64,000 nt of DNA from Eledone cirrhosa (taxonomy: Eukaryota; Mollusca; Cephalopoda; Octopoda; Eledonidae). Shown piece after piece: positions 1-64,000 of this stretch. How positions within the stretch are numbered: the first letter of the stretch is position 1; the number at the start of each line of letters is the position of its first letter. The stretch is from positions 33,055,490 through 33,119,489 of the forward strand of contig OZ024748.1 of the NCBI GenBank assembly GCA_964016885.1, read 5' to 3'. The notes under the pieces were generated by a model that was given only the letters and a program-made list of their open reading frames with translations, had not been told where the DNA came from and made no database searches. A program made the translations under genes and the position numbers.

Positions 1-2
1 TT

Positions 3-1210
3 ATGGTATGGTGGGAAAGGAGACTTAAAGATATCCTTAATGAGAGCTCCATAGACCTCATCATGTACTCTCGTTACGTAGACGATATCAATATAGTTAT
101 AAGAACATCCCCACTAGAGAGCACTAACAAGTTTGATTTAGAACGTAGCACAATGGAAAGCATCCAGCAGATAGCTAATTCCATACACCAGTGTATAACT
201 GTAACTATCGACTACCCTTCCAAACACCCTAACAATAGACTACCTGTATTAGACACGGAATTCTGGATTAACACTATAGACGAGAGAGCCCAAATTCTCC
301 ACTCACACTATGCTAAACCCATGGCCTCCAAATACCTGATACTCAAAAACTCAGCAATGTCCAGTAGTGCTAAGTTTCTGATCGCAGATTTGGTACGAGT
401 GATGAAGAATGTGTCCCGCATGTGTGACCCAACAGAAATGGAAAGACACATCCAACACTTCATCAACCGCATGCAGTTCTCTGGCTACAACCAAAGAGAC
501 AGAGTCAGAGTATACGAAGGAGCCATGGAGAAGTATAAGACCCTCATAGAACTGGACATGAAAGGAATTTGCACATTATACAGGAGCAAATCCTCGAATA
601 GCTTAGATAGGGCTAGACATAAGATAGGGAAAGCCACCTCATGGTACGACAACCAGAGATACCAGAGTGTCATTTTTGTGGATGCTACCCCTGGAGGGAA
701 ATTAGCTAACCAGTGTAGAAAGGCCCTGAGAAAGACCCACTTAAAGATTAAGGTGATAGAAAAGCCAGGAACCACCATAAAATCCCTGATCAGCAAAACC
801 TACCCTTTTAAGAAAACCCACTGTACTATATGTAAGGTAAACCCCCGGATAAACTGTAAAACTAGAAACGTAGTCTATAGCATAAGATGTACAGAGGGTA
901 TTTGCAGAAACATGACAACAACATACATAGGCGAGACAGCTCGTAGCATAGGTGAAAGGATAGACCAACACTGGGGGAACTAAAAGGACGAAAAAACGGG
1001 TCAGTACTATACGAACATGCTAGACAACAACATGACGGTAACATAGACAACATAGAAATTAGAATAATATCTTAACATAGAAATGACCCAGCAGATAGGC
1101 AAATCAGAGAGGCCAGTGAAATAGAACTTAGAAGGCCAAGACTAAACAGAAAGAATGAATGGAATAACAACAACACCCAAACAAACAACACTGACCTAAG
1201 AGAAGTATAA
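3..1210 (+). pseudogene. PLE reverse transcriptase C-terminus plus GIY-YIG endonuclease (broken)
   Basis: The frame is open from the window edge to 983. It shows the reverse transcriptase catalytic box YVDD at about residues 25-28 and a CTICKVNP Cys pair near residue 275. A GIY-YIG nuclease start follows (VVYSIRC, then TTYIGETARSIGERI near residues 305-320). In PLEs this RT-plus-nuclease protein nicks target DNA and copies the element RNA. After HWG the frame shifts at about 976. The nuclease tail continues in another frame to a stop at 1208-1210, with one further in-frame stop near 1072 that the 53.9-kb copy does not share. The protein is therefore inactive as it stands. Confidence 0.85.
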
Positions 1211-1490
1211 ATAAATAAATAAATAGATAAATAAATAAATAAATAGATAAATAACTAAATAAATACATACACAAGCACATTAACAACAAACACATATAAA
1301 CACGCACTAGTAAACATAGAATACATTAACCAATACACAGTCACCCAATCACGAACACACATCAAACAAAACACTATACACACACGCAAACGCATGCGCA
1401 AAGAAGACAAAATAAAATAAACAAACAAACAAATAAATAAATATATAAACAGACTAAATAAAGATGGCGTAGAAATACAATGCAACGGGG

Positions 1491-1530
1491 GGAATCTATG
1501 ACGATGTTGCAGATGTGCAACGAAAGAACT
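1491..1530 (+). ncRNA. Degenerate hammerhead-like motif of PLE-A1
   Basis: The core reads ATGACGA (expected CTGANGA), then a helix GTTGCA/TGCAAC with loop GATG, then GAAA. Stem II is perfect, but the first core base is lost and no convincing stem I is visible. Better copies lie at 54478-54521 and 8556-8598. Interpreted as a decayed PLE hammerhead. Confidence 0.35.
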
Positions 1531-1584
1531 TTGATAAACTATATATATGTATTTTGTGTCTATATTGTGTCTGTATTATTTTTG

Positions 1585-1766
1585 TGGATTGGTAGTATCG
1601 GTAGAGGGTCCGACGCCATGCTTTGACGCATAGAGTTACGGCCCTAGCCATTCTGAGTTCAAATCCCGCCGAGGTTAACTTTGCCTTTCATCCTTACAGG
1701 GTCGATAAAATAAAGTACCAGTAATGCACTGGGATAATTGCTGGCCTTGTGCCAAAAGTAGAAACA
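1585..1766 (+). mobile_element. SINE-1 (tRNA-derived) with target-site duplication
   Basis: It has the typical SINE-1 head GGATTGGTAGTATCGGTAGAG (A-box-like), a B-box-like GAGTTCAAATCCC and the tail GGGTCGATAAAATAAAGTACC. It is bracketed by ATTATTTTTG at 1575-1584 and 1767-1776. The related PLE-A copies at about 54558-54572 and 8500-8515 carry the uninterrupted site, so this is a clean insertion into PLE-A1. Confidence 0.9.
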
Positions 1767-1977
1767 ATTATTTTTGACTGTTGGTCAGTCAATGGCAACA
1801 TTGAGGACCGAATATATTAGATTACCGATATAAAAGACACAGAAGCGAAAACCAACCAAACAGTGATTGTGTTCTGTTATTAATTCTGGCAATATTACAC
1901 AAATATGACCCTCCCCAAGTACAACAATATTTGTTTCGACACACGATTTCATATAAAAAACCTCGCAAAACTAATAT

Positions 1978-2130
<153 letters not shown>

Positions 2131-2540
2131 ATATAAAAAACGAAAAATCAGTGATGCATCTGGACTCAGTTTATTGCGTGTTACAATTGTTTCGCCGGTA
2201 GGTGGCTCGAGACATGATCACAGTATGGATCTAGCTGATTCTACGGCTGCAGGTTCCTTCGGACACAGGCAAGTCGTTCGGAGCAAATTTTCTCACTGGG
2301 GTGTTTTCGTCAAAATACACCTTAAAAAACATCTTCCACTCTTGTCATGCCATTTGCTGTTGTTATTCAACGTCATCATAAGTTCGGTCACTATTTACTG
2401 CTACACGGGTCATCAGCCATTTTCCGTCCGACACACTTCAATGGAGCCATGCTGGGTTTGGTATCTCACACGCCTGTTCACACTCCAGAGTATGTAGCCA
2501 CATATACACACTCTGGTACAAACAGTACACTTGTGACAAT
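2131..2540. other. Unclassified intergenic sequence
   Basis: No recognisable protein, tRNA or transposon signature. It adjoins the D-repeat without an evident border and may be part of that element. Confidence 0.4.
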
Positions 2541-3000
2541 TATTGACACATAGTGCTAGGCCCATGGTACCATGTGACGACAAGTGCAGAGAGATCTCCA
2601 GATATAAAGCAATGCCTGTGCCGTGAAGCTTTTATAGCGAACAAAGGCACTGCACAAAGCCAGTCCCACTCTCTTAACCAAGATGATATTTACCAAAAAG
2701 AAGAACAAGTCAACATCATTGGATACCATCAGGGTTGCAGGTGTTATATCAGAGTTTTCCTTCTAGAATTCTGCCTTGACAAAGGCTAAGGCGGCATCTC
2801 TCTCGGTGATTTTGGATGGCCATTGACTCTTGAGGGCTCCTTTGCCCTTTGACAGGTTTTGTTTTTAGTCCTGCAGGATGTCCAAAGTCACCCTCCTCAC
2901 CAAGAAACCTTGGAGGGGTTGCCAGTTTAGTCGCCAACGGCCCGACCATGAGACAGGTTGTACTTGGATACATGTTACCAGTAGCACCAACTGGTGATCT
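2541..3000 (-). repeat. D-repeat copy 1 (dispersed, unclassified)
   Basis: About 450 bp is present again in opposite orientation at 53395-53862 with high similarity. Read on the minus strand it contains a TATAAAAG box (about 2628-2635), retained in the other copy (CACTATAAAAGC). This suggests a promoter-bearing element end such as an LTR or pseudo-LTR, but no coding region identifies it. Both copies lie next to PLE-A sequence. Confidence 0.6.
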
Positions 3001-3002
3001 GA

Positions 3003-3102
3003 CACACATACATACATACATACATACATACAAACATACATACATACATACATACATACATACATACATACATACATACATACATACATACATACATACA
3101 AG
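3003..3102. repeat. (CATA)n microsatellite
   Basis: About 24 tetranucleotide CATA units with one CAAA variant. It follows the D-repeat directly. Confidence 0.97.
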
Positions 3103-3119
3103 CATGCACATATATATAT

Positions 3120-3345
3120 GACGTTGGTGGTAGGCGTGTGGCTTGTTGGTAGCGTAGTTGGTAGTTTGTGTGGTGTTCGTAGTGTTGATGTTGATGACTG
3201 TGCTTGTTGTTCTTGGTGGTTGTCTTACAGTGATGATGTTGATGGTGATGGTGTTGTATTAATATCCATGGTGGTGGTGATGGTGGTGATGTTATGTAGG
3301 TGTTATGGTGATCTTGAAGAGTTATGGAATGTCCTGCTTCAACAG
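3120..3345. repeat. GTG/GAT-rich low-complexity tract
   Basis: Irregular GGT, GTG and GATG triplets on the plus strand. The open frames here on either strand are compositional and no protein family is recognisable. Confidence 0.6.
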
Positions 3346-3499
3346 ACACCGAATATTTAAGACATCCTTGTTCAAGGAGTTCTTTCTCTTTAAAATAGTT
3401 GAGTTATGATTTGAAGAAGATCATGGTGCTATTTCTAGCACGTTGACTAACCACTTAATAGCTCCCTCGTTGACTAATTGTTGTTGCTGATATTGTTAC

Positions 3500-3725
3500 T
3501 GTTGTGGTTATTGTTATCGCGAGGTCCCGGATTCAATCTTACTGTGTAGCATCTTGGGCAAGTCTTTATCATAGACTCGGGTTAACCCAAGCTTCTGAGT
3601 AAAATTGGGTGGACGGAAACAATATGTAAGCCCATCCTATGAACTGAACCTGTACTTCAAAGGTCCAGCCTTGTCACATATCGTGTCATCTTTATTTGGT
3701 ATGGGAATTACATTAAGGGTTCACG
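3500..3725 (+). mobile_element. SINE-3-like fragment, diverged
   Basis: It contains GGTCCCGGATTCAATC (B-box-like), then CTTGGGCAAGTC and GGTGGACGGAAAC, in the same order as a related fragment at 5230-5345. Diverged; boundaries approximate. Confidence 0.55.
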
Positions 3726-4205
3726 TGTCCATAAAATACCCAACCCCTTACACTGTAATATGAGAGGGGTTTTACTTGTAATTCAAAGGTTTGGTTGGCT
3801 TTATCACGCAGATTCCGAATATGAATTATAAGTGTCTATGAAATTTTCGACCACAAGTTGAACGTTCAGTTGATCGAACAACTGAATGCTCATTGTCGAA
3901 ACCGACGGAGAATCCATCAGCTGTTATTGCTGTTGTTATTGATGGAAACTATTTGTTAACGTTATTTTTCTTAGAATTGTTATTGTTCTTTTTGTTGTTG
4001 TTATGTTTTCAAATATATGAAATCAAAATTATGCAAATATCTAGACCGAGCTCGTAAACTTAAGAGAAGTACCAGTAATACCCGTGGGTTGAGACACTAT
4101 CAATACAATACTGTTCAACACTGTGATATTAAAAAAGTGGTTTAAGTATTTTGCATCAAGAGCAAGGCTACAAATTTGTGGAGGGGTTAGAAAATGAACG
4201 CCGTT
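3726..4205. other. Intergenic, nothing recognised
   Basis: AT-rich sequence with TTGTTGTTATTG-type runs near 3920-4010. No supported gene or repeat. Confidence 0.5.
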
Positions 4206-4425
4206 ACATTTCTGGTTTTGGGGCGGTGGATTGGCAGTATCGGTAGAGTTGAACACCATATTTTACAGCATAGAGTTACAGCCCTTTACGGGCTGAGTTC
4301 AAATCCCGCCGAGGTTAACTTTGCTTTTCATCCTTACGGGGTCGATAAAATAAAGCACCAGTAACGTACTGGGGTCGATCTAATCGACTTTACCCTCCCC
4401 CAAAATTACTGATTTCTATACAAGA
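4206..4425 (+). mobile_element. SINE-1 copy
   Basis: GGATTGGCAGTATCGGTAGAG head, B-box-like GAGTTCAAATCCC, the tail GGGTCGATAAAATAAAGCACC and the CCTCCCCCAAAATTACTG end. The A-box half carries several substitutions. No target duplication identified. Confidence 0.85.
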
Positions 4426-4429
4426 AATC

Positions 4430-4930
4430 ATTATATTTCTGGTATATATTTTAAGAGACACAGCAGTTCAAATAGACCCAGTACATAACTGGTACATGTT
4501 TGGTGTTTTTAGAATTAAATAAAACCGATAAATGACTGTTGTTTATTTGGTTGCGGAGAGGATTTAGATGGATCCAGTACACAGCTGGAACTTATTTGAT
4601 AGAAGAGTTAGATGGGACCATTGTATAATTGGTACTTATTTAGGAAAGAAGAGAGATAGAATCAGCGCATTACTGGTACCTATTTTACCAAACCAGTGCC
4701 GGACGAAAGTAAAGGATGACCTCAACCTGAAGGGAGATAACTGTAGAATGTCAAACAATTTAATTCGGTACTTAACCTGTTCTCTTATTTTACGTAGTTG
4801 TTTAGCCCCAGGTCTATCGGTGCTGATCAAGCACACCCATTATCATAAACATTCCAATCGTGATCATCCTGTTGTTTTCCGATATGCTGGAAACCCAGGA
4901 TCCACATTATCTAACGTGTCCCTTTCTTAG
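4430..4930 (+). repeat. Degenerate repeats resembling the SINE-1 tail
   Basis: Segments of the type GACCCAGTACATAACTGGTAC recur near 4475, 4570, 4615 and 4660 with irregular spacing. They resemble the CCAGTAACGTACTGG part of the SINE-1 tail. The 120-codon open frame here follows the repeat and is not considered a gene. Confidence 0.4.
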
Positions 4931-5019
4931 ACAGAATTTGGCTGGGTATGATTTAAGGAAATTTGGCTGCTATTTTCAGTGGATTCAGTTACCACATAGA
5001 GGCCCTCAGTGAAAAGGGA

Positions 5020-5180
5020 ATGATAGATTGCGAGAATCGGTAGAGAACCGGCATGAAGCTTTGTAGTATTTAGTTATGTCTTCCTTTATGTTGAAGCCAA
5101 CCTCAACATTTCTCTTTCATCTTATGGGATTGAGAAAATAAAGTACCAGTTGCATACTAGAGTTCAATATAATTGGTCCC
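5020..5180 (+). mobile_element. SINE-1 copy, strongly diverged
   Basis: GATTGCGAGAATCGGTAGAG matches the SINE-1 head, and AACCTCAACATTTCTCTTTC plus GAGAAAATAAAGTACCAG match its tail. The B box is not recognisable. An old copy. Confidence 0.6.
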
Positions 5181-5229
5181 CTAACTCCATACACATACAT
5201 ACATGTTGTGTCTATGTAAAGAAGCATTA

Positions 5230-5345
5230 TTATAGGTGTAGGCATGTCTGTGTGGTTAAGAAGTTCATTTGACAACAATGCGATTTGGGGTTTAGTCGCA
5301 CTGCATGACACCCTGTTAATGAAATTTGGAAGACAGAAATAGTGC
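5230..5345 (+). mobile_element. SINE-3 copy, diverged
   Basis: GCATGTCTGTGTGGTTAAG is an A-box-like start and GGGTTTAGTCGCACTGC a B-box-like region. GAAATTTGGAAGACAGAAA ends it. This is the general layout of a tRNA-derived SINE; the closest relative in the window is 3500-3725. Confidence 0.55.
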
Positions 5346-5354
5346 GGAAGTCTG

Positions 5355-5694
<340 letters not shown>

Positions 5695-5706
5695 TACATA
5701 CATACA

Positions 5707-5740
<34 letters not shown>

Positions 5741-5778
5741 CATATATACATACATACATACATACATATATACATGTA
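5695..5778. repeat. (CATA)n microsatellite
   Basis: CATA tetranucleotides with TATA interruptions, running into mixed CA/TA repeats to about 5870. Confidence 0.9.
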
Positions 5779-6203
5779 CATATATATATACATACGCACA
5801 CGGACGGCCATATGCACATACATGCACATATGCATATTTTCTTACACACACATGCTTCCACGTATACATATATAAACAAAATTGTAAAATAAAACCGTAA
5901 AATAAATATACAATATCCAATAAAAAATACATTATACAATAAAATAACAATATAGTATACAATATAATATATATATATATATTTCGTTTCTGAATTTGTT
6001 TAGCAAGATTCTTTATCTGAAATCGTGTGTTGAAACCGATATTGTTATACTTTGGGAGGGTCACGTTGCCAATAAGAAACACACGCACCAGTTGCTTTCA
6101 CTTCAATTTATTATATATTTATAAATTTATAAATTTACAAATCTACAAACTTATAAATTTTTGGTTGGTTGGTTGGTTCCACAACCAGATAGTTGTTTAT
6201 ATA

Positions 6204-6248
6204 TAGTCATAGTCCTTTCGTCACACACTCTGATACCTCTTCAGTGAC
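6204..6248 (-). ncRNA. Hammerhead motif, PLE-B copy 1, stem II degraded
   Basis: Minus strand: stem I AGTCA, core CTGAAGA, a stem II region with several mismatches, GAAA, minimal stem III AGGACT, cleavage A, then TGACT pairing back to AGTCA. Same layout as 8082-8126, but the ascending strand of stem II has mutated, so activity is doubtful. Confidence 0.6.
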
Positions 6249-6457
6249 TGGGGATTCCTTTCTTTGTTTCTGTGCCTTTCCTTTCTTCTGTCCTACGCCA
6301 TTTTGTTTCTGTGTGTGTGTTGTGTGCTCAGTTTGCGCATGCGCCACATCCGGGTGTCTGTGTGTGTTTGTGTTCATTTATCTATTTATTTATTTATTTA
6401 TTTATTTATTGTTGGTTGGTTGTTTGTTCTATGTGTGTGTGTGTTTTCATTTTGTCC

Positions 6458-7360
6458 TTAATTGTAAGTTGTGATGTTGCTGTTCCACTCATATTTTCTA
6501 TTTAATTTTGGTTGTAATTCTTTTATGCTTACTGCCTCTGTAATTTGCCTAAACATTGCATCTTTTCTGTGTGTGGATTCTATTTTTATTTCTATGTTCT
6601 CTAATTTACCCCTGTGTTCTATCTTAGCATGTTGGTAGAGCACAGATGATTCTTTATTATCTTGAAGGTTTCGCCAGTGTTCATTTATTCGTTCCCCTAT
6701 ACTACGAGCTGTCTCACCTATGTACACTATATTTTTGTTTCTACATTGTCCTTCAGTACATCTTATGCTATACACTACATTTCTAGTTTTACAGTTAATA
6801 TGGGGGCTTATTTTACAGGTTATACATTTCTTATCTATACATGAGGGTCTTTGGAACGGGTATGTCTTGCTAATAAGTGTTTTTACGGAGGTACCTGGTC
6901 TTTCTACTATCTTAATATTAAGTTTATGTTTATTTAGGGCCCTTCTAAATTTGTAGGCTAGTTCGCCTCTAGGGGTTGTATTGATGAACATTACACTCTG
7001 CTATTTATTGCTATCATACCATGAGTTTATTCTATTGGCCTTGTTCCTAGTTCTTTCTATTCTATTCCAAAAGTTGCTCCTATACAAGGGGCAGGTCCCA
7101 TTTATGTCATTATTTACCATTTTTTCCCATTTGGTTCTGGCTCCTCTATACACTCTGATTCTATCACTCTGATTGTAGCCAGAGAACTGCATACGGTGGA
7201 TGAAGTGTTGTATGTGTCTCTCTAGTTCTTCGGGGTTGCACATGCGGGACACATTTCTCATCACCCGTACCAAATCCGCAATCAGTATGTTGATTTTGGT
7301 ATGGTCCGAAATGGCCGAGTTTCGATGGATCAGATGGTTGGGGTGTCTACTTGGGTAGTC
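6458..7360 (-). pseudogene. PLE-B RT tail and GIY-YIG nuclease, interrupted
   Basis: Read on the minus strand, the protein begins with DYPSRHPNH and runs through QFSGYNQSDRIRVYRGA to SWYDSNK, then an in-frame TAG. It continues with QSVMFINTTPRGE and a complete-looking nuclease domain: CITCKISPHINCKTRNVVYS, then IVYIGETARSIGERINEHW, ending at 6458. The YIG motif is retained, unlike in PLE-A3. The other arm has the same TAG, while PLE-A1 has a sense codon there. That indicates the arms share a common already-broken source. Confidence 0.8.
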
Positions 7361-7908
7361 TAAAGAACAGTCAGGAAGTAGAGAAAAACACAATGGAAAG
7401 CATCCAGCAAATAGCAAACTCCATCCACCAGAGCATTAGAGTTACTATAGACTACCCAAGTAGACACCCCAACCATCGATTACCTGTACTAGACACAGAG
7501 CTCTGGTTAGATACCATTAACAACCAAAAACAAATCCTCCATTCCCATTATGCCAAACCCATGACTTCCAAACATCTGATCCACCGAAACTCGGCCATTT
7601 CGGACCATACCAAAATCAACATACTGATTGCGGATTTGGTACGGGTGATGATAAATGTGTCCCGCATGTGCAACCCCGAAGAACTAGAGAGACACATACA
7701 ACACTTCATCCACCGTATGCAGTTCTCTGGCTACAATCAGAGAGATAGAATCAGAGTGTATAGAGGAGCCAGAACCAAATGGGAAAAAATGGTAAATAAT
7801 GACATAAATGGGACCTGCCCCTTGTATAGGAGCAAATTTTGGAATAGAATAGAAAGAACTAGGAACAAGGCCAATAGAATAAACTCATGGTATGATAGCA
7901 ATAAATAG
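7351..7908 (+). pseudogene. PLE-B RT C-terminal fragment
   Basis: Open for 185 codons, containing the conserved PLE stretches STMESIQQIANSIHQ-like (about residue 17), LPVLDTELWLD, ILIADLVRVMINVSRMC and HFIHRMQFSGYNQRDR, ending at the same TAG as the left arm. The RT catalytic box would lie upstream and is absent. The first dozen codons come from the hinge and are not PLE protein. Confidence 0.75.
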
Positions 7909-8283
7909 CAGAGTGTAATGTTCAAATAAATAAATAAATAAATAAATAGATAAATGAACACAAACACACACAGACACCCGGATGTGGCGCATGCGCAAAC
8001 TGAGCACACAACACACACACAGAAACAAAATGGCGTAGGACAGAAGAAAGGAAAGGCACAGAAACAAAGAAAGGAATCCCCAGTCACTGAAGAGGTCACA
8101 TAGTGTGTGACGAAAGGACTATGACTATATATAAACAACTATCTGGTTGTGGAACCAACCAACCAACCAGAAATTTATAAGTTTGTAGATTTGTAAATTT
8201 ATAAATATATAATAAATTGAAGTGAAAGCAACTGGTGCGTGTGTTTCTTATTGGCAACATGACCCTCCCAAAGTATAACAATA
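7360..8283 (+). mobile_element. PLE-B copy 2 (right arm of inverted pair), internally deleted
   Basis: Plus-strand PLE-B. The RT tail (7393-7908) is followed after QSVMF by a direct jump at about 7923 into the TAAA tract and 3' non-coding region. The whole nuclease domain (about 0.5 kb) is thus deleted. It ends in GACCCTCCCAAAGTATAAC and a TA tract. Similarity to the left arm is high over the shared parts. Confidence 0.85.
8082..8126 (+). ncRNA. Hammerhead ribozyme of PLE-B (well formed)
   Basis: Stem I AGTCA (8082-8086); core CTGAAGA (8087-8093); stem II GTCACA/TGTGAC (8095-8100 with 8106-8111, six Watson-Crick pairs, one unpaired G at 8094); GAAA (8112-8115). A minimal stem III follows, A8115-U8120 and G8116-C8119 with a two-base loop. 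The cleavage residue is A8121, and TGACT (8122-8126) pairs with stem I. All conserved core bases are present. Type I hammerheads with tiny stem III are a known feature of PLE ends. Self-cleavage here is inferred from sequence only. Confidence 0.8.
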
Positions 8284-8299
8284 TATATATATATATATA

Positions 8300-8615
8300 T
8301 ATAGTTTAGCGAGGTTTTTTATATGAAATCGTGTGTCGAAACAAATATTGTTATACTTGGGGAGGGTCATATTTGTGTAATATTGCCAGAATTAATAACA
8401 GAACACATTCACTGTTTGGTTGGTTTTCGCTTCTCGCTGTCTTTTATATCTGCGATCTAACTTAATCGGTCCTCAATGTTGCCATTGACTGACCGACGGT
8501 CAAAAATAATACAGATACAATATAGACACAAACACATATATATAGTTTACATAATTTACATAAATCTTTCGTTGCACATCTGCAACATCGTCAGTGGTGT
8601 TATATTTTTTCCTCC
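8300..8615 (-). mobile_element. PLE-A2, 3' terminal fragment
   Basis: The reverse complement matches the ends of PLE-A1 and A3: GACCCTCCCCAAGTATAAC, TATTAATTCTGGCAATATT and the hammerhead-like motif. It lies tail-to-tail with PLE-B copy 2 across a 20-bp TA tract. It has no SINE at the position where A1 does. Confidence 0.8.
8556..8598 (-). ncRNA. Hammerhead-like motif of PLE-A2
   Basis: Minus strand: CTGACGA core, stem II GTTGCA/TGCAAC with loop GATG, GAAA, then GATTTATG. Core boxes and stem II are intact, but stem I pairs poorly (TG with CA, then a mismatch). Confidence 0.5.
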
Positions 8616-8797
8616 TGTTGTGTGATATTCTGACGATCTTCCAGTTTATTCCGAAATCTGTACAAAAGATTTGCTTTTGATTGTATACCTAAACTTTGGA
8701 GATTTTAAACAAAAAAACTAAGTTGTAATGGATAATATCACTGCTATTTCTAGCAGTTAGAGAGACTACGTAGAGGTTTTATTATTGATGTATAATA

Positions 8798-8990
8798 GGG
8801 TCGTGGATTGGCAATATCGGTAGAGGGCCGGACGCCATGCTTTGACGCATAGAGTTACGGCCCTTGCCATTCTGAGTTCAAATCCCGCCGAGGTTAACTT
8901 TGCCTTTCATCCTTACGGGGTCGATAAAATAAAGTACCAGTAATGTACTGGGTAATTTCTGGCCCTGTGCCAATAGTAGAAATAATTATC
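8798..8990 (+). mobile_element. SINE-1 with target-site duplication
   Basis: Complete SINE-1 with A-box-like GGATTGGCAATATCGGTAGAG and B-box-like GAGTTCAAATCCC. Flanked by GATGTATAATA at 8787-8797 and 8991-9001. Confidence 0.9.
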
Positions 8991-9129
8991 GATGTATAAT
9001 AAAACCTCTATGTAGTCTCTCTAACTGCTAGAAATAGTTTACTGAGTGATACTTTTTGATTTACCATCAATTAAATACGATTAGAACTGTGTCTGAAGGT
9101 ATTAAATTATATCAGGGACTTTTAACATA

Positions 9130-9225
9130 TGACACCGGTAAGACAGTTGAAACATTCCCAACGACACCGGTAAGACAGTTGAAACATTCCCAACGACACC
9201 GGTAAGAGAGTTGAAACATTCCCAA
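9130..9225 (+). repeat. 32-bp minisatellite, three units
   Basis: Three units of GACACCGGTAAGACAGTTGA plus AACATTCCCAAC; the third differs by one base. The matching place in the 61.2-kb copy has a single unit, so the array expanded after the copies separated. Confidence 0.9.
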
Positions 9226-9825
9226 CGGCACCGAGTATCTGCTGTCTTCATTATAACTTTAATTAATCTAATTATATCTTGTGTAACAATTATATATATA
9301 TATATATACACACAATTTTAATTCCCTGACATATCTGTTCTTACTTTACAATTGTGTCTACTAAGAGTTCCATTACAATCTGTAGTAGTAAAACTACTAT
9401 TTCACCAGAACATCTGCTATCAGTCATTTATAGACAATATATATATTTTAGACCTAATATATTTCCTATTAAATCTGTAGCTAAAGACATAAAGTCAGCC
9501 TCACTACTTCATTCTAACAAGATACCAATTTATGACTAAAGATGAAGAAGTTACACCAACGTTAATATTGTGAAATAAAGCTGATAACATGTTTGAAACT
9601 TCTAATTTGATAACAAAGAGATTATTTCTTTGGTTGTTTAGTAACAACTAACAACACAACACATTGATTATGTGTAAAGGAGGTAAGTTGACAAAGATTT
9701 ACTTAATGTCTATATTAATGTGTGTAAATAATATAATTATGTGAACCCTACAACGATCCAGTAATTAACCAGATTCCACTGTTACACGTGATATAAAATA
9801 TATTGTTATCATGACTGTCTTTATT

Positions 9826-10025
9826 ATTTAAAATACCTCCGTCTATTTGATTATCTTGTTCGCTACCTTACATTATAAAATATAGTTTATATTTAGCTGT
9901 ATCTTGTTATTGCTTTAAGTAAATTAAAGATATTTATAATATTTAAATTACCTCCGTCTATTTAATTATGTGGTTCACTACCTTACATTATAAAATATAG
10001 TTTATATTTAGCTGTACCTTGTTGT
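9826..10025. repeat. About 120-bp tandem duplication inside the R-repeat
   Basis: ACCTCCGTCTATTT, CCTTACATTATAAAATATAG and TTATATTTAGCTGTA each occur twice about 120 bp apart. The same duplication is present in the 60.2-60.4 kb copy, so it is ancestral to the family. Confidence 0.8.
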
Positions 10026-10091
10026 TTCAGGGAAGTTTTGTTCGTTTTAGTCTAAATCTGTTTTAATTTAATTTACTTCATCTACATCATC

Positions 10092-11545
10092 ATCATAGTT
10101 TTACGTCAGTTTTTCAATCCTGGCATGGGTCCTGTTAAGCACATCTCACCACTCGCTTGTTCCTTCGTCATTTTCTCTGTGAGTCTCAACAATTTGAGAT
10201 CAGCTCACCACATCTACCCTGGCCTCCCTTGGTCTACCTCTAGTACGGCTTCCCTCCTCTGGTATTCCATGGCACTTCTTTAACCAGTGATCACCATCCA
10301 TGCATATCACATATCCGTACCAAAGCAGTCTTCTCTCTTGCACACCACTTCGGTTTCCTCTGAAGTCCAATTTCTTCCTCATTTTATCCAAGCTCTGCCC
10401 TCCTCTCACATTTACGTTGCACATCCAACGAAGCATGGTTGCTCCATTTCTCTCCAGCTTATGCATGTCTTCTGCAGTTACTGCCAATGTTTCACTTCCA
10501 TGCAGTATTGCACTTTACACACAGGCATTGTACAGCCAACATTTTTGTACGTAGGGAGAAACCTTATTTTCCAACAGTGTAAGTAGCTCTCTAAACTTCA
10601 ATCCTATCCTCTCTTACGAAGCACCCTCCTCTGCTGCTAATTAGGTTACCTAGATAGCGGAAGCTATCATTGTGTACGGTTTATGTCTACTCCTTTTCTA
10701 CATATGCAGTAGGGTCACTTATTCTCTAGTTCTTTTATGGAGTCAGCGATAAGGACCAGATCATTCACATAGACTGTTTCCTGTGAAAAGCCATTCTTAA
10801 ACCCATTGGTTACGGCCTGGAGAACTATGATGAACAGCAGTGGGTTGTGAACTGAGCCATGATGAACACCTACCTGTACATTGAATTCCTCACTAAACTC
10901 CCTTCCTACTCTCACTTTACTGACAGCTCTTCTGTACATGGCTTGCACTGCTCTCACAAGCCATTCTTCTACACCTAAATTTCTGAAGGACCACCAGATA
11001 ACATAGTAAGGTACTCTGTCAAAGGCCTTTTCTAGATCTATAAAAGCTAAATATTGCAGCTTAATCTTGGCTAGGAATGTCTTTTGTAGTTGTGTCACTA
11101 ACAAGTTTCATCTGTAATCTCAAAGAGAAGGTCAATTATATGTGTGTGTGTGTTGAACATAAAACAAAAGTCTAAGATTGCTTCTTAATTTATTCTCTAC
11201 ATTCTTCAATCTCTCATAGTAACCTTTCCAGGCCTCTTTCTTTTTAGCATCAGTGGTGCTAAGTGTACCAGTGTCATTTCTAACACCTTTCCCTGTCTTG
11301 CAATGTGGAACACTTCACACCTCTGATTCTCACGTCTCAAGACTTTGGCAAATTTTCTTTTTTCAGCCTCTCTCTCTGTTATGTATACCTGTCTTTTAGC
11401 TTCTCTCTTAGCTACCTGGTCCTGGTCTGATACTCCTATTTTTCCAGTCTTTCCATGCCTGTCATTTATCTTTAACCCTTTATAATTTAAACTGGCCGTA
11501 TCCAGCCAGAATTCTCTCACCTCGGCTGTACTGGTCGCTCATATT
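10092..11545 (-). mobile_element. RTE-A LINE remnant
   Basis: Minus-strand RTE-clade LINE starting at an (ATC) tail near 10092. C-terminal GRPR region with LERNGATMLRWMCNVNV (10200-10487). Reverse transcriptase (10715-11104) with DLEKAFDRVP and GVHHGSVHNPLLF, where the catalytic YADD has become YVND. Endonuclease-RT linker with RREAKRQ-like sequence at 11206-11520. Frames are interrupted, and about 100 bp of unrelated sequence sits at 11105-11205. Inactive. Confidence 0.85.
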
Positions 11546-12235
11546 GATGTTAATGTATTGTCGTCAAAATAAGTAATATCAAAATCTCATAGATTCAATA
11601 TTATGTGCGATAAAGACTTTACCATGAAAATATAAATAGTAAATATAGAGTAATGTAAATGCTACAGGGTTAATAGCTCTATCTACTGTGCTGTTTCACC
11701 ACTAGGTCACCCTCTGCCTGGCTGGTACTTTGTTCTACCCACAAGTCTCATCAATTATTCCAAAGAAATTGTCAACTATATATGCATTTGTGGGTATTGA
11801 ACATTGAAAATAAAACAAAAGTCTGAGATATGGTTCATTGTTTACGATCACTTCAGAGGGTTGATTGATCATGGTAAATCAATATATTGATATGGTGTGA
11901 TTGATCAGGGATTTTGAGACTAGAAATAGTTAGTGACATGACAACTACCTGTTTGTCAATACATCAACTAAATCGTAAAACAATGAACTAATTAAGAACA
12001 TATCTTTGTCTCCAGTTTTATTTTCATTGTTCAAAACACACACACACATATATATAAATGACTTTGTAACTCTAAAAGAATCTTTGAAGGAACCTTATGT
12101 GATGAGATCCTACTACAAAAACTATAACTTTCACCACCCAATCTTGTTGAAATCATCTCTTCAAGGCTGCAATGAGTTCTAACAATGTTATCGGTCTCTA
12201 CCTAAACACTTGAATACTAGTATATATATATCATA
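11546..12235. other. Non-coding spacer with a foldback at about 11770-12050
   Basis: No gene. Segments near 11775-11850 (GTATTGAACATTGAAAATAA, GTTCATTGTTTACGAT) are found in reverse complement at 11975-12035 (ATCGTAAAACAATGAAC, TTTTCATTGTTCAAAAC). This suggests a small foldback or MITE. Related bases also appear at 11140-11185. Confidence 0.5.
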
Positions 12236-13515
12236 ATCTCATTTTACGTCCGTTTTTCCCTGCTTGCAAGGATGGGATGGGTCTTATTCAGCATCTCTCC
12301 ACTTGTTACGGTTCTCTGTCATCTCCTCTGTGAATTTCAGTGATCTAAGGTCCTCTCCCACCACCTCCGCCCATGTTTTACGTGGTCTACCTCTTCTACT
12401 GGGATTTCTGGGCACTTCTTTACCAGGGGTCATCCTCCATGCGCATCACATGTCCATACCATCTCAGTCTTCTCTCTTGCACACCCTCTTATACCCAGTT
12501 TTTTTCTCAACTCGTCTATGCTTGGTTGTTCACACACATTGACATTGCCCATCCAACGGAGCATGCTTGCTTCATTTCTCTCCAACTGTCGCATATCCTT
12601 TGCAGTTGCTGTCCATGTCTTACTACCATGCAGCATCGCGCATCTCTCACAGGCATCATATAACCGTCCTTTCGTATGCAGGGAGAAACCCTTCTTTGTC
12701 AACAGAGAAAGCAGCTCCCTAAACTTTTCCAACCCGTCTTTATTCTGGATACTATAGCCTTGGAACACCCCCCTCCCATGCTAATCTGATCACATAGGTA
12801 CCGGAAGCTATCAACCACTTCTATAGAACCCACCTGCATTTGAAAAATGCGTCTATCACTGCGACTTCTACTGTCTAATTTCCCTGTTCATCTACTGCAT
12901 ATGTAGTTTTCCCTACCTGTTAGTTTGCCTACTACCCCACTACATCTCTTGTGCACCCAAGATCTGCATTGCGTACATTTTATAGAATTTATGCCAGTTC
13001 CTTTTCTGCATATCGAACATAGCCATTTCTCTGATGGAATCAGAGTTTTGTCCTCTCTTCCACTTATCAACACTTTTGTTTTAGCTATGTTCTCTCTCAG
13101 TCCTCTTGCTTCCAACTGCTGTTTCCATAGGCAGAATTTATTCTCTAGCTCCTCTACTGATCATCAGCATAGAGAAGTTCCCATGGGCATCCAGTCTTAA
13201 ACTCCTCTGTTATGGCTTGGAGGACTATAATGAACAAGAGTGGGCTGAGGACCGAACCTTGATTTACACCTACTTGCATCTGGAATTCCTCACTAAACTC
13301 CATTCCTATTCTCACTTTACTGACAGCACCCCTGTACATAGCTTGCACTGTCCTTACAAGCCATTCCTCTACACCTAGTTTCATTAGGGACCACCAGATG
13401 ACAGATCGGGGTACCCTATCAAAGGCCTTCTTTAGTTTAACAACAGCTAAGTATAGTGGCTTATTCTTCTCTAATAACCTCTCTTGCAGTTGCCTCACTA
13501 CCAAACATATACAAT
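12236..13515 (-). mobile_element. RTE-B LINE remnant
   Basis: Same orientation and family group as RTE-A. C-terminal region with LERNEASMLRWMGNVNV (12430-12768). PHD-like finger CSICRKGTGINSIKCTQC followed by WVHKRCSG (12888-13115). Reverse transcriptase C-terminal half with KKAFDRVPRSVIWWSL and an intact LLYADD (13154-13534), after which the frame breaks. The 5' part is missing; the element is truncated near 13515 against PLE-C1. Confidence 0.85.
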
Positions 13516-13549
13516 AAAATATAAGTGCGTACAACGCATATAACTGTAA

Positions 13550-14600
13550 AAAAAACCCACGAATATATCACCAACACATCAAACCAACCATAATACTAAA
13601 ATAAACCACAACAAACCACCATCTCCTTCACATATAACAAGTCAAATAAATTCCACACCAAATTTGACTAACTCCCTCGATATAATATTCACGAATGGTT
13701 GTAACTGTAGAAACAAAAGAAATTGCCCATTAAAGGGAAATTGTCTTATTAATAACATAGTCTATAAATGTAAAATTAGCACTAATGACTCCACTTATTC
13801 ATATATAGGAGCTACATCTAACCAATTTAAAGTAAGATTTAATACCCACAAACATAGTTTTAAAAATGCTGCATTAGCTAATACAACATCCTTGGCTGAA
13901 ACAATTAATAATTATAGAAAAAAGAATATCGATTACAACCTGACCTGGAAGCTGCTCAAAAGGGCCACCCCTTATCAAAATAACAGATATGAGTGTAGAT
14001 TATGTTCCCAGGAACTTTTTGAAATAATGAAATCTAAGGATGAAATAATGAAATGTATTAAATAAGCGACAAGAACTAATTTTATCTTGCAATCATAGAA
14101 TTAGAAAAACTTTCAAATATTATAAACCTAATTAATATACACCTTACACTTATATTTTACATATTATAATTTGTTTCTTTAATTTAGTTAACCTATAATT
14201 AGTACTTTACTACAGAGATCTTCATAATTTTATTTCCCTCTTACAGCTCTCTTTTCCTAAAATTAATACCTAAAAGTATACATATAAATTAATTTAATTT
14301 CCTGTTATGAATCTAGATTCCTTGTAGTTTATATAAGATTGGTATTTCTAACTACGACCCTTATCCCAAAATTTTATTTTCCTTCGTTTTTAACAACATT
14401 CTTTAATAACATCTAATTCTTATTTATCACATCCATATGAAGTAATATAAATTTATCTCTATAAGTATACCTATCAATTAATTTAATTTCTTGTTATAGA
14501 TCTAGATTCCTTGTGGTTTAAATAAGATTGGTATTTCTCACTTACCCTAAAATTTTACTTTCCTTCATTTTTAACACTATTCTTTAATAACATCAATTTT
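13550..14600 (+). mobile_element. PLE-C1, 5'-truncated (nuclease plus 3' region)
   Basis: Coding remnant to 14065 followed by an AT-rich 3' region. A duplication of about 190 bp (14274-14430 and 14465-14600) is marked by AATTAATTTAATTTC and TCTAGATTCCTTGT in each half. Confidence 0.7.
13562..14065 (+). pseudogene. GIY-YIG nuclease domain of PLE-C1 (5'-truncated)
   Basis: The frame is open from about 13562 to the stop at 14063-14065, with no reverse transcriptase upstream. An Asn-rich linker leads to NGCNCRNKRNCPLKGNCL (Cys cluster typical of the PLE pre-nuclease linker), then NNIVYKCKIS and YSYIGATSNQFKVRFNTH (the GIY-YIG core). LKRATPY and a final CRLC pair end it. Domain order matches the C-terminus of PLE proteins. 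The frame itself is intact, so this domain alone could still be expressed if transcribed. Confidence 0.75.
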
Positions 14601-14911
14601 CATGTACCTTTCACCCGGCTTGACCTCTTTTCATCCCCAAAGTATTCTTTCTATTCAAAACATAAGTAGGCACCCCTCTACCCCTAAATTAAATTTCTAT
14701 TACTACTATTCTATCAACTCTTACTACTTTTCTATTGGTCAATTCAAAAATCTTTTCCCAAACAGACCTATTATATTAAATCTTTGTTGTTTTTTTTCAA
14801 TAAACAAATCTCATCATTTCTGAAGACAGCATATATATGTGAAGGTGTGTATATTTCCTCTGATAGTTTGTAAGAGTTTTACATAGATCTATATAATATA
14901 TACCAACACAC
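14601..14911. other. Intergenic, nothing recognised
   Basis: AT-rich spacer. A 73-codon plus-strand frame (14602-14823) has no recognisable family and is judged non-coding. It ends at the 5' truncation point of RTE-C. Confidence 0.5.
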
Positions 14912-16612
14912 CAGGTCATGAAAGTAACAGAAAGAGTTATAGCACAGTTGATTAGGGACCGGGTGAAAATAGACGAGATGCAATTTGGGTTTGTACCAGG
15001 AAGAGGCACCACTGATGCCCTCTTCCTTGTGAGGCAATTACAGGAAAAGTACCTAGCTAAAAGTAAGCCACTCTACTTGGCATTTGTCGACCTTGAGAAA
15101 GCCTTTGACAGAGTTCCACGTGCTGTAATCTGGTGGGCTCTTAGAAAACTAGGAGTAGATGAATGGCTTGTGAAAGTGGTACAAGCCATGTATAGGGGAG
15201 CAGTCAGCAAAGTTAGGATTAGCAATGAGTATAGCGAGGAATTTAGCGTACAGGTTGAGGTCCACCAGGGCTCTGTTCTTAGCCCCCCTCCTGTTCATCA
15301 TAGTCCTGCAGGCAATAACGGAGGAGTTTAAGACCGGATGCCCATGGGAACTCCTGTATGCTGATGACCTCGCACTCATAGCTGAATCTATGGTAGAACT
15401 AGAGAATAAATTCCAAACTTGGAAGCAGGGACTAGAAAGAAAGGGTCTCAAAGTCAACATGACAAAGACTAAGGTCCTTGTAAGTAGACGAGAAAACAGA
15501 ACCCAGATCCTCTCAGAGAAATGGCCTTGCTCAGTATGTAGGAAAGGTGTAGGTAGGAACTCCATTCTCTGCCCCAAATGCAAACAATGGGTACACAAGA
15601 GATGTAGCGGGATCCTAGGAAGCTTAATTAAGAATGTAGGCTTCACATGCAGCAGCTGTGCTGAGACAGCAAACAGCCACAGGAAACAAGTACCACAAAT
15701 CTCTGGGAGGACTCTGTAGAAACAGTAGACAGCTTCTACTACCTAGGTGACCGAATTAGCAGCGGAGGTGGGTGTTCAGAAAGTACAATAACTAGGATAA
15801 GAACGGGATGGAAGAAGTTTAGGGAACTACTACCACTGCTAGCTGCAAAAGGCTTCTCCCTCAGAATGAAAGGCAGACTGTATGATGCGTGTATCCGAAC
15901 AGCAATGTTGCATGGTAGTGAGACCTGGGCGTTGAAGGTGGAAGACTTACGTAGATTAGAGAGAAACGAAGCCTCCATGCTCCGATGGATGTGTAACAGT
16001 AATATACGTGAACGACAAAGCATAAATGAATTGAGAGAGAGACTGAGCACAAGAGGAATCAAATGCTGTGTGCAGGAGAGGCGGTTGCGCTGGTATGGGC
16101 ATGTGATGCGTATGAAGGATGACAGCTGCATAAAAAGGTGCAGAGCACTAGAAGTTGATGGAAACCGCGGAGTGGGGAGACCCAAGATGACCTGGGATGA
16201 GGTGATAAAAGCGGACCTTACCCAATTACACTTCTCAAAGGCAATGACACACGACCGTGACCTCTGGCGTCACACAGTAATACAGAGTACCCGACCTCCC
16301 ATGGGTACAAGCTGAAGCATATAGACAATATGCCCCCACACCCCCCACCGCAAGGTGGTCGTGGAGGTGCCATGCAAAAAAGCACCCAGCCCACACTGTA
16401 AAGTGGGCGTGTAGGCGCCACGAAAAAGCACCCAGCACTCACTGTAAATGAGGTTGGTGTTAGGAAGGGCATCCAGCTGTAGAAATCAAGCCAAATCAGT
16501 TCCTGTATGAGCAAGGCATGGTCAGCCGACCAGACACTGCCCACAACAGGACAACCCGTCTAACCCATGCTAGCGTGGAAGAACGGACGTAAAACGGTGA
16601 TGATGATGATGA
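14912..16612 (+). mobile_element. RTE-C LINE, 5'-truncated
   Basis: Starts abruptly inside the reverse transcriptase domain and runs through the full C-terminus and 3' UTR to a GATGATGATGATG tail at about 16600. 5' truncation is the usual outcome of target-primed reverse transcription. Tail-to-tail with the intact RTE-D, 220 bp away. Confidence 0.9.
14918..16315 (+). pseudogene. RTE-C reverse transcriptase and C-terminus, frameshifted
   Basis: RT fingers and palm: MQFGFVPGRGTTDALFLVRQ, LEKAFDRVP, VHQGSVLSP, then a frameshift in a C run at about 15285. It continues with LLYADDLALIAESM, the PHD-like finger (CSVCRKG, CPKCKQWVHKRCSG) and a stop at 15717-15719. After that come YYLGDRISSGGGCSES, HGSETWAL, LERNEASMLRWMC and GRPKMTWDEV. 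Few lesions, so a fairly young copy close in sequence to RTE-D. Confidence 0.85.
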
Positions 16613-16833
16613 CACATATATATCCTAGAAACGATCGTAAAATGATGAATTTTTTAATATAAGGAACTTGTTCTTTGTTTTTATTAATTTATCTTAACTC
16701 TGTTTTCCTATGATTTCCATCGAAAATTTTTGAATGCATCTTCTCTTTTCATGATATTTGGATTACATTGAGTTCTTCATACGGATTGGACACTACCGTA
16801 TATTTTGTTAGATTTATCTATATATATATTTAT
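16613..16833. other. Spacer between two LINE tails
   Basis: AT-rich sequence with no recognised feature, separating the 3' ends of RTE-C (plus) and RTE-D (minus). Confidence 0.5.
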
Positions 16834-19800
16834 ATCATCATCATCATCATCATCATCATCGTTTAACGTCCGTGTTCCACGCTTGCATGGGTTTGGACGG
16901 GGGTAGTCCCACTTGAGGCAAGAGTGATTGTCTTGCTCGCATAGGACTGTCTGGCAGGTTTTCTACAGTTGGATGCCCTTCCTAACACCAACCACATTTA
17001 CAGTGTGGGTCTGGGAGGTTTTTACCGTGTTGCCTACACGGCCACATTACAGCGTGGACTGTGTGTTTTTTTTGTCGTGACACCTACACGATCTCATTTG
17101 TTTTGGCCTGGATGGTGTGGCACCAACATAACTTTACATAGAAGGGGGCGGTGTGGATGGGGTGGGGGTGGTGGGACGGGGGTGTATTTTGTTAGAGATG
17201 CCTACTGACTGTAGTAGGTTTTACTTTGTATTTAGGTAAGGCGGGTCTTCTCTATTACTGAGTACCGCCAAAGGTCTCGGTCCAGTGACATTGTCTTGGT
17301 GAGGTGTAACTGTGTGAGGTCGGAGTTTATCAGCTCGTCCCAGGTTTTTCTGGGTCTGCCTATTCCGTGGCTACCGTCTATCTTTATTGCCCTGCACTTT
17401 GTTATACAGCTATTGTCCTTCATACGCATCACGTGACCATACCAACGTAGCCTTCTCTCTAGTAAACAACATCTGATCCCTCTTATTTCTAATTTTTTCC
17501 TTAGTTCGTTTATGCTTTGTCGTTCACGTATATTACTATTACACATCCAGCGGAGCATGCAAGCTTCGTTTCTCTCTAGTCTGCATATATCCTCTGCGCA
17601 CAATGCCCAGGTCTCACTGCCATGCAACATTGCTGTTCGTATGCAGGCATCGTACAACCTGCCTTTCATTTTTAGGGAGAACCCTTTAGCGGCTAATAGT
17701 GGTATAAGCTCTCTGAACTTTTTCCACCCAGTTCTGACTCTAGCTACTGTACTTTCAGAGCACCCTCCCCCACTGCTGATTTTGTGACCCAGGTAACGGA
17801 AGCTGTCCACTATTTCTATAGAACCCTCTGCGCAGTTGAAAGAGCTAGTATTTTGTGGGCACTTGCTGCTACTTATTGCCCCAGAACACTGGCCACATGT
17901 AAAATCTATGTTCTTAGTTAGCTTACCTGTGATCCCACTACATCTTTTATGAACCCAAACTTTGCATTTGGGACACAAAATGGAATTTCTACCTACGCCT
18001 TTCCTACACTCTGCGCATGGCCACTTCCCGGAGGGGACCGCCGCCTTATTTTCTTTCTTACAAACTAGAACTTTAGTCTTAGCCAGGTTAATTTTAAGGC
18101 CTTTTGATTCTAGCCCGCGCTTCCATGTTTGGAATTTCTTCTCTAGCTCGGCCATTGATTCAGCTATGAGCGTTAGATCGTCTGCGTATAGGAGTTCCCA
18201 TGGGCAGCCGGTCTTGAACTCCACTGTTATAGCCTGGAGGGCAATAATAAATAGTAGGGGGCTAAGAACAGAGCCCTGATGAACACCAACTTTTACACTA
18301 AACTCTTCACTATATTCGTTGTTAATTCTAACCTTGCTGACTGTTTCTTTATACATGGCTTGTATAGCTCTCACAAGCCATTCATCGACACCTAGTTTTC
18401 TAAGAGCCCACCAGATAATGGAATGGGGGACTCTGTCGAAGGCCTTCTCCAAGTCGACGAAAGCTAAGTATAGGGGTTTACTTTTAGCTAGGTACTTCTC
18501 CTGTAGTTGTCGTACAATGAAAAGAGCGTCTGTGGTACTTTTTCCTGACACAAACCCGAACTGCATTTCATCTAGATCAATTCGCTCTCTGATTAGTTGC
18601 GCTATTACTTTTTCTGTGACCTTCATGACCTGGTCGATTAATTTAATGTCTCTATAGTTACTCCTATCTAGGGCATCTCCTTTACCCTTATAACAGTTAA
18701 CGATAATGCTGCTACGCCAGTCCTTCGGAACAACCCCATTCTGTATGACTTGGTTGACTATCCGGGTGACCATGGTGTGTCCCACTGTACCAGATGCCTT
18801 CAGCATCTCGGCAACTATTTCCGAAGGCCCAGCCGCCTTGCCTGTTTTCATATCTTTGATTGCCTTACTTATTTTACTACCCTCGACTAACACTGCTGGT
18901 CCCTCTATTGGGTCGATGTGGGGGAGACTGTCTTTCTCCCATTTATTCTCCTCATTGAGTAGCCTTTCATAGTGACACTTCCAAGCTACCTTCTTATCGG
19001 CGTCGGTGATGGCAAGTACGCCGTCATCGTTAAGTACACACTTCTCCCCGACAATATCACTGTTTTCCTTGACACATTGCCTGGCAATCCTGAACACCTC
19101 ACGTTTTTGGTTCTCACGTTGTAGAACATGCTTGAACTTTCTTTCCTCTGCTTCCCTTCTTGCGAAGTACACTTGTCTCCTAGCTTCCCTCCTGGCCACT
19201 TGATAGTCTTCTCTGCTACCCCCATCCCGCCATACTTTCCAAGCCTGCTTTTTGGCCTTAATTGACCCCTCCACCTTACTGTTCCACCACCATGTTACTC
19301 TCCTCCTGCCTACAGGCCTGCTCCAGCCACAGACTTCGTCTGTCGCCGTCAGCAGGTTTGCTTTCAGGAATTCCCACTGTTCCTCTACCTTGTACGACTC
19401 TATTTGCTCTTCCTTACTGTCGAAAGCATCAAGTAATATGCTTTGGAATTTATTTTTGGCTGTGGGGTCCTTTAGCTTCCATATTTTTCTCCTGAGGGTA
19501 GTCCTCTTCTGTTGCCTAGTACGTCTCGTCCTGACTATTAGGTCGCTAATTATCAGTCTATGTTGGGAGGTGCATTCTTCATGGGGGAGGGATTTAGTGT
19601 TTACAACTGTCACTTTGTCACGTCTTCTGGTAAGGATATAATCTACCTGGCTGGTATGTGCCCCTGATCTGTAGGTGATCAAGTGATTGTCTCGTTTTTT
19701 GAAGTTAGTGTTGCAGATAGTTAGGTTATTTGCGTCACAGAATTCCAGGATTCTGGAGCCTTCCTCATTTCTAGTACCAAACCCATAGCCTCCATGGATT

Positions 19801-20700
19801 TCGTCGTAGCCGTCACAATGTTGTCCAACGTGACCGTTTAGGTCGCCTGCAATAATTATATAGTCACTGTCGGTTATTTGGGAGGTAGTGAGTATCAGTG
19901 TCTCATAGAATCTGTCTTTTATAGTGCTGGGCAGTCCGGATTGGGGTGCGTACGCGGATATTACTGTCACCGTGGTTCTATTGAGGACAAGTCTTATTTT
20001 AATTATTCTGTCGTTCACTCTATTTACGTCTATTATCTTATCTGCCCACTTTTCTGCTACTATGATTCCTACCCCACCCAGCCCATTGTCATTTCCCACC
20101 CAGAAAAGCTTATAGCATCGTTTTCTACCCACAATGAATCTAGCAGATCCACCCCTCCACCTGGTCTCTTGAATACAACAAACATCGACCTCCTTACGTT
20201 CAAGCATTTCTACAACCTCGTTAGAGCGACCCTTTAGGGTGCCTACATTCAAGGTACCAAATCTGAAGTTTTGGATTGCGTTTGGGGGGTGGGAAAGGTG
20301 GGGAGAGGGGGGAGATGGGGTTGTGTTAGCCATCCGCGGCCGAAACAAAGAGGCATGTTCGCATTCTCGTCCACGAGGTGTGTTTGTCTTTAACTTTGGC
20401 ATTGTCGCTGAGCGTCCAGATTTTTCTCTCTTCAACTCTCCGGAATTCCGTAGTCCCTCCATCCTACATACCGAAGGCGACCAGGTAAGCGATAGTATAG
20501 GCCTCTGGCTTATGATTGGTCCACGTGATAATAATGGTGGTGCGTGGGGGCGGGAGGGAGGGGTGTTGAGTTGTTAGCGAGAAGAATAGGTTTAAGTTAG
20601 ATCCTAGTATTTTACGAACGTAAACAAAAATACAAGATTTGTTTAGCTTGATACGCCAAAAACTTCCGTATCTTACAATCGTGACAAAATACAAGAGATT
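16834..20700 (-). mobile_element. RTE-D, apparently full-length autonomous LINE
   Basis: Consists of an uninterrupted ORF (17232-20462, minus), a 3' UTR (16861-17231) with GTTTAACGTCCGTGTTCC, and an (ATC)n tail at 16834-16860. The 5' UTR extends upstream of 20462 by an undetermined amount (end placed at about 20700). RTE-type LINEs usually end in short tandem repeats such as this. No target duplication was identified because the 5' end is not defined. Confidence 0.85.
17232..20462 (-). CDS. RTE-clade LINE polyprotein: AP endonuclease, reverse transcriptase, PHD-like finger
   Basis: 1076 codons without a stop. Residues about 65-310 form an exonuclease-endonuclease-phosphatase fold, with FGTLNVGTL (metal-binding Asn), QETRWRG (catalytic Glu), AGDLNGHVG, SQVDYILTRR and SQHRL (terminal His). 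Reverse transcriptase covers about 560-800 with MQFGFVSGKST, DLEKAFDRVP, VHQGSVLSPLLF and the catalytic LLYADDLTLIAES at about 755-765. A Cys/His cluster at about 815-860 (CAECRKG, CPKCKVWVHKRCSG, FTCGQC) looks like a PHD/RING-type finger. The C-terminus has GRPRKTWDE. All catalytic motifs are intact, in contrast to every other LINE here. Start is the first ATG; residues 1-60 are Pro/Ser-rich and uncertain. The enzyme would nick DNA and reverse-transcribe its own mRNA. Confidence 0.92.
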   Translation of the reverse strand: MEGLRNSGELKREKSGRSATMPKLKTNTPRGRECEHASLFRPRMANTTPSPPSPHLSHPPNAIQNFRFGTLNVGTLKGRSNEVVEMLERKEVDVCCIQETRWRGGSARFIVGRKRCYKLFWVGNDNGLGGVGIIVAEKWADKIIDVNRVNDRIIKIRLVLNRTTVTVISAYAPQSGLPSTIKDRFYETLILTTSQITDSDYIIIAGDLNGHVGQHCDGYDEIHGGYGFGTRNEEGSRILEFCDANNLTICNTNFKKRDNHLITYRSGAHTSQVDYILTRRRDKVTVVNTKSLPHEECTSQHRLIISDLIVRTRRTRQQKRTTLRRKIWKLKDPTAKNKFQSILLDAFDSKEEQIESYKVEEQWEFLKANLLTATDEVCGWSRPVGRRRVTWWWNSKVEGSIKAKKQAWKVWRDGGSREDYQVARREARRQVYFARREAEERKFKHVLQRENQKREVFRIARQCVKENSDIVGEKCVLNDDGVLAITDADKKVAWKCHYERLLNEENKWEKDSLPHIDPIEGPAVLVEGSKISKAIKDMKTGKAAGPSEIVAEMLKASGTVGHTMVTRIVNQVIQNGVVPKDWRSSIIVNCYKGKGDALDRSNYRDIKLIDQVMKVTEKVIAQLIRERIDLDEMQFGFVSGKSTTDALFIVRQLQEKYLAKSKPLYLAFVDLEKAFDRVPHSIIWWALRKLGVDEWLVRAIQAMYKETVSKVRINNEYSEEFSVKVGVHQGSVLSPLLFIIALQAITVEFKTGCPWELLYADDLTLIAESMAELEKKFQTWKRGLESKGLKINLAKTKVLVCKKENKAAVPSGKWPCAECRKGVGRNSILCPKCKVWVHKRCSGITGKLTKNIDFTCGQCSGAISSSKCPQNTSSFNCAEGSIEIVDSFRYLGHKISSGGGCSESTVARVRTGWKKFRELIPLLAAKGFSLKMKGRLYDACIRTAMLHGSETWALCAEDICRLERNEACMLRWMCNSNIRERQSINELRKKLEIRGIRCCLLERRLRWYGHVMRMKDNSCITKCRAIKIDGSHGIGRPRKTWDELINSDLTQLHLTKTMSLDRDLWRYSVIEKTRLT

Positions 20701-20890
20701 TGTTTTGGAAAATACAGGAGGAAATAGGTTTAGAGGGACTATGGAATAAGCGGATGTTAGAAAGCTAGAAAAATGAGTACATTACATTTTACCATGAAAG
20801 AGAATCTGCCACGAATTGGCGAAAGTGAGTTACTTTATCTTATATATGTATATGGATAGAGAGAGAGAGGGGGGGGGGGGGTTTGACCGC

Positions 20891-20937
<47 letters not shown>

Positions 20938-21430
20938 TGATACCTTGAGATATGAGTTTAATTCGTTCCGTGACCGAGCTCGTAACTCAATTTACTCGTA
21001 TCTCAAATCACTTTTCCCCATTGAAATTAACTGAAATGCCATTAATCCGTTCTGACCCCCGAAAACCACACCAATTTATTTATGTTACGTTTTTTTAATA
21101 AGCAAAATATACTTTATAAATAACAAATAATGTATAATGAAATAAAAACATAATAAAAGAGAATGTAAAGGAATAAACTGAATTTATTAAGTGTATTTAC
21201 CTTGAAGATGAGACGAAAAAGCTGGCGGTGGTGGAGGAGATTGGCAGGGGTGGAGGAGAATGACGGGGGAGGCTGTAAATGTTTTTAGTTTTGCGCTCTA
21301 TCTCTTAACTTGACTTACTCACTACACAGTTAATGCTATTTTTTATTGCTAAATTTACTTACACACTATGCTGCACCTAATCGCTAAACTTAATTTTTCT
21401 TTTTTTTTTCTTTTCGTGCCGTATGGTACT

Positions 21431-22102
21431 TCAGTTACTGTCATCATCATCTGCACTGACTTTTGGCTTTTTGGCCACACTTTCCTCACCTTCACTTTGA
21501 GGGCGTTTCAATAAAAACCTGTCCAAGGAAGTTTGTTTCTTCGTCCCTTTTAAAATGTTTCTGAAATGAGTGAGGCAAGTGTCGTTAAACAGTGCCGGCG
21601 CATGACTTGTTCCAACTTTTTCTGGATGATTTTTGTCAATAAAATCATTAAGTTTCTCCCAAATTCCCAACATTTCCTTAATTTCACTTGAAGGGATTAC
21701 TACCTCCTCTGACTCTGGCCCCTCATTAATTTCCTGCCAAATCTCTGTATGCTGCTGGTCCTGTAGCTTCTTTAATTCCTCCATTGTCAATTCCCCATTG
21801 TGCTCTTCACCGAGGTCATTGACGTCTCCTTCGTCCACTTCCAGGCCCATGGATTTTCCGATGGACACAATCTCCTCCTCCACTAACTCTTCGGGTTCAA
21901 ATCCTTCGAAGTCCCTTTCGGACACAACCTCAGGCCACAGCTTAGTACATATAGTACATATTGTAGAAGTACTACAATCGTACTCCTTTGCCAAGTCAAT
22001 AACACGCACACCACGCTCATGTTTTTCTACGATTTCGTGCTTAATATCCATAGACATCATCCTTTTCTTTTTCTCACCAGTGTTGTTGGCACTCACTTTC
22101 AC
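21431..22102 (-). pseudogene. Tigger transposase, DDE domain deleted
   Basis: 223 codons. The N-terminus has KKKRMMSMDIKHEIVEKHE and VIDLAKEYDCSTSTICTI, a psq/CENP-B-like helix-turn-helix for end binding. The text then jumps to the acidic C-terminal region with ELTMEELKKLQ, FRNILKGTKKQTSLDRFL and a Lys-rich KRPQSEGEES end. The central DDE catalytic domain (several hundred residues in full Tigger proteins) is absent with the frame preserved. The product could bind ends but not transpose them. A domesticated or repressor-like role is conceivable but unsupported. Confidence 0.8.
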
Positions 22103-22243
22103 TCATGGTTGAAACTAAGATTTTTATCGAAATAAACCAAAAGCAACTAAAATCACAACAGTAACACAACAGAGATGCTCGCGCGCTGAGGTTACCACGT
22201 GGACTGACTGCTCTCAGGGGGTTACTGAATTAATTTTACCACT

Positions 22244-22449
22244 GAATTAATTTTGCCCGGTGAACCCCAACGAAAGTTACTCCCGTCGTTTATATCCATA
22301 AAGTGACTAAAACAAATGTAATATATTTACGGTTAGGGTTAATTCAACCCTAACCGTAAATATATTACATTTGTTTTAATCTTTAGTCACTTTACGGATA
22401 TAAACGACGGGAGTAACTTTGGTTGGGGTTCACCGGGCAAAATTAATTC
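22244..22449. repeat. 206-bp palindrome (foldback) within the Tigger element
   Basis: Arms of about 98 bp run from GAATTAATTTTGCCCGG to the centre and back. The centre reads GGTTAGGGTTAATTCAACCC, so a TTAGGG-like motif sits in each arm. A direct repeat ACTGAATTAATTTT precedes the left arm. Probably a nested hairpin MITE; no target duplication assigned. Confidence 0.85.
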
Positions 22450-22592
22450 TGCACCCCCTCTCAGGCACCCGCTAGCTCGTAGCTTGTATCTAAAAACTCA
22501 GCTCGTATCACAAGGCAATAAATTAGCCGAGTGATGGCTGTATCTCAAAAAAGTTGTATGTTGATTCACTCGTATCTTAAGGTATCACTGTA

Positions 22593-23165
22593 TATATATA
22601 TGACATACTGCATTTATATATATATACATTTATACATATATATATATATATATTTAGAAACACACAGATACATGCGGACGCACACATATATACATGAACG
22701 CATCCGCACCCAACTGTGAGTTAAGGGTGCCAACTTCACTGATGTTGCTCAATGAATGACTGGGACAGACCAATTCAGTTTGAACCAGACTGAACCAGTA
22801 TCAGAGTTAAAAATACATTGTGAAGAGAGAAGAAACATTTAGATATAATTAGTAATAAAATGTATCATACCTAAACTGTTCCTAAATTCCTCGACTACGT
22901 AGTTTCGTGGCATAAAAAAAACAATATATCAAAGATATAGAGTCCTTGCGAGGTCTGCCGACTTATCAAGAGGATACCTCATTTTACTAGTCTCAAGAAC
23001 GCGTCTACACGACGTGAGAAAGAATCCCAAAAGGCGGAGGGGGAGATAGTCACGCGATATAACGGTCGAGAAACAGAGCTAAGCCTCTTATAACCACGAA
23101 GAAAATACCACGGAGGCGGAGGGGGTATTCATATCGAGGCCGTAGAAGAGGTAGTGAAGAAGGCG
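22593..23165. other. Unclassified, partly GC-richer sequence
   Basis: TA/CA-rich to about 22700, then non-repetitive sequence. Around 23030-23140 a motif GGCGGAGGGGG occurs twice about 80 bp apart. No protein signature. Confidence 0.4.
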
Positions 23166-23169
23166 AGAA

Positions 23170-23320
23170 GTATGAGTTATATATATATATATATATATAC
23201 ATTTATACATATATATATTTATATATATATGACATACCGCATTTATATATATATATACATGTATACATATATATATTTATATATATATGACATACCGCAT
23301 TTATATATATATATATAGTA
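23170..23320. repeat. TA-rich tandem array with TGACATACCGC units
   Basis: ATATATGACATACCGCATTT occurs twice about 60 bp apart, embedded in TA repeats. A related TGACATACTGC occurs near 22601. Confidence 0.7.
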
Positions 23321-23321
23321 A

Positions 23322-23560
23322 TAATAATAAATTTGAAGACTAAAATCCAAAGAGGGCTCGATAAAGATAAATATATATCAAATATATAAGAACCGTAGAG
23401 CAAATATTTATTAAAATAACAGATTAAAGTTTAAGCAAAGAATTGCTGCTCTCACCCTTAACAGAATCTTAAGTTTCAGAAGATCCCGTTAAGGGTGAAA
23501 GCAGCGATTCTTTGCTTAAACTTTAATCTGTTATTTTAATAAATATTTATATATATAAAG
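23322..23560. repeat. Foldback element end with 61-bp hairpin arms
   Basis: Arms 23402-23462 and 23488-23548 are reverse complements (AACAGATTAAAGTTTAAGCA in one, TGCTTAAACTTTAATCTGTT in the other). The 23330-23400 part matches 5500-5600 in reverse complement. Unclassified hairpin element. Confidence 0.8.
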
Positions 23561-23895
23561 CATAAATGAATTGAGAGAGAGACTGAGCATAAGAGGAATC
23601 AAATGCTGTGTGCAGGAGAGGCGTGTGATGCGTATGAAGGATGACAGGTGCATAAAAAGGTGCAGAGCACTAGAAGTCGATGGAAACCGCGGAGTGGGGA
23701 GACCCAAGAAGACCTGGGACGAGGTGATAAAAGCCGACCTTACCCAATTTCACCTCTCAAGGGTGATGATACACGACCGTGACCTCTGGCGTCACGCAGT
23801 AATACAGAGGACCCGACCCCCCACGAGTACAAGCCGAAGCTGAAGCATATAGACAATATGCCCCCACACCCATCCACTGCATGATGATGATATGT
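23560..23895 (+). pseudogene. RTE-E LINE 3' fragment
   Basis: Encodes the RTE C-terminus only: MRERLSIRGIKCCVQERR, a small deletion, RMKDDRCIKRCRALEVDG and GRPKKTWDEVIKADL. It is nearly the same as the end of RTE-C. It starts immediately after the foldback and ends at a short GATGATGATG. Confidence 0.85.
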
Positions 23896-23904
23896 GTATA
23901 TTAT

Positions 23905-24125
23905 TGCGGTGGATTGGCAGTATCGGTAGAGGATCGGACACCATGCTTTGATGCATAGAGTTACGGCCCTTGCCATTCTGAGTTCAAATCCCGTCGAGGT
24001 TAACTTTGCCTTTCATCCTTACGGGGTCGATAAAATAAAGCACCAGTAACGTACTGGGGTCGATTTAATCTATTTTCCCCTCCCCCAAAATTGCTGGCCT
24101 TGTGCCTATATGAGAAACCAATATT
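23905..24125 (+). mobile_element. SINE-1 copy
   Basis: Complete head GGATTGGCAGTATCGGTAGAG, B-box-like GAGTTCAAATCCC, tail GGGTCGATAAAATAAAGCACC and CCTCCCCCAAAATTGCTGGC. Lies directly against the 5' end of the Tx1-like LINE. Confidence 0.9.
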
Positions 24126-24136
24126 ATTGTTGTTGA

Positions 24137-25010
24137 TGTCGCGAAAGCGATAAACAAATGTGAGCAAATAAACATCACTAACGAAGAGATAAAACAAGCA
24201 AAGGTCTTGGTAAAAAAGAACCGACACAGAGTAAGTCTCACCCGCCCAGCTGATATAATAAGAAACAAACTTTTGTGTTCGGTCAGTTATCGCACGATCG
24301 GTTCAAAATCCAGGCAAGTTGAACGGGCAACGGAGTCACAGATCCAAAGAGCTATGGGTGCTGTCTGGGCACAGAAAACATATATAGCCCGGGGTTCGAG
24401 ATATGGCACTGTGGTTGTGCTCTTCGCTACACCAGAGGAAGCCAGAGCACACTCCATTGTACCACTCCGCAGCGACGAAATCACAATGATGCCCACATAG
24501 AGTCGTGAAGGTTCGAGTTGGCCAGGTTCCACCCTCAGTGGAGATGGCGTGGCTGACGGCAGCCGTCCTCGCTGACATTGAAGATTCAACAACCATACTC
24601 AACGTCATACGAATAACACAGGAAAATTGGAGAGGGTCGGGGATGGAGCTAATCATCCAAGCAAACCACGAAAGCGTTGAGGCCATCCCCGAGGTAATAG
24701 ACCTGGACGACGGCAGCCATCTACCTGTGACTGTCGAAGCTAGGCTCCTAAAGTGCCATGGATGCGGTGACAAGGCGCACCTTAAGGCATTCCAAAATTA
24801 CCAAAACAGGTACGCGCCCACCCCTTCTCCCCACACCGTGCCCCGCAACTGGAGCAGACAAACAAACAAAGAACACAGTGGCAGAAGAGAAATCACCATC
24901 CCCAACAACAAAAACACCATCTCTTCCGCCACCCACAAAACCAATGGAAAGCATACCCCTTCCTGATATAGCCAAATCGGACAAGGAGTGCAATGAGACC
25001 GAAGAGTGAA
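24137..25010 (+). pseudogene. LINE ORF1 (gag-like) remnant with zinc knuckle
   Basis: Reads through DVAKAINKCEQINITNEEIK, then RPADIIRNKLLC and a stop at about 24498-24500. It continues with VRVGQVPPSVEMAWL and VIDLDDGSHLPV. CHGCGDKAHLK resembles a CCHC knuckle that has lost its last Cys. The beginning is cut off by the SINE. ORF1 proteins of L1-group LINEs bind element RNA. Confidence 0.6.
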
Positions 25011-25019
25011 GAACTATTC

Positions 25020-25430
25020 CAACAAAAAAAAGGAAGAACTCCCTACCCTCATCTCCCCCCAAAAATGAGGAAGAGAGAACCTTAAAAGAAAAGAAAATGA
25101 AAACTACCCCACCTCCTCCACCACCAATCAACAGCCACACCCCCACAACCACCTACACCATCACCACCACAAACACAAACACCACCGCCACCACCACCAC
25201 CCTTACCATCTACCCCATCGTCACCTCCAACAACACGACAGCAAACACAGAAAACACCAACACCCAAACAGCAGACACAATACATAGCCATAGACACAGA
25301 CAACACAAAGCTTTTAAATTACATTCAACACCATACCAACATCACAGAAACAAACTACGTACAAACCACCAAAATTGCACCCCCCACATACATAAAAATA
25401 ATAGAAATTACACAAAAAAAATTACATAAC
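25020..25430 (+). repeat. Thr/Pro-rich low-complexity region
   Basis: CACCACCAC and ACCACC runs giving Pro, Thr and Ser-rich frames, between ORF1 and ORF2 of the Tx1-like LINE. Probably the degenerate end of ORF1 or the inter-ORF region. Confidence 0.5.
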
Positions 25431-25599
25431 ATTAAAAAAAATGTTCCCCACATCAATTGGAGACTACCGAGGGAACATCACCAAAAGAATATTCATGACT
25501 AGTCGGAGGGATGGATCACCCACCCCCTTCCTAAAGAAAAGCCACAGTTATTTTTTGTACCTCTCCCCTCTCACTTGTTTTCCTCCTATCCTAGCCAAC

Positions 25600-28533
25600 A
25601 TGGCTACTCTCAGAATAGGTAGCATAAATGTACATGGCCTGGGGTCGTCTTGGAAGCAGGGGCACCTGCTGAACGATCTCAGGTCGCTAAACATAGATGT
25701 GGTGGCCATCAGCAAGACCAGAATCTCCGAGGCATGGGCCTTCGCACCAATCTTCGGCGGCTACGATGTGTACGCATCCCCCAGCCATCCTGGATCGGGG
25801 GGAGGAGTTGCTGTGCTTTTTCGGAGAGGTTTGGATCTCGCCATACGGGCCATCTTCCTAGACCCAGAAGGTAAGTTGGTGGTGTTGGATGTGACCAGCG
25901 GAGATGGGCAAGCTTTCAGGCTTGTGACCGTCTATGCCCCGACAGGAGCAGGGCGGCCTGATTTCTCACGGCGTCTGGAGACCTTTCTTAGAATGTCCCG
26001 CTCTTTAGTGTTAGTGGGGGACTGGAACGGGATCTTAGATGCACGCTGGGACTGTGTGGGATTAGCGGATAGAGGAGGAGGGTGCAAGAGTCTCACCACC
26101 CTGCTCAGGCGCTTTGAACTATCTGACAGGTACGGATTGGATTTCCCGAATGTGCCAATGTGGACTTGAACAAACCGTATCGGGTCATCCAGATCATATC
26201 TAGATGTATTTTGTAGGGAAATAGATAGGATTAGCATAGGCTGTCCACAATTCAAGATAGTCAGCTACACGGACCACAAATTACTGATCTGTGTGGTTGA
26301 CTTAGATAGGCGTCATAGACAAGGACCCGGCTACTGGAAGTTAAACGCGTCCTTAACAGCGCGCAAGGCCTACAGAGACCGGATTAGCAAACTAGTTAAG
26401 CGGGCATTGACGGGGGCCATCGTCAACAACAAGTGGTGGTTTGCTCTGAAAAGAGCGATTAGGTTTAGTAAGGCTTTAGCAATAGAGAAAAAAAGAGCAG
26501 AGGGAGAACTAGTTAGAAAATTAGATGAGGCGCTTAGCAAAGGCATAGCGACCGACACTCTCAGACACGAGGGGACGAAAGCCGTTCAATGGGCCCGAGT
26601 GGAGGAGGCGCGTCATGGCAACAAAGCCACGATCCGGTCTCCTTTGGACCATGACGGACGCATGCTACTCGATCCCGGGCAAATGTGTGAAGCTTTTCAG
26701 CGACACTTTGATCAGCTGTTCGGGAGCAGCGGCGGGCCGGATCGAGGGATGGACTTTAGTGTCTACCTCGACGGACTGCCGCGGCTCTCGGCTCCTGAGG
26801 CGGAGTGTTGCAAAAAGCCGATAACAGCAGCTGAAGTATGGGAGGCAATTACTGGCTGCACAAGGGGTAAATCGTCTGGTTTGGATAGTCTGCCCTATGA
26901 ACTTTACATACAGAGGCCTCTTGGTGGACGTCTACTGCAACTGGCAACAGAACGGGAGAATTCGCAGCTCTGTGAGCCGAGGAGCGGTGGCGCTGCTGAA
27001 AAAGGATCCGAACAAGGGGGATAACATAGATAATTTCAGGCTCATAACTCTTCTAAACACAGAGCTCAAGATTTTGGCCAAGGTGCTAGCAAAGAGCTTG
27101 TCGTTGATGGTCTGGTAGGAGAGGCGCAGACATGCGTCATTCCCGACAGATCCATCCACGACAACCTCCACCTCATGTGATACATCGTGGAGCGGGTGGC
27201 TAAGGAACCTGGCACAGGTGGTTCCTTGATCAATTTAGATCAGTCGAAAGCTTTCGATAGGGTCGACCATCGTTATCTGGCAGCAGTCCTGAGGGCGGCT
27301 GGCTTTGGGGCCGTCTTCAGAGGCTGGATCGCTGCCATCCACAGCGACATCTGCTCTGTGGTGAGAGTGAACGGTCACCTTTCGGAACCGTTCAACATCA
27401 TGCGCTTGGTCCGCCAAGGATGTCCCCTCTCGTCCCTCTTGTACGTATTGACTCTCGAGCCATTACTGCACAAACTGGAGACGTTGAGGGGGTCCCGCGC
27501 GAACTAGGATGCGGAAGATCCGTGTCAGCATATGCAGACGATGTCACCGCAGTGGTGTCGAATGCCAAACACATCTAGGCGATCGGCACTACACTAAGAG
27601 AATACGAAGCGGTGACAGGAGCAATGATCAACCAGGAAAAGTCGGTGGGCCTGCAGCTCGGCACCTGGAGAGGCAGGTCCATGCCGTCCAACGGTGTCGT
27701 CGGGCGCTGGACGGACGGACCAGTTAAATTGTTAGGGGTCTGGTTCGGTCTGGACCTCCAGACGGACAAAAACTAGGATGAGGTGACGAGCAGGGTGGCT
27801 AATGCGTACATCGCGTCCGTCATCTACTACCGCCTAACCGTCGTGCCTTGTCCTAAGCCTCGCCTGACTGCACTGGAGTGTTTGCTCTTTCGCTTTTTGT
27901 GGAAGGGACACGCTCCGATTGTCAGGCGGTCCATCTGCTGTCAACACCCGCTATGTGGAGGGCTGTGCATGCCATGGCTAATGATGCGCAGACATGTACT
28001 CAGGCTACAACATCTCCACCTCTTCCTCGACGGTGATCAGGTGTGGTCGCCGTTTGCTAGACGTGTCTTTCCCCAGCTCATCTCCTTGTCGGAGCTGCAG
28101 TCCTGGGTCAAGCGAAGACTGAGAGGGAGCGCTTGGAGACTAGAATGTCTTCAGGCGCTTACAGCCCTTGGCCAATCAGGCAATGTGATCGGTGGAAACT
28201 CCACCTTGGCGTTCTATAGAGGATTAGTGGAGGGGAAGAGCGACGACGTACTTGGAGAAACTCTAGGCGTCGACGAAAATCAACTAGCCAATCTCTTCGG
28301 AAGAACTTTCGGGCCTGGGGCCTATGGACAACTTCCAGAAATCCCTGGCCTGGCAGTGGTACCGAGGAGCTTTGCCAGTTCAGGATAAACTCTACAGGCA
28401 TGGAGGTGCCGTCAGCCGGGCATGTCCGAGATGCACACAGTGCAACAAAACCATCTTGCATGCACTCGTCCAGTGTCCGAGCATTGCTGACTTGTGGGTT
28501 TATGTCGAACACCTGCTGTCGCGTGTAGAATGA
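25600..28533 (+). pseudogene. LINE ORF2: endonuclease and reverse transcriptase, multiply broken
   Basis: From the ATG at 25600: RIGSINVHGLGSSWKQG, VVAISKTRIS (the catalytic QET is replaced by SKT), GGGVAVLF, VTVYAPTG and VGDWNGILD (endonuclease). There is a TGA at 26167-26169, with the same frame continuing TNRIGSSRSYLDV and YTDHKLL. A frameshift at about 26925 and a TAG at 27116-27118 follow. RT: LDQSKAFDRVDHRYL, RQGCPLSSLLYVL, then AYADDV at about 27528 in another frame. The C-terminal part has WKGHAPIVRR and a Cys/His cluster CPRCTQCNKTILHALVQCP near 28420-28480. Inactive. Confidence 0.75.
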
Positions 28534-29120
28534 ATCCGACTATCAGCTGAGTCCATCATGAGGATTGCTCCGCCCTCTTCCTTTAGCCGGGAAGGGCAGG
28601 CAGTTTTTATCTGTCTGGTGGCCATGGCGAAAGAGATAGTAAGATAGTATGGTGGACACATCTGAAAGGGCTGAAGACGAGCACTTACCTCTTCGGTGAT
28701 GCCCTGATTAACTTTTTCCAATTTCATTTGAAAAGGAAAATCAGGGTAGAGAGGGAGGTGCTCTCTTCCCAGCTTTTTGTTGAAAGATGGGTGAGAGAGG
28801 CAAGAATGGCCTGAGTGAGTGGACATACTCTGAGTATATGCCTCTAAATTGAAGGTGGAAAACTGGGAGAGGACAATTGCCCTGGTGGTCAGGGCACCGT
28901 CTCTTTTTAATGGGCTTTATCCACGATGGCCCTCGGAAGTCTCCCCCCCTATTGGGGAATTTTTTTCATTGTTCTATTATTACATCCTCTGGTTTTTGTT
29001 TTTTTTACACGCAGAAATGCCCTTTTGTACCGTCCTTAATCAGTTCCCGTCCTACCCTTGCAAGCAGGGAAAAAGCGGACGTAAAATGAAATGATCATGA
29101 TGAATGATGATGATGATGTA
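28534..29120 (+). other. LINE 3' region and GATG-type tail
   Basis: No gene. The last 80 bp, CCTTGCAAGCAGGGAAAAAG, CGGACGTAAAATGA and (GATG)n, resemble the ends of RTE fragments at 34983 and 50838. An RTE or SINE tail may therefore have inserted here. Confidence 0.5.
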
Positions 29121-29316
29121 TGTATATATATAGAGAGAGATATTTATATATATATATGTATGTATATATTTTTAGTATATGTTGGTTGTATACCAACACT
29201 TCAGTATGCAGATTGGAGCACTCAACGAAGTGCGCAGGTTGGTTTGGTTACTCCGGAGTAATGTAAAATAAAATAAAATAAATAAGTCAAATGTTTAAAA
29301 TTTGGCTTCGTTTATT

Positions 29317-29371
29317 ACTGCTATATATATATCGGTGACAGCCATCTTTGGCTGTGACCTCTTCAGGCAGT
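29317..29371 (-). ncRNA. Degenerate hammerhead motif of PLE-D
   Basis: Minus strand: stem I ACTGC, core CTGAAGA, a long stem II (ACAGCC/GGCTGT with flanking GGT/ACC pairs), then GATA where GAAA is expected. A TA run follows in place of stem III, then GCAGT pairing with ACTGC. Pairing of stems I and II is good, but the third A of GAAA is changed and stem III is lengthened by TA slippage. Probably inactive. Confidence 0.6.
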
Positions 29372-29519
29372 CCGAATTAGTGTGGTAGAGATGAGTACAC
29401 ATGTTGTTGAGGTGTATAACTTTGTCAATACTCTGATATGCCCAGTTCCTGGTTGGGTTGTTATTTCACTGAGGAACTGGAATCATATGAATTCAAACAA
29501 ACGAATTTCAGCATCAAAG

Positions 29520-29955
29520 GGCCTCTTCTCCTCTCATTGGTCAGTTGTTAGAACATTCCTCAGTCAAAAGTCTATAGAAATTTGTTCTGAGGCAAGCCAA
29601 TCTGTAGTTGTTCTTGTTATTGTTAGGTACATCTGACCTCTATTCTTGTGTTGGTAGTGGTGTTATTGTTGGAGTCAGCTAAAAAAAAAGTGATAAAAGT
29701 GGTAGAAGGAATAAGATGGTAAAGGAACAAAATAAAATAAAATAATCGAATAAAATGTGTGTGTGTGTTATACCCATCTCAATGTTATAAAGATTTGTAA
29801 GGTCAAACTTCCCATTGGTCAGTTTTGAGAGCATTCCTCAGTCCAAAGTCTATAGAAATTCTTTCTGGGGTGAGGCTCCCTGTAGTGTTTGTGTTTGCTA
29901 TTGTTAAGTACATCAGACCTCTACTCTTATTTTGGTAGTGTTGTGGTCAGCTTAT
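29520..29955. repeat. Imperfect direct duplication of about 150 bp
   Basis: CATTGGTCAGTT, AGTCTATAGAAATT, CATCTGACCTCTA-like and TTGGTAGTG occur at 29535-29665 and again at 29815-29945. Inside PLE-D 3' sequence. Confidence 0.7.
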
Positions 29956-30505
29956 GTCTTGCTGCTGCTGACAATTTAGAAGTATCTGTGTGTGTATTTC
30001 TTCATCCCTCCTGCCACCATCTCCCGTGGTGGGGGTGGGGGGTTCTGCCATGTATATGAAGAAATAGAAGGCAATAAAATGAAGTAAGCAGAAAATAAAT
30101 AATATATAGAGAATAAATGAAAAATTAATGAAAAGGTAATGAAAAATGAATATGGAAAATAAAACGAAGATTCAAATAAAATAAGATATGTGTGCTATAA
30201 CCAATCTCAAGGTCAGAAATATATTGGATAGATTGGTAGGAGGAACAAGATGGTAAAAGAATAAAACGAAATAGGATAATCAAATAAAATGTGTGTGTGT
30301 TATAACCAATCTCAACTTAAATATAAATATAAGGTGATAAAGTGAAGAAAACCGAAAACAAATAAATGAATAATGAGAAATCAAAATTGAAAAATCAAAA
30401 ATTAGGTAAATTAAAATGTGTGTGTGTTATAAAGATGTTGGCCAAATTATAAAGGCTGTGTCAGAATCAATCTCTAGGCTATCATGGTGTCTGCTCAGCC
30501 TGGGT
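29956..30505. other. PLE-D 3' region, no further feature
   Basis: A-rich sequence with ATAAAATAAAATGTGTGTGT-type phrases repeated near 29750, 30180, 30280 and 30415. Confidence 0.5.
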
Positions 30506-30712
30506 TGGTCCCTATGGCTTGAGGGGAGTTCCCAACCTATGGTGTTGTTACTGCCCATATAGCTTGAGGGACGTTTGGCCGAGAGGTGTCTACATGTTCT
30601 GGAGATGTCCCTATAGCTTGAGGGGAGTTCACATCTTATTGTGTTGCTACTGTCCATATATCTTGAGGAAGGTCCCGGCCCTGAGGTGACTGCATGTCCC
30701 GAAGAAGTCGGT
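30506..30712. repeat. About 103-bp tandem duplication
   Basis: CTTGAGGGGAGTTC and GTGTTGTTACTG-like segments occur in two successive units (about 30507-30609 and 30610-30712). Unit boundaries are approximate. Confidence 0.7.
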
Positions 30713-30714
30713 TC

Positions 30715-30955
30715 TGAGGTTTATCAGGCTGCTTCCACCTCTTAGTATCTCGAGGGTCTCGTTCAGACATAGATTGCATATGCAAGATCCCCCTTTATTG
30801 GGTGGTACTTTCCTGATTATGGACCAGGCCAGAGAGTACGGGGTCCTGTCCAGCTTAAGCTTCCAGTTCAGGTCGGAGAGAGCCGTACTTTTCCTTTTGG
30901 CCTCCTTATTGAAGGAATGGCGATAGTTATACCAGCGGTCTTTAAAACTCTATGT
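30715..30955 (-). pseudogene. PLE-D GIY-YIG C-terminal fragment
   Basis: The minus-strand frame reads FKDRWYNYRHSFNKEAKRKS, TALSDLNWKLKLDRTPYSLA and WSIIRKVPP, then GGSCICNLCLNETLEIL. This is the RxxxHxxSF, LSxxxWxLK and CxLCxxE order of PLE nuclease C-termini (compare 14000 and 62650). Start cut off upstream. Confidence 0.75.
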
Positions 30956-31016
30956 ATGTATGTATATATATATAGAGAGAGAGATATTTATATATATATA
31001 TATGAATGTATATATA

Positions 31017-31468
31017 TCATCATCATCATCGTTTAACGTCTATCTTCCACGCTAGCATGGGTTTAGACGGGAATTGTCCCACTTAAGACAAGTTTAGTTG
31101 TCTTGCTCATATTGGACTGTCTGGCAGGTTCTCTGGATTCCCTTCCTAACACCAACCACGTTTACAGTGTGAACTGAGAGGTTTTTACCGTGTTACCTAC
31201 ACGGTCACATTACAGCGTGGACTATGTGTTTTTTTGTTGTGATACCTACACAACCTCATTTATTTAGGACTGGATCTTGTGGTACCAACATAACTTTACA
31301 GTGAAAGGGTGGTGTTGATGGGGGTGGAGTAGGGGTAGTGGTATGGGGGTGTATATTTGGTTAAGAGGTGCCTACTGACTAGGTTTCGCTTTGTACATAG
31401 GCAAGTCGGGTCTTCTGTATTACTGAGTAGCGCCAAAGATCTCGGTCCAGTGACATTGTCTTAATGTA
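31017..31468 (-). mobile_element. RTE 3' UTR fragment
   Basis: CATCATCATCATCGTTTAAC followed by the same 3' UTR as RTE-D, to CTCGGTCCAGTGACATTGTC at the very end of the ORF. An extremely short 5'-truncated insertion of the RTE-D family. Confidence 0.85.
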
Positions 31469-31490
31469 TATATATATACACACACACAAT

Positions 31491-31530
<40 letters not shown>
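31469..31530. repeat. TA/CA microsatellite
   Basis: ACACACACA and TATATATA runs between two RTE fragments. Confidence 0.8.
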
Positions 31531-31533
<3 letters not shown>

Positions 31534-31554
31534 TAAACTGTTTGTATACACGCA

Positions 31555-32200
31555 TTATTCAACTTGCCCTTTGTTTTGAGGAAAAAGCCTTTAGTAAGTT
31601 GCAGTGGTAGTAGCATCCTGAACCTTTTCCATTCCATGTTCACTCAGGCTGCTCTACTTTCAGAACACCCACTTCCACTGATGATATCACCCAGGTAACA
31701 GGAGCTGTCTACCTCTTCTATGTGACCCTCCAAGAGTTTTTTAGAGCTTGTTTCCTGTGAAGGCATGTGGCTGAGTGGTTAGAGAATTGGATTCGCAATC
31801 GTGAGGTTGTGAGTTCGATTCACCGACCGGATGATGCGTTATGTCCTTGAGCAAGACATTTTATGTAACATTGCTCCTTCTACCTGGAGTTGTGACCGAT
31901 AGATAGTATTAGCAATAGGAAAGACCAATGGAAACATTGTTTCCTTGGCCCGATTTGACGAAAATCAATCGTTGCTTCCTGTGAATGTTTGCTTCTTACT
32001 GCTCCTGTGCAATGGCCACATGTAAAACCTTTATTCTTAGCTAATCTACTCGAGATCCCACTACATCTCTTGAGTACTCATTGATTGTATTTTGGACAGA
32101 GAATGGAATTTCTACCTACACCTTTCTAGCACAATGAGCAAGGCCATTTTTCTGAGGGGATCAGGGCCCTGTTTTCCCTTCTACTGATACTTGGCTGGCT
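31555..32200 (-). pseudogene. RTE-F LINE fragment, split by a SINE
   Basis: The minus-strand sequence matches the RTE region between the PHD-like finger and SETWAL. Reading the plus strand, 31560-31748 corresponds to YLGDIISSGSGCSES-type sequence. 31986-32195 corresponds to the finger and preceding KWPC region. A SINE-2 at 31762-31972 separates them. Heavily mutated. Confidence 0.7.
31762..31972 (+). mobile_element. SINE-2 (tRNA-derived) with target-site duplication
   Basis: A-box-like TGGCTGAGTGGTTAGAG, B-box-like GTGAGTTCGATTC, then TTATGTCCTTGAGCAAGACA and the 3' part ending ACGAAAATCAATC. Flanked by TG(T/C)TTCCTGTGAA at 31749-31761 and 31973-31985, inside RTE-F. Confidence 0.88.
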
Positions 32201-32760
32201 AACCCAGACATAGTCCTAAACAAATGAAACACTGGCGGAGTCGTAGGGGTACTCTAAGTTACATACAGTATTTCTCGGGCATATTTTAAAACCTGATGGA
32301 GCCCATCACCTCTCTCGTCTGAACACAATTGAGATCTGAATAAAACTTCAAGTGAAATCAGATATTGTATGGATTCATATAGACTCATAACTCCTGGTCT
32401 AAACACAGCCGATTTCTCCCAGAGAAAGATAGAAACGAAGTAAGAAAAAGATATAGAGGAACAATTGACTCCTAAGTTAAATTGGTGTTGACATGTCACC
32501 AGGAGAGGAGATGATTGCTCTGTTAGAAATTCCTATCAGAATGAATTTTTCACTAAACTGCCATAGAGCAGACCTCTCGAGAGATAGTAGGATAACATTG
32601 ATAGAGCATGCTGGAATACTACTGTTTACATTGGAGAGAATTGCTCTGAACAGGAAAGTTGATATCTACAGTTTACCAATATAGAAATATAAAATTTCTA
32701 CTGTTAAATCTATCTCTGCTTCTAAAGTATTCTCTATTATCTCATACTCTTTCTTTCTTT
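32201..32760. other. Region upstream of the zinc-finger gene, nothing certain
   Basis: No repeat family recognised. Short open frames on both strands (32254-32499 minus, 32493-32684 plus) have no family signature. It may hold the 3' part of a 5' UTR intron, given the acceptor at 32766. Confidence 0.45.
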
Positions 32761-32766
32761 TTTCAG
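32741..32766 (+). promoter_or_regulatory. Candidate splice acceptor for the zinc-finger mRNA
   Basis: A pyrimidine tract, CTCTTTCTTTCTTTTTTCAG, ends at AG 32765-32766. Clustered C2H2 genes often have non-coding 5' exons followed by one coding exon, which fits an acceptor 350-400 bp upstream of the finger ORF. Not demonstrated. Confidence 0.45.
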
Positions 32767-33159
32767 AATACCAGATGACATTGGGATAAATTATTATTTT
32801 CAATCTTGGATACATCACCTATATTTATCAGCGTTTGAACACTAAAACGTTTCAAACAGAACTTATATAACACTGTTTATATAAATCTGTCGTATTACTG
32901 CGAAATATTTCCTCAAAACTGAGTTTATTTTCTTCACTATCAGATGATTTTGTATTTTAACTAAACTTGGATGAAAAAGAAGTTTGTATTATCTTCAGAT
33001 ATTAACTGAAATTACAGTTGAGCGAAATATAGAAGATATATTTTTTAGGAATATAATATAAAAAATATTACAAGAAAAACATTTGTATGTTCTGTTGAAG
33101 AAGAAATCATTGTGGAAAATAAATTCAGTGAAAAGGTTAAATGCGAAACACAATCGAAA

Positions 33160-34785
33160 ATGTTTAGTATTCCTGGTGAGGTGACAAAGGTTGGAGAAGA
33201 GAGTGGTAAATCATTCAATAAACGTAGTACCTTAACTACTCACAAAGTTATACATACAGGAGATAAGCCATATCACTGTGATATCTGTAGTAAATCATTC
33301 TCTCACAGTAGTACCTTAGTTAATCACAAACGTATACATACAGGCGAGACGCCATACCACTGTGAGATCTGTGGTATATCATTCTCTCAAAGTAGTGCCT
33401 TAACTAGCCACAAACGTACCCATACAGGAGACAAGCCATATCACTGTGATATATGTGGTAAATCATTCTCTCTAAGTGGTACCTTAACTAGCCATAAACA
33501 TATACATGTAGGAGACAAGCCATATCACTGTGATATCTGTGGTAAATCATTCTCTCAAAGTAATGCCTTAACTAGCCACAAACGTATACATACAGGAGAC
33601 AAGCCATATCACTGTAATATCTGTGGTAAATTATTCTCTCAATGTCATGCCTTAACTACCCACAAACGTACCCATACAGGAGACAAGCCGTATCACTGTG
33701 ATATCTGTGGTAAATCATTCTCTGAAAGAGGTAATTTAACTAAACACAAACAAACACATACAGGTGAGAAGCCATATCACTGTGAGATCTGTGGCAAATC
33801 ATTCTCTCAAAGTAATGCCTTAACTAGCCACAATCGTATACATACAGGAGACAAGCCATATCACTGTGATATCTGTGGTAAATCATTCTCTGAAAGAGGT
33901 AATTTAACTAAACACAAACAAACACATACAGGTGAGAAGCCATATCACTGTGAGATCTGTGGCAAATCATTCTCTCAATGTCATGCCTTAACTAGCCACA
34001 ATCGTACCCATACAGGAGACAAGCCATACCACTGTGACATCTGTGGTAAATCATTTTCTGATAGTAGTACCTTAACTAGCCACAAATATATACATACAGG
34101 AGACAGACAATATCACTGTGATATCTGTGGTAAATCGTTCTCTCTGAAAGGAAACTTAACTTCTCACAAACATATACATACAGGAGATAAGCTTTATCAC
34201 TGTGTGATCTGTGGTAAATCATTCTTGCGGAAAGGTCAATTAACTTCTCACAAACATACCCATACAGGTGAGAAGCCATATCACTGTGAGATCTGTGGCC
34301 AATCATTCGCTCAAAGTAATACCTTAACTACACACAAACGTATACATACAGGCGAGACGCCATACCACTGTGAGATCTGTGGTATATCATTCTCTCAAAG
34401 TAGTGCCTTAACTAGCCACAAACGTACCCATACAGGAGACAAGCCATATCACTGTGATATATGTGGTAAATCATTCTCTCTAAGTGGTACCTTAACTAGC
34501 CATAAACATATACATGTAGGAGACAAGCCATATCACTGTGATATCTGTGGTAAATCATTCTCTCGAAGTAATGCCTTAACTAGCCACAAACGTATACATA
34601 CAGGAGACAAGCCATATCACTGTAATATCTGTGGTAAATTATTCTCTCAAAGTAATGCCTTAACTAGCCACAAACATATACATACAGGAGACAAGCCATA
34701 TCACTGTGATATCTGTGGTAAATCATTCTCTGTGAAAAGTAGCCTAACTACTCACAAACTTATACATGCAGAGGAGAAATCATAA
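33160..34785 (+). CDS. C2H2 zinc-finger protein, 18 tandem fingers, single coding exon
   Basis: The frame is open from 33049 to the TAA at 34783-34785. The first in-frame ATG is at 33160 (541 residues); a GTG at 33112 in VENKFSEKVKCE context could be a mutated former start. After a half-finger ([17 protein letters not shown], lacking its CxxC), 18 complete fingers follow in the form YHCxICGKSF, LTxH, HxHTGDKP linker. The linkers are canonical TGEKP-like, as expected for DNA binding in the nucleus. No KRAB, SCAN, BTB or other effector domain is present, and the C-terminus ends a few residues after the last finger. Fingers 2-5 and 14-17 are almost the same, as are 6-7 and 8-9. Target and role unknown. 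Confidence 0.88.
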
Positions 34786-34799
34786 CACATTGACATCAG

Positions 34800-34982
34800 T
34801 GATAAATCCTCAAAATTGTGAATTAATGAGAATACAAATATATATCAGTGTAATATCTATGGTAAATCAATGCTACATTAACTTCACACAAACATATACA
34901 GGTGGGAAGCCATATCACTTTGATTTGTTTGGAAAATATATCTTTTAATTTAACTAAATATATGCATAGATGAAGGAAACCT
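34800..34982 (+). pseudogene. Decayed zinc-finger units downstream of the stop
   Basis: Traces of at least two fingers continue beyond the stop: YQCNIYGKS, then FTQTYTGGKPYHFDLFGKY, with frameshifts and lost Cys/His ligands. The array was once longer at its 3' end. Confidence 0.7.
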
Positions 34983-35119
34983 TATCATCATCATTTTGCG
35001 TCCGCTTTTCCCTGCTTGCAAGGGTGGGATGATCCCTATTCAGCATCTCTCCACTTGTCGTGGTCCTTCGTCATCTCCACCGTGAGCTTCAGAGGTATGC
35101 TCTCGCCACCTCCGCCCAT
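34983..35119 (-). mobile_element. RTE 3' fragment inserted into a dead finger
   Basis: CATCATCATTTTGCGTCCGC to CCACCTCCGCCCATG matches the start of RTE-B (12236-12370). It sits between finger remnant ACCTTATCA (KPYH) and TAAATCATTCTCT (GKSFS), replacing the CDICG-encoding bases. Confidence 0.8.
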
Positions 35120-35250
35120 GTAAATCATTCTCTAAATGTTGTGGCTTCACTAGACACTAACATATACAGGAGAGGAACCATATCACTGTGATGTCTGTGG
35201 TAAATCCTTCTCTTGTAAAGGTTACCTGATGCAACACAAACACAATTAGA
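35120..35250 (+). pseudogene. Last degenerate zinc finger
   Basis: After GKSFSKCCGFTRH comes one well-kept finger, YHCDVCGKSFSCKGYLMQHK, ending HN and a stop, so its second zinc-binding His is missing. Out of frame with the main ORF. Confidence 0.75.
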
Positions 35251-35308
35251 CAAGATGAAAACCACGTCACTCACCTAAAATAGTGCCACCAATGTTGTTA
35301 ATATTTTG

Positions 35309-35314
35309 AATAAA
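35309..35314 (+). terminator. Candidate polyadenylation signal
   Basis: AATAAA 524 bp after the zinc-finger stop codon and just beyond the last finger remnant. The first AATAAA in a suitable position; AT-rich context makes this tentative. Confidence 0.4.
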
Positions 35315-35448
35315 ACAGTTTTAGTAAGAAATTCTTCTCCTTTCATTTTATTTGTAGAAGTTGTAACCAAGACTTGTGCTGTATCATTCAGAATTTACAT
35401 ACGTTATATATATGTGAATGTATGTGTGTAGAAATTTGTGTACAACAT

Positions 35449-35705
35449 GTAACGGTGAGATTTTGCACTTTGGCCTTCATATGCCATTGTGCCAGGCCCG
35501 AGGCAGGCCAAAGTGCAAAACTTCACCGTTACATGTACGTGTTGTTCCTTGGAAGTTCAGGATGCGAGAAAGCGATTCTGCAAATCCCCGCGGGGAATTT
35601 CTCCCTCAGACCGCGTAGGGATACATTCTCTTCTACTGGCGCTGATTGGCTGAGCTGAGCCAAATCACGCACAGAGAATGTATAAGCCCGCGGAATGTAG
35701 GTCAC
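35449..35705. repeat. Dispersed GC-richer repeat, copy 1, with hairpin end
   Basis: GTAACGGTGAGATTTTGCAC (35449-35468) pairs with GTGCAAAACTTCACCGTTAC (35513-35532) as part of 27-bp arms. The remainder, GTTGTTCCTTGGAAGTTCAG to GAATGTAGGTCACTAC, is repeated at 38215-38417. Non-autonomous element of unknown class. Confidence 0.75.
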
Positions 35706-35964
35706 TACAATACTCCCCTTCTAGTCGCAAGACGATCAGATTATTGAATCAGCAGGAAAAAATGCTGAAAGAGCACATCAGCGAAAAAAATAATTGAACA
35801 GAAGAATGTATGCAAGAAAAAAATGAGGCGCTAAGGGCCGTGTTGAGCCGCTGTGTCAAATGACTAGCTGTTTTGTAGTTTATACGTGACCACCCAGGTC
35901 TAACAGAAAACGGATAAAGTCTGTCATGGGCGAAGTTGCTGTTCTTGCATTAAATGTTAATGGT
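35706..35964. other. Intergenic, nothing recognised
   Basis: No gene or repeat supported. Confidence 0.5.
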
Positions 35965-35972
35965 AAGTGTTG

Positions 35973-36631
35973 GGCAATATCCAATTTTAGTGGACTAAAT
36001 GCTGCTTACTTCAATGTATGAGGCTATTCCAACAAATTTACATTCCCCTTTTTTTAGCCGTTAAAAGAAATATAGATTTATTTATTGTTTTTTTTTGCGA
36101 TTTATTTGCCACTTGGGCATAGATTTCTTTATTTGCCACGTTTTTGTTTGTTTGTTTGTTTTTTTGCGATTTATTTGCCACTAGAGCATTAGGCGGGGGA
36201 ATTTTTTACAAAAATCAAGTACAAACATTTAACGAGTGATTAAAAAGGAATATAAAAAATTAAGTCCTCAATAGAGAGGCAGCCTTTTGGGGTCACACAC
36301 CCCCGTAGAAAGTGTGCGACCTTTCTGCCAGGGAGCACAGAGAGAGGGGGGTGCTCCCTTCTCTTACCTGTACAAGTCGATATAGAGAGATGGCCCACTT
36401 ACACGGGCCATTATTGCTACTTTCGCTACCCGCCTAATGCTCTAGTGGCAAATAAATCACAAAAAAACAAACAAACAAACAAACAAAATCGTGTCAAATA
36501 AATCGCAAAAAAAAAAACAATAAATAAATCTATATTTCTTTTAACGGCTAAAAAAAGGGAATGTAAATTTGTTGGAATAGCCTCATACATTGAAGTAAGC
36601 AGCATTTAGTCCACTAAAATTGGATATCGCC
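35973..36631. mobile_element. 659-bp foldback/MITE with 8-bp target duplication
   Basis: Terminal inverted repeats of about 150 bp begin GGC(A/G)ATATCCAATTTTAG. AAGTGTTG flanks both ends (35965-35972, 36632-36639). An inner inverted pair GCATTAGGCGGG-type (36185-36200 with 36428-36445) extends the fold. No coding capacity. An 8-bp duplication is typical of hAT-type transposases. Confidence 0.88.
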
Positions 36632-36639
36632 AAGTGTTG

Positions 36640-38040
36640 TACCAGCAGCTGTGGATGAAGCTATTATGGTAGCTTACCAGTGCTGGCAAGAAGATGATGG
36701 GTAGGCGAGAAAATGTTGGCCTCCCAGATATATTGCCGAAAGTGCTAGGCAGCCAGGAAAAAATGGCTGGTTGCTTTGAAAATAAAAAAGCAAGTTGAAT
36801 CTGTAGGTGGGTAGTAGTTGCAGTGTAAATTCCATAATTCCGGCGAATCCTCAGAAGTGGTGGAAATGCTGACAGGTCCAGTTCCATTTGTTGTTTTCCC
36901 AGTGAGTCGGGTAAGGTAACAAGATGGAGGTTGTTATGGACGATGAGTGTGCAACGAGATGCGAAGCTGTTTGAATCCAGCTGCAATTAGCAGTTCTCGT
37001 GTTGTTGTGCCTGTTTGAATCCAGGTGAATTAAGCTCTATGAGTCGCTAGCATGTATCGGCACCTCAACAAAGTGAAAAGGGATCTCGCAGAATATTACG
37101 TTTGAAGAACATATACTAAGAACAACATGTTGGTGTGTGTCAAAGAAATGTGTGTGCATATGTAGGCATGTAATACAGCAAAGAATGTGTGGGTGCAGTC
37201 ATATATACAATGATAAAGAAAATGATACAGTCATATATACAATGATAAAAAAAAAATGAATTTTCATATAATACAGTTTTAAAAAAATAAATGTCCAAAC
37301 ATTGCCTGAAAAAAAAAGGAAGAAAGAAAGAATTGTTTCTTTTCTTTTAACAAAAAGTTCGCCTTTTCTTTTGTTTGAAATTTCTTTTGGAAGCTAGTAG
37401 AATTTTTTTTTTTGCTGTTGTTGGTATCGAAGCGAAGTCGAGCGTTGAAGAGCCGTAAGTCACCACGTGAGTTCGGTGTTTGCTTGTTTGTATTTCAGGA
37501 AGCCGTATCGAAAGAAAAATGTTTCCGTGCCATAATTTTGAAAATACAGCTAATTTTTTCTTTCAAAGATGTTGTCGCAGGCGGGTTCATGAAAGTTAAA
37601 CCACGTGTTGTTCTTCTTAAAAAAAAAAAAACTACTTCCATTTTTTTTCCTTAACGGTAGAGACGATAGAAGAGGTGAAAGCGTAGAAGTAAACAATATG
37701 ATGTGTGCTGGTTTGCGTCGGTAAAATCTATGAGGCTGCCACATAGTTATTCCGTTGTCTATGGTCAGCGGTTAAGCAGTGTTGTCGCTGCTGCTGCTGT
37801 TGTTGGTAGGGGTGATAGCCATTTTAATACTAATTTCCTCGTGAAAAAAAATTTTTTTTATACATACACTGCCAATTTTAATTGGCAAAAGGAATATTTT
37901 GAACTGAAAATATTCATCACGTCGGGTTCACCATTTTTAGCAGCATAGTATATAAATGTTATTGAGACACGAGTAACATAATAATGATGTCAACAGCAGA
38001 AATTAGAGATGAAATGTATGTTTATTTTTGTTGTAGCACA
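36640..38040. other. Non-coding region, nothing recognised
   Basis: Short open frames (36606-36986 minus, 37412-37654 plus) lack any family signature. T- and A-rich runs at 37230-37400 and 37610-37650. Confidence 0.5.
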
Positions 38041-38045
38041 AATAA

Positions 38046-38160
38046 TTGTTTCTACTTTTGGCACAAGGCCAGCAATTACCCAGTACATTACTGGTACTTT
38101 ATTTTATCGACCTCTGTATGGATGAAAGGCAAAGTTAACCTCGGGATTTGAGCTCAGATC
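38046..38160 (-). mobile_element. SINE-1 3' fragment
   Basis: TTGTTTCTACTTTTGGCACA, GGCCAGCAATTACCCAGTAC and AAGGCAAAGTTAACCTCGG are the reverse complement of the SINE-1 tail. Truncated before the B box is complete. Confidence 0.8.
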
Positions 38161-38204
38161 GTTTAATTTGTATGGTTGAAGTTAAACATAAAAAAAAGGG
38201 AATG

Positions 38205-38417
38205 TGCCATTGTGCCAGGCCAAAGAGCAAAATCTCACCGTTACCTGTTGTTCCTTGGAAGTTCAGGATGCGAGAGAGCGATTCTTCAAATCCCCGCGGG
38301 GAATTTCTCCCTCAGGGCGCGTAGGGATACATTCTCTTCTACTGGCGCTGATTGGCTGAGCTGAACCAAATCACGCACAGAGAATGTATGGGAGCCCGCA
38401 GAATGTAGGTCACTACA
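38205..38417. repeat. Dispersed GC-richer repeat, copy 2
   Basis: Matches 35483-35702 from GCCATTGTGCCAGGCC to GAATGTAGGTCACTAC, with a few substitutions. The hairpin stem has been lost on the left. Confidence 0.75.
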
Positions 38418-38429
38418 TGTATATATACA

Positions 38430-38580
38430 GTAATCCCCCGCTATATCGCGGTTCACTTTTCGCGGTCCTGTTATATCGCGGATATTTCTTTGGAACATAT
38501 CTAATTTCCTATCGCGATAATCCTCGCCACATCGCGGATTTTTCATTAGAACATATCTATTTTCTTATCGCGGTACGTCT
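38430..38580. mobile_element. Tigger/mariner-type terminal repeat fragment
   Basis: TACAGTAATCCCCCGCTATA and repeated ATCGCGG motifs have the form of pogo/Tigger ends (TA then CAGTAAT). Only one end is present; no partner or transposase nearby. Confidence 0.5.
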
Positions 38581-38805
38581 GAATAAAAAGTGTTTAAAAT
38601 TTAAACTTATTAAATAAATTTCAATGTTATTAAAGTGTATATCTTAAGGAAGGGACATCTTACGACCGTTAGTTTGGTGTTTAAATACAAAAGTGTGTTT
38701 TAATGAGTTTATATGTACTTAAAGCGTGTATGAGAGGTATTTTAAGGCTTAAACTATGAACACAACGGTTGTCTTTATGGTCTCTATATCACAGTTGGTT
38801 CTGGA
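38581..38805. other. Non-coding, nothing recognised
   Basis: AT-rich sequence without signature. Confidence 0.45.
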
Positions 38806-38807
38806 AG

Positions 38808-38956
38808 GTATCTTGGCTTAGTGGTTAGAGCATTGGGCTTACTATCAAAAGGTGGTGAGTTCGATTCTCGGACCGGGTGATGTGGTGTGTCCTTGAGCAT
38901 GACACTTTATTTCACGTTGCTCCAGTTTACTCAGCTGTAGAAATGAGTTGTGATCT
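38808..38956 (+). mobile_element. SINE-2 copy
   Basis: CTTGGCTTAGTGGTTAGAG, GTGAGTTCGATTCTC, GTCCTTGAGCATGACAC and TTTCACGTTGCTCCAG. The 3' variant resembles the 50.4-kb copy rather than the 31.8-kb one. Confidence 0.85.
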
Positions 38957-39275
38957 CGCAATGGCCATAACCTTTCCCTTGGACATATATATACTGTATA
39001 TATACTGTATAATATATATATATGTTGTGATGTTACTAGTGCCTAGCTGTATCGTCCATAACCTTTCCCTTGGACATATATATAGTGTATATATACTGGA
39101 CACAGTTTATATATAATATATACATAATGTATATAAATAGTATATATATATACGTTGTGACGGCACTGGTGCCAAGCTGTATTGGCCATTGCCTTTCTCT
39201 TGGACATATATATAGTGTATATATACTGTATAATATATATAGTGTATATATACTGTACACAGTGTATATATATAT
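38957..39275. repeat. Tandem TA-rich satellite with GTTGTGA-CTGGTGCC-AAGCTGTAT units
   Basis: Units of about 110 bp pair a non-repetitive block (GTTGTGATG, CTGGTGCCAAGCTGTAT, GCCATTACCTTTCCCTTGGA) with TA repeats. Three copies here. The same unit recurs at 50710-50830, 51170-51390 and 52355-52430. Confidence 0.75.
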
Positions 39276-39279
39276 GTAT

Positions 39280-40800
39280 ATCATCATCATCATCATCATC
39301 ACAGTTTTACGTCCCTTCTTCCACGGTAGTATGGGTTAGACAAGTTGTCCTGTTGTAGGCAGTGCCAAGTAGGGTGACCTTGTCTTGCTCAGATGGGAAC
39401 AGATTTTGGCGTGATTACTACAGCTGGATGACCTTCCTAACACCAACCTCACAGTGAGTGATGGGTGCTTTTTTGTCGTGACACCTCCACGGCCACTTTA
39501 CAGTGGGAGGGGGTGGGGGCACATTGCCTATGTGCTTCAGTATTACCGCATGAAGCCAGAGGTCACAGTCCTGTGTCATCACTCTTGAGAGGTGCAATTG
39601 TGTAAGGTCGGCTTTTATCACCTCGTCCCAGATCTTCTTGGGTCTCCCCACTCCGCGGTTTCCATCGACTTCTAGTGCTCTGCACCTTTTTATATAGCTA
39701 TCATCCTTCATATCATATCTCTATACCAACACAACCTCCTCTCCTGCACACAGCATTTGATTCCTCTTATGCTCAGTCTCTCTCTCAATTCGTTAATGCT
39801 TTGCCGTTCGCGTATATTAATATTACACATCCCTCGGAGCATGCAAGCTTCGTTTCTTTCTAATCTACGCAAGTCTTCTACAGACAGTGCCCAGGTCTCA
39901 CTACCATGTAACATTGCTGTTCGTATGCACGCATCATACTGTCTGCCCCTCATTTTGAGGGAAAAGCCTTTTGCAGCTAGCAGTGCATCCCGTTCTTACC
40001 CTAGTTATTGTACTTTCTGAACACCCACAGCCATTGTTAAGCCTAACTTTGCTGACTGCTCCCCTATACATGGCTTGTACAGCTTTCACAAGCCTTTCAG
40101 CTACTCCTAGTTTTCTAAGAGACGATCAGCTTATAACACGGGCACTCTGTTGAAGGCTTTTTCCAGATCGAGAAGAGCCAGGTAGAGCGGCTTACTTTTA
40201 GCTAGGTACTTTTCCTGTAACTGCATCACAAGGAAGAGAGCATCAGTGGTGCTTTTTCCTGGCACAAGCCCAAACTGCATCTCACCTAGTTTTACCCAGT
40301 CCCTGATCAAATGTGCTATGACCCTTTTCATTACTTTCATGACATGGTCCATCAGCTTTATACCTCTATAGTTTCTTCTATCTAGTGCATCTCCTTTAAC
40401 CTTGTAGCAGTTGACGATGATGCTGCTGCACCAATCCTTTGGTATGACACCATCTAGTATTACCTGGTTAACAATATGTGTGGTTATTTCTTTATCTACC
40501 CATTTGTCAGCTAATAGTATACCTACACCTCCCATCCCATTGTCATTTCCCACACAGAAAAATTCATAGCACTGACTTTTGCCTACAAGGACTCTAGCGA
40601 ACTCTCCTCTCTATCTAGCCTCTTGCACACACCATACGTCAATATCCTTTCACTCTAACATGTCTATAATTTCTCCTTCCCTTCCTTTCATTGTGCTTAC
40701 GTTGATGCTGCCAACTCAGAGTTTTGGACATTTGCCATCATTTGTGGGAGAGGGTAAATTTTTGCACGGGAGTGTGTATGCTTCCTGTCTCTGAATTAAA
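39280..40800 (-). mobile_element. RTE-G LINE, deletion derivative
   Basis: Minus strand from an (ATC) tail at 39282. C-terminal region (39418-39953) with GRPKKIWDE, LERNEACMLRGMCN and HGSETWALS. It then jumps to RT (40030-40500) and endonuclease pieces (40500-40740). At about 40495 the endonuclease (GNDNGMGGVGILLADKW) joins directly to RT HIVNQVILDGVIPKDW, a loss of over 1 kb relative to RTE-D. Near 40030 the text jumps from GAVSKVRL to GCSESTI, removing YADD. Non-autonomous. Confidence 0.85.
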
Positions 40801-40913
40801 GCTTTGCATGGGTGCTTGGTAACTTGCGGATTCATATTCATTTATTTATACTGGGCTCCATTTATCCTTCGCTCCTCCATAGATAACGGTAAACAAGAAT
40901 TCTTTGGTGCAGG

Positions 40914-41245
40914 GCTAGAAGGACAGTAGTAGTAATGGCAGAGTTTGTTGGGGCTGGTAAGGACTAGAAGGACAGTAGTAGCAATGACAGAGTTTGTTGG
41001 GGCTAGTAAGGGCTAGAAGGACAGTAGTAGTAATGGCAGAGTTTGTTGGGGCTGGTAAGGTCTAGGACAGTAGTAGTAATGGCAGAGTTTGTTGGGGCTG
41101 GTAAGGGCTAGAAGGACAGTAGTAATAATGGCAGAGTTTGTTGGAGCTAGAAGGACAGTAGTCATAATGGCAGAGTTTGTTGGGGGCGGGTAAGGGCTAG
41201 AAGGACAGTAGTAGTAATGACAGACTTTGTTGGGGCTGGTAATGG
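40914..41245 (+). repeat. 49-bp minisatellite, seven units
   Basis: Units start CTAGAAGGACAGTAGTAGTA and end GTTTGTTGGGGCTGGTAAGG. Starts at about 40914, 40963, 41012, 41061, 41107, 41146 and 41196. Two units are shortened. Coding on either strand is a repeat artefact. Confidence 0.92.
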
Positions 41246-41884
41246 GTAGGGACATGTTGCTGAGGTTTGATTGGTCAAATAGCCTATGGTGGTGAGTGGG
41301 AAATTGTGAGATAGGTAGCCATCATGACATATAAGAAAGGGTCGTGTGTGTGTTCACCTTTAACGAAAGGAAGCAAATATTGTTAGGAAAAATAAGTAAA
41401 GGTAAACCGGGCTTGTTAAGAAGAGCGATAACATACCTCTCTGTCCACTGTAGCGCTTATAACATTGTTTTAGCGGATGCTGAACGATTTGAATTTATCT
41501 TTCGGTAGCTGTCAAACAATTTCAAGTAGGGCCCCTTAAATAGAGTTGTGTGTGCATTCACTGACGGCCCAAACAATGAGGGGCCACCATCAACAATTTC
41601 GGCCCTAAAAAGGGCCGTTTGATCGTTCGCTTGCAGCACTTGTAAGGACTTTGACTGCGTTCTCCAACCGCCGCAAAAAGGACTTCAATTGCATTCATTG
41701 GCAGCCATTAGAATGACTCTGTATGCGTTCACAATTTGTTCAGCCACCTTAAATTGCCGCGCCGATTATCAAGCTGGGTTCCTCTCTGAAGGCAATCACC
41801 TTAAACCGAGGGAAACATACGTTTTAGTTAAAAGACTGTTTCAAAGCTCATTAGGCTGGCTAAAGAAATGGTGATTACGGACCT
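41246..41884 (-). other. Probable 3' non-coding end of the Helitron
   Basis: No gene. Lies downstream (minus sense) of the helicase stop. Contains a hairpin GGCCCTAAAAAGGGCC at 41597-41612. A definite Helitron 3' terminus (hairpin then CTAG) was not identified, so the end of the element is unknown. Confidence 0.4.
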
Positions 41885-42872
41885 ATCTCCTCGCTGTTGC
41901 ATTTACAACACCTCGTTGTAAACGATGTTTCTTGTTTTTCCTCGACGTGCAAATGCGAAAAGACTTTACCTGCTGCCCACTCTAGAGCAGCCAACGTACA
42001 ATTGTCCGTGGGAGAAACACGGTTCTTCCAGAAGAAGTCTGGCCACAGAAAGAGTCTGGCCCTGCGACTTGTTGATGGACATAGCAAAACTGATCCGAAG
42101 CGGAAATTGGAATGTTCGGGAGGTGAACGGAATTTCTGCTCCCGAGGGAATGAGAGGAATTCTCGGAATGAAGATATCATCACCTTTTCCGCATCAAGAA
42201 AGGATAGTTGCCTCGATTACATGTGCCATACATTTTTTTACAGCCAGCCGTGTCCCGTTGCACAGTGTTGGTGGTTCCAGATTCCGCAGCAGCATTACAG
42301 GGGTGCCAACTTTAAGGAGAAGCATGTGAAGCAGTAGTCCTGGGGGCTCCAAAGAATTGAGGCACTCCGGCGGAAAGTTCACCACTTCATTGGGATCAGG
42401 CATCGTGTCAACAGATTTGTAAGTGTGAAGAACACCAGGAAGGGAGTGCAGTACATGGTCGTTGGTTTTGTTAACAGCGACATTTTTTGGAGCTAGCACT
42501 GCTCTTTCACACAACCATGCGTGGTTCTGGTAATTGTCTCTCAAATCTGGAAACACTTTGTCTTTCAGCTCCCCCGCAGAATTAACTGAGGTCGAAAATG
42601 GCCACACTTCCAGCACTCCTGCAGCGTCCAGAGGTATTTTGTCGTCGCCAGGTTTCAAAATGTCCTGTGCAAATTCCGCGGACGTTTGGTCGCTGTGTAA
42701 TCGAGCTCTCGTGTTGGTTGTAAGAATCAGTGTCCTAACATGGAGCCACAGAGGAGAGCACTTTAGGCATGCTTGGACCTCATCTGCTCTTGTGCCTTTG
42801 GGAATGACGGGACATTCTGCCCGAAAGCAAAAGCGTAACACCTCCCATGGGAGCCTGGCAGCCTCTGATGTC
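41885..42872 (-). pseudogene. Helitron helicase, C-terminal part
   Basis: LRFCFRAECPVIPKG, RARLHSDQTSAEFAQDIL, VLHSLPGVLHTYKSVDTM and LLLKVGTPVMLLRNL (PIF1-like). Then TILS and a TGA at about 42192-42194. The same frame continues GDDIFIPRIPLIPSG, ISFAMSINKSQGQTLS and LYVGCSRVGSR (superfamily-1 motif VI), then a TAA. The domain is otherwise well kept. Confidence 0.85.
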
Positions 42873-42999
42873 CTTTAGAGCAGTGGTCGCCAACCTTTCT
42901 AAAACCGAGGAACCCTCTAAATATTTGAATTCTTCACGGAACCTATACAATACAAAACTTTTAAAAAAAAATAATAAAGTATTTATTTATTTTAGTGTT

Positions 43000-44913
43000 T
43001 CATGCGTGTGTATGTAATCGAACACAGTGGCTTTTCTGTTGCTGCGCCTCATCAGTGAGTTTAGAAAATCGAGGTTCAACACTAGTTAATGCCAGTCTCA
43101 TACACTCGTCAATTGCTGACAGTTTATTCCTCTTCTTTGTGCAGATTTCCACCAACTGCGAAAACCCTTTTTCGCACAAATAGCTAGATGGGAATAAAGT
43201 CAAATACTTCAATGCAAGTTGGCTGATTTCATTAAACTCCCCAATCAAGAATAAGTCGATCCATAGTTCTTTCTTTCTGCTTTCGAATATCACTTTCAGA
43301 TCTTCGTTTGAATTCAAATCCATCAACTGATGTAAGCATTGGGCAGGTAGTAAATCTTTACAATTTTCAGCGTCATTTTCTGACACTAACTGCTCGATCT
43401 CGGTGAACGGGTTTTTTATCCATAAATTTCCGCTAACAATATCTTTTTCTATCAAGTCAAAATAATCTGAAAAACCTGTGGAAAGCACATTTAAACGAGA
43501 AAGAATAATCTTCTTTAGATTGCTGGAGTCAAAATTTTCTCTCTTTTTAAGCTCTATTTCAAGGTTTGAAAGCAATTGTCCGATTCAATTCTTTTTAGAA
43601 AGATGTTTAATTTTGATTGAAAATATGTAATACAATTGATTGAAGTAATAATATCTGCATTGTTACCCTGAAGACACTTATTTAGTTTGTTCAGTTCATC
43701 AAAAATGTCTACTAAATAAGCGAGTTGCACATTCCATTCATTGGTTTCTAATACACTTGCTCTTTCATCATTCTGTTTTTTTAGAAAAACTATTATTTCT
43801 TCTCTCAGTTCAAAAACTCTCTTCATAGCATCCCCAAAAGACAGCCAACGCACATCATTGTTCAATAAAAATCTATTATAATTACTTATAGAAGATTCAC
43901 AAATAGATTCAAACATTCTAGAATTTTTTGCTCTTGCATGGATCAAATTGATAATTTTGACAATGTCTTTCAGCTGGTCATTTAATATTTGAGCATCTCT
44001 GTCTTTGAATTTTTTTTAACACAAAACCTCTCGATAAATAATACAATGATTTGAAATACAATTTGGGGTCTGTTCTTTAATTTTTGCAATCAAACCAGAA
44101 TTTTTACCAGTCATTGCAGCTGCTCCATCTGTTGTTATTGAAGTCAACTTGCTCCAAGATACACCATTTAAAAAAAAATACTCTTCAATTTTATTGAATA
44201 TACCTTGACCTTTAGTTGTGATGTCTAATGCCAGACAAAACAAATACTCTTCTACTAATTCTTTTTTATCAAGGTCTACAAACCGTACATAGCTAATTAA
44301 TTGAGCCTTGTTATTAATATCCGTAGTTTCGTCCACTTGCAGTCCAAAACATGGGCTTTTCTTTAGTGCAGTTAGTATCTGATTTTCTATATCAGAAGAA
44401 ATATCAATTATCCCTCTTTTTACGGTATTTGCTGACAATGGTAACTGGCTTAATTTTTCTTTGTCTACTGCAGCTTTCAAAAAGATTCCCTGGAGCAATT
44501 TTTATACTTGGCAGAATTAACTGTTCTCCTAATGTAAATGGTTTCTTGTTTTTACCAATCAAATGTGAAATCTCAAAAGATGTTCTTGTTAAAGCTTTAT
44601 TTCTATCTGACTTTTTACAAAACAAGTCATACATATTAGCTTGTGATTTTTTTATGTTGTTTTTCAGCGAAGTAAAGTATTCCAGTGACTTGTTTTTATC
44701 ATTGGTGTGATTAGTATCAATGTGTCTTTTAAGTTTTGCAGGATTTAAACAGCTATTTGATAGAACTTTTGAACATGGCAAACACATGGGCTGATCTGGT
44801 GTATCTTTTTTAGTGTCAGCAGCTTTTTGAAATCCATATCTAACATAATCATCACACCACTGTCTAACCTTACTGCTGGTATCTAACTTCAGCTTCTTTG
44901 CAGTAGACATCAT
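43000..44913 (-). pseudogene. hAT transposase with BED finger, few lesions
   Basis: ATG at 44913, then VRQWCDDYVRYGF. BED-type finger CLPCSKVLSNSC, then HIDTNH (about residues 43-70). After a frameshift near 44480: LQVDETTDINNKAQLISYV (first catalytic Asp region), TTDGAAAMTGKNSGL and a TAA after REVLC near 44016. It continues with FKDRDAQIL, NNDVRWLSFGDAMKRVFEL, a frameshift near 43560, and ending in CEKGFSQLVEICTKKRNKLS (hAT dimerisation region). Similar to proteins annotated as ZBED5, SCAND3 or FAM200-like. Three lesions make it inactive; otherwise near full length. Confidence 0.85.
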
Positions 44914-44919
44914 ATCAAT

Positions 44920-46190
44920 GTTATTTATCTACAGTTAACATTTTTAATATGACATTAATAAACAAGAGAAATTAACAGTTTTTTTAATTACAAAAAGTAC
45001 TTAGATTATCTTTAATTTTAGATATTTGGAAAAACTTAACTAGTTAAAAAAAAATTTTAATTTCTCCATTTTAGGATGGCAAACATATTATTTAAAGTCT
45101 TATGATAATATTAAAATATTAGGGGTTACTGAAAAAGGTGCAAATTTATGAACAACAAAGAAATTTTTTTCAGAGTCGAGCACTTCCTGCATATACTACT
45201 TTAGGGTCGTATTAAATATTATTGGTAATGTAAATATATTTAAATATCCGCCATACTAAAAGGTGCAAAAAATGCAAATCAGCTGATAGTGTAGATGTGA
45301 CGATGGTATTGGAAATTAATTTAGATATCTTCTATCTATTTTGACTCAAAGTTAGATATAATATAAGAAGGCTTTAGGCTGCGTTAAACATATATTAGAT
45401 TGGAACAAATAAAGTTTAGTCAAATGTTTGTGGACATATATATTTATTGTATAAAGTAATTTCTCAATTGTGAATGCAGATGTCATCAAATGAATACATA
45501 ATTGTGTGGCAAAGTTTATAGTGTATGCATGGAATACAAAATTACCTTTGTTAGTAGTCGAAATTTTACAGGCGTTATATTTTCTGTGCAAAGTACAACA
45601 GAATGTAACGTGTTCTTATTTAGAATTGTCTGTGGAACTGGATGCATGTTGAAAACGACTAGTAAGCGAGTTCACTCAGTGAGGAAACTTTAGACGACTT
45701 TAAAGCTTTTGTGAGGGCAGCAGATTAAAACGTGTTCTCTATTGAAAACATTCTACTGAACTTACGTTATGAGAACAGCGAACTGACCCTGTCTCTTGGC
45801 TGAGAGACCTCGCTGAACTGAAGTTTTCAGTTTAAAGTTATGCTGTCATCGACCAACATTTACTTGTTCGTGATTGGTCAATTTCTAAGTTCAATTAGTG
45901 TATTATCAGTAGTAGTCAAATTCTCGGAATTCAGAAAACTATGTCTTTCCAAGAATTGATGTGAAATTGAAAGTATTCAATTTCCACGAATCTCAGAACA
46001 GTGTTTTTCTGCTAATTCAAGTGAGAAACTGAAAGTAGTGTTTTCCACGAATTGGAGTGGAGAACCTGTGTACACTACAATAGTAGTTGTTCATTTATAC
46101 ATTGCACTTTTGGCATTTTCTTTGCACCTTTTTCAGAAAACCCAAAATATTAATGGTAATGTAAATATTTATTTTTTTAAGGAACCCAGA
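44920..46190. other. hAT 5' non-coding part
   Basis: AT-rich sequence between the transposase start and the right end. Short open frames (45352-45591, 45502-45693) have no signature. Confidence 0.6.
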
Positions 46191-46242
46191 GTTTGTTTTA
46201 CGGAACCCCAAGGTTCTGCGGAACCCATGTTGGCGACCACTG

Positions 46243-46985
46243 CTTTAGAACTCTGTTTAATGCGTCCAGAGCTCCCTTATGGGCCATGGTACACTCATCC
46301 CACACAATGAGCTGACATCGTTTTAGGACTTGGCCTTGGTCGGAGGTCTTACTGATGCTGCAAGTAGGGGTTTCTGACGTTAAGTTGAGAGGCAATTTAA
46401 AACTGGAGTGTGCGGTCCTGCCACCGGGCAACAAAGTGGCAGCAATTCTAGAAGAGGCAACAGCAACTGCAATGTCCTTGTGCATCCTGACTTTTGCAAG
46501 GAGGAGTCTCATTAAAAATGTTTTGCCCGTCCCTGCAGGAGCATCCAGAAAGAACATACCTCCTTTTCTATGGCGCACATGGTCGGCAACAATGGTGTAA
46601 GCACGACGTTGGTCCGGAAGAAGTTGAGGTTCAGTTTCAAGAACGTAGTTGGTAAGAGCATCGACGTCGTAGGACATTTCTCGGAGAAGAGCTGTAGGAA
46701 GTACGTTTGACCCTGTACAGATTGTTTGGGGCAAACCATATGAGGGCAAATCATTTCCGTTGAGTGATGCAACTCTATCCTCTATGTCTATCAACGCTAG
46801 ATTGAAGACTTCGTTGCTGGTACGTTCCATCTCAGGGTATTGCACTTGAGCCTGACATTTGTAGTCCTCGGATAAGTCATCTCTATACCTGAGCCACAAA
46901 GAGATAGGATTACTCAGTTCGCAAGTATGCAGCAGTACTGCAAATAGAGCTCGTAGGCACATGCGCGATTGAGATGCAACAGCTT
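46243..46985 (-). pseudogene. Helitron helicase, N-terminal part
   Basis: RYRDDLSEDYKCQAQ, LLPDQRRAYTIVADHV, LDAPAGTGKTFLMRLLL (Walker A), IAATLLPGGRTAHSSFKLPL and LIVWDECTMAHKGALDALNR (Walker B), ending where the hAT element begins. Motif order matches PIF1-type helicases of Helitrons. Confidence 0.88.
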
Positions 46986-46999
46986 CGAATAAAGTGGCA

Positions 47000-49690
47000 T
47001 ACTACTGTGCACTGTCTTCTAGCAGGCCGCGCTTGAAGCAAGCTTCCCTGTAAGTGCTGCACATGGAACCGTCGGCAGTTCTAAGGTCATGAAAGGACTG
47101 GGGTCCTCTTACCTCATGTAGCAGTAGACGGAGATAGAAGCACTCATGCTGGTTCGGGTGCACTCTGTAAACTCTCCCTGGGCAACTGTCAAACTTTATG
47201 CCAGGATGTCCATCAACAGGCTGACCTGCCTTTCTGCGAACCCATTGTTGTTTATTCCATGTGTAATAGGACGACACCTGAGGATACAGCAGGGTTTGAG
47301 CAAATGAATCGACCTGACAAAATTTGAAGAATGCAGTGAGGGTGGTTTCCCTTGATTCCTCCACCATTTGAGCAGCATTAACGTCAGTGAAGTACACCCT
47401 TTGACCGTTCTCAAGGTGGACTGTGAGATATTCAATTGCAGGGTGCCTTTGGTGTATAGGGAAGCCGAAAATACGCCAGAAAGCCTCGTTGCTGCTGATG
47501 TAACGGCCAACTTTGTATTGCGTGACCTCATCACGGCTGTTGTCCTGCTGAAGACCGAACATAGCAGCGTCTGAACCCTTATTCACATATTTACATATGT
47601 ACTTGATTGACTTGACGGAATTACAGAACTCGACATTGATGTGAGCACTGACGTTCTTGGAAAGAAATGGGGAGTATGGCACTATCCATCTGTTGTCGAC
47701 CTCGTTCTGTCCAACTGTTGCTGTAAAACCATCGTCTCCGGGTTGGAGTCGCCTGTACAGTGGGTATCCGTCAACGCCAGTCTGGGTTTCTTGGAGGAAC
47801 TTTCGGGGAAATCCTTTGCTGCTGACATTGTCGTTCAAGCAGGGTGAGCTTAAATTGAAACCCGCCCACATGGACCATGGACCATGTTTGTCTTCACTAT
47901 GACATAGAGGTCTTTGTCTATAGACGGATCGGGAAACTCTGCGGAGATGATGCTGTCAATGTCATTTGAAGATATTTTTGTTGACAGCCAAAATGAGGGC
48001 GTGCGGTAGGCCCCTCTTCTGCCACTCTACGGTGTACATGTCGCACTTTACTGGGCCAAAAACTTGCCCTCACTTGATGAGCTCCATAAGATTGACTCGG
48101 GCCAGGAGGTCATGCTCGTCTTTGGCCTGTTGCCCTTGGAACAGTTCTGCCCCGATCCCCTTCCACTTTGGATTGCAAGTGAATGTGATGTAGGGCATAG
48201 CATCCTGCGTTCTTTCGTGCATGTAGCGCGGACTTCTGGTGAAGGTGAAGGGGAGAATGCAGACTTTTCCTACGCTGCTGGGAGCTGCGTAATTGTTGAT
48301 GGCATCTCGGAGATGGATGTAGCTCTCAGACTGCAGTTGTTTTGGTGTCACTGTGTGAAACTCAGTCTCTCCGATTCCATTTTTGCGCACATATCAACGG
48401 CGAATTGCTGAAGTAGGTCTCTTGACTGGTGCAGGTGATTGAAGGAATCGTGGCGAACCATGAAGCGGTAGGAGTAGAAATCCATGCATGAAACTGGTTT
48501 TTTGACGGAGTGTTGAGGGTTTACTGGATTATGCAGGGGAATTCCGTACTGATAGCTGTCCTCACCATTTACAAAGAGAAGTGGATACTGGAGCACATCA
48601 TAACACCTATGTGTTTCGCTGATTCGCTGAAGAGTGCTATCTCGACGCTTGAGGACAATGTTTCGTGTATTATGCTGACCCCCATGCATAAGTACAGCGA
48701 TTTCATTGCATGCAGGATAATTGTACCGACCCGGATGCTCCCCAGATGGCATTTTCGAGGCATCAATTACCACAATAAAATTGGCTGTGGTATCTGCTTC
48801 CAAGGCATACTTGAAGCTAATGACAGCTGTTCTTTGTGTGCAGAATGTCTTGCAGTTTCCTTATAAGCTCGACGTTGGTACCAGGTGAAATGGAGTTCCT
48901 CGTGGCTGCCTGCTCGTTGACATTCCCAACAAAGTACAGCTGAAGAAATTGAGGTTCTTGATTGGCGGCTGGTTGGAGGGATCCGATTCTATGGTACACC
49001 TGACCTTGCACCTTAAATGTGGGCATAAATCTGCCTTCCTTGACAATGTTCACCCCGAAAGATGTCATTTGGAAAGCACAGTTATACCGCCGGATGTAAG
49101 TCAGGAAATGCCGTGACTCCGCATACTGCCTGAATATAGGAGTTTCAACGGTTGTGGTGGATCCTCCAGGGGACGTAATTTTACTTTTTTCCATTTGCGC
49201 AACACAAACCAGGTGTTTCTCCGGGCCACTTTTTTGCATTGCAGAAAGAGCACGTCTTTGACATACTCCTAATTTGCATGTCTGTAATCAAAGTCAGGGT
49301 TGTACTCGAATGCTTTTAAGGACCATCGTGAGCAACATGGCCTTGAAATACCTTGCCCAAAGGCCCTTCGTTGAGCATTACATTGTTATCGAATGTCTCG
49401 TTCTTGCGAGGTCTGTGTAGCTCGCGCAGCAGCAGTATTCGCAGCATCCGTACTCCGACGTCTTTTACGCTGGTCTTCCATCTCGGCAGCTCATGCAACA
49501 GAAGTTGATGCGGCCTTAGCGGTTCAGCGAATGGTTCGTTGGTTGTCTGTTTCAAGTGCTCTTCTGGAGGTAGCACGTTTAGCATCCTGCGACCATCGAA
49601 TAGCAGATTCCACTGACGATCCGTTTGCCCGCCCTGTTCTTGTTGTTGCTTTTTCGGCCAATGGAGTATCTCTTCCTTCGAGGCATGACC
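47000..49690 (-). pseudogene. Helitron Rep region (HUH nuclease) in several frames
   Basis: Start MPRRKRYSIGRKSNNKNRAG at about 49688. Upstream domain pieces: 48817-49239 (FRQYAESRHFLTYIRRYN, QVYHRIGSL) and 48348-48803. The Rep core follows: MPYITFTCNPKWKGIGAEL, FGPVKCDMYTVEWQKRGLPH, then ALIL where HUH nucleases have HxH. The Tyr motif is IKYICKYVNKG (about 47580-47610). The C-terminal link to the helicase has HPGIKFDSCPGRVYRV. Several frameshifts and stops (for example near 47950 and 48060). Confidence 0.8.
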
Positions 49691-50394
49691 TAAGAGCAGG
49701 ACGAAGTACACTCACAGGTAGAGTAAGGATTAAACTCGTCGGTGAATTAAAATCCGACGCATGTGATTTCCAACGGTTGACTATGTAATTACTAAGCCAT
49801 GAGTGCCGTCTTAACCGGGGTATGGATAGGGAGAGGGATAACAGTAAGAGAGGCAGTTGGAATGGGTGTAAGTTAGTGAATATGTTGTCACTGAAAAAAT
49901 GGCGTAAGTGAAACGCCACACGCACGTACACACACACGAGCACGCGCACACACAATCACACATGTTAATTAGTTATAGCTTTCCTTCCCCTCTGCCACTG
50001 TCATGTATCAAACACAGCGTCTCTCTCTGCCACTATCCCTCTCTTTTAGTCTGTGTGATTCTTTCACTGTCACTCTTTCTCTTTATAACTCACTCACATT
50101 TCTCCCCTCTATTGAAAAACGCTGTGACGAATGGGGAGATGGAGGAGGAGGGGTAAAGAGCCACTTCATCACTTCGCCTCTCCGTTTCTTTCTCTCCCCT
50201 TTCACTCCCTCATTATGTACATACATTGGCCACTTCACTAATTCGATCCCTAGGACTAAATAATTTGAAAATGTTTTTGCTCAAAACACTCACAGGGCCA
50301 TACGTATTACATGTGTAAAATTTGAAAAAAAACGGTTGGGTAGTTCTCGAGTTTTAGGGAAACAAATACACAGACATTCTTTGTTTTATATAGA
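49691..50394 (-). other. Helitron 5' UTR and 5' terminus
   Basis: Contains CA-repeats (49920-49965) and CTCTCT-rich stretches. The last 100 bp carry the conserved 5' end TCTATATAAAACAAAGAATG. No gene. Confidence 0.8.
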
Positions 50395-50433
50395 TAATAT
50401 ATATTGTACACAGTGTATATATAATAATATATG

Positions 50434-50708
50434 TCGAGGCACGTGGCCTAGTGGTAAGAGTGTTGGACTTACGATGATAATGTTGTAGACTCGATTGCTG
50501 GGTTCGTGTTGTGTTCTTGAGCAAAACACTTCATTTCACGTTGCTCCAGTATACTAAGCTGAAAATGAGTACCAGCAATAGCTGGAGGTTTAACTCTGCG
50601 ATGGACTGGTGTGCTGTCCAGGGGGGAGTCTTGTACTCTCAGTCGCTTCACGCCATGAAACCGGGATAAGCACCGGCCAAATGAGCCTTCGGGCTTAAGA
50701 CGGACTTT
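50434..50708 (+). mobile_element. SINE-2 copy, long 3' form
   Basis: CACGTGGCCTAGTGGTAAGAG, GTTCTTGAGCAAAACACTTC, TTTCACGTTGCTCCAG, then CGATGGACTGGTGTGCTGTC and GAGCCTTCGGGCTTAAGACG. Same family as 38808 but with a longer, probably fuller 3' end. Confidence 0.85.
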
Positions 50709-50709
50709 A

Positions 50710-50836
50710 GATATATATATGTTGTGATGTCACTGGTGCCAAGCTGTATCAGCCATTACCTTTCCCTTGGACAACATATATAGTGTATAATATATATATA
50801 ATATATATATAATGTATATATTGTACACACTGTATA
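50710..50836. repeat. TA-rich satellite unit
   Basis: GTTGTGATGTCACTGGTGCC and AAGCTGTATCAGCCATTACC followed by TA repeats, as at 38957-39275. Confidence 0.75.
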
Positions 50837-50837
50837 T

Positions 50838-51045
50838 CATCATCATCATCATCATCATTTCATTTTACGTCCGCTTTTCCCTGCTTGCAAGGGTGGGACG
50901 GGAACTGATTCTGGCTTGATTTCTACAGCTGGATGCCATTCCTAACACCAATCTCATTTACAGTGAGTGCTGGGTGCTTTTTTGCCGTGGCACCTACACG
51001 TCCACTTTGCAGTGGAATGATAGGGACCTCAGTTGCTATCATCTC
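50838..51045 (-). mobile_element. RTE 3' UTR fragment
   Basis: CATCATCATCATTTCATTTT, ACGTCCGCTTTTCCCTGC, then CTTTGCAGTGGAATGATAGG. An RTE tail of the 12.2-kb type joined to RTE-G type 3' UTR sequence. Confidence 0.75.
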
Positions 51046-51049
51046 ATTT

Positions 51050-51165
51050 CTACAGCTGAGTAAAGTGGAGCAATGTGAAACAACAGATTACCCGGTTTGA
51101 GAATTGAACTCACAACCTTTCGATTGTAAGGCCAAAGCTCTAACCACTAAGCCATGTGCCTAGTG
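51050..51165 (-). mobile_element. SINE-2 5' half
   Basis: Reverse complement of CTTAGTGGTTAGAGCTTTGG and GTGAGTTCAATTCTCAAACC, ending at TACAGCTGAGTAAAGTGG. Truncated on its 3' side. Confidence 0.85.
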
Positions 51166-51169
51166 TATA

Positions 51170-51390
51170 TATATGTTGTGATGTCACTGGTGCCAAGCTG
51201 TATCAGCCATTGCCTTTCCCTTGTACAACATATATAGTGTATATATATATAGTTTATATATATATTGTGATGTCACTGGTACCAAGCTGTATCAGCCATT
51301 ACCTTTCCCATGTATAACATATATAGTGTAAAATATATACCGTAGATATAATATATATAATATATATATATAGTGTATATATACTGTATA
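51170..51390. repeat. TA-rich satellite units, two copies
   Basis: Two further CACTGGTGCC or CACTGGTACC and AAGCTGTATCAGCCATT blocks about 95 bp apart, separated by TA repeats. Confidence 0.75.
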
Positions 51391-51391
51391 T

Positions 51392-51615
51392 AGTGAGGCT
51401 GAGTGGTTAGAAAATTGGATTCACAATCTTGAGGTTGTGAGTTCGATTCCCAGGCCAGGTAATACGTTATGTCCTTGAGCAAGACACTTTATTTCACGTT
51501 GCTCCTTCTACCTAGAGTTGCGACCGATAGATAGTATTAGCAACTGGAAAGACCGACGGAAACATTGTTTCCTCGGTCCGATTTGATGAAAGTCAATCGA
51601 TCCTTCTTATTATTA
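51392..51615 (+). mobile_element. SINE-2 copy
   Basis: GGCTGAGTGGTTAGAAAATT, GTGAGTTCGATTCCCAGG and TTATGTCCTTGAGCAAGACA, ending GAAAGTCAATCGATCC. Same 3' variant as 31762-31972. Confidence 0.88.
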
Positions 51616-51634
51616 TTTAAATATACTGTACACA

Positions 51635-51976
<342 letters not shown>

Positions 51977-52118
51977 ATATTAGAAAGTGAGGGTTTTTTT
52001 TACAAATTGAAAAATAACCGAGGTGTCCTATACGAGTGAAAGTATAAAGAAAAAGAGATGAAATCGAAAATGCAACTGGAGTCTTATTTTTAAAAAATAT
52101 ATATATATTTATTTGGTT

Positions 52119-52156
52119 CCTTTACCGGTTTCGCAGTTCTTCTGCTTTTCAAAAGG
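52119..52156 (-). ncRNA. Hammerhead-like motif, left palindrome arm
   Basis: Mirror image of 52227-52264 on the minus strand, with the same core changes, the same stem II and the same ACCGGT stem III. Confidence 0.5.
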
Positions 52157-52226
52157 TGAGTTGAGATGGAGGGTCTGTGGTTTTTCTCAGATGTGAGAAA
52201 AACCACAGACCCTCCATCTCAACTCA

Positions 52227-52264
52227 CCTTTTGAAAAGCAGAAGAACTGCGAAACCGGTAAAGG
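52227..52264 (+). ncRNA. Hammerhead-like motif with altered 3-8 core pair (right palindrome arm)
   Basis: Stem I CCTT (52227-52230) with AAGG (52261-52264). Core TTGAAAA where CTGANGA is expected. Stem II GCAG/CTGC with a five-base loop AAGAA. GAAA (52251-52254). Palindromic stem III ACCGGT (52254-52259). Cleavage residue A52260. Core positions 3 and 8 are changed together (C to T, G to A). They pair with each other in the active hammerhead, so the change is compensatory in form. Confidence 0.5.
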
Positions 52265-52349
52265 AACCAAATAAATATATATATTTTTTTTAAAAATAAG
52301 ACTCGAGTTGCATTTTCGATTTCATCTCTTTTTCTTTATATATATATAT

Positions 52350-52615
52350 ATAGTATATATGTTGTGATGTTACTAGTGCCAAGCTGTATCAGCCATTGCC
52401 TCTTTCTCTTGGACATCATATATAGTGTATATATATATTCTACATAGAGTATATATAATACATATATAGTGTATTATATATACTCTACATAGAGTATATA
52501 ATACATATATAATGTATATATATATATTCTACATAGAGTATATATAATACATATATAGTGTATATATATGTTCTACATAGAGTATATATAATACATATAT
52601 AGTGTATATTATATA
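52350..52615. repeat. TA-rich satellite with TTCTACATAGAGTATATA units
   Basis: One AAGCTGTATCAGCCATTGCC unit, then four copies of CTACATAGAGTATATAATAC-like repeats of about 55 bp. Confidence 0.75.
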
Positions 52616-53345
52616 TAGAGTTATAAACTAAAATAGTCTTTTACAATTAATTAGCTCAAAGAAAGTAATATTTCTGAGCCGTGTAATACAAATGAATATA
52701 TGATAGGGATAAACACTGATACAAGTATACATGTGTTTGTATTGCAAATGACCAAGTTAGCTAGATTGAAAAATACTAATTAAAATAATACAGTTTACCT
52801 GTCTCGATTTAAAATAATAAATCAATAAAAACAAAACTATATTGGCAAAAGCCGTGATACCTGGACAAATTTAAATTTCAAACTTCAAATTTGTTTCACA
52901 ACGATTAAGTGAAAGTTCCTATTTCTGTGCTCTTCTGCAGGTATCCAGAAATTGGTAAGTTTCACTTCAAAATACTCATGAAGACTGAGAGATATGTGTT
53001 TTTTAACGCACATGTGTCACAGCGTCTAACGCGTCCTATATTCGTGCCGCTAAAAATAGCAGCCGGTTTTATAGAACTGAAATTAGCTCAACGGATGGAG
53101 CCGTAAATATTATATAGAGAGTTATAAACTCAAATAGTCTTTTACAATTAATTAGCTGAAAGAAAGGAATATTTCAATCTAGCTAACTTGGTCATTTGCA
53201 ATACGAACACATGTATACTCGTATCAGTGTTTATCCCTATCATATATTCATTTGTATTACACGGCTCAGAAATATTCCTTTCTTTGAGCTAATTGGTCAT
53301 TTGAAATACGAACACATGTAAACTCGTATCTGTGTTTATCCCTAT
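52615..53345. repeat. Composite repeat with direct and inverted internal copies
   Basis: GAGTTATAAACT followed by AAATAGTCTTTTACAATTA occurs at 52618 and 53117 (direct). AATACAAATGAATATATGAT to GCAAATGACCAAGTTAGCTA at 52686-52761 reappears in reverse complement at 53188-53262. A third, shorter inverted piece follows at 53296-53345. The middle (52900-53100) is unique. Unclassified element with partial palindromic structure. Confidence 0.6.
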
Positions 53346-53394
53346 CATATATTCATTTGTATATACAGTATATATACATATTGTACACAGTTGG

Positions 53395-53862
53395 TGCTAC
53401 TGGTCACCAGTTGGTGCTACTGGTAACATGTATCCCAGTACAACCTGTCTCATGGTTGAGTCGTTGGCGACTAAACTGGCAACCCCACCAAGGTTTCTTG
53501 GTGAGGAGGGTGACTTTGGACATTCTGCAGGACTAAAAACAGAACTTGTCAAAGGGCAAAGGACCTCTTAAGAGTCAATGGCCATCCAAAATCACCGGGA
53601 GAGATGACCCCTTAGCCTTTGTCAAGGCAGAATTCTAAGAGAAGGAAAACTCTGATATAACACCTGCAACCCTGATGGTATCCAATGATGTTGACTTGTT
53701 CTTCTTTTTGGTAAATATCATCTTGGTCAAGAGAGTGGGACTGGCTTTGTGCAGTGCCTTTGCTCACTATAAAAGCTTCACGGCACAGGCATTGCTTTAT
53801 ATCTGGAGATTTCTCTGCACTTGTCGTCACATGGTACCATGGGCCCAGCACTATGTGACAAT
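53395..53862 (+). repeat. D-repeat copy 2, fused to PLE-A3
   Basis: Reverse complement of 2541-3000 (GTATCCAATGATGTTGACTT, CTTCACGGCACAGGCATTGC). Contains the CACTATAAAAGC box on the plus strand. At about 53862-53868 it passes directly into PLE-A3 coding sequence. Confidence 0.75.
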
Positions 53863-53867
53863 AATTG

Positions 53868-54220
53868 TAACTGTAAAACTAGAAACGTAGTCTATAGCAT
53901 AAGATGTACAGAGGGTACTTGCAGAAACATGACAACAACATACATAGACGAGACAGCTCGTAGCATAGGTGAAAGGATAGACCAACACTGGGGGGAACTA
54001 AAAGGACGAAAAAAATGGGTCAGTACTATACGAACATGCCAGACAACAACACGACGGTAACATAGACAACATAGAAATTAGAATAATATCTAAACATAGA
54101 AATGACCCAGCAAATAAGAGAGGCCAGTGAAATAGAACTTAGAAGGCCAAGGCTAAACAGAAAGAATGAATGGAATAACAACAACACCCAAACAAACAAC
54201 ACTGACCTAAGAGAAGTATA
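53868..54220 (+). pseudogene. GIY-YIG nuclease fragment of PLE-A3
   Basis: NCKTRNVVYSIRCTEGTCRN, then TTTYIDETARSIGERIDQHW. The YIG glycine of the nuclease motif is replaced by Asp. The HWGELKGRK frame, broken in A1, is intact here, but an A-run of one extra base shifts the frame at about 54017. A1 and A3 therefore carry different lesions. Confidence 0.8.
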
Positions 54221-54477
54221 AATAAATAGATAAATATATAAATAAATACATACACAAGCACAATAACAACAAACACATATAAACACACACTAGTAAAGAT
54301 AGAATAGATTAACCAATACACAGTCACCCAATCACGAACACACATCAAACAAAACACTATACACACACGCAAACGCATGCGCAAAGAAGACAAAATAAAA
54401 TAAACAAATAAATAAATATATAAACAGACTAAATAAAGATGGCGTAGAAAATACAATGTAACGGGAGGAAACAATAG

Positions 54478-54521
54478 CACCACTGACGATGTTGCAGATG
54501 TGCAACGAAAGATTTATGATA
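54478..54521 (+). ncRNA. Hammerhead-like motif of PLE-A3
   Basis: Core CTGACGA (54483-54489), perfect stem II GTTGCA/TGCAAC with loop GATG, GAAA (54507-54510), a weak stem III, cleavage residue A54516. Stem I pairs only TG with CA plus one further pair. Confidence 0.5.
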
Positions 54522-54725
54522 AACAATATATATGTGTTTGTGTCTATATTGTATCTGTATTATTTTTGACCGCTGGTCAGTCAATGGCAACATTGAAGAC
54601 CGAATAAATTAGATTACCGATATAAAAGACACAGAAGCGAAAAGCAAAAACCAACGAAACAGTGAATGTGTTCTGTTATTAATTCTGGCAATATTACACA
54701 AATATGACCCTCCCCAAGTATAACA

Positions 54726-54728
<3 letters not shown>

Positions 54729-54777
<49 letters not shown>
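54729..54777. repeat. (TA)n tract between PLE-A3 and the satellite
   Basis: TA dinucleotides with one TG. It joins the PLE end to the first 310-bp unit. Confidence 0.95.
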
Positions 54778-54780
<3 letters not shown>

Positions 54781-56126
54781 TATAGACATAGAATATTCGA
54801 AAATATTCTGTATGTTTATAATAAACATTTTGAAGACCTAATCGCTATAGAATAGAATACGTCACGTATTACAATTAGATTCTCGACAAAAGCAAGGGAA
54901 GTAATCTACGCGTTTCATTCTTATTAGAAATCTTCAGGACTACATATCCAGTGCTTTTATCGAGAATGACACAGCTAGAGACTTATAGAATACTTAGCTG
55001 TGTACATGAACTGGTTTGAAAGAGCGGTTGCCGGTCCGGCAGAAATTAGAAATTGGAATAAATGCTCTGAAATAGCGATATATATGTGAATATAGACATA
55101 GAATATTCGAAAATATTCTGTATGTTTATAATAAACATTTTGAAGACCTAATCGCTATAGAATAGAATACGTCACGTATTACAATTAGATTCTCGACAAA
55201 AGCAAGGGAAGTAATCTACGCGTTTCATTCTTATTAGAAATCTTCAGGACTACATATCCAGTGCTTTTATCGAGAATGACACAGCTAGAGACTTATAGAA
55301 TACTTAGCTGTGTACATGAACTGGTTTGAAAGAGCGGTTGCCGGTCCGGCAGAAATTAGAAATTGGAATAAATGCTCTGAAATAGCGATATATATGTGAA
55401 TATAGACATAGAATATTCGAAAATATTCTGTATGTTTATAATAAACATTTTGAAGACCTAATCGCTATAGAATAGAATACGTCACGTATTACAATTAGAT
55501 TCTCGACAAAAGCAAGGGAAGTAATCTACGCGTTTCATTCTTATTAGAAATCTTCAGGACTACATATCCAGTGCTTTTATCGAGAATGACACAGCTAGAG
55601 ACTTATAGAATACTTAGCTGTGTACATGAACTGGTTTGAAAGAGCGGTTGCCGGTCCGGCAGAAATTAGAAATTGGAATAAATGCTCTGAAATAGCGATA
55701 TATATGTGAATATAGACATAGAATATTCGAAAATATTCTGTATGTTTATAATAAACATTTTGAAGACCTAATCGCTATAGAATAGAATACGTCACGTATT
55801 ACAATTAGATTCTCGACAAAAGCAAGGGAAGTAATCTACGCGTTTCATTCTTATTAGAAATCTTCAGGACTACATATCCAGTGCTTTTATCGAGAATGAC
55901 ACAGCTAGAGACTTATAGAATACTTAGCTGTGTACATGAACTGGTTTGAAAGAGCGGTTGCCGGTCCGGCAGAAATTAGAAATTGGAATAAATGCTCTGA
56001 AATAGCGATATATATGTGAATATAGACATAGAATATTCGAAAATATTCTGTATGTTTATAATAAACATTTTGAAGACCTAATCGCTATAGAATAGAATAC
56101 GTCACGTATTACAATTAGATTCTCGA
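54778..56126 (-). repeat. 310-bp hammerhead satellite (retrozyme-like), block 1
   Basis: Four complete 310-bp units start with GAATATAGACATAGAATATT at 54778, 55088, 55398 and 55708. A 109-bp partial unit from 56018 ends at ATTCTCGA (56119-56126). No differences between units were seen by eye. Orientation is given by the ribozyme, which is on the minus strand at 54879-54967 and every 310 bp after (four copies). AT-rich, no coding. Transcribed and cleaved, it would release 310-nt monomers. Confidence 0.95.
54879..54967 (-). ncRNA. Hammerhead ribozyme, block 1 (first of four)
   Basis: Same fold as described at 56276-56364, in reverse complement. Copies at 54879-54967, 55189-55277, 55499-55587 and 55809-55897. 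Confidence 0.85.
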
Positions 56127-58355
56127 ATATTTTCGAATATTCTATGTCTATATTCACATATATATCGCTATTTCAGAGCATTTATTCCAATTTCTAATTT
56201 CTGCCGGACCGGCAACCGCTCTTTCAAACCAGTTCATGTACACAGCTAAGTATTCTATAAGTCTCTAGCTGTGTCATTCTCGATAAAAGCACTGGATATG
56301 TAGTCCTGAAGATTTCTAATAAGAATGAAACGCGTAGATTACTTCCCTTGCTTTTGTCGAGAATCTAATTGTAATACGTGACGTATTCTATTCTATAGCG
56401 ATTAGGTCTTCAAAATGTTTATTATAAACATACAGAATATTTTCGAATATTCTATGTCTATATTCACATATATATCGCTATTTCAGAGCATTTATTCCAA
56501 TTTCTAATTTCTGCCGGACCGGCAACCGCTCTTTCAAACCAGTTCATGTACACAGCTAAGTATTCTATAAGTCTCTAGCTGTGTCATTCTCGATAAAAGC
56601 ACTGGATATGTAGTCCTGAAGATTTCTAATAAGAATGAAACGCGTAGATTACTTCCCTTGCTTTTGTCGAGAATCTAATTGTAATACGTGACGTATTCTA
56701 TTCTATAGCGATTAGGTCTTCAAAATGTTTATTATAAACATACAGAATATTTTCGAATATTCTATGTCTATATTCACATATATATCGCTATTTCAGAGCA
56801 TTTATTCCAATTTCTAATTTCTGCCGGACCGGCAACCGCTCTTTCAAACCAGTTCATGTACACAGCTAAGTATTCTATAAGTCTCTAGCTGTGTCATTCT
56901 CGATAAAAGCACTGGATATGTAGTCCTGAAGATTTCTAATAAGAATGAAACGCGTAGATTACTTCCCTTGCTTTTGTCGAGAATCTAATTGTAATACGTG
57001 ACGTATTCTATTCTATAGCGATTAGGTCTTCAAAATGTTTATTATAAACATACAGAATATTTTCGAATATTCTATGTCTATATTCACATATATATCGCTA
57101 TTTCAGAGCATTTATTCCAATTTCTAATTTCTGCCGGACCGGCAACCGCTCTTTCAAACCAGTTCATGTACACAGCTAAGTATTCTATAAGTCTCTAGCT
57201 GTGTCATTCTCGATAAAAGCACTGGATATGTAGTCCTGAAGATTTCTAATAAGAATGAAACGCGTAGATTACTTCCCTTGCTTTTGTCGAGAATCTAATT
57301 GTAATACGTGACGTATTCTATTCTATAGCGATTAGGTCTTCAAAATGTTTATTATAAACATACAGAATATTTTCGAATATTCTATGTCTATATTCACATA
57401 TATATCGCTATTTCAGAGCATTTATTCCAATTTCTAATTTCTGCCGGACCGGCAACCGCTCTTTCAAACCAGTTCATGTACACAGCTAAGTATTCTATAA
57501 GTCTCTAGCTGTGTCATTCTCGATAAAAGCACTGGATATGTAGTCCTGAAGATTTCTAATAAGAATGAAACGCGTAGATTACTTCCCTTGCTTTTGTCGA
57601 GAATCTAATTGTAATACGTGACGTATTCTATTCTATAGCGATTAGGTCTTCAAAATGTTTATTATAAACATACAGAATATTTTCGAATATTCTATGTCTA
57701 TATTCACATATATATCGCTATTTCAGAGCATTTATTCCAATTTCTAATTTCTGCCGGACCGGCAACCGCTCTTTCAAACCAGTTCATGTACACAGCTAAG
57801 TATTCTATAAGTCTCTAGCTGTGTCATTCTCGATAAAAGCACTGGATATGTAGTCCTGAAGATTTCTAATAAGAATGAAACGCGTAGATTACTTCCCTTG
57901 CTTTTGTCGAGAATCTAATTGTAATACGTGACGTATTCTATTCTATAGCGATTAGGTCTTCAAAATGTTTATTATAAACATACAGAATATTTTCGAATAT
58001 TCTATGTCTATATTCACATATATATCGCTATTTCAGAGCATTTATTCCAATTTCTAATTTCTGCCGGACCGGCAACCGCTCTTTCAAACCAGTTCATGTA
58101 CACAGCTAAGTATTCTATAAGTCTCTAGCTGTGTCATTCTCGATAAAAGCACTGGATATGTAGTCCTGAAGATTTCTAATAAGAATGAAACGCGTAGATT
58201 ACTTCCCTTGCTTTTGTCGAGAATCTAATTGTAATACGTGACGTATTCTATTCTATAGCGATTAGGTCTTCAAAATGTTTATTATAAACATACAGAATAT
58301 TTTCGAATATTCTATGTCTATATTCACATATATATCGCTATTTCAGAGCATTTAT

Positions 58356-58361
<6 letters not shown>
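56127..58361 (+). repeat. 310-bp hammerhead satellite (retrozyme-like), block 2, inverted relative to block 1
   Basis: The same unit in opposite orientation. TCTATGTCTATATTCACATA occurs at 56141, 56451, 56761, 57071, 57381, 57691, 58001 and 58311, exactly 310 bp apart. Seven ribozymes are on the plus strand. The array stops at 58361 inside a unit and meets a TA tract. The two blocks are head-to-head, so the whole array is a palindrome about 56126. Confidence 0.95.
56276..56364 (+). ncRNA. Type I hammerhead ribozyme, block 2 (first of seven)
   Basis: Outer helix ATTCTCGATAAAAGC (56276-56290) with GCTTTTGTCGAGAAT (56350-56364), 15 pairs including one G-U. Internal loop ACTGGATAT opposite TTCCCTT. 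Stem I GTAGTC/GATTAC (56300-56305 with 56337-56342, one G-U). Core CTGAAGA (56306-56312). Stem II TTCT/AGAA with loop AATA, after a U-U mismatch at the first position. GAAA (56327-56330). Palindromic stem III ACGCGT (56330-56335). Cleavage residue A56336. Repeats at +310 up to 58136-58224. The weak points are the short stem II and a stem III that may need a dimer. Confidence 0.87.

Positions 58362-58385
<24 letters not shown>
58362..58385. repeat. (TA)n tract at satellite border
   Basis: A short TA run replaces the satellite at TTTATTCCAA and leads into the R-repeat. Confidence 0.9.
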
Positions 58386-58390
<5 letters not shown>

Positions 58391-59080
58391 TTTAATTCCC
58401 CGACATCAGTCTTATACTGTCATATCCATTCTTACTTTACAAATGTGTCTACTAAGAGTTCCATTACAATCTGTAGTAGTAAAACTACTATTTCACCAGA
58501 ACATCTGCTATCAGTCATTTATAGACAATATATATATTTTAGACCACATATCAACCTAATATATATATATATTTCCTATCAAATCTGTAGCTAAAGACAT
58601 AAAGTCAGCCTCACTACTTCATTCTGACAAGATATCAATTTATTACTAAAGATGAAGAAGATACACCAACGTTAATGTCGTGAAATAAAGCTGATAACAT
58701 CTTTGAAACTTCTAAATTGATAACAAAGAGATTATTTCTTTGGTTGTTTAGTAAAAACTAACAACACAACACATTGATTATATCTGAAGGAGGTAAGTTG
58801 ACAAGGATTTACTTAATGTCTATATTAATGTGTGTAAATAATATAATTATGTGAACCCTACAACGATCCAGTAATTATATACAAGTGAAAATATATATAA
58901 CAACATTAGAAAAATATATTTCTTCCTCCACTTTTATATATAGAAAAAAAACTTCCAAACTGAAATTTTGATGTGTTATTTTTCAATCACCAGATTCCAC
59001 TGTTACATGTGATATAAAATATATTGTTATCATGACTGTCTTTATTATTTAAAACACCTCCGTCTATATTTCAACCATTG
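58386..59080 (+). repeat. R-repeat copy 2
   Basis: Matches 9312-9860: CAATTTTAATTCC, TGTCTACTAAGAGTTCCATT and TTATTTAAAACACCTCCGTC. A 100-bp insertion (58878-58990) relative to copy 1 interrupts CAGTAATTA and CCAGATTCCAC. Ends at CCTCCGTCTAT. Confidence 0.85.
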
Positions 59081-59174
59081 GAACAACCTCAAAAAAGAAA
59101 CAGTTGCCGCACCCTCAGTCAACATTTTAATGTCAAAAATCGAAATAAATATTATGAGTGTATATAGATAGATG

Positions 59175-60220
59175 GGCACTACAACGGAATTGGCTGTCAC
59201 AAGTGAAAGTAGAAGAATGTGACGTCATTCGTCAACCTTCTCAATCGTCAAACCTTCGTTTATTTCCGTATCACCACCACCATGTGTAAATAAATAAACT
59301 TTGAAATCACCACGTTGATGCATAGTCATAGTTATCAAATTAGAAAACAAATGAAGTTCATGGGGCCGACACTACCGACTTTCTTAAAAGAAAAACAATT
59401 TAACGCGGGTAACTTCAAGATAACCTTGTTTTGTAATACTGGCAGAAATTGAAGAAAATTTCCCCCATTGAGATTCTTAGCGGGTAAAAATTATTTATGG
59501 ATGGTTGATACTCAGCTGCCAGCTGCCACGAACACAGAAAAAAGGAATTAGTATATAAAGTCCTTGACGATTGCTTGTGCTTTCGAAATATTTAAAATTC
59601 TCTATATAATTTCCTTTTTATCACGTCTGAAGCAGTAACGCTTCGAATATTTCAATAAATATTAACGAGTTACTCCCGTTTTCGTTCTTTCTTTTTTTAA
59701 TGAGGTAGAGGGTATAAGATTTGCCTGCTATTTCTAGCAACTTCAATGACCACATAATTGGTTTGTAATTTTGTTTTAAAGTGTAAGGGTTTACACAGCC
59801 ATTTATGAATTTCTAAGAGATACGTTTACGATGAGATACACTTATTAAAAATACTTTCATTGCATAGTTCCGTTCGTAAAGGCTTTACTGTACTACTCGG
59901 GAACCTTTTAATAACATACAGGATTAAGTCCATGTTTTTTCAACCAATTAATGGTATCTGCTGTAGTAGCGGTAGCGATGATTAATTCCATTTACGCTGT
60001 AGAATTCATATTTTTCAAGTTGCAAATACGTGTATTATCCCAAAGTGTAAAAACCAAATTTTGCATCAACGTAGTGATTTCAAAGTTTATTTATTTACAC
60101 ATGGTGGTGGTGGTGATACGGAAATAAACGAAGGTTTGACGATTGAGAATGTTGACGAATGACGTCAGATTGACGTCACATTCTTCTACTTTCACTTCTG
60201 ACAGCCTCCCTTATAGTGCC
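59175..60220. mobile_element. Non-autonomous DNA transposon with about 155-bp terminal inverted repeats
   Basis: Ends GGCACTA at 59175 and TAGTGCC at 60220. Inverted arms share AAGTGAAAGTAGAAGAATG, GACGTCATTCGTCAAC, AACCTTCGTTTATTTCCG and ATGTGTAAATAAATAAAC (to about 59332, and from 60060). The right arm has about 12 extra bp (a GACGTCAATCT duplication). About 720 bp of internal sequence without coding capacity. No clear target duplication. Lies between oppositely oriented R-repeats. Confidence 0.85.
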
Positions 60221-60224
60221 AACT

Positions 60225-61510
60225 ATATTGTATAATGTGAGGTAGTGAACCACATAATTAAATAGACGGAGGTAATTTAAATAATATAAATATCTTTAAT
60301 TTACTTAAAGCAATAACAAGGTACAGCTAAATATAAAATATATTTTATAATGTAAGGTAGTGAACAAGATAATTAAATAGACGGAGGTAATTAAATAATA
60401 AAGACAGCCATGATAACAATATATTTTATATCACATGTAATAGTGGAATCTGGTTAATTACTGGATCGTTGTAGGGTTCACATAATTATATTATTTACAC
60501 ACATTAATATAGACATTAAGTAAATCTTTGTCAACTTACCTCCTTCTCATATAATCAATGTGTTGTGTTGTTAGTTTTTACTGAACAAAGATATAATGTC
60601 TTTGTTATGAAATTAGAAGTTTCAAAGATGTTATCGGCTTTATTTCACGACATTAACGTTGGTGTATCTTCTTCATCTTTAGTCATAAATTGATATCTTG
60701 TCAGAATAAAGTAGTTAGGCTGACTTTATGTCTTTAGCTACAGATTTGATAGGATATATATATATATATATTAGGTTGATATGTGGGCTAAAATAAATAT
60801 ATTGTCTATAAATGACTGATAGCAGATGTTCTGGTGAAATAGTAGTTTTACTACTACAGATTGTAATGGAACTCTTAGTAGACACAATTGTAAAGTAAGA
60901 ATAGATATGACAGTGTAAGACCGATGTCAGGGAATTAAAATTGTGTGTATATATATATATAATTGTTTCACAAGATACAATTAGATTAATTAAAGTTATA
61001 ATTGTTTCTACTTTAGGCACAAGGCCAGCAATTACCCAGTGCACTACTGGTACTTTATTTTATCGACCCCGTAAGGATGAAAGGCAAAGTCAACCTCGGC
61101 GGGATTTGAACTCAGATCGTAAAGGGACGTAACTATGCTGGAAAGCATGGCGTCCGACCCTCTACCGATACTGCCAATTCACAATCAAGACAGCAGATAC
61201 TCGGTGTCGTTGGGAATGTTTCAACTCTCGTTCCGGTGTCATACATTAAAAGTCCCTGGTATAATTTAATACCTTCAGACACAGTTCTAATCGTATTTAA
61301 TTGATGGTATATCAGAAAGTATCACTCAGTAAAATATCAATTATACACCAATAATAAAACCTCTACGTAGTCTCTCTAACTGGTAGTAATAGCAGTGATA
61401 TTATCCATTACAACTTAGTTTTTTGTTTAAACTCTCCCAAGTTTAGGTATACAATCAACAGTAAATCTTTTGTACAGACTTCGGAATAAACTGGAAGACC
61501 GTCAGAATAT
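60225..61510 (-). repeat. R-repeat copy 3
   Basis: Reverse complement of the 8625-10060 copy: GGTAGTGAACCACATAATTA, GGTGAAATAGTAGTTTTACT and GAGAGACTACGTAGAGG-type segments, ending with GGAATAAACTGGAAGACCGT. Copies 2 and 3 are inverted around the TIR element. Contains a SINE-1 at 61003-61190. Confidence 0.85.
61003..61190 (-). mobile_element. SINE-1 inside R-repeat copy 3
   Basis: Reverse complement of a full SINE-1, from TTGTTTCTACTTTAGGCACA to CTCTACCGATACTGCC and AATTCAC. It sits at a different position from the SINE in R-repeat copy 1, so the two insertions are independent. Confidence 0.88.
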
Positions 61511-61519
61511 CATTCTCCA

Positions 61520-61522
61520 TCT

Positions 61523-61555
<33 letters not shown>
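61520..61555. repeat. (TA)n tract
   Basis: TA dinucleotides at the end of R-repeat copy 3. Confidence 0.9.
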
Positions 61556-61593
61556 GATATTAATAAATGGAAACTATATTTATAAAACCATAT

Positions 61594-61660
61594 TTATTTC
61601 ATTATACATATTTCAGGGATACCACATTAAATTATGGTATGCCTTCATCAGACAAAATAC
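61594..61660 (-). ncRNA. Hammerhead ribozyme, separate type, well formed
   Basis: Minus strand: stem I TATTTTGT (61659-61652), then core CTGATGA (61651-61645). A long stem II (AGG, one C-C mismatch, ATACCA and their partners; 61644-61615). GAAA (61614-61611). Stem III ATA/TAT with loop TG, cleavage residue A, then ATGAAATA pairing back to stem I (eight pairs, two of them G-U). All core bases are canonical. Probably the end of a PLE or retrozyme of which little else remains. Confidence 0.75.
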
Positions 61661-61764
61661 AATATATAACAGATTTACAAATAGCTTTGACGTACCCTTT
61701 TAAAATACAACCATTACTTTTGGAGGCTCTCTGGATAGTTTACATTGTTTTAATAAGTCATAGT

Positions 61765-61980
61765 GTTAAGCACAATTAGAAAAAGACGAAGAGAAAGAAA
61801 AAGAAAAAGACGGAGAGAGAGAAAAGAACAAAGACGGAGAGAGAGAAAGAAAGAGAAAGAAAACCTGGAGAAATATCGGAGAGAGAGAGAAATGTATGTC
61901 GAAAAGAAAGAGATAAATAAAGATAGGAGGAAATAAAAAATAAAAAATAAAAAAGAAAGAAAAGGAAGAAATAAGAAAAA
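61765..61980 (+). repeat. GA-rich purine tract
   Basis: Imperfect GACGGAGAGAGAGAAA units. The Phe/Ser-rich frames on the minus strand come from this composition. Confidence 0.85.
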
Positions 61981-61983
61981 CAA

Positions 61984-62790
61984 ATGCAACAGAAAGATAT
62001 CAAGTCATCATACAGAGAGAAAAACTCTAATAAAAATATATTTGATGAAAAATCGCAGTATTACAACGAAGCGTTAGGTAGAGCTGGATATAGAAATAAA
62101 ATTAAATACATCGATAATAATAATAATAAGCAAACTAACCAAAATAATAACAATTTCAATTACGGTAACAACTTTAACAACTATAATAGAAAACATTACA
62201 ATAATTCCAAAAGCCGAAAAAGAAATAGAACTAGAAATGTATTATGGTTTGCTCCCCCTTTCTCTCTAAATATTAAAACCCCTATTGCTAAACTATTCTT
62301 TAAAGCTCTTGACACACGCTTCCCTAGAACACATAAATATTACTCAATTTAAAATTAACTTACTCGTCCACCAAAAATTTAGCACAAAATATTAATAGAA
62401 TTAATAATAGGAATTTAAAACCTAACCAAAATACCAATAATAACCCAAACAATATTCAATTAAATAACTGTAACTGTAGAAATAAATCTAACTGTCCGTT
62501 AAATAACAACTGCTTAGCTAAAAATGTAGTGTACAATTGTAATGTTAAAACTAATTTAAATTCATTTAACTATGTTGGTTCCACCTCTACAGAATTTAAA
62601 TTTCGCTTCATAAGAATTCTTTCACAGATCCAAACAAGAGATCTTCAACTTCGCTATCTAGCCTACTATGGGAGCTAAAACGAGATAATATTAAATATTC
62701 GATGAATTGGAATATTATTTCAGAAGCTACTCCTTTTAATTCCTCTTTGTGGTCTTTGTATTGAAGAAATATTCTTTATATTAAAGTCCA
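61984..62790 (+). pseudogene. PLE-C2 fragment: pre-nuclease region and GIY-YIG domain, broken
   Basis: From 61984: Asn-rich linker, then NVLWFAPPFSLNIKTPIAKL, FFKALDTRFPRTHKY (a conserved PLE linker block with aromatic-PP and N-x-KT) and a stop at 62350-62352. Further frames contain NCNCRNKSNCPLNNNCLAKN, VVYNCNV, FNYVGSTSTEFKFRF (the GIY-YIG core with VG in place of IG). Then HKNSFTDPNKRSSTSLSSLL and WELKRDNIKYSMNWNIISEA end it. Same family as PLE-C1 at 13.6 kb. At least three frame lesions; no RT domain. Confidence 0.75.
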
Positions 62791-64000
62791 AATCCCTTAA
62801 TTTAAGGAACAATTTATTCAGTTGCTGCAGACATAGATTGAACTCAACGTTTAAATATAAATATAAATTTAAAATGTAGTATTATTAATTAAGTAATTTT
62901 AGTTAATATATGGAACCTGTCGATAAATCATTAGATTCCTTCAACTTTTTCTTTTTAAACTTTCTTCCTAAATATAAACAAGGATATAATAAACTACTCT
63001 AAAATGTCTATACTTCCAATGTATTAAATAAAATATACGTAAGGTAAATTTCTATACTAAATATAAGGTTATCTGTAGAATCATTGGGTTTTTAAATCTT
63101 TTAAATTATTTTTATTGATTTGTTTTGATTATAATAGCTTCTCATAACTTTCATAAGTCTACCCTTTCAATATCTTGATTGAGATACACGTAGGATAAAT
63201 TTCTATACTAAATATATAAAACATATTATTTTAACTTAAGATACTCTATAGTGTTTTAAAGATATTTAATGCTTTGATATTTCTAGATTTCTTTTGTCTA
63301 TACTGATATAGTTACATTTCCAAAATATATTCCTTTGGTATTTTAAATTTATATTGTTATGGTTATATTTACAAGTTATAATCCTTTAGCAATATATTGA
63401 TATTTGATTATCTCTATACAAATGCATATGTGTATATTAACATGCATAAAAGATCTTATAGGTTTTTTGTGTCTATATATGTCTGTATATATACATGAGC
63501 GATGCGTGACGACGCACGCAAATATTTATTTATACATATGTATGTGTATATATGTATGTGTATATATCTATGTGGTTGAGAGGTATGTTGGAGATATGCA
63601 TAATATTAACCACATGAATGGTAATCGTATATATGAGGACTTGAATGTTAATCGTATATATTTGTATATATATACTGTGAAGTTTTTATAACACAAGGAA
63701 TGTATAGCAGTGATTAAGAGAATTCATTTACGTTTTGTATGGCTATATTGTTGGCTTGAGTAAACATAATTTCTATTTTCAGGACGTGCGTATCTATGTA
63801 TATATATATACATATATATTTGTATGTCGTTGCATAAAATACTGATCTCTATAGCAAGGGTACATTTTGAACTCAGATTTTGGTATATTGATCTCAAGTT
63901 TCTAAACTAAACATATAGTCATTATTGAACAATGTTTAATTTCTCATATTATATATCTATGTCCCATTCATGAATATTGATACTTATATTTTTATTATTC
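62791..64000. other. AT-rich non-coding region
   Basis: Probably begins with the PLE-C2 3' region. AAATTTCTATACTAAATATA occurs at 63046 and 63199. TA/TG repeats at 63470-63570 and 63795-63830. No supported gene; the 95-codon frame at 63404-63691 follows the TATG repeat. Confidence 0.5.

Follow-up and report, generated by a model that had tools for sequence, protein, structure and literature searches.

How did a 310-bp repeat carrying a likely hammerhead ribozyme come to lie in the genome of Eledone cirrhosa as two arms of identical units that point away from each other? The repeat occupies positions 54777–58361 of the 64-kb stretch of DNA analyzed here (the window), where its period is exactly 310 bp and the units add up to 11.57 (about 11.6). 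The coordinates, the exact period and the roughly 11.5 units given in the initial annotation of this DNA were borne out. The annotation had missed an inversion, however: the locus is no continuous head-to-tail array, as the orientation flips at 56125/56126 and the repeat consists of two inverted arms, 1350 bp and 2237 bp long, that point outward. The array and its borders are laid out as follows.

54726–54777, no strand: left (AT)n tract, between the 3' end of a likely Penelope-like element and the array
54777–56126, minus strand: left arm, 1350 bp or 4.35 units, with the hammerhead on the minus strand and 4 complete cores
After 55837, 55527, 55217 and 54907, minus strand: predicted cleavage sites of the left arm
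56125–56126, no strand: inversion junction, a 2-bp overlap (GA) between the arms
56125–58361, plus strand: right arm, 2237 bp or 7.22 units, with the hammerhead on the plus strand and 7 complete cores
After 56336, 56646, 56956, 57266, 57576, 57886 and 58196, plus strand: predicted cleavage sites of the right arm
58360–58386, no strand: right (AT)n tract, between the array and a dispersed repeat, here called repeat X

Within each arm, the number of mismatches at lag 310 was 0, and the left arm is identical to the right-arm unit; the first base that differs between the arms is 54776, immediately outside the left-arm edge. Both outer ends of the array fall in (AT)n. The left one is located at unit position 130, i.e., at the unit's own AU tract (131–141), and at the right one a short AAT is the sole shared sequence. 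The inner junction carries no AT tract; here the left arm ends at unit position 21 and the right arm begins at unit position 99, which is the 5' base of a palindrome with a UUCG loop (unit 99–116). In both arms the antisense, cDNA-like strand runs inward from the flank. When the window outside the array was searched with the unit, only short low-scoring matches were obtained, the best with an E value of 0.11.

The unit phase bears on an explanation that involves no RNA, namely that DNA repair inverted or folded back part of an ordinary satellite array whose hammerhead is incidental or dead. Tandem arrays do rearrange, and the lack of a hammerhead call by Rfam, described below, favors an incidental or dead hammerhead in an ordinary satellite. 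However, re-flipping either arm fails to restore the 310-bp phase, with unit position 130 meeting 99 or position 21 meeting 165, and a fold-back predicts equal phase across the junction, whereas 21 and 99 were found and a second rearrangement would be required. We consider a rearranged satellite rather unlikely. Both specific forms of it that were tried, partial inversion of an older array and fold-back at the UUCG palindrome, were disfavored by unit phase. Two independent insertions in opposite orientation were set aside, the inner junction being without an AT tract.

Metazoan retrozymes are made of tandem units of approximately 150–450 bp, with a GC content below 45% and a type I hammerhead in each complete unit (Cervera and de la Pena 2020, PMC7229834). 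Also characteristic of them are the absence of LTRs, primer binding sites and polypurine tracts, a stable fold of the circular RNA, and target-site duplications that exceed 4 bp where there are any. The 310-bp unit has a similarly low GC content of 33.9%, and the hammerhead within it can be described from one representative copy.

56276–56290, plus strand: 5' strand of the 15-bp outer helix of the representative core
56300–56342, plus strand: representative core, i.e., stem I, CTGAAGA, helix II, GAAA, the CGCG palindrome, predicted cleavage after A56336, and stem I
56350–56364, plus strand: 3' strand of the same 15-bp outer helix

On the outward strand the core reads from stem I (GTAGTC) through CTGAAGA, helix II (T-TTCT-AATA-AGAA-T), GAAA and CGCGTA to the other side of stem I (GATTAC). 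Helix II begins with a U.U mismatch at its base, helix III is a single A-U pair that closes a palindromic CGCG loop, and an internal loop separates the outer helix from the core. The parts listed in the initial annotation, including CTGAAGA, GAAA, ACGCGT and a 6-bp stem I, were recovered in the unit, with 11 exact cores in total, and so was the 15-bp outer helix with its single wobble pair; the cleavage position predicted here for the first right-arm core, after A56336, matches the one given there. That description did not mention three features: the mismatched U.U with which helix II starts, the (AT)n flanking the array on either side and, to its left, the 3' end of a likely Penelope-like element.

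A type I hammerhead descriptor, which was composed after the unit was known and allows one mismatch at the helix II base, had no match in the window other than the 11 cores. Applied to both strands of 200 Markov resamples, modeled on the remaining 60.3 kb of the window, it gave 0 matches. The covariance-model check that had been suggested for the hammerhead was negative, as no match was returned by Rfam at the gathering threshold across the whole window. In a search of 981 bases, the best hammerhead match in Rfam was HH9, with 16 bits against a threshold of 52 (E = 0.88). The whole window searched at E values up to 10 yielded 79 matches, mostly to microRNA families, with no hammerhead among them. 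The exact 31-nt core had 0 matches in viral contigs, a result that says little about animal genomes.

The interpretation as a retrozyme array is retained in part. Retrozyme is the best label, since the unit size, the 34% GC and a complete type I core in every complete unit agree with what has been published, and the window also holds likely Penelope-like elements that carry hammerhead-like motifs; on the other side stand the inverted layout, a monomer that looks weak and the silence of Rfam. The 310-bp repeat is likely a metazoan retrozyme, with cleavage and circles as predictions. The array differs from metazoan retrozymes in its two inverted arms of identical units, a layout that does not appear among those described in the part of PMC7229834 consulted.

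Modeling suggests that the ribozyme is likely weak as a monomer and in need of a partner. Two axolotl hammerheads are reported to cleave far better as dimers: HHR_Amex1, which has a weak helix III with a palindromic tetraloop, and HHR_Amex2, which has a U.U mismatch at the base of helix II (PMC7229834). Each of them has one weakness, whereas the hammerhead analyzed here, in a comparison made by helices only, combines both: its helix II has the U.U mismatch seen in HHR_Amex2, and its helix III, with one pair and a palindromic loop, resembles that of HHR_Amex1. The lowest-energy fold of the monomer (-4.6 kcal/mol) is not the active one, which has an energy of -3.1 kcal/mol. Two 43-nt cores that were co-folded unconstrained formed a dimeric hammerhead at -15.3 kcal/mol, against -9.2 kcal/mol for two monomers; the dimer energy was discarded as evidence after failing a shuffle control, in which 163 of 500 shuffles were equally low. 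In a 450-nt tandem RNA, the active helix II had a probability of approximately 0.16 and helix III between copies a probability of 0.0, and the outer helix held stem I local. Folded as a circle, the unit reached -68.7 kcal/mol, below 100 of 100 shuffles (z = -5.3). The antisense circle is even more stable (-73.6 kcal/mol, z = -4.7); a stable fold is thus no special property of the strand with the hammerhead. Paired bases make up 58% of the folded circle, compared with more than 70% for retrozyme RNAs (PMC4918200).

Next to the left (AT)n tract lies the end of another mobile element, and related copies were detected elsewhere in the window, one of them with two arms.

53869–54727, plus strand: 5'-truncated copy of a likely Penelope-like element, carrying the 3'-end signature, with its 3' end abutting the left (AT)n
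54483–54510, plus strand: hammerhead-like motif in this copy, with one additional nucleotide before helix II
5967–7365, minus strand: left arm of a two-armed likely Penelope-like element; 3' end with a tail, followed by AT tract 5967–5982
6458–7000, minus strand: GIY-YIG frame, in the left arm of the two-armed element 5967–8303
7367–8303, plus strand (start approximate): right arm of the two-armed element; 3' end without a tail, followed by AT tract 8283–8303

The copy that abuts the array is 89% identical to positions 852–1584 and 92% identical to positions 1767–1926. By exact signature, five likely Penelope-like 3' ends were identified in the window, and no sixth was found in it with up to 5 mismatches. 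All five are located 0–66 nt from an AT tract of at least 14 nt, as would be 3.6% of positions; two of the 3' ends in this count share one tract, and one tract is that adjoining the array. A tail of about 40 nt precedes the AT tract in three of the five, and the other two have none. In the 3' regions of three of the five, a hammerhead-like motif occurs whose helix II is paired and preceded by one extra nucleotide; in the remaining two the motif is broken. A comparison by eye shows differences on both sides in two helix II pairs between the two families.

Four frames were tested for a GIY-YIG domain, and one contained it, with a Pfam score of 24.5 bits against a cut-off of 22.6. The protein closest to this frame is Octopus bimaculoides LOC128248506, with 54% identity over 85%, the sole match among 15 candidates. 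A LINE search gave 272 hits, and no octopus name stood among the 120 listed. Taken by itself, the sequence points to a host that is probably an octopus or a related cephalopod. In frame 3–983, a YVDD motif was noted by eye upstream of a GIY-YIG-like stretch; Pfam gave no match to a reverse transcriptase (RT) domain in this frame up to an E value of 10, and a search for solved-structure relatives found none. An RT followed by GIY-YIG is the domain order of Penelope elements (PMC3846280). The neighboring elements are likely Penelope-like, based on a GIY-YIG score barely above the cut-off and the RT motif seen by eye. Metazoan non-LTR retrozymes have in common with the present locus the unit size, the low GC, a type I hammerhead or, here, a core that resembles one in each complete unit, and (likely) Penelope-like elements with hammerheads or hammerhead-like motifs alongside (PMC7229834).

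Three stretches are common to the two arms of element 5967–8303: 357 bp (98.6% identity), 369 bp (96.5%) and 33 bp (97%). About 580 bp from the middle are absent from the right arm, and about 90 bp close to the start are absent from the left arm. Given the identity of the arms, we infer that the element represents one insertion. Its layout, with arms that point outward between AT tracts, is that of the retrozyme array, and it bears on whether the array could be an assembly artefact, either collapsed or mirrored. Assemblers are prone to error where units are perfectly identical and a long palindrome is present. The flanks of the array, however, differ in sequence and are not mirrored, sharing one 22-bp match on the same strand only, which opposes an artefact and disfavors a mirrored contig in particular, and the two-armed element, which lies apart from the array, has this layout as well although its arms are no longer identical. 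An artefact of this kind is highly improbable.

The inverted layout says more about how the array arrived than the repeat itself does. Our leading, still tentative, proposal is that an AT repeat was broken and that an RT, probably of the neighboring Penelope-like kind, used the two DNA ends to copy a predicted RNA circle of 310 nt. Transcripts of several units would first self-cleave at their hammerheads, which would most likely work in pairs that share the palindromic helix III ACGCGU, and the resulting 310-nt monomer would be circularized by an RNA ligase of the cell. The (AT)n tract would be opened by an endonuclease, for which the GIY-YIG enzyme is the simplest candidate. On each strand, a 3' DNA end finishing in AT would then pair with an AU-rich site of the circle. 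From there, rolling-circle reverse transcription would carry the two ends around the circle approximately 4.4 and 7.2 times, until the 3' ends of the two cDNAs paired over GA/TC and were joined. With both DNA ends serving as primers on a single RNA, the antisense strand should run inward in both arms, as it does.

Twin priming with microhomology at the junction is the accepted model for the 5' inversions of L1, in which two cDNAs from both target strands are likewise joined by short microhomology (PMC2912911). In contrast to L1, both arms here pass the whole template several times, which points to a template that was circular or multimeric. The same source reports that 5' inversion is rare in trans-mobilized elements, and this counts against two-end priming at the present locus. 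Further points against it are that the orientation of the arms has a prior of one in two, that an overlap of 2 bp is weak evidence, that the right outer end shares no more than a short AAT and that a mechanism cannot be proven from a single locus.

Both arms also cross the predicted cleavage site several times, so that the template would have been either circular or an uncleaved multimer. An insertion by the same route from a long, uncleaved linear multimer instead of a circle would agree with a hammerhead that looks weak as a monomer, as multimeric transcripts may then persist, and multimeric retrozyme RNAs are observed in axolotl (PMC7229834). A multimer transcribed from an older genomic array should nevertheless carry differences between units, and none were present in 11.57 units, although a young and homogeneous source array would remove this objection. 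The zero divergence among units favors the circle, and we regard the linear multimer as unlikely.

A different origin of the two arms is suggested by the arrangement of Penelope in the rotifer Adineta vaga, where copies are most often head-to-head and the authors prefer self-priming on an antisense template (PMC3846280). These rotifer elements and the two-armed element 5967–8303 are alike in coding for GIY-YIG and in being inverted, head-to-head. The Adineta vaga insertions are protein-coding, with pseudo-LTRs and target-site duplications (TSDs), whereas the array is non-coding and has many units, and a TSD at the array, unlike those in Adineta vaga, is not distinguishable from the (AT)n flanks. 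Self-priming or template switching during reverse transcription could in this way replace the two DNA-end primers. The frequent head-to-head structures with palindromes at their junctions are attributed to self-priming in PMC3846280, and the right arm of the array begins exactly at the base of a palindrome (unit 99–116), as self-priming might suggest. Self-priming at the UUCG hairpin predicts a mirrored phase of the arms, however, and the arms are 78 nt apart; with both outer ends in AT tracts, two DNA-end primers are also simpler. Self-priming therefore appears improbable to us.

Returning to copying from both ends of a break, target-primed copying of circles and the mobilization of metazoan retrozymes by Penelope elements have already been proposed in PMC7229834, where the route of retrozyme circles back into animal genomes and the RT responsible are put forward as a hypothesis, with Penelope as a strong candidate. 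The present locus adds a structure that fits these ideas, together with the proposed priming from two ends. It likely holds a retrozyme, and its layout next to likely Penelope-like elements can serve to test the idea of double-primed copying. The fuller reading, in which this single locus is a frozen transposition product that records the circle-to-genome step of a retrozyme, carried out by Penelope-type machinery with both ends priming on one circle, is possible but doubtful. If true, the type of site and the layout shared with the likely Penelope-like copies would point to one enzyme system, and the polarity at every two-armed locus, outer ends in AT tracts and multi-round cDNA on a circle would be predicted. 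An octopus host and a hammerhead uniting the two weaknesses known from axolotl would be further additions. Judged by title and the start of the abstract, no inverted retrozyme array was seen in the literature among the matches listed, and a search that joined hammerhead ribozyme, octopus and satellite gave no match. Retrozyme, mollusc and octopus occurred together in one paper among the matches listed, as a passing mention and a reference title only.

On its right side, the array is bordered by repeat X, which is interrupted at this site.

58365–59067, plus strand: dispersed repeat X, broken at its AT tract

Other copies of repeat X, at 9250–9900 (plus strand) and 61002–60323 (minus strand), both continue through the AT tract, and its left half is missing beside the array. 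This loss suggests that a deletion or an older event also affected the array site. Among the other repeats, a tRNA-SINE-like one presumably resembles octopus SINEs.

A repeat at 53404-53871 overlaps by 3 bp the start of the 5'-truncated likely Penelope-like copy whose 3' end abuts the (AT)n tract to the left of the retrozyme-like array, and has a second copy at 2533-2997, in the opposite orientation and 94.9% identical. At 8261-8368, the 3' ends of two likely Penelope-like elements from different families meet tail to tail, and the AT tract at 8283-8303 is common to both. Another likely Penelope-like element contains a SINE-like repeat at 1584-1771, which has five further matches in the window:

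4226-4373, match to the SINE-like repeat
8803-8989, match to the SINE-like repeat
23893-24058, match to the SINE-like repeat
38037-38158, match to the SINE-like repeat
60998-61184, match to the SINE-like repeat

An open LINE frame of 1113 aa (17232-20573, minus strand) encodes endonuclease, reverse transcriptase and PHD finger domains, with identity to its relatives of at most 53% among the matches listed (120 of 272). The 578-aa C2H2 zinc-finger frame at 33049-34785 is built from an 84-bp repeat. Broken Helitron-like frames (46198-49287, minus strand) contain a PIF1 helicase (127 bits) and a Helitron_like_N match under its cut-off.

The stretch 52043-52340 forms an almost perfect palindrome, its 147-bp arms separated by 4 nt, and we would guess that it is possibly a MITE. 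When the whole window was searched against Rfam at E up to 10, sub-threshold microRNA-family matches overlapped this palindrome on both strands.
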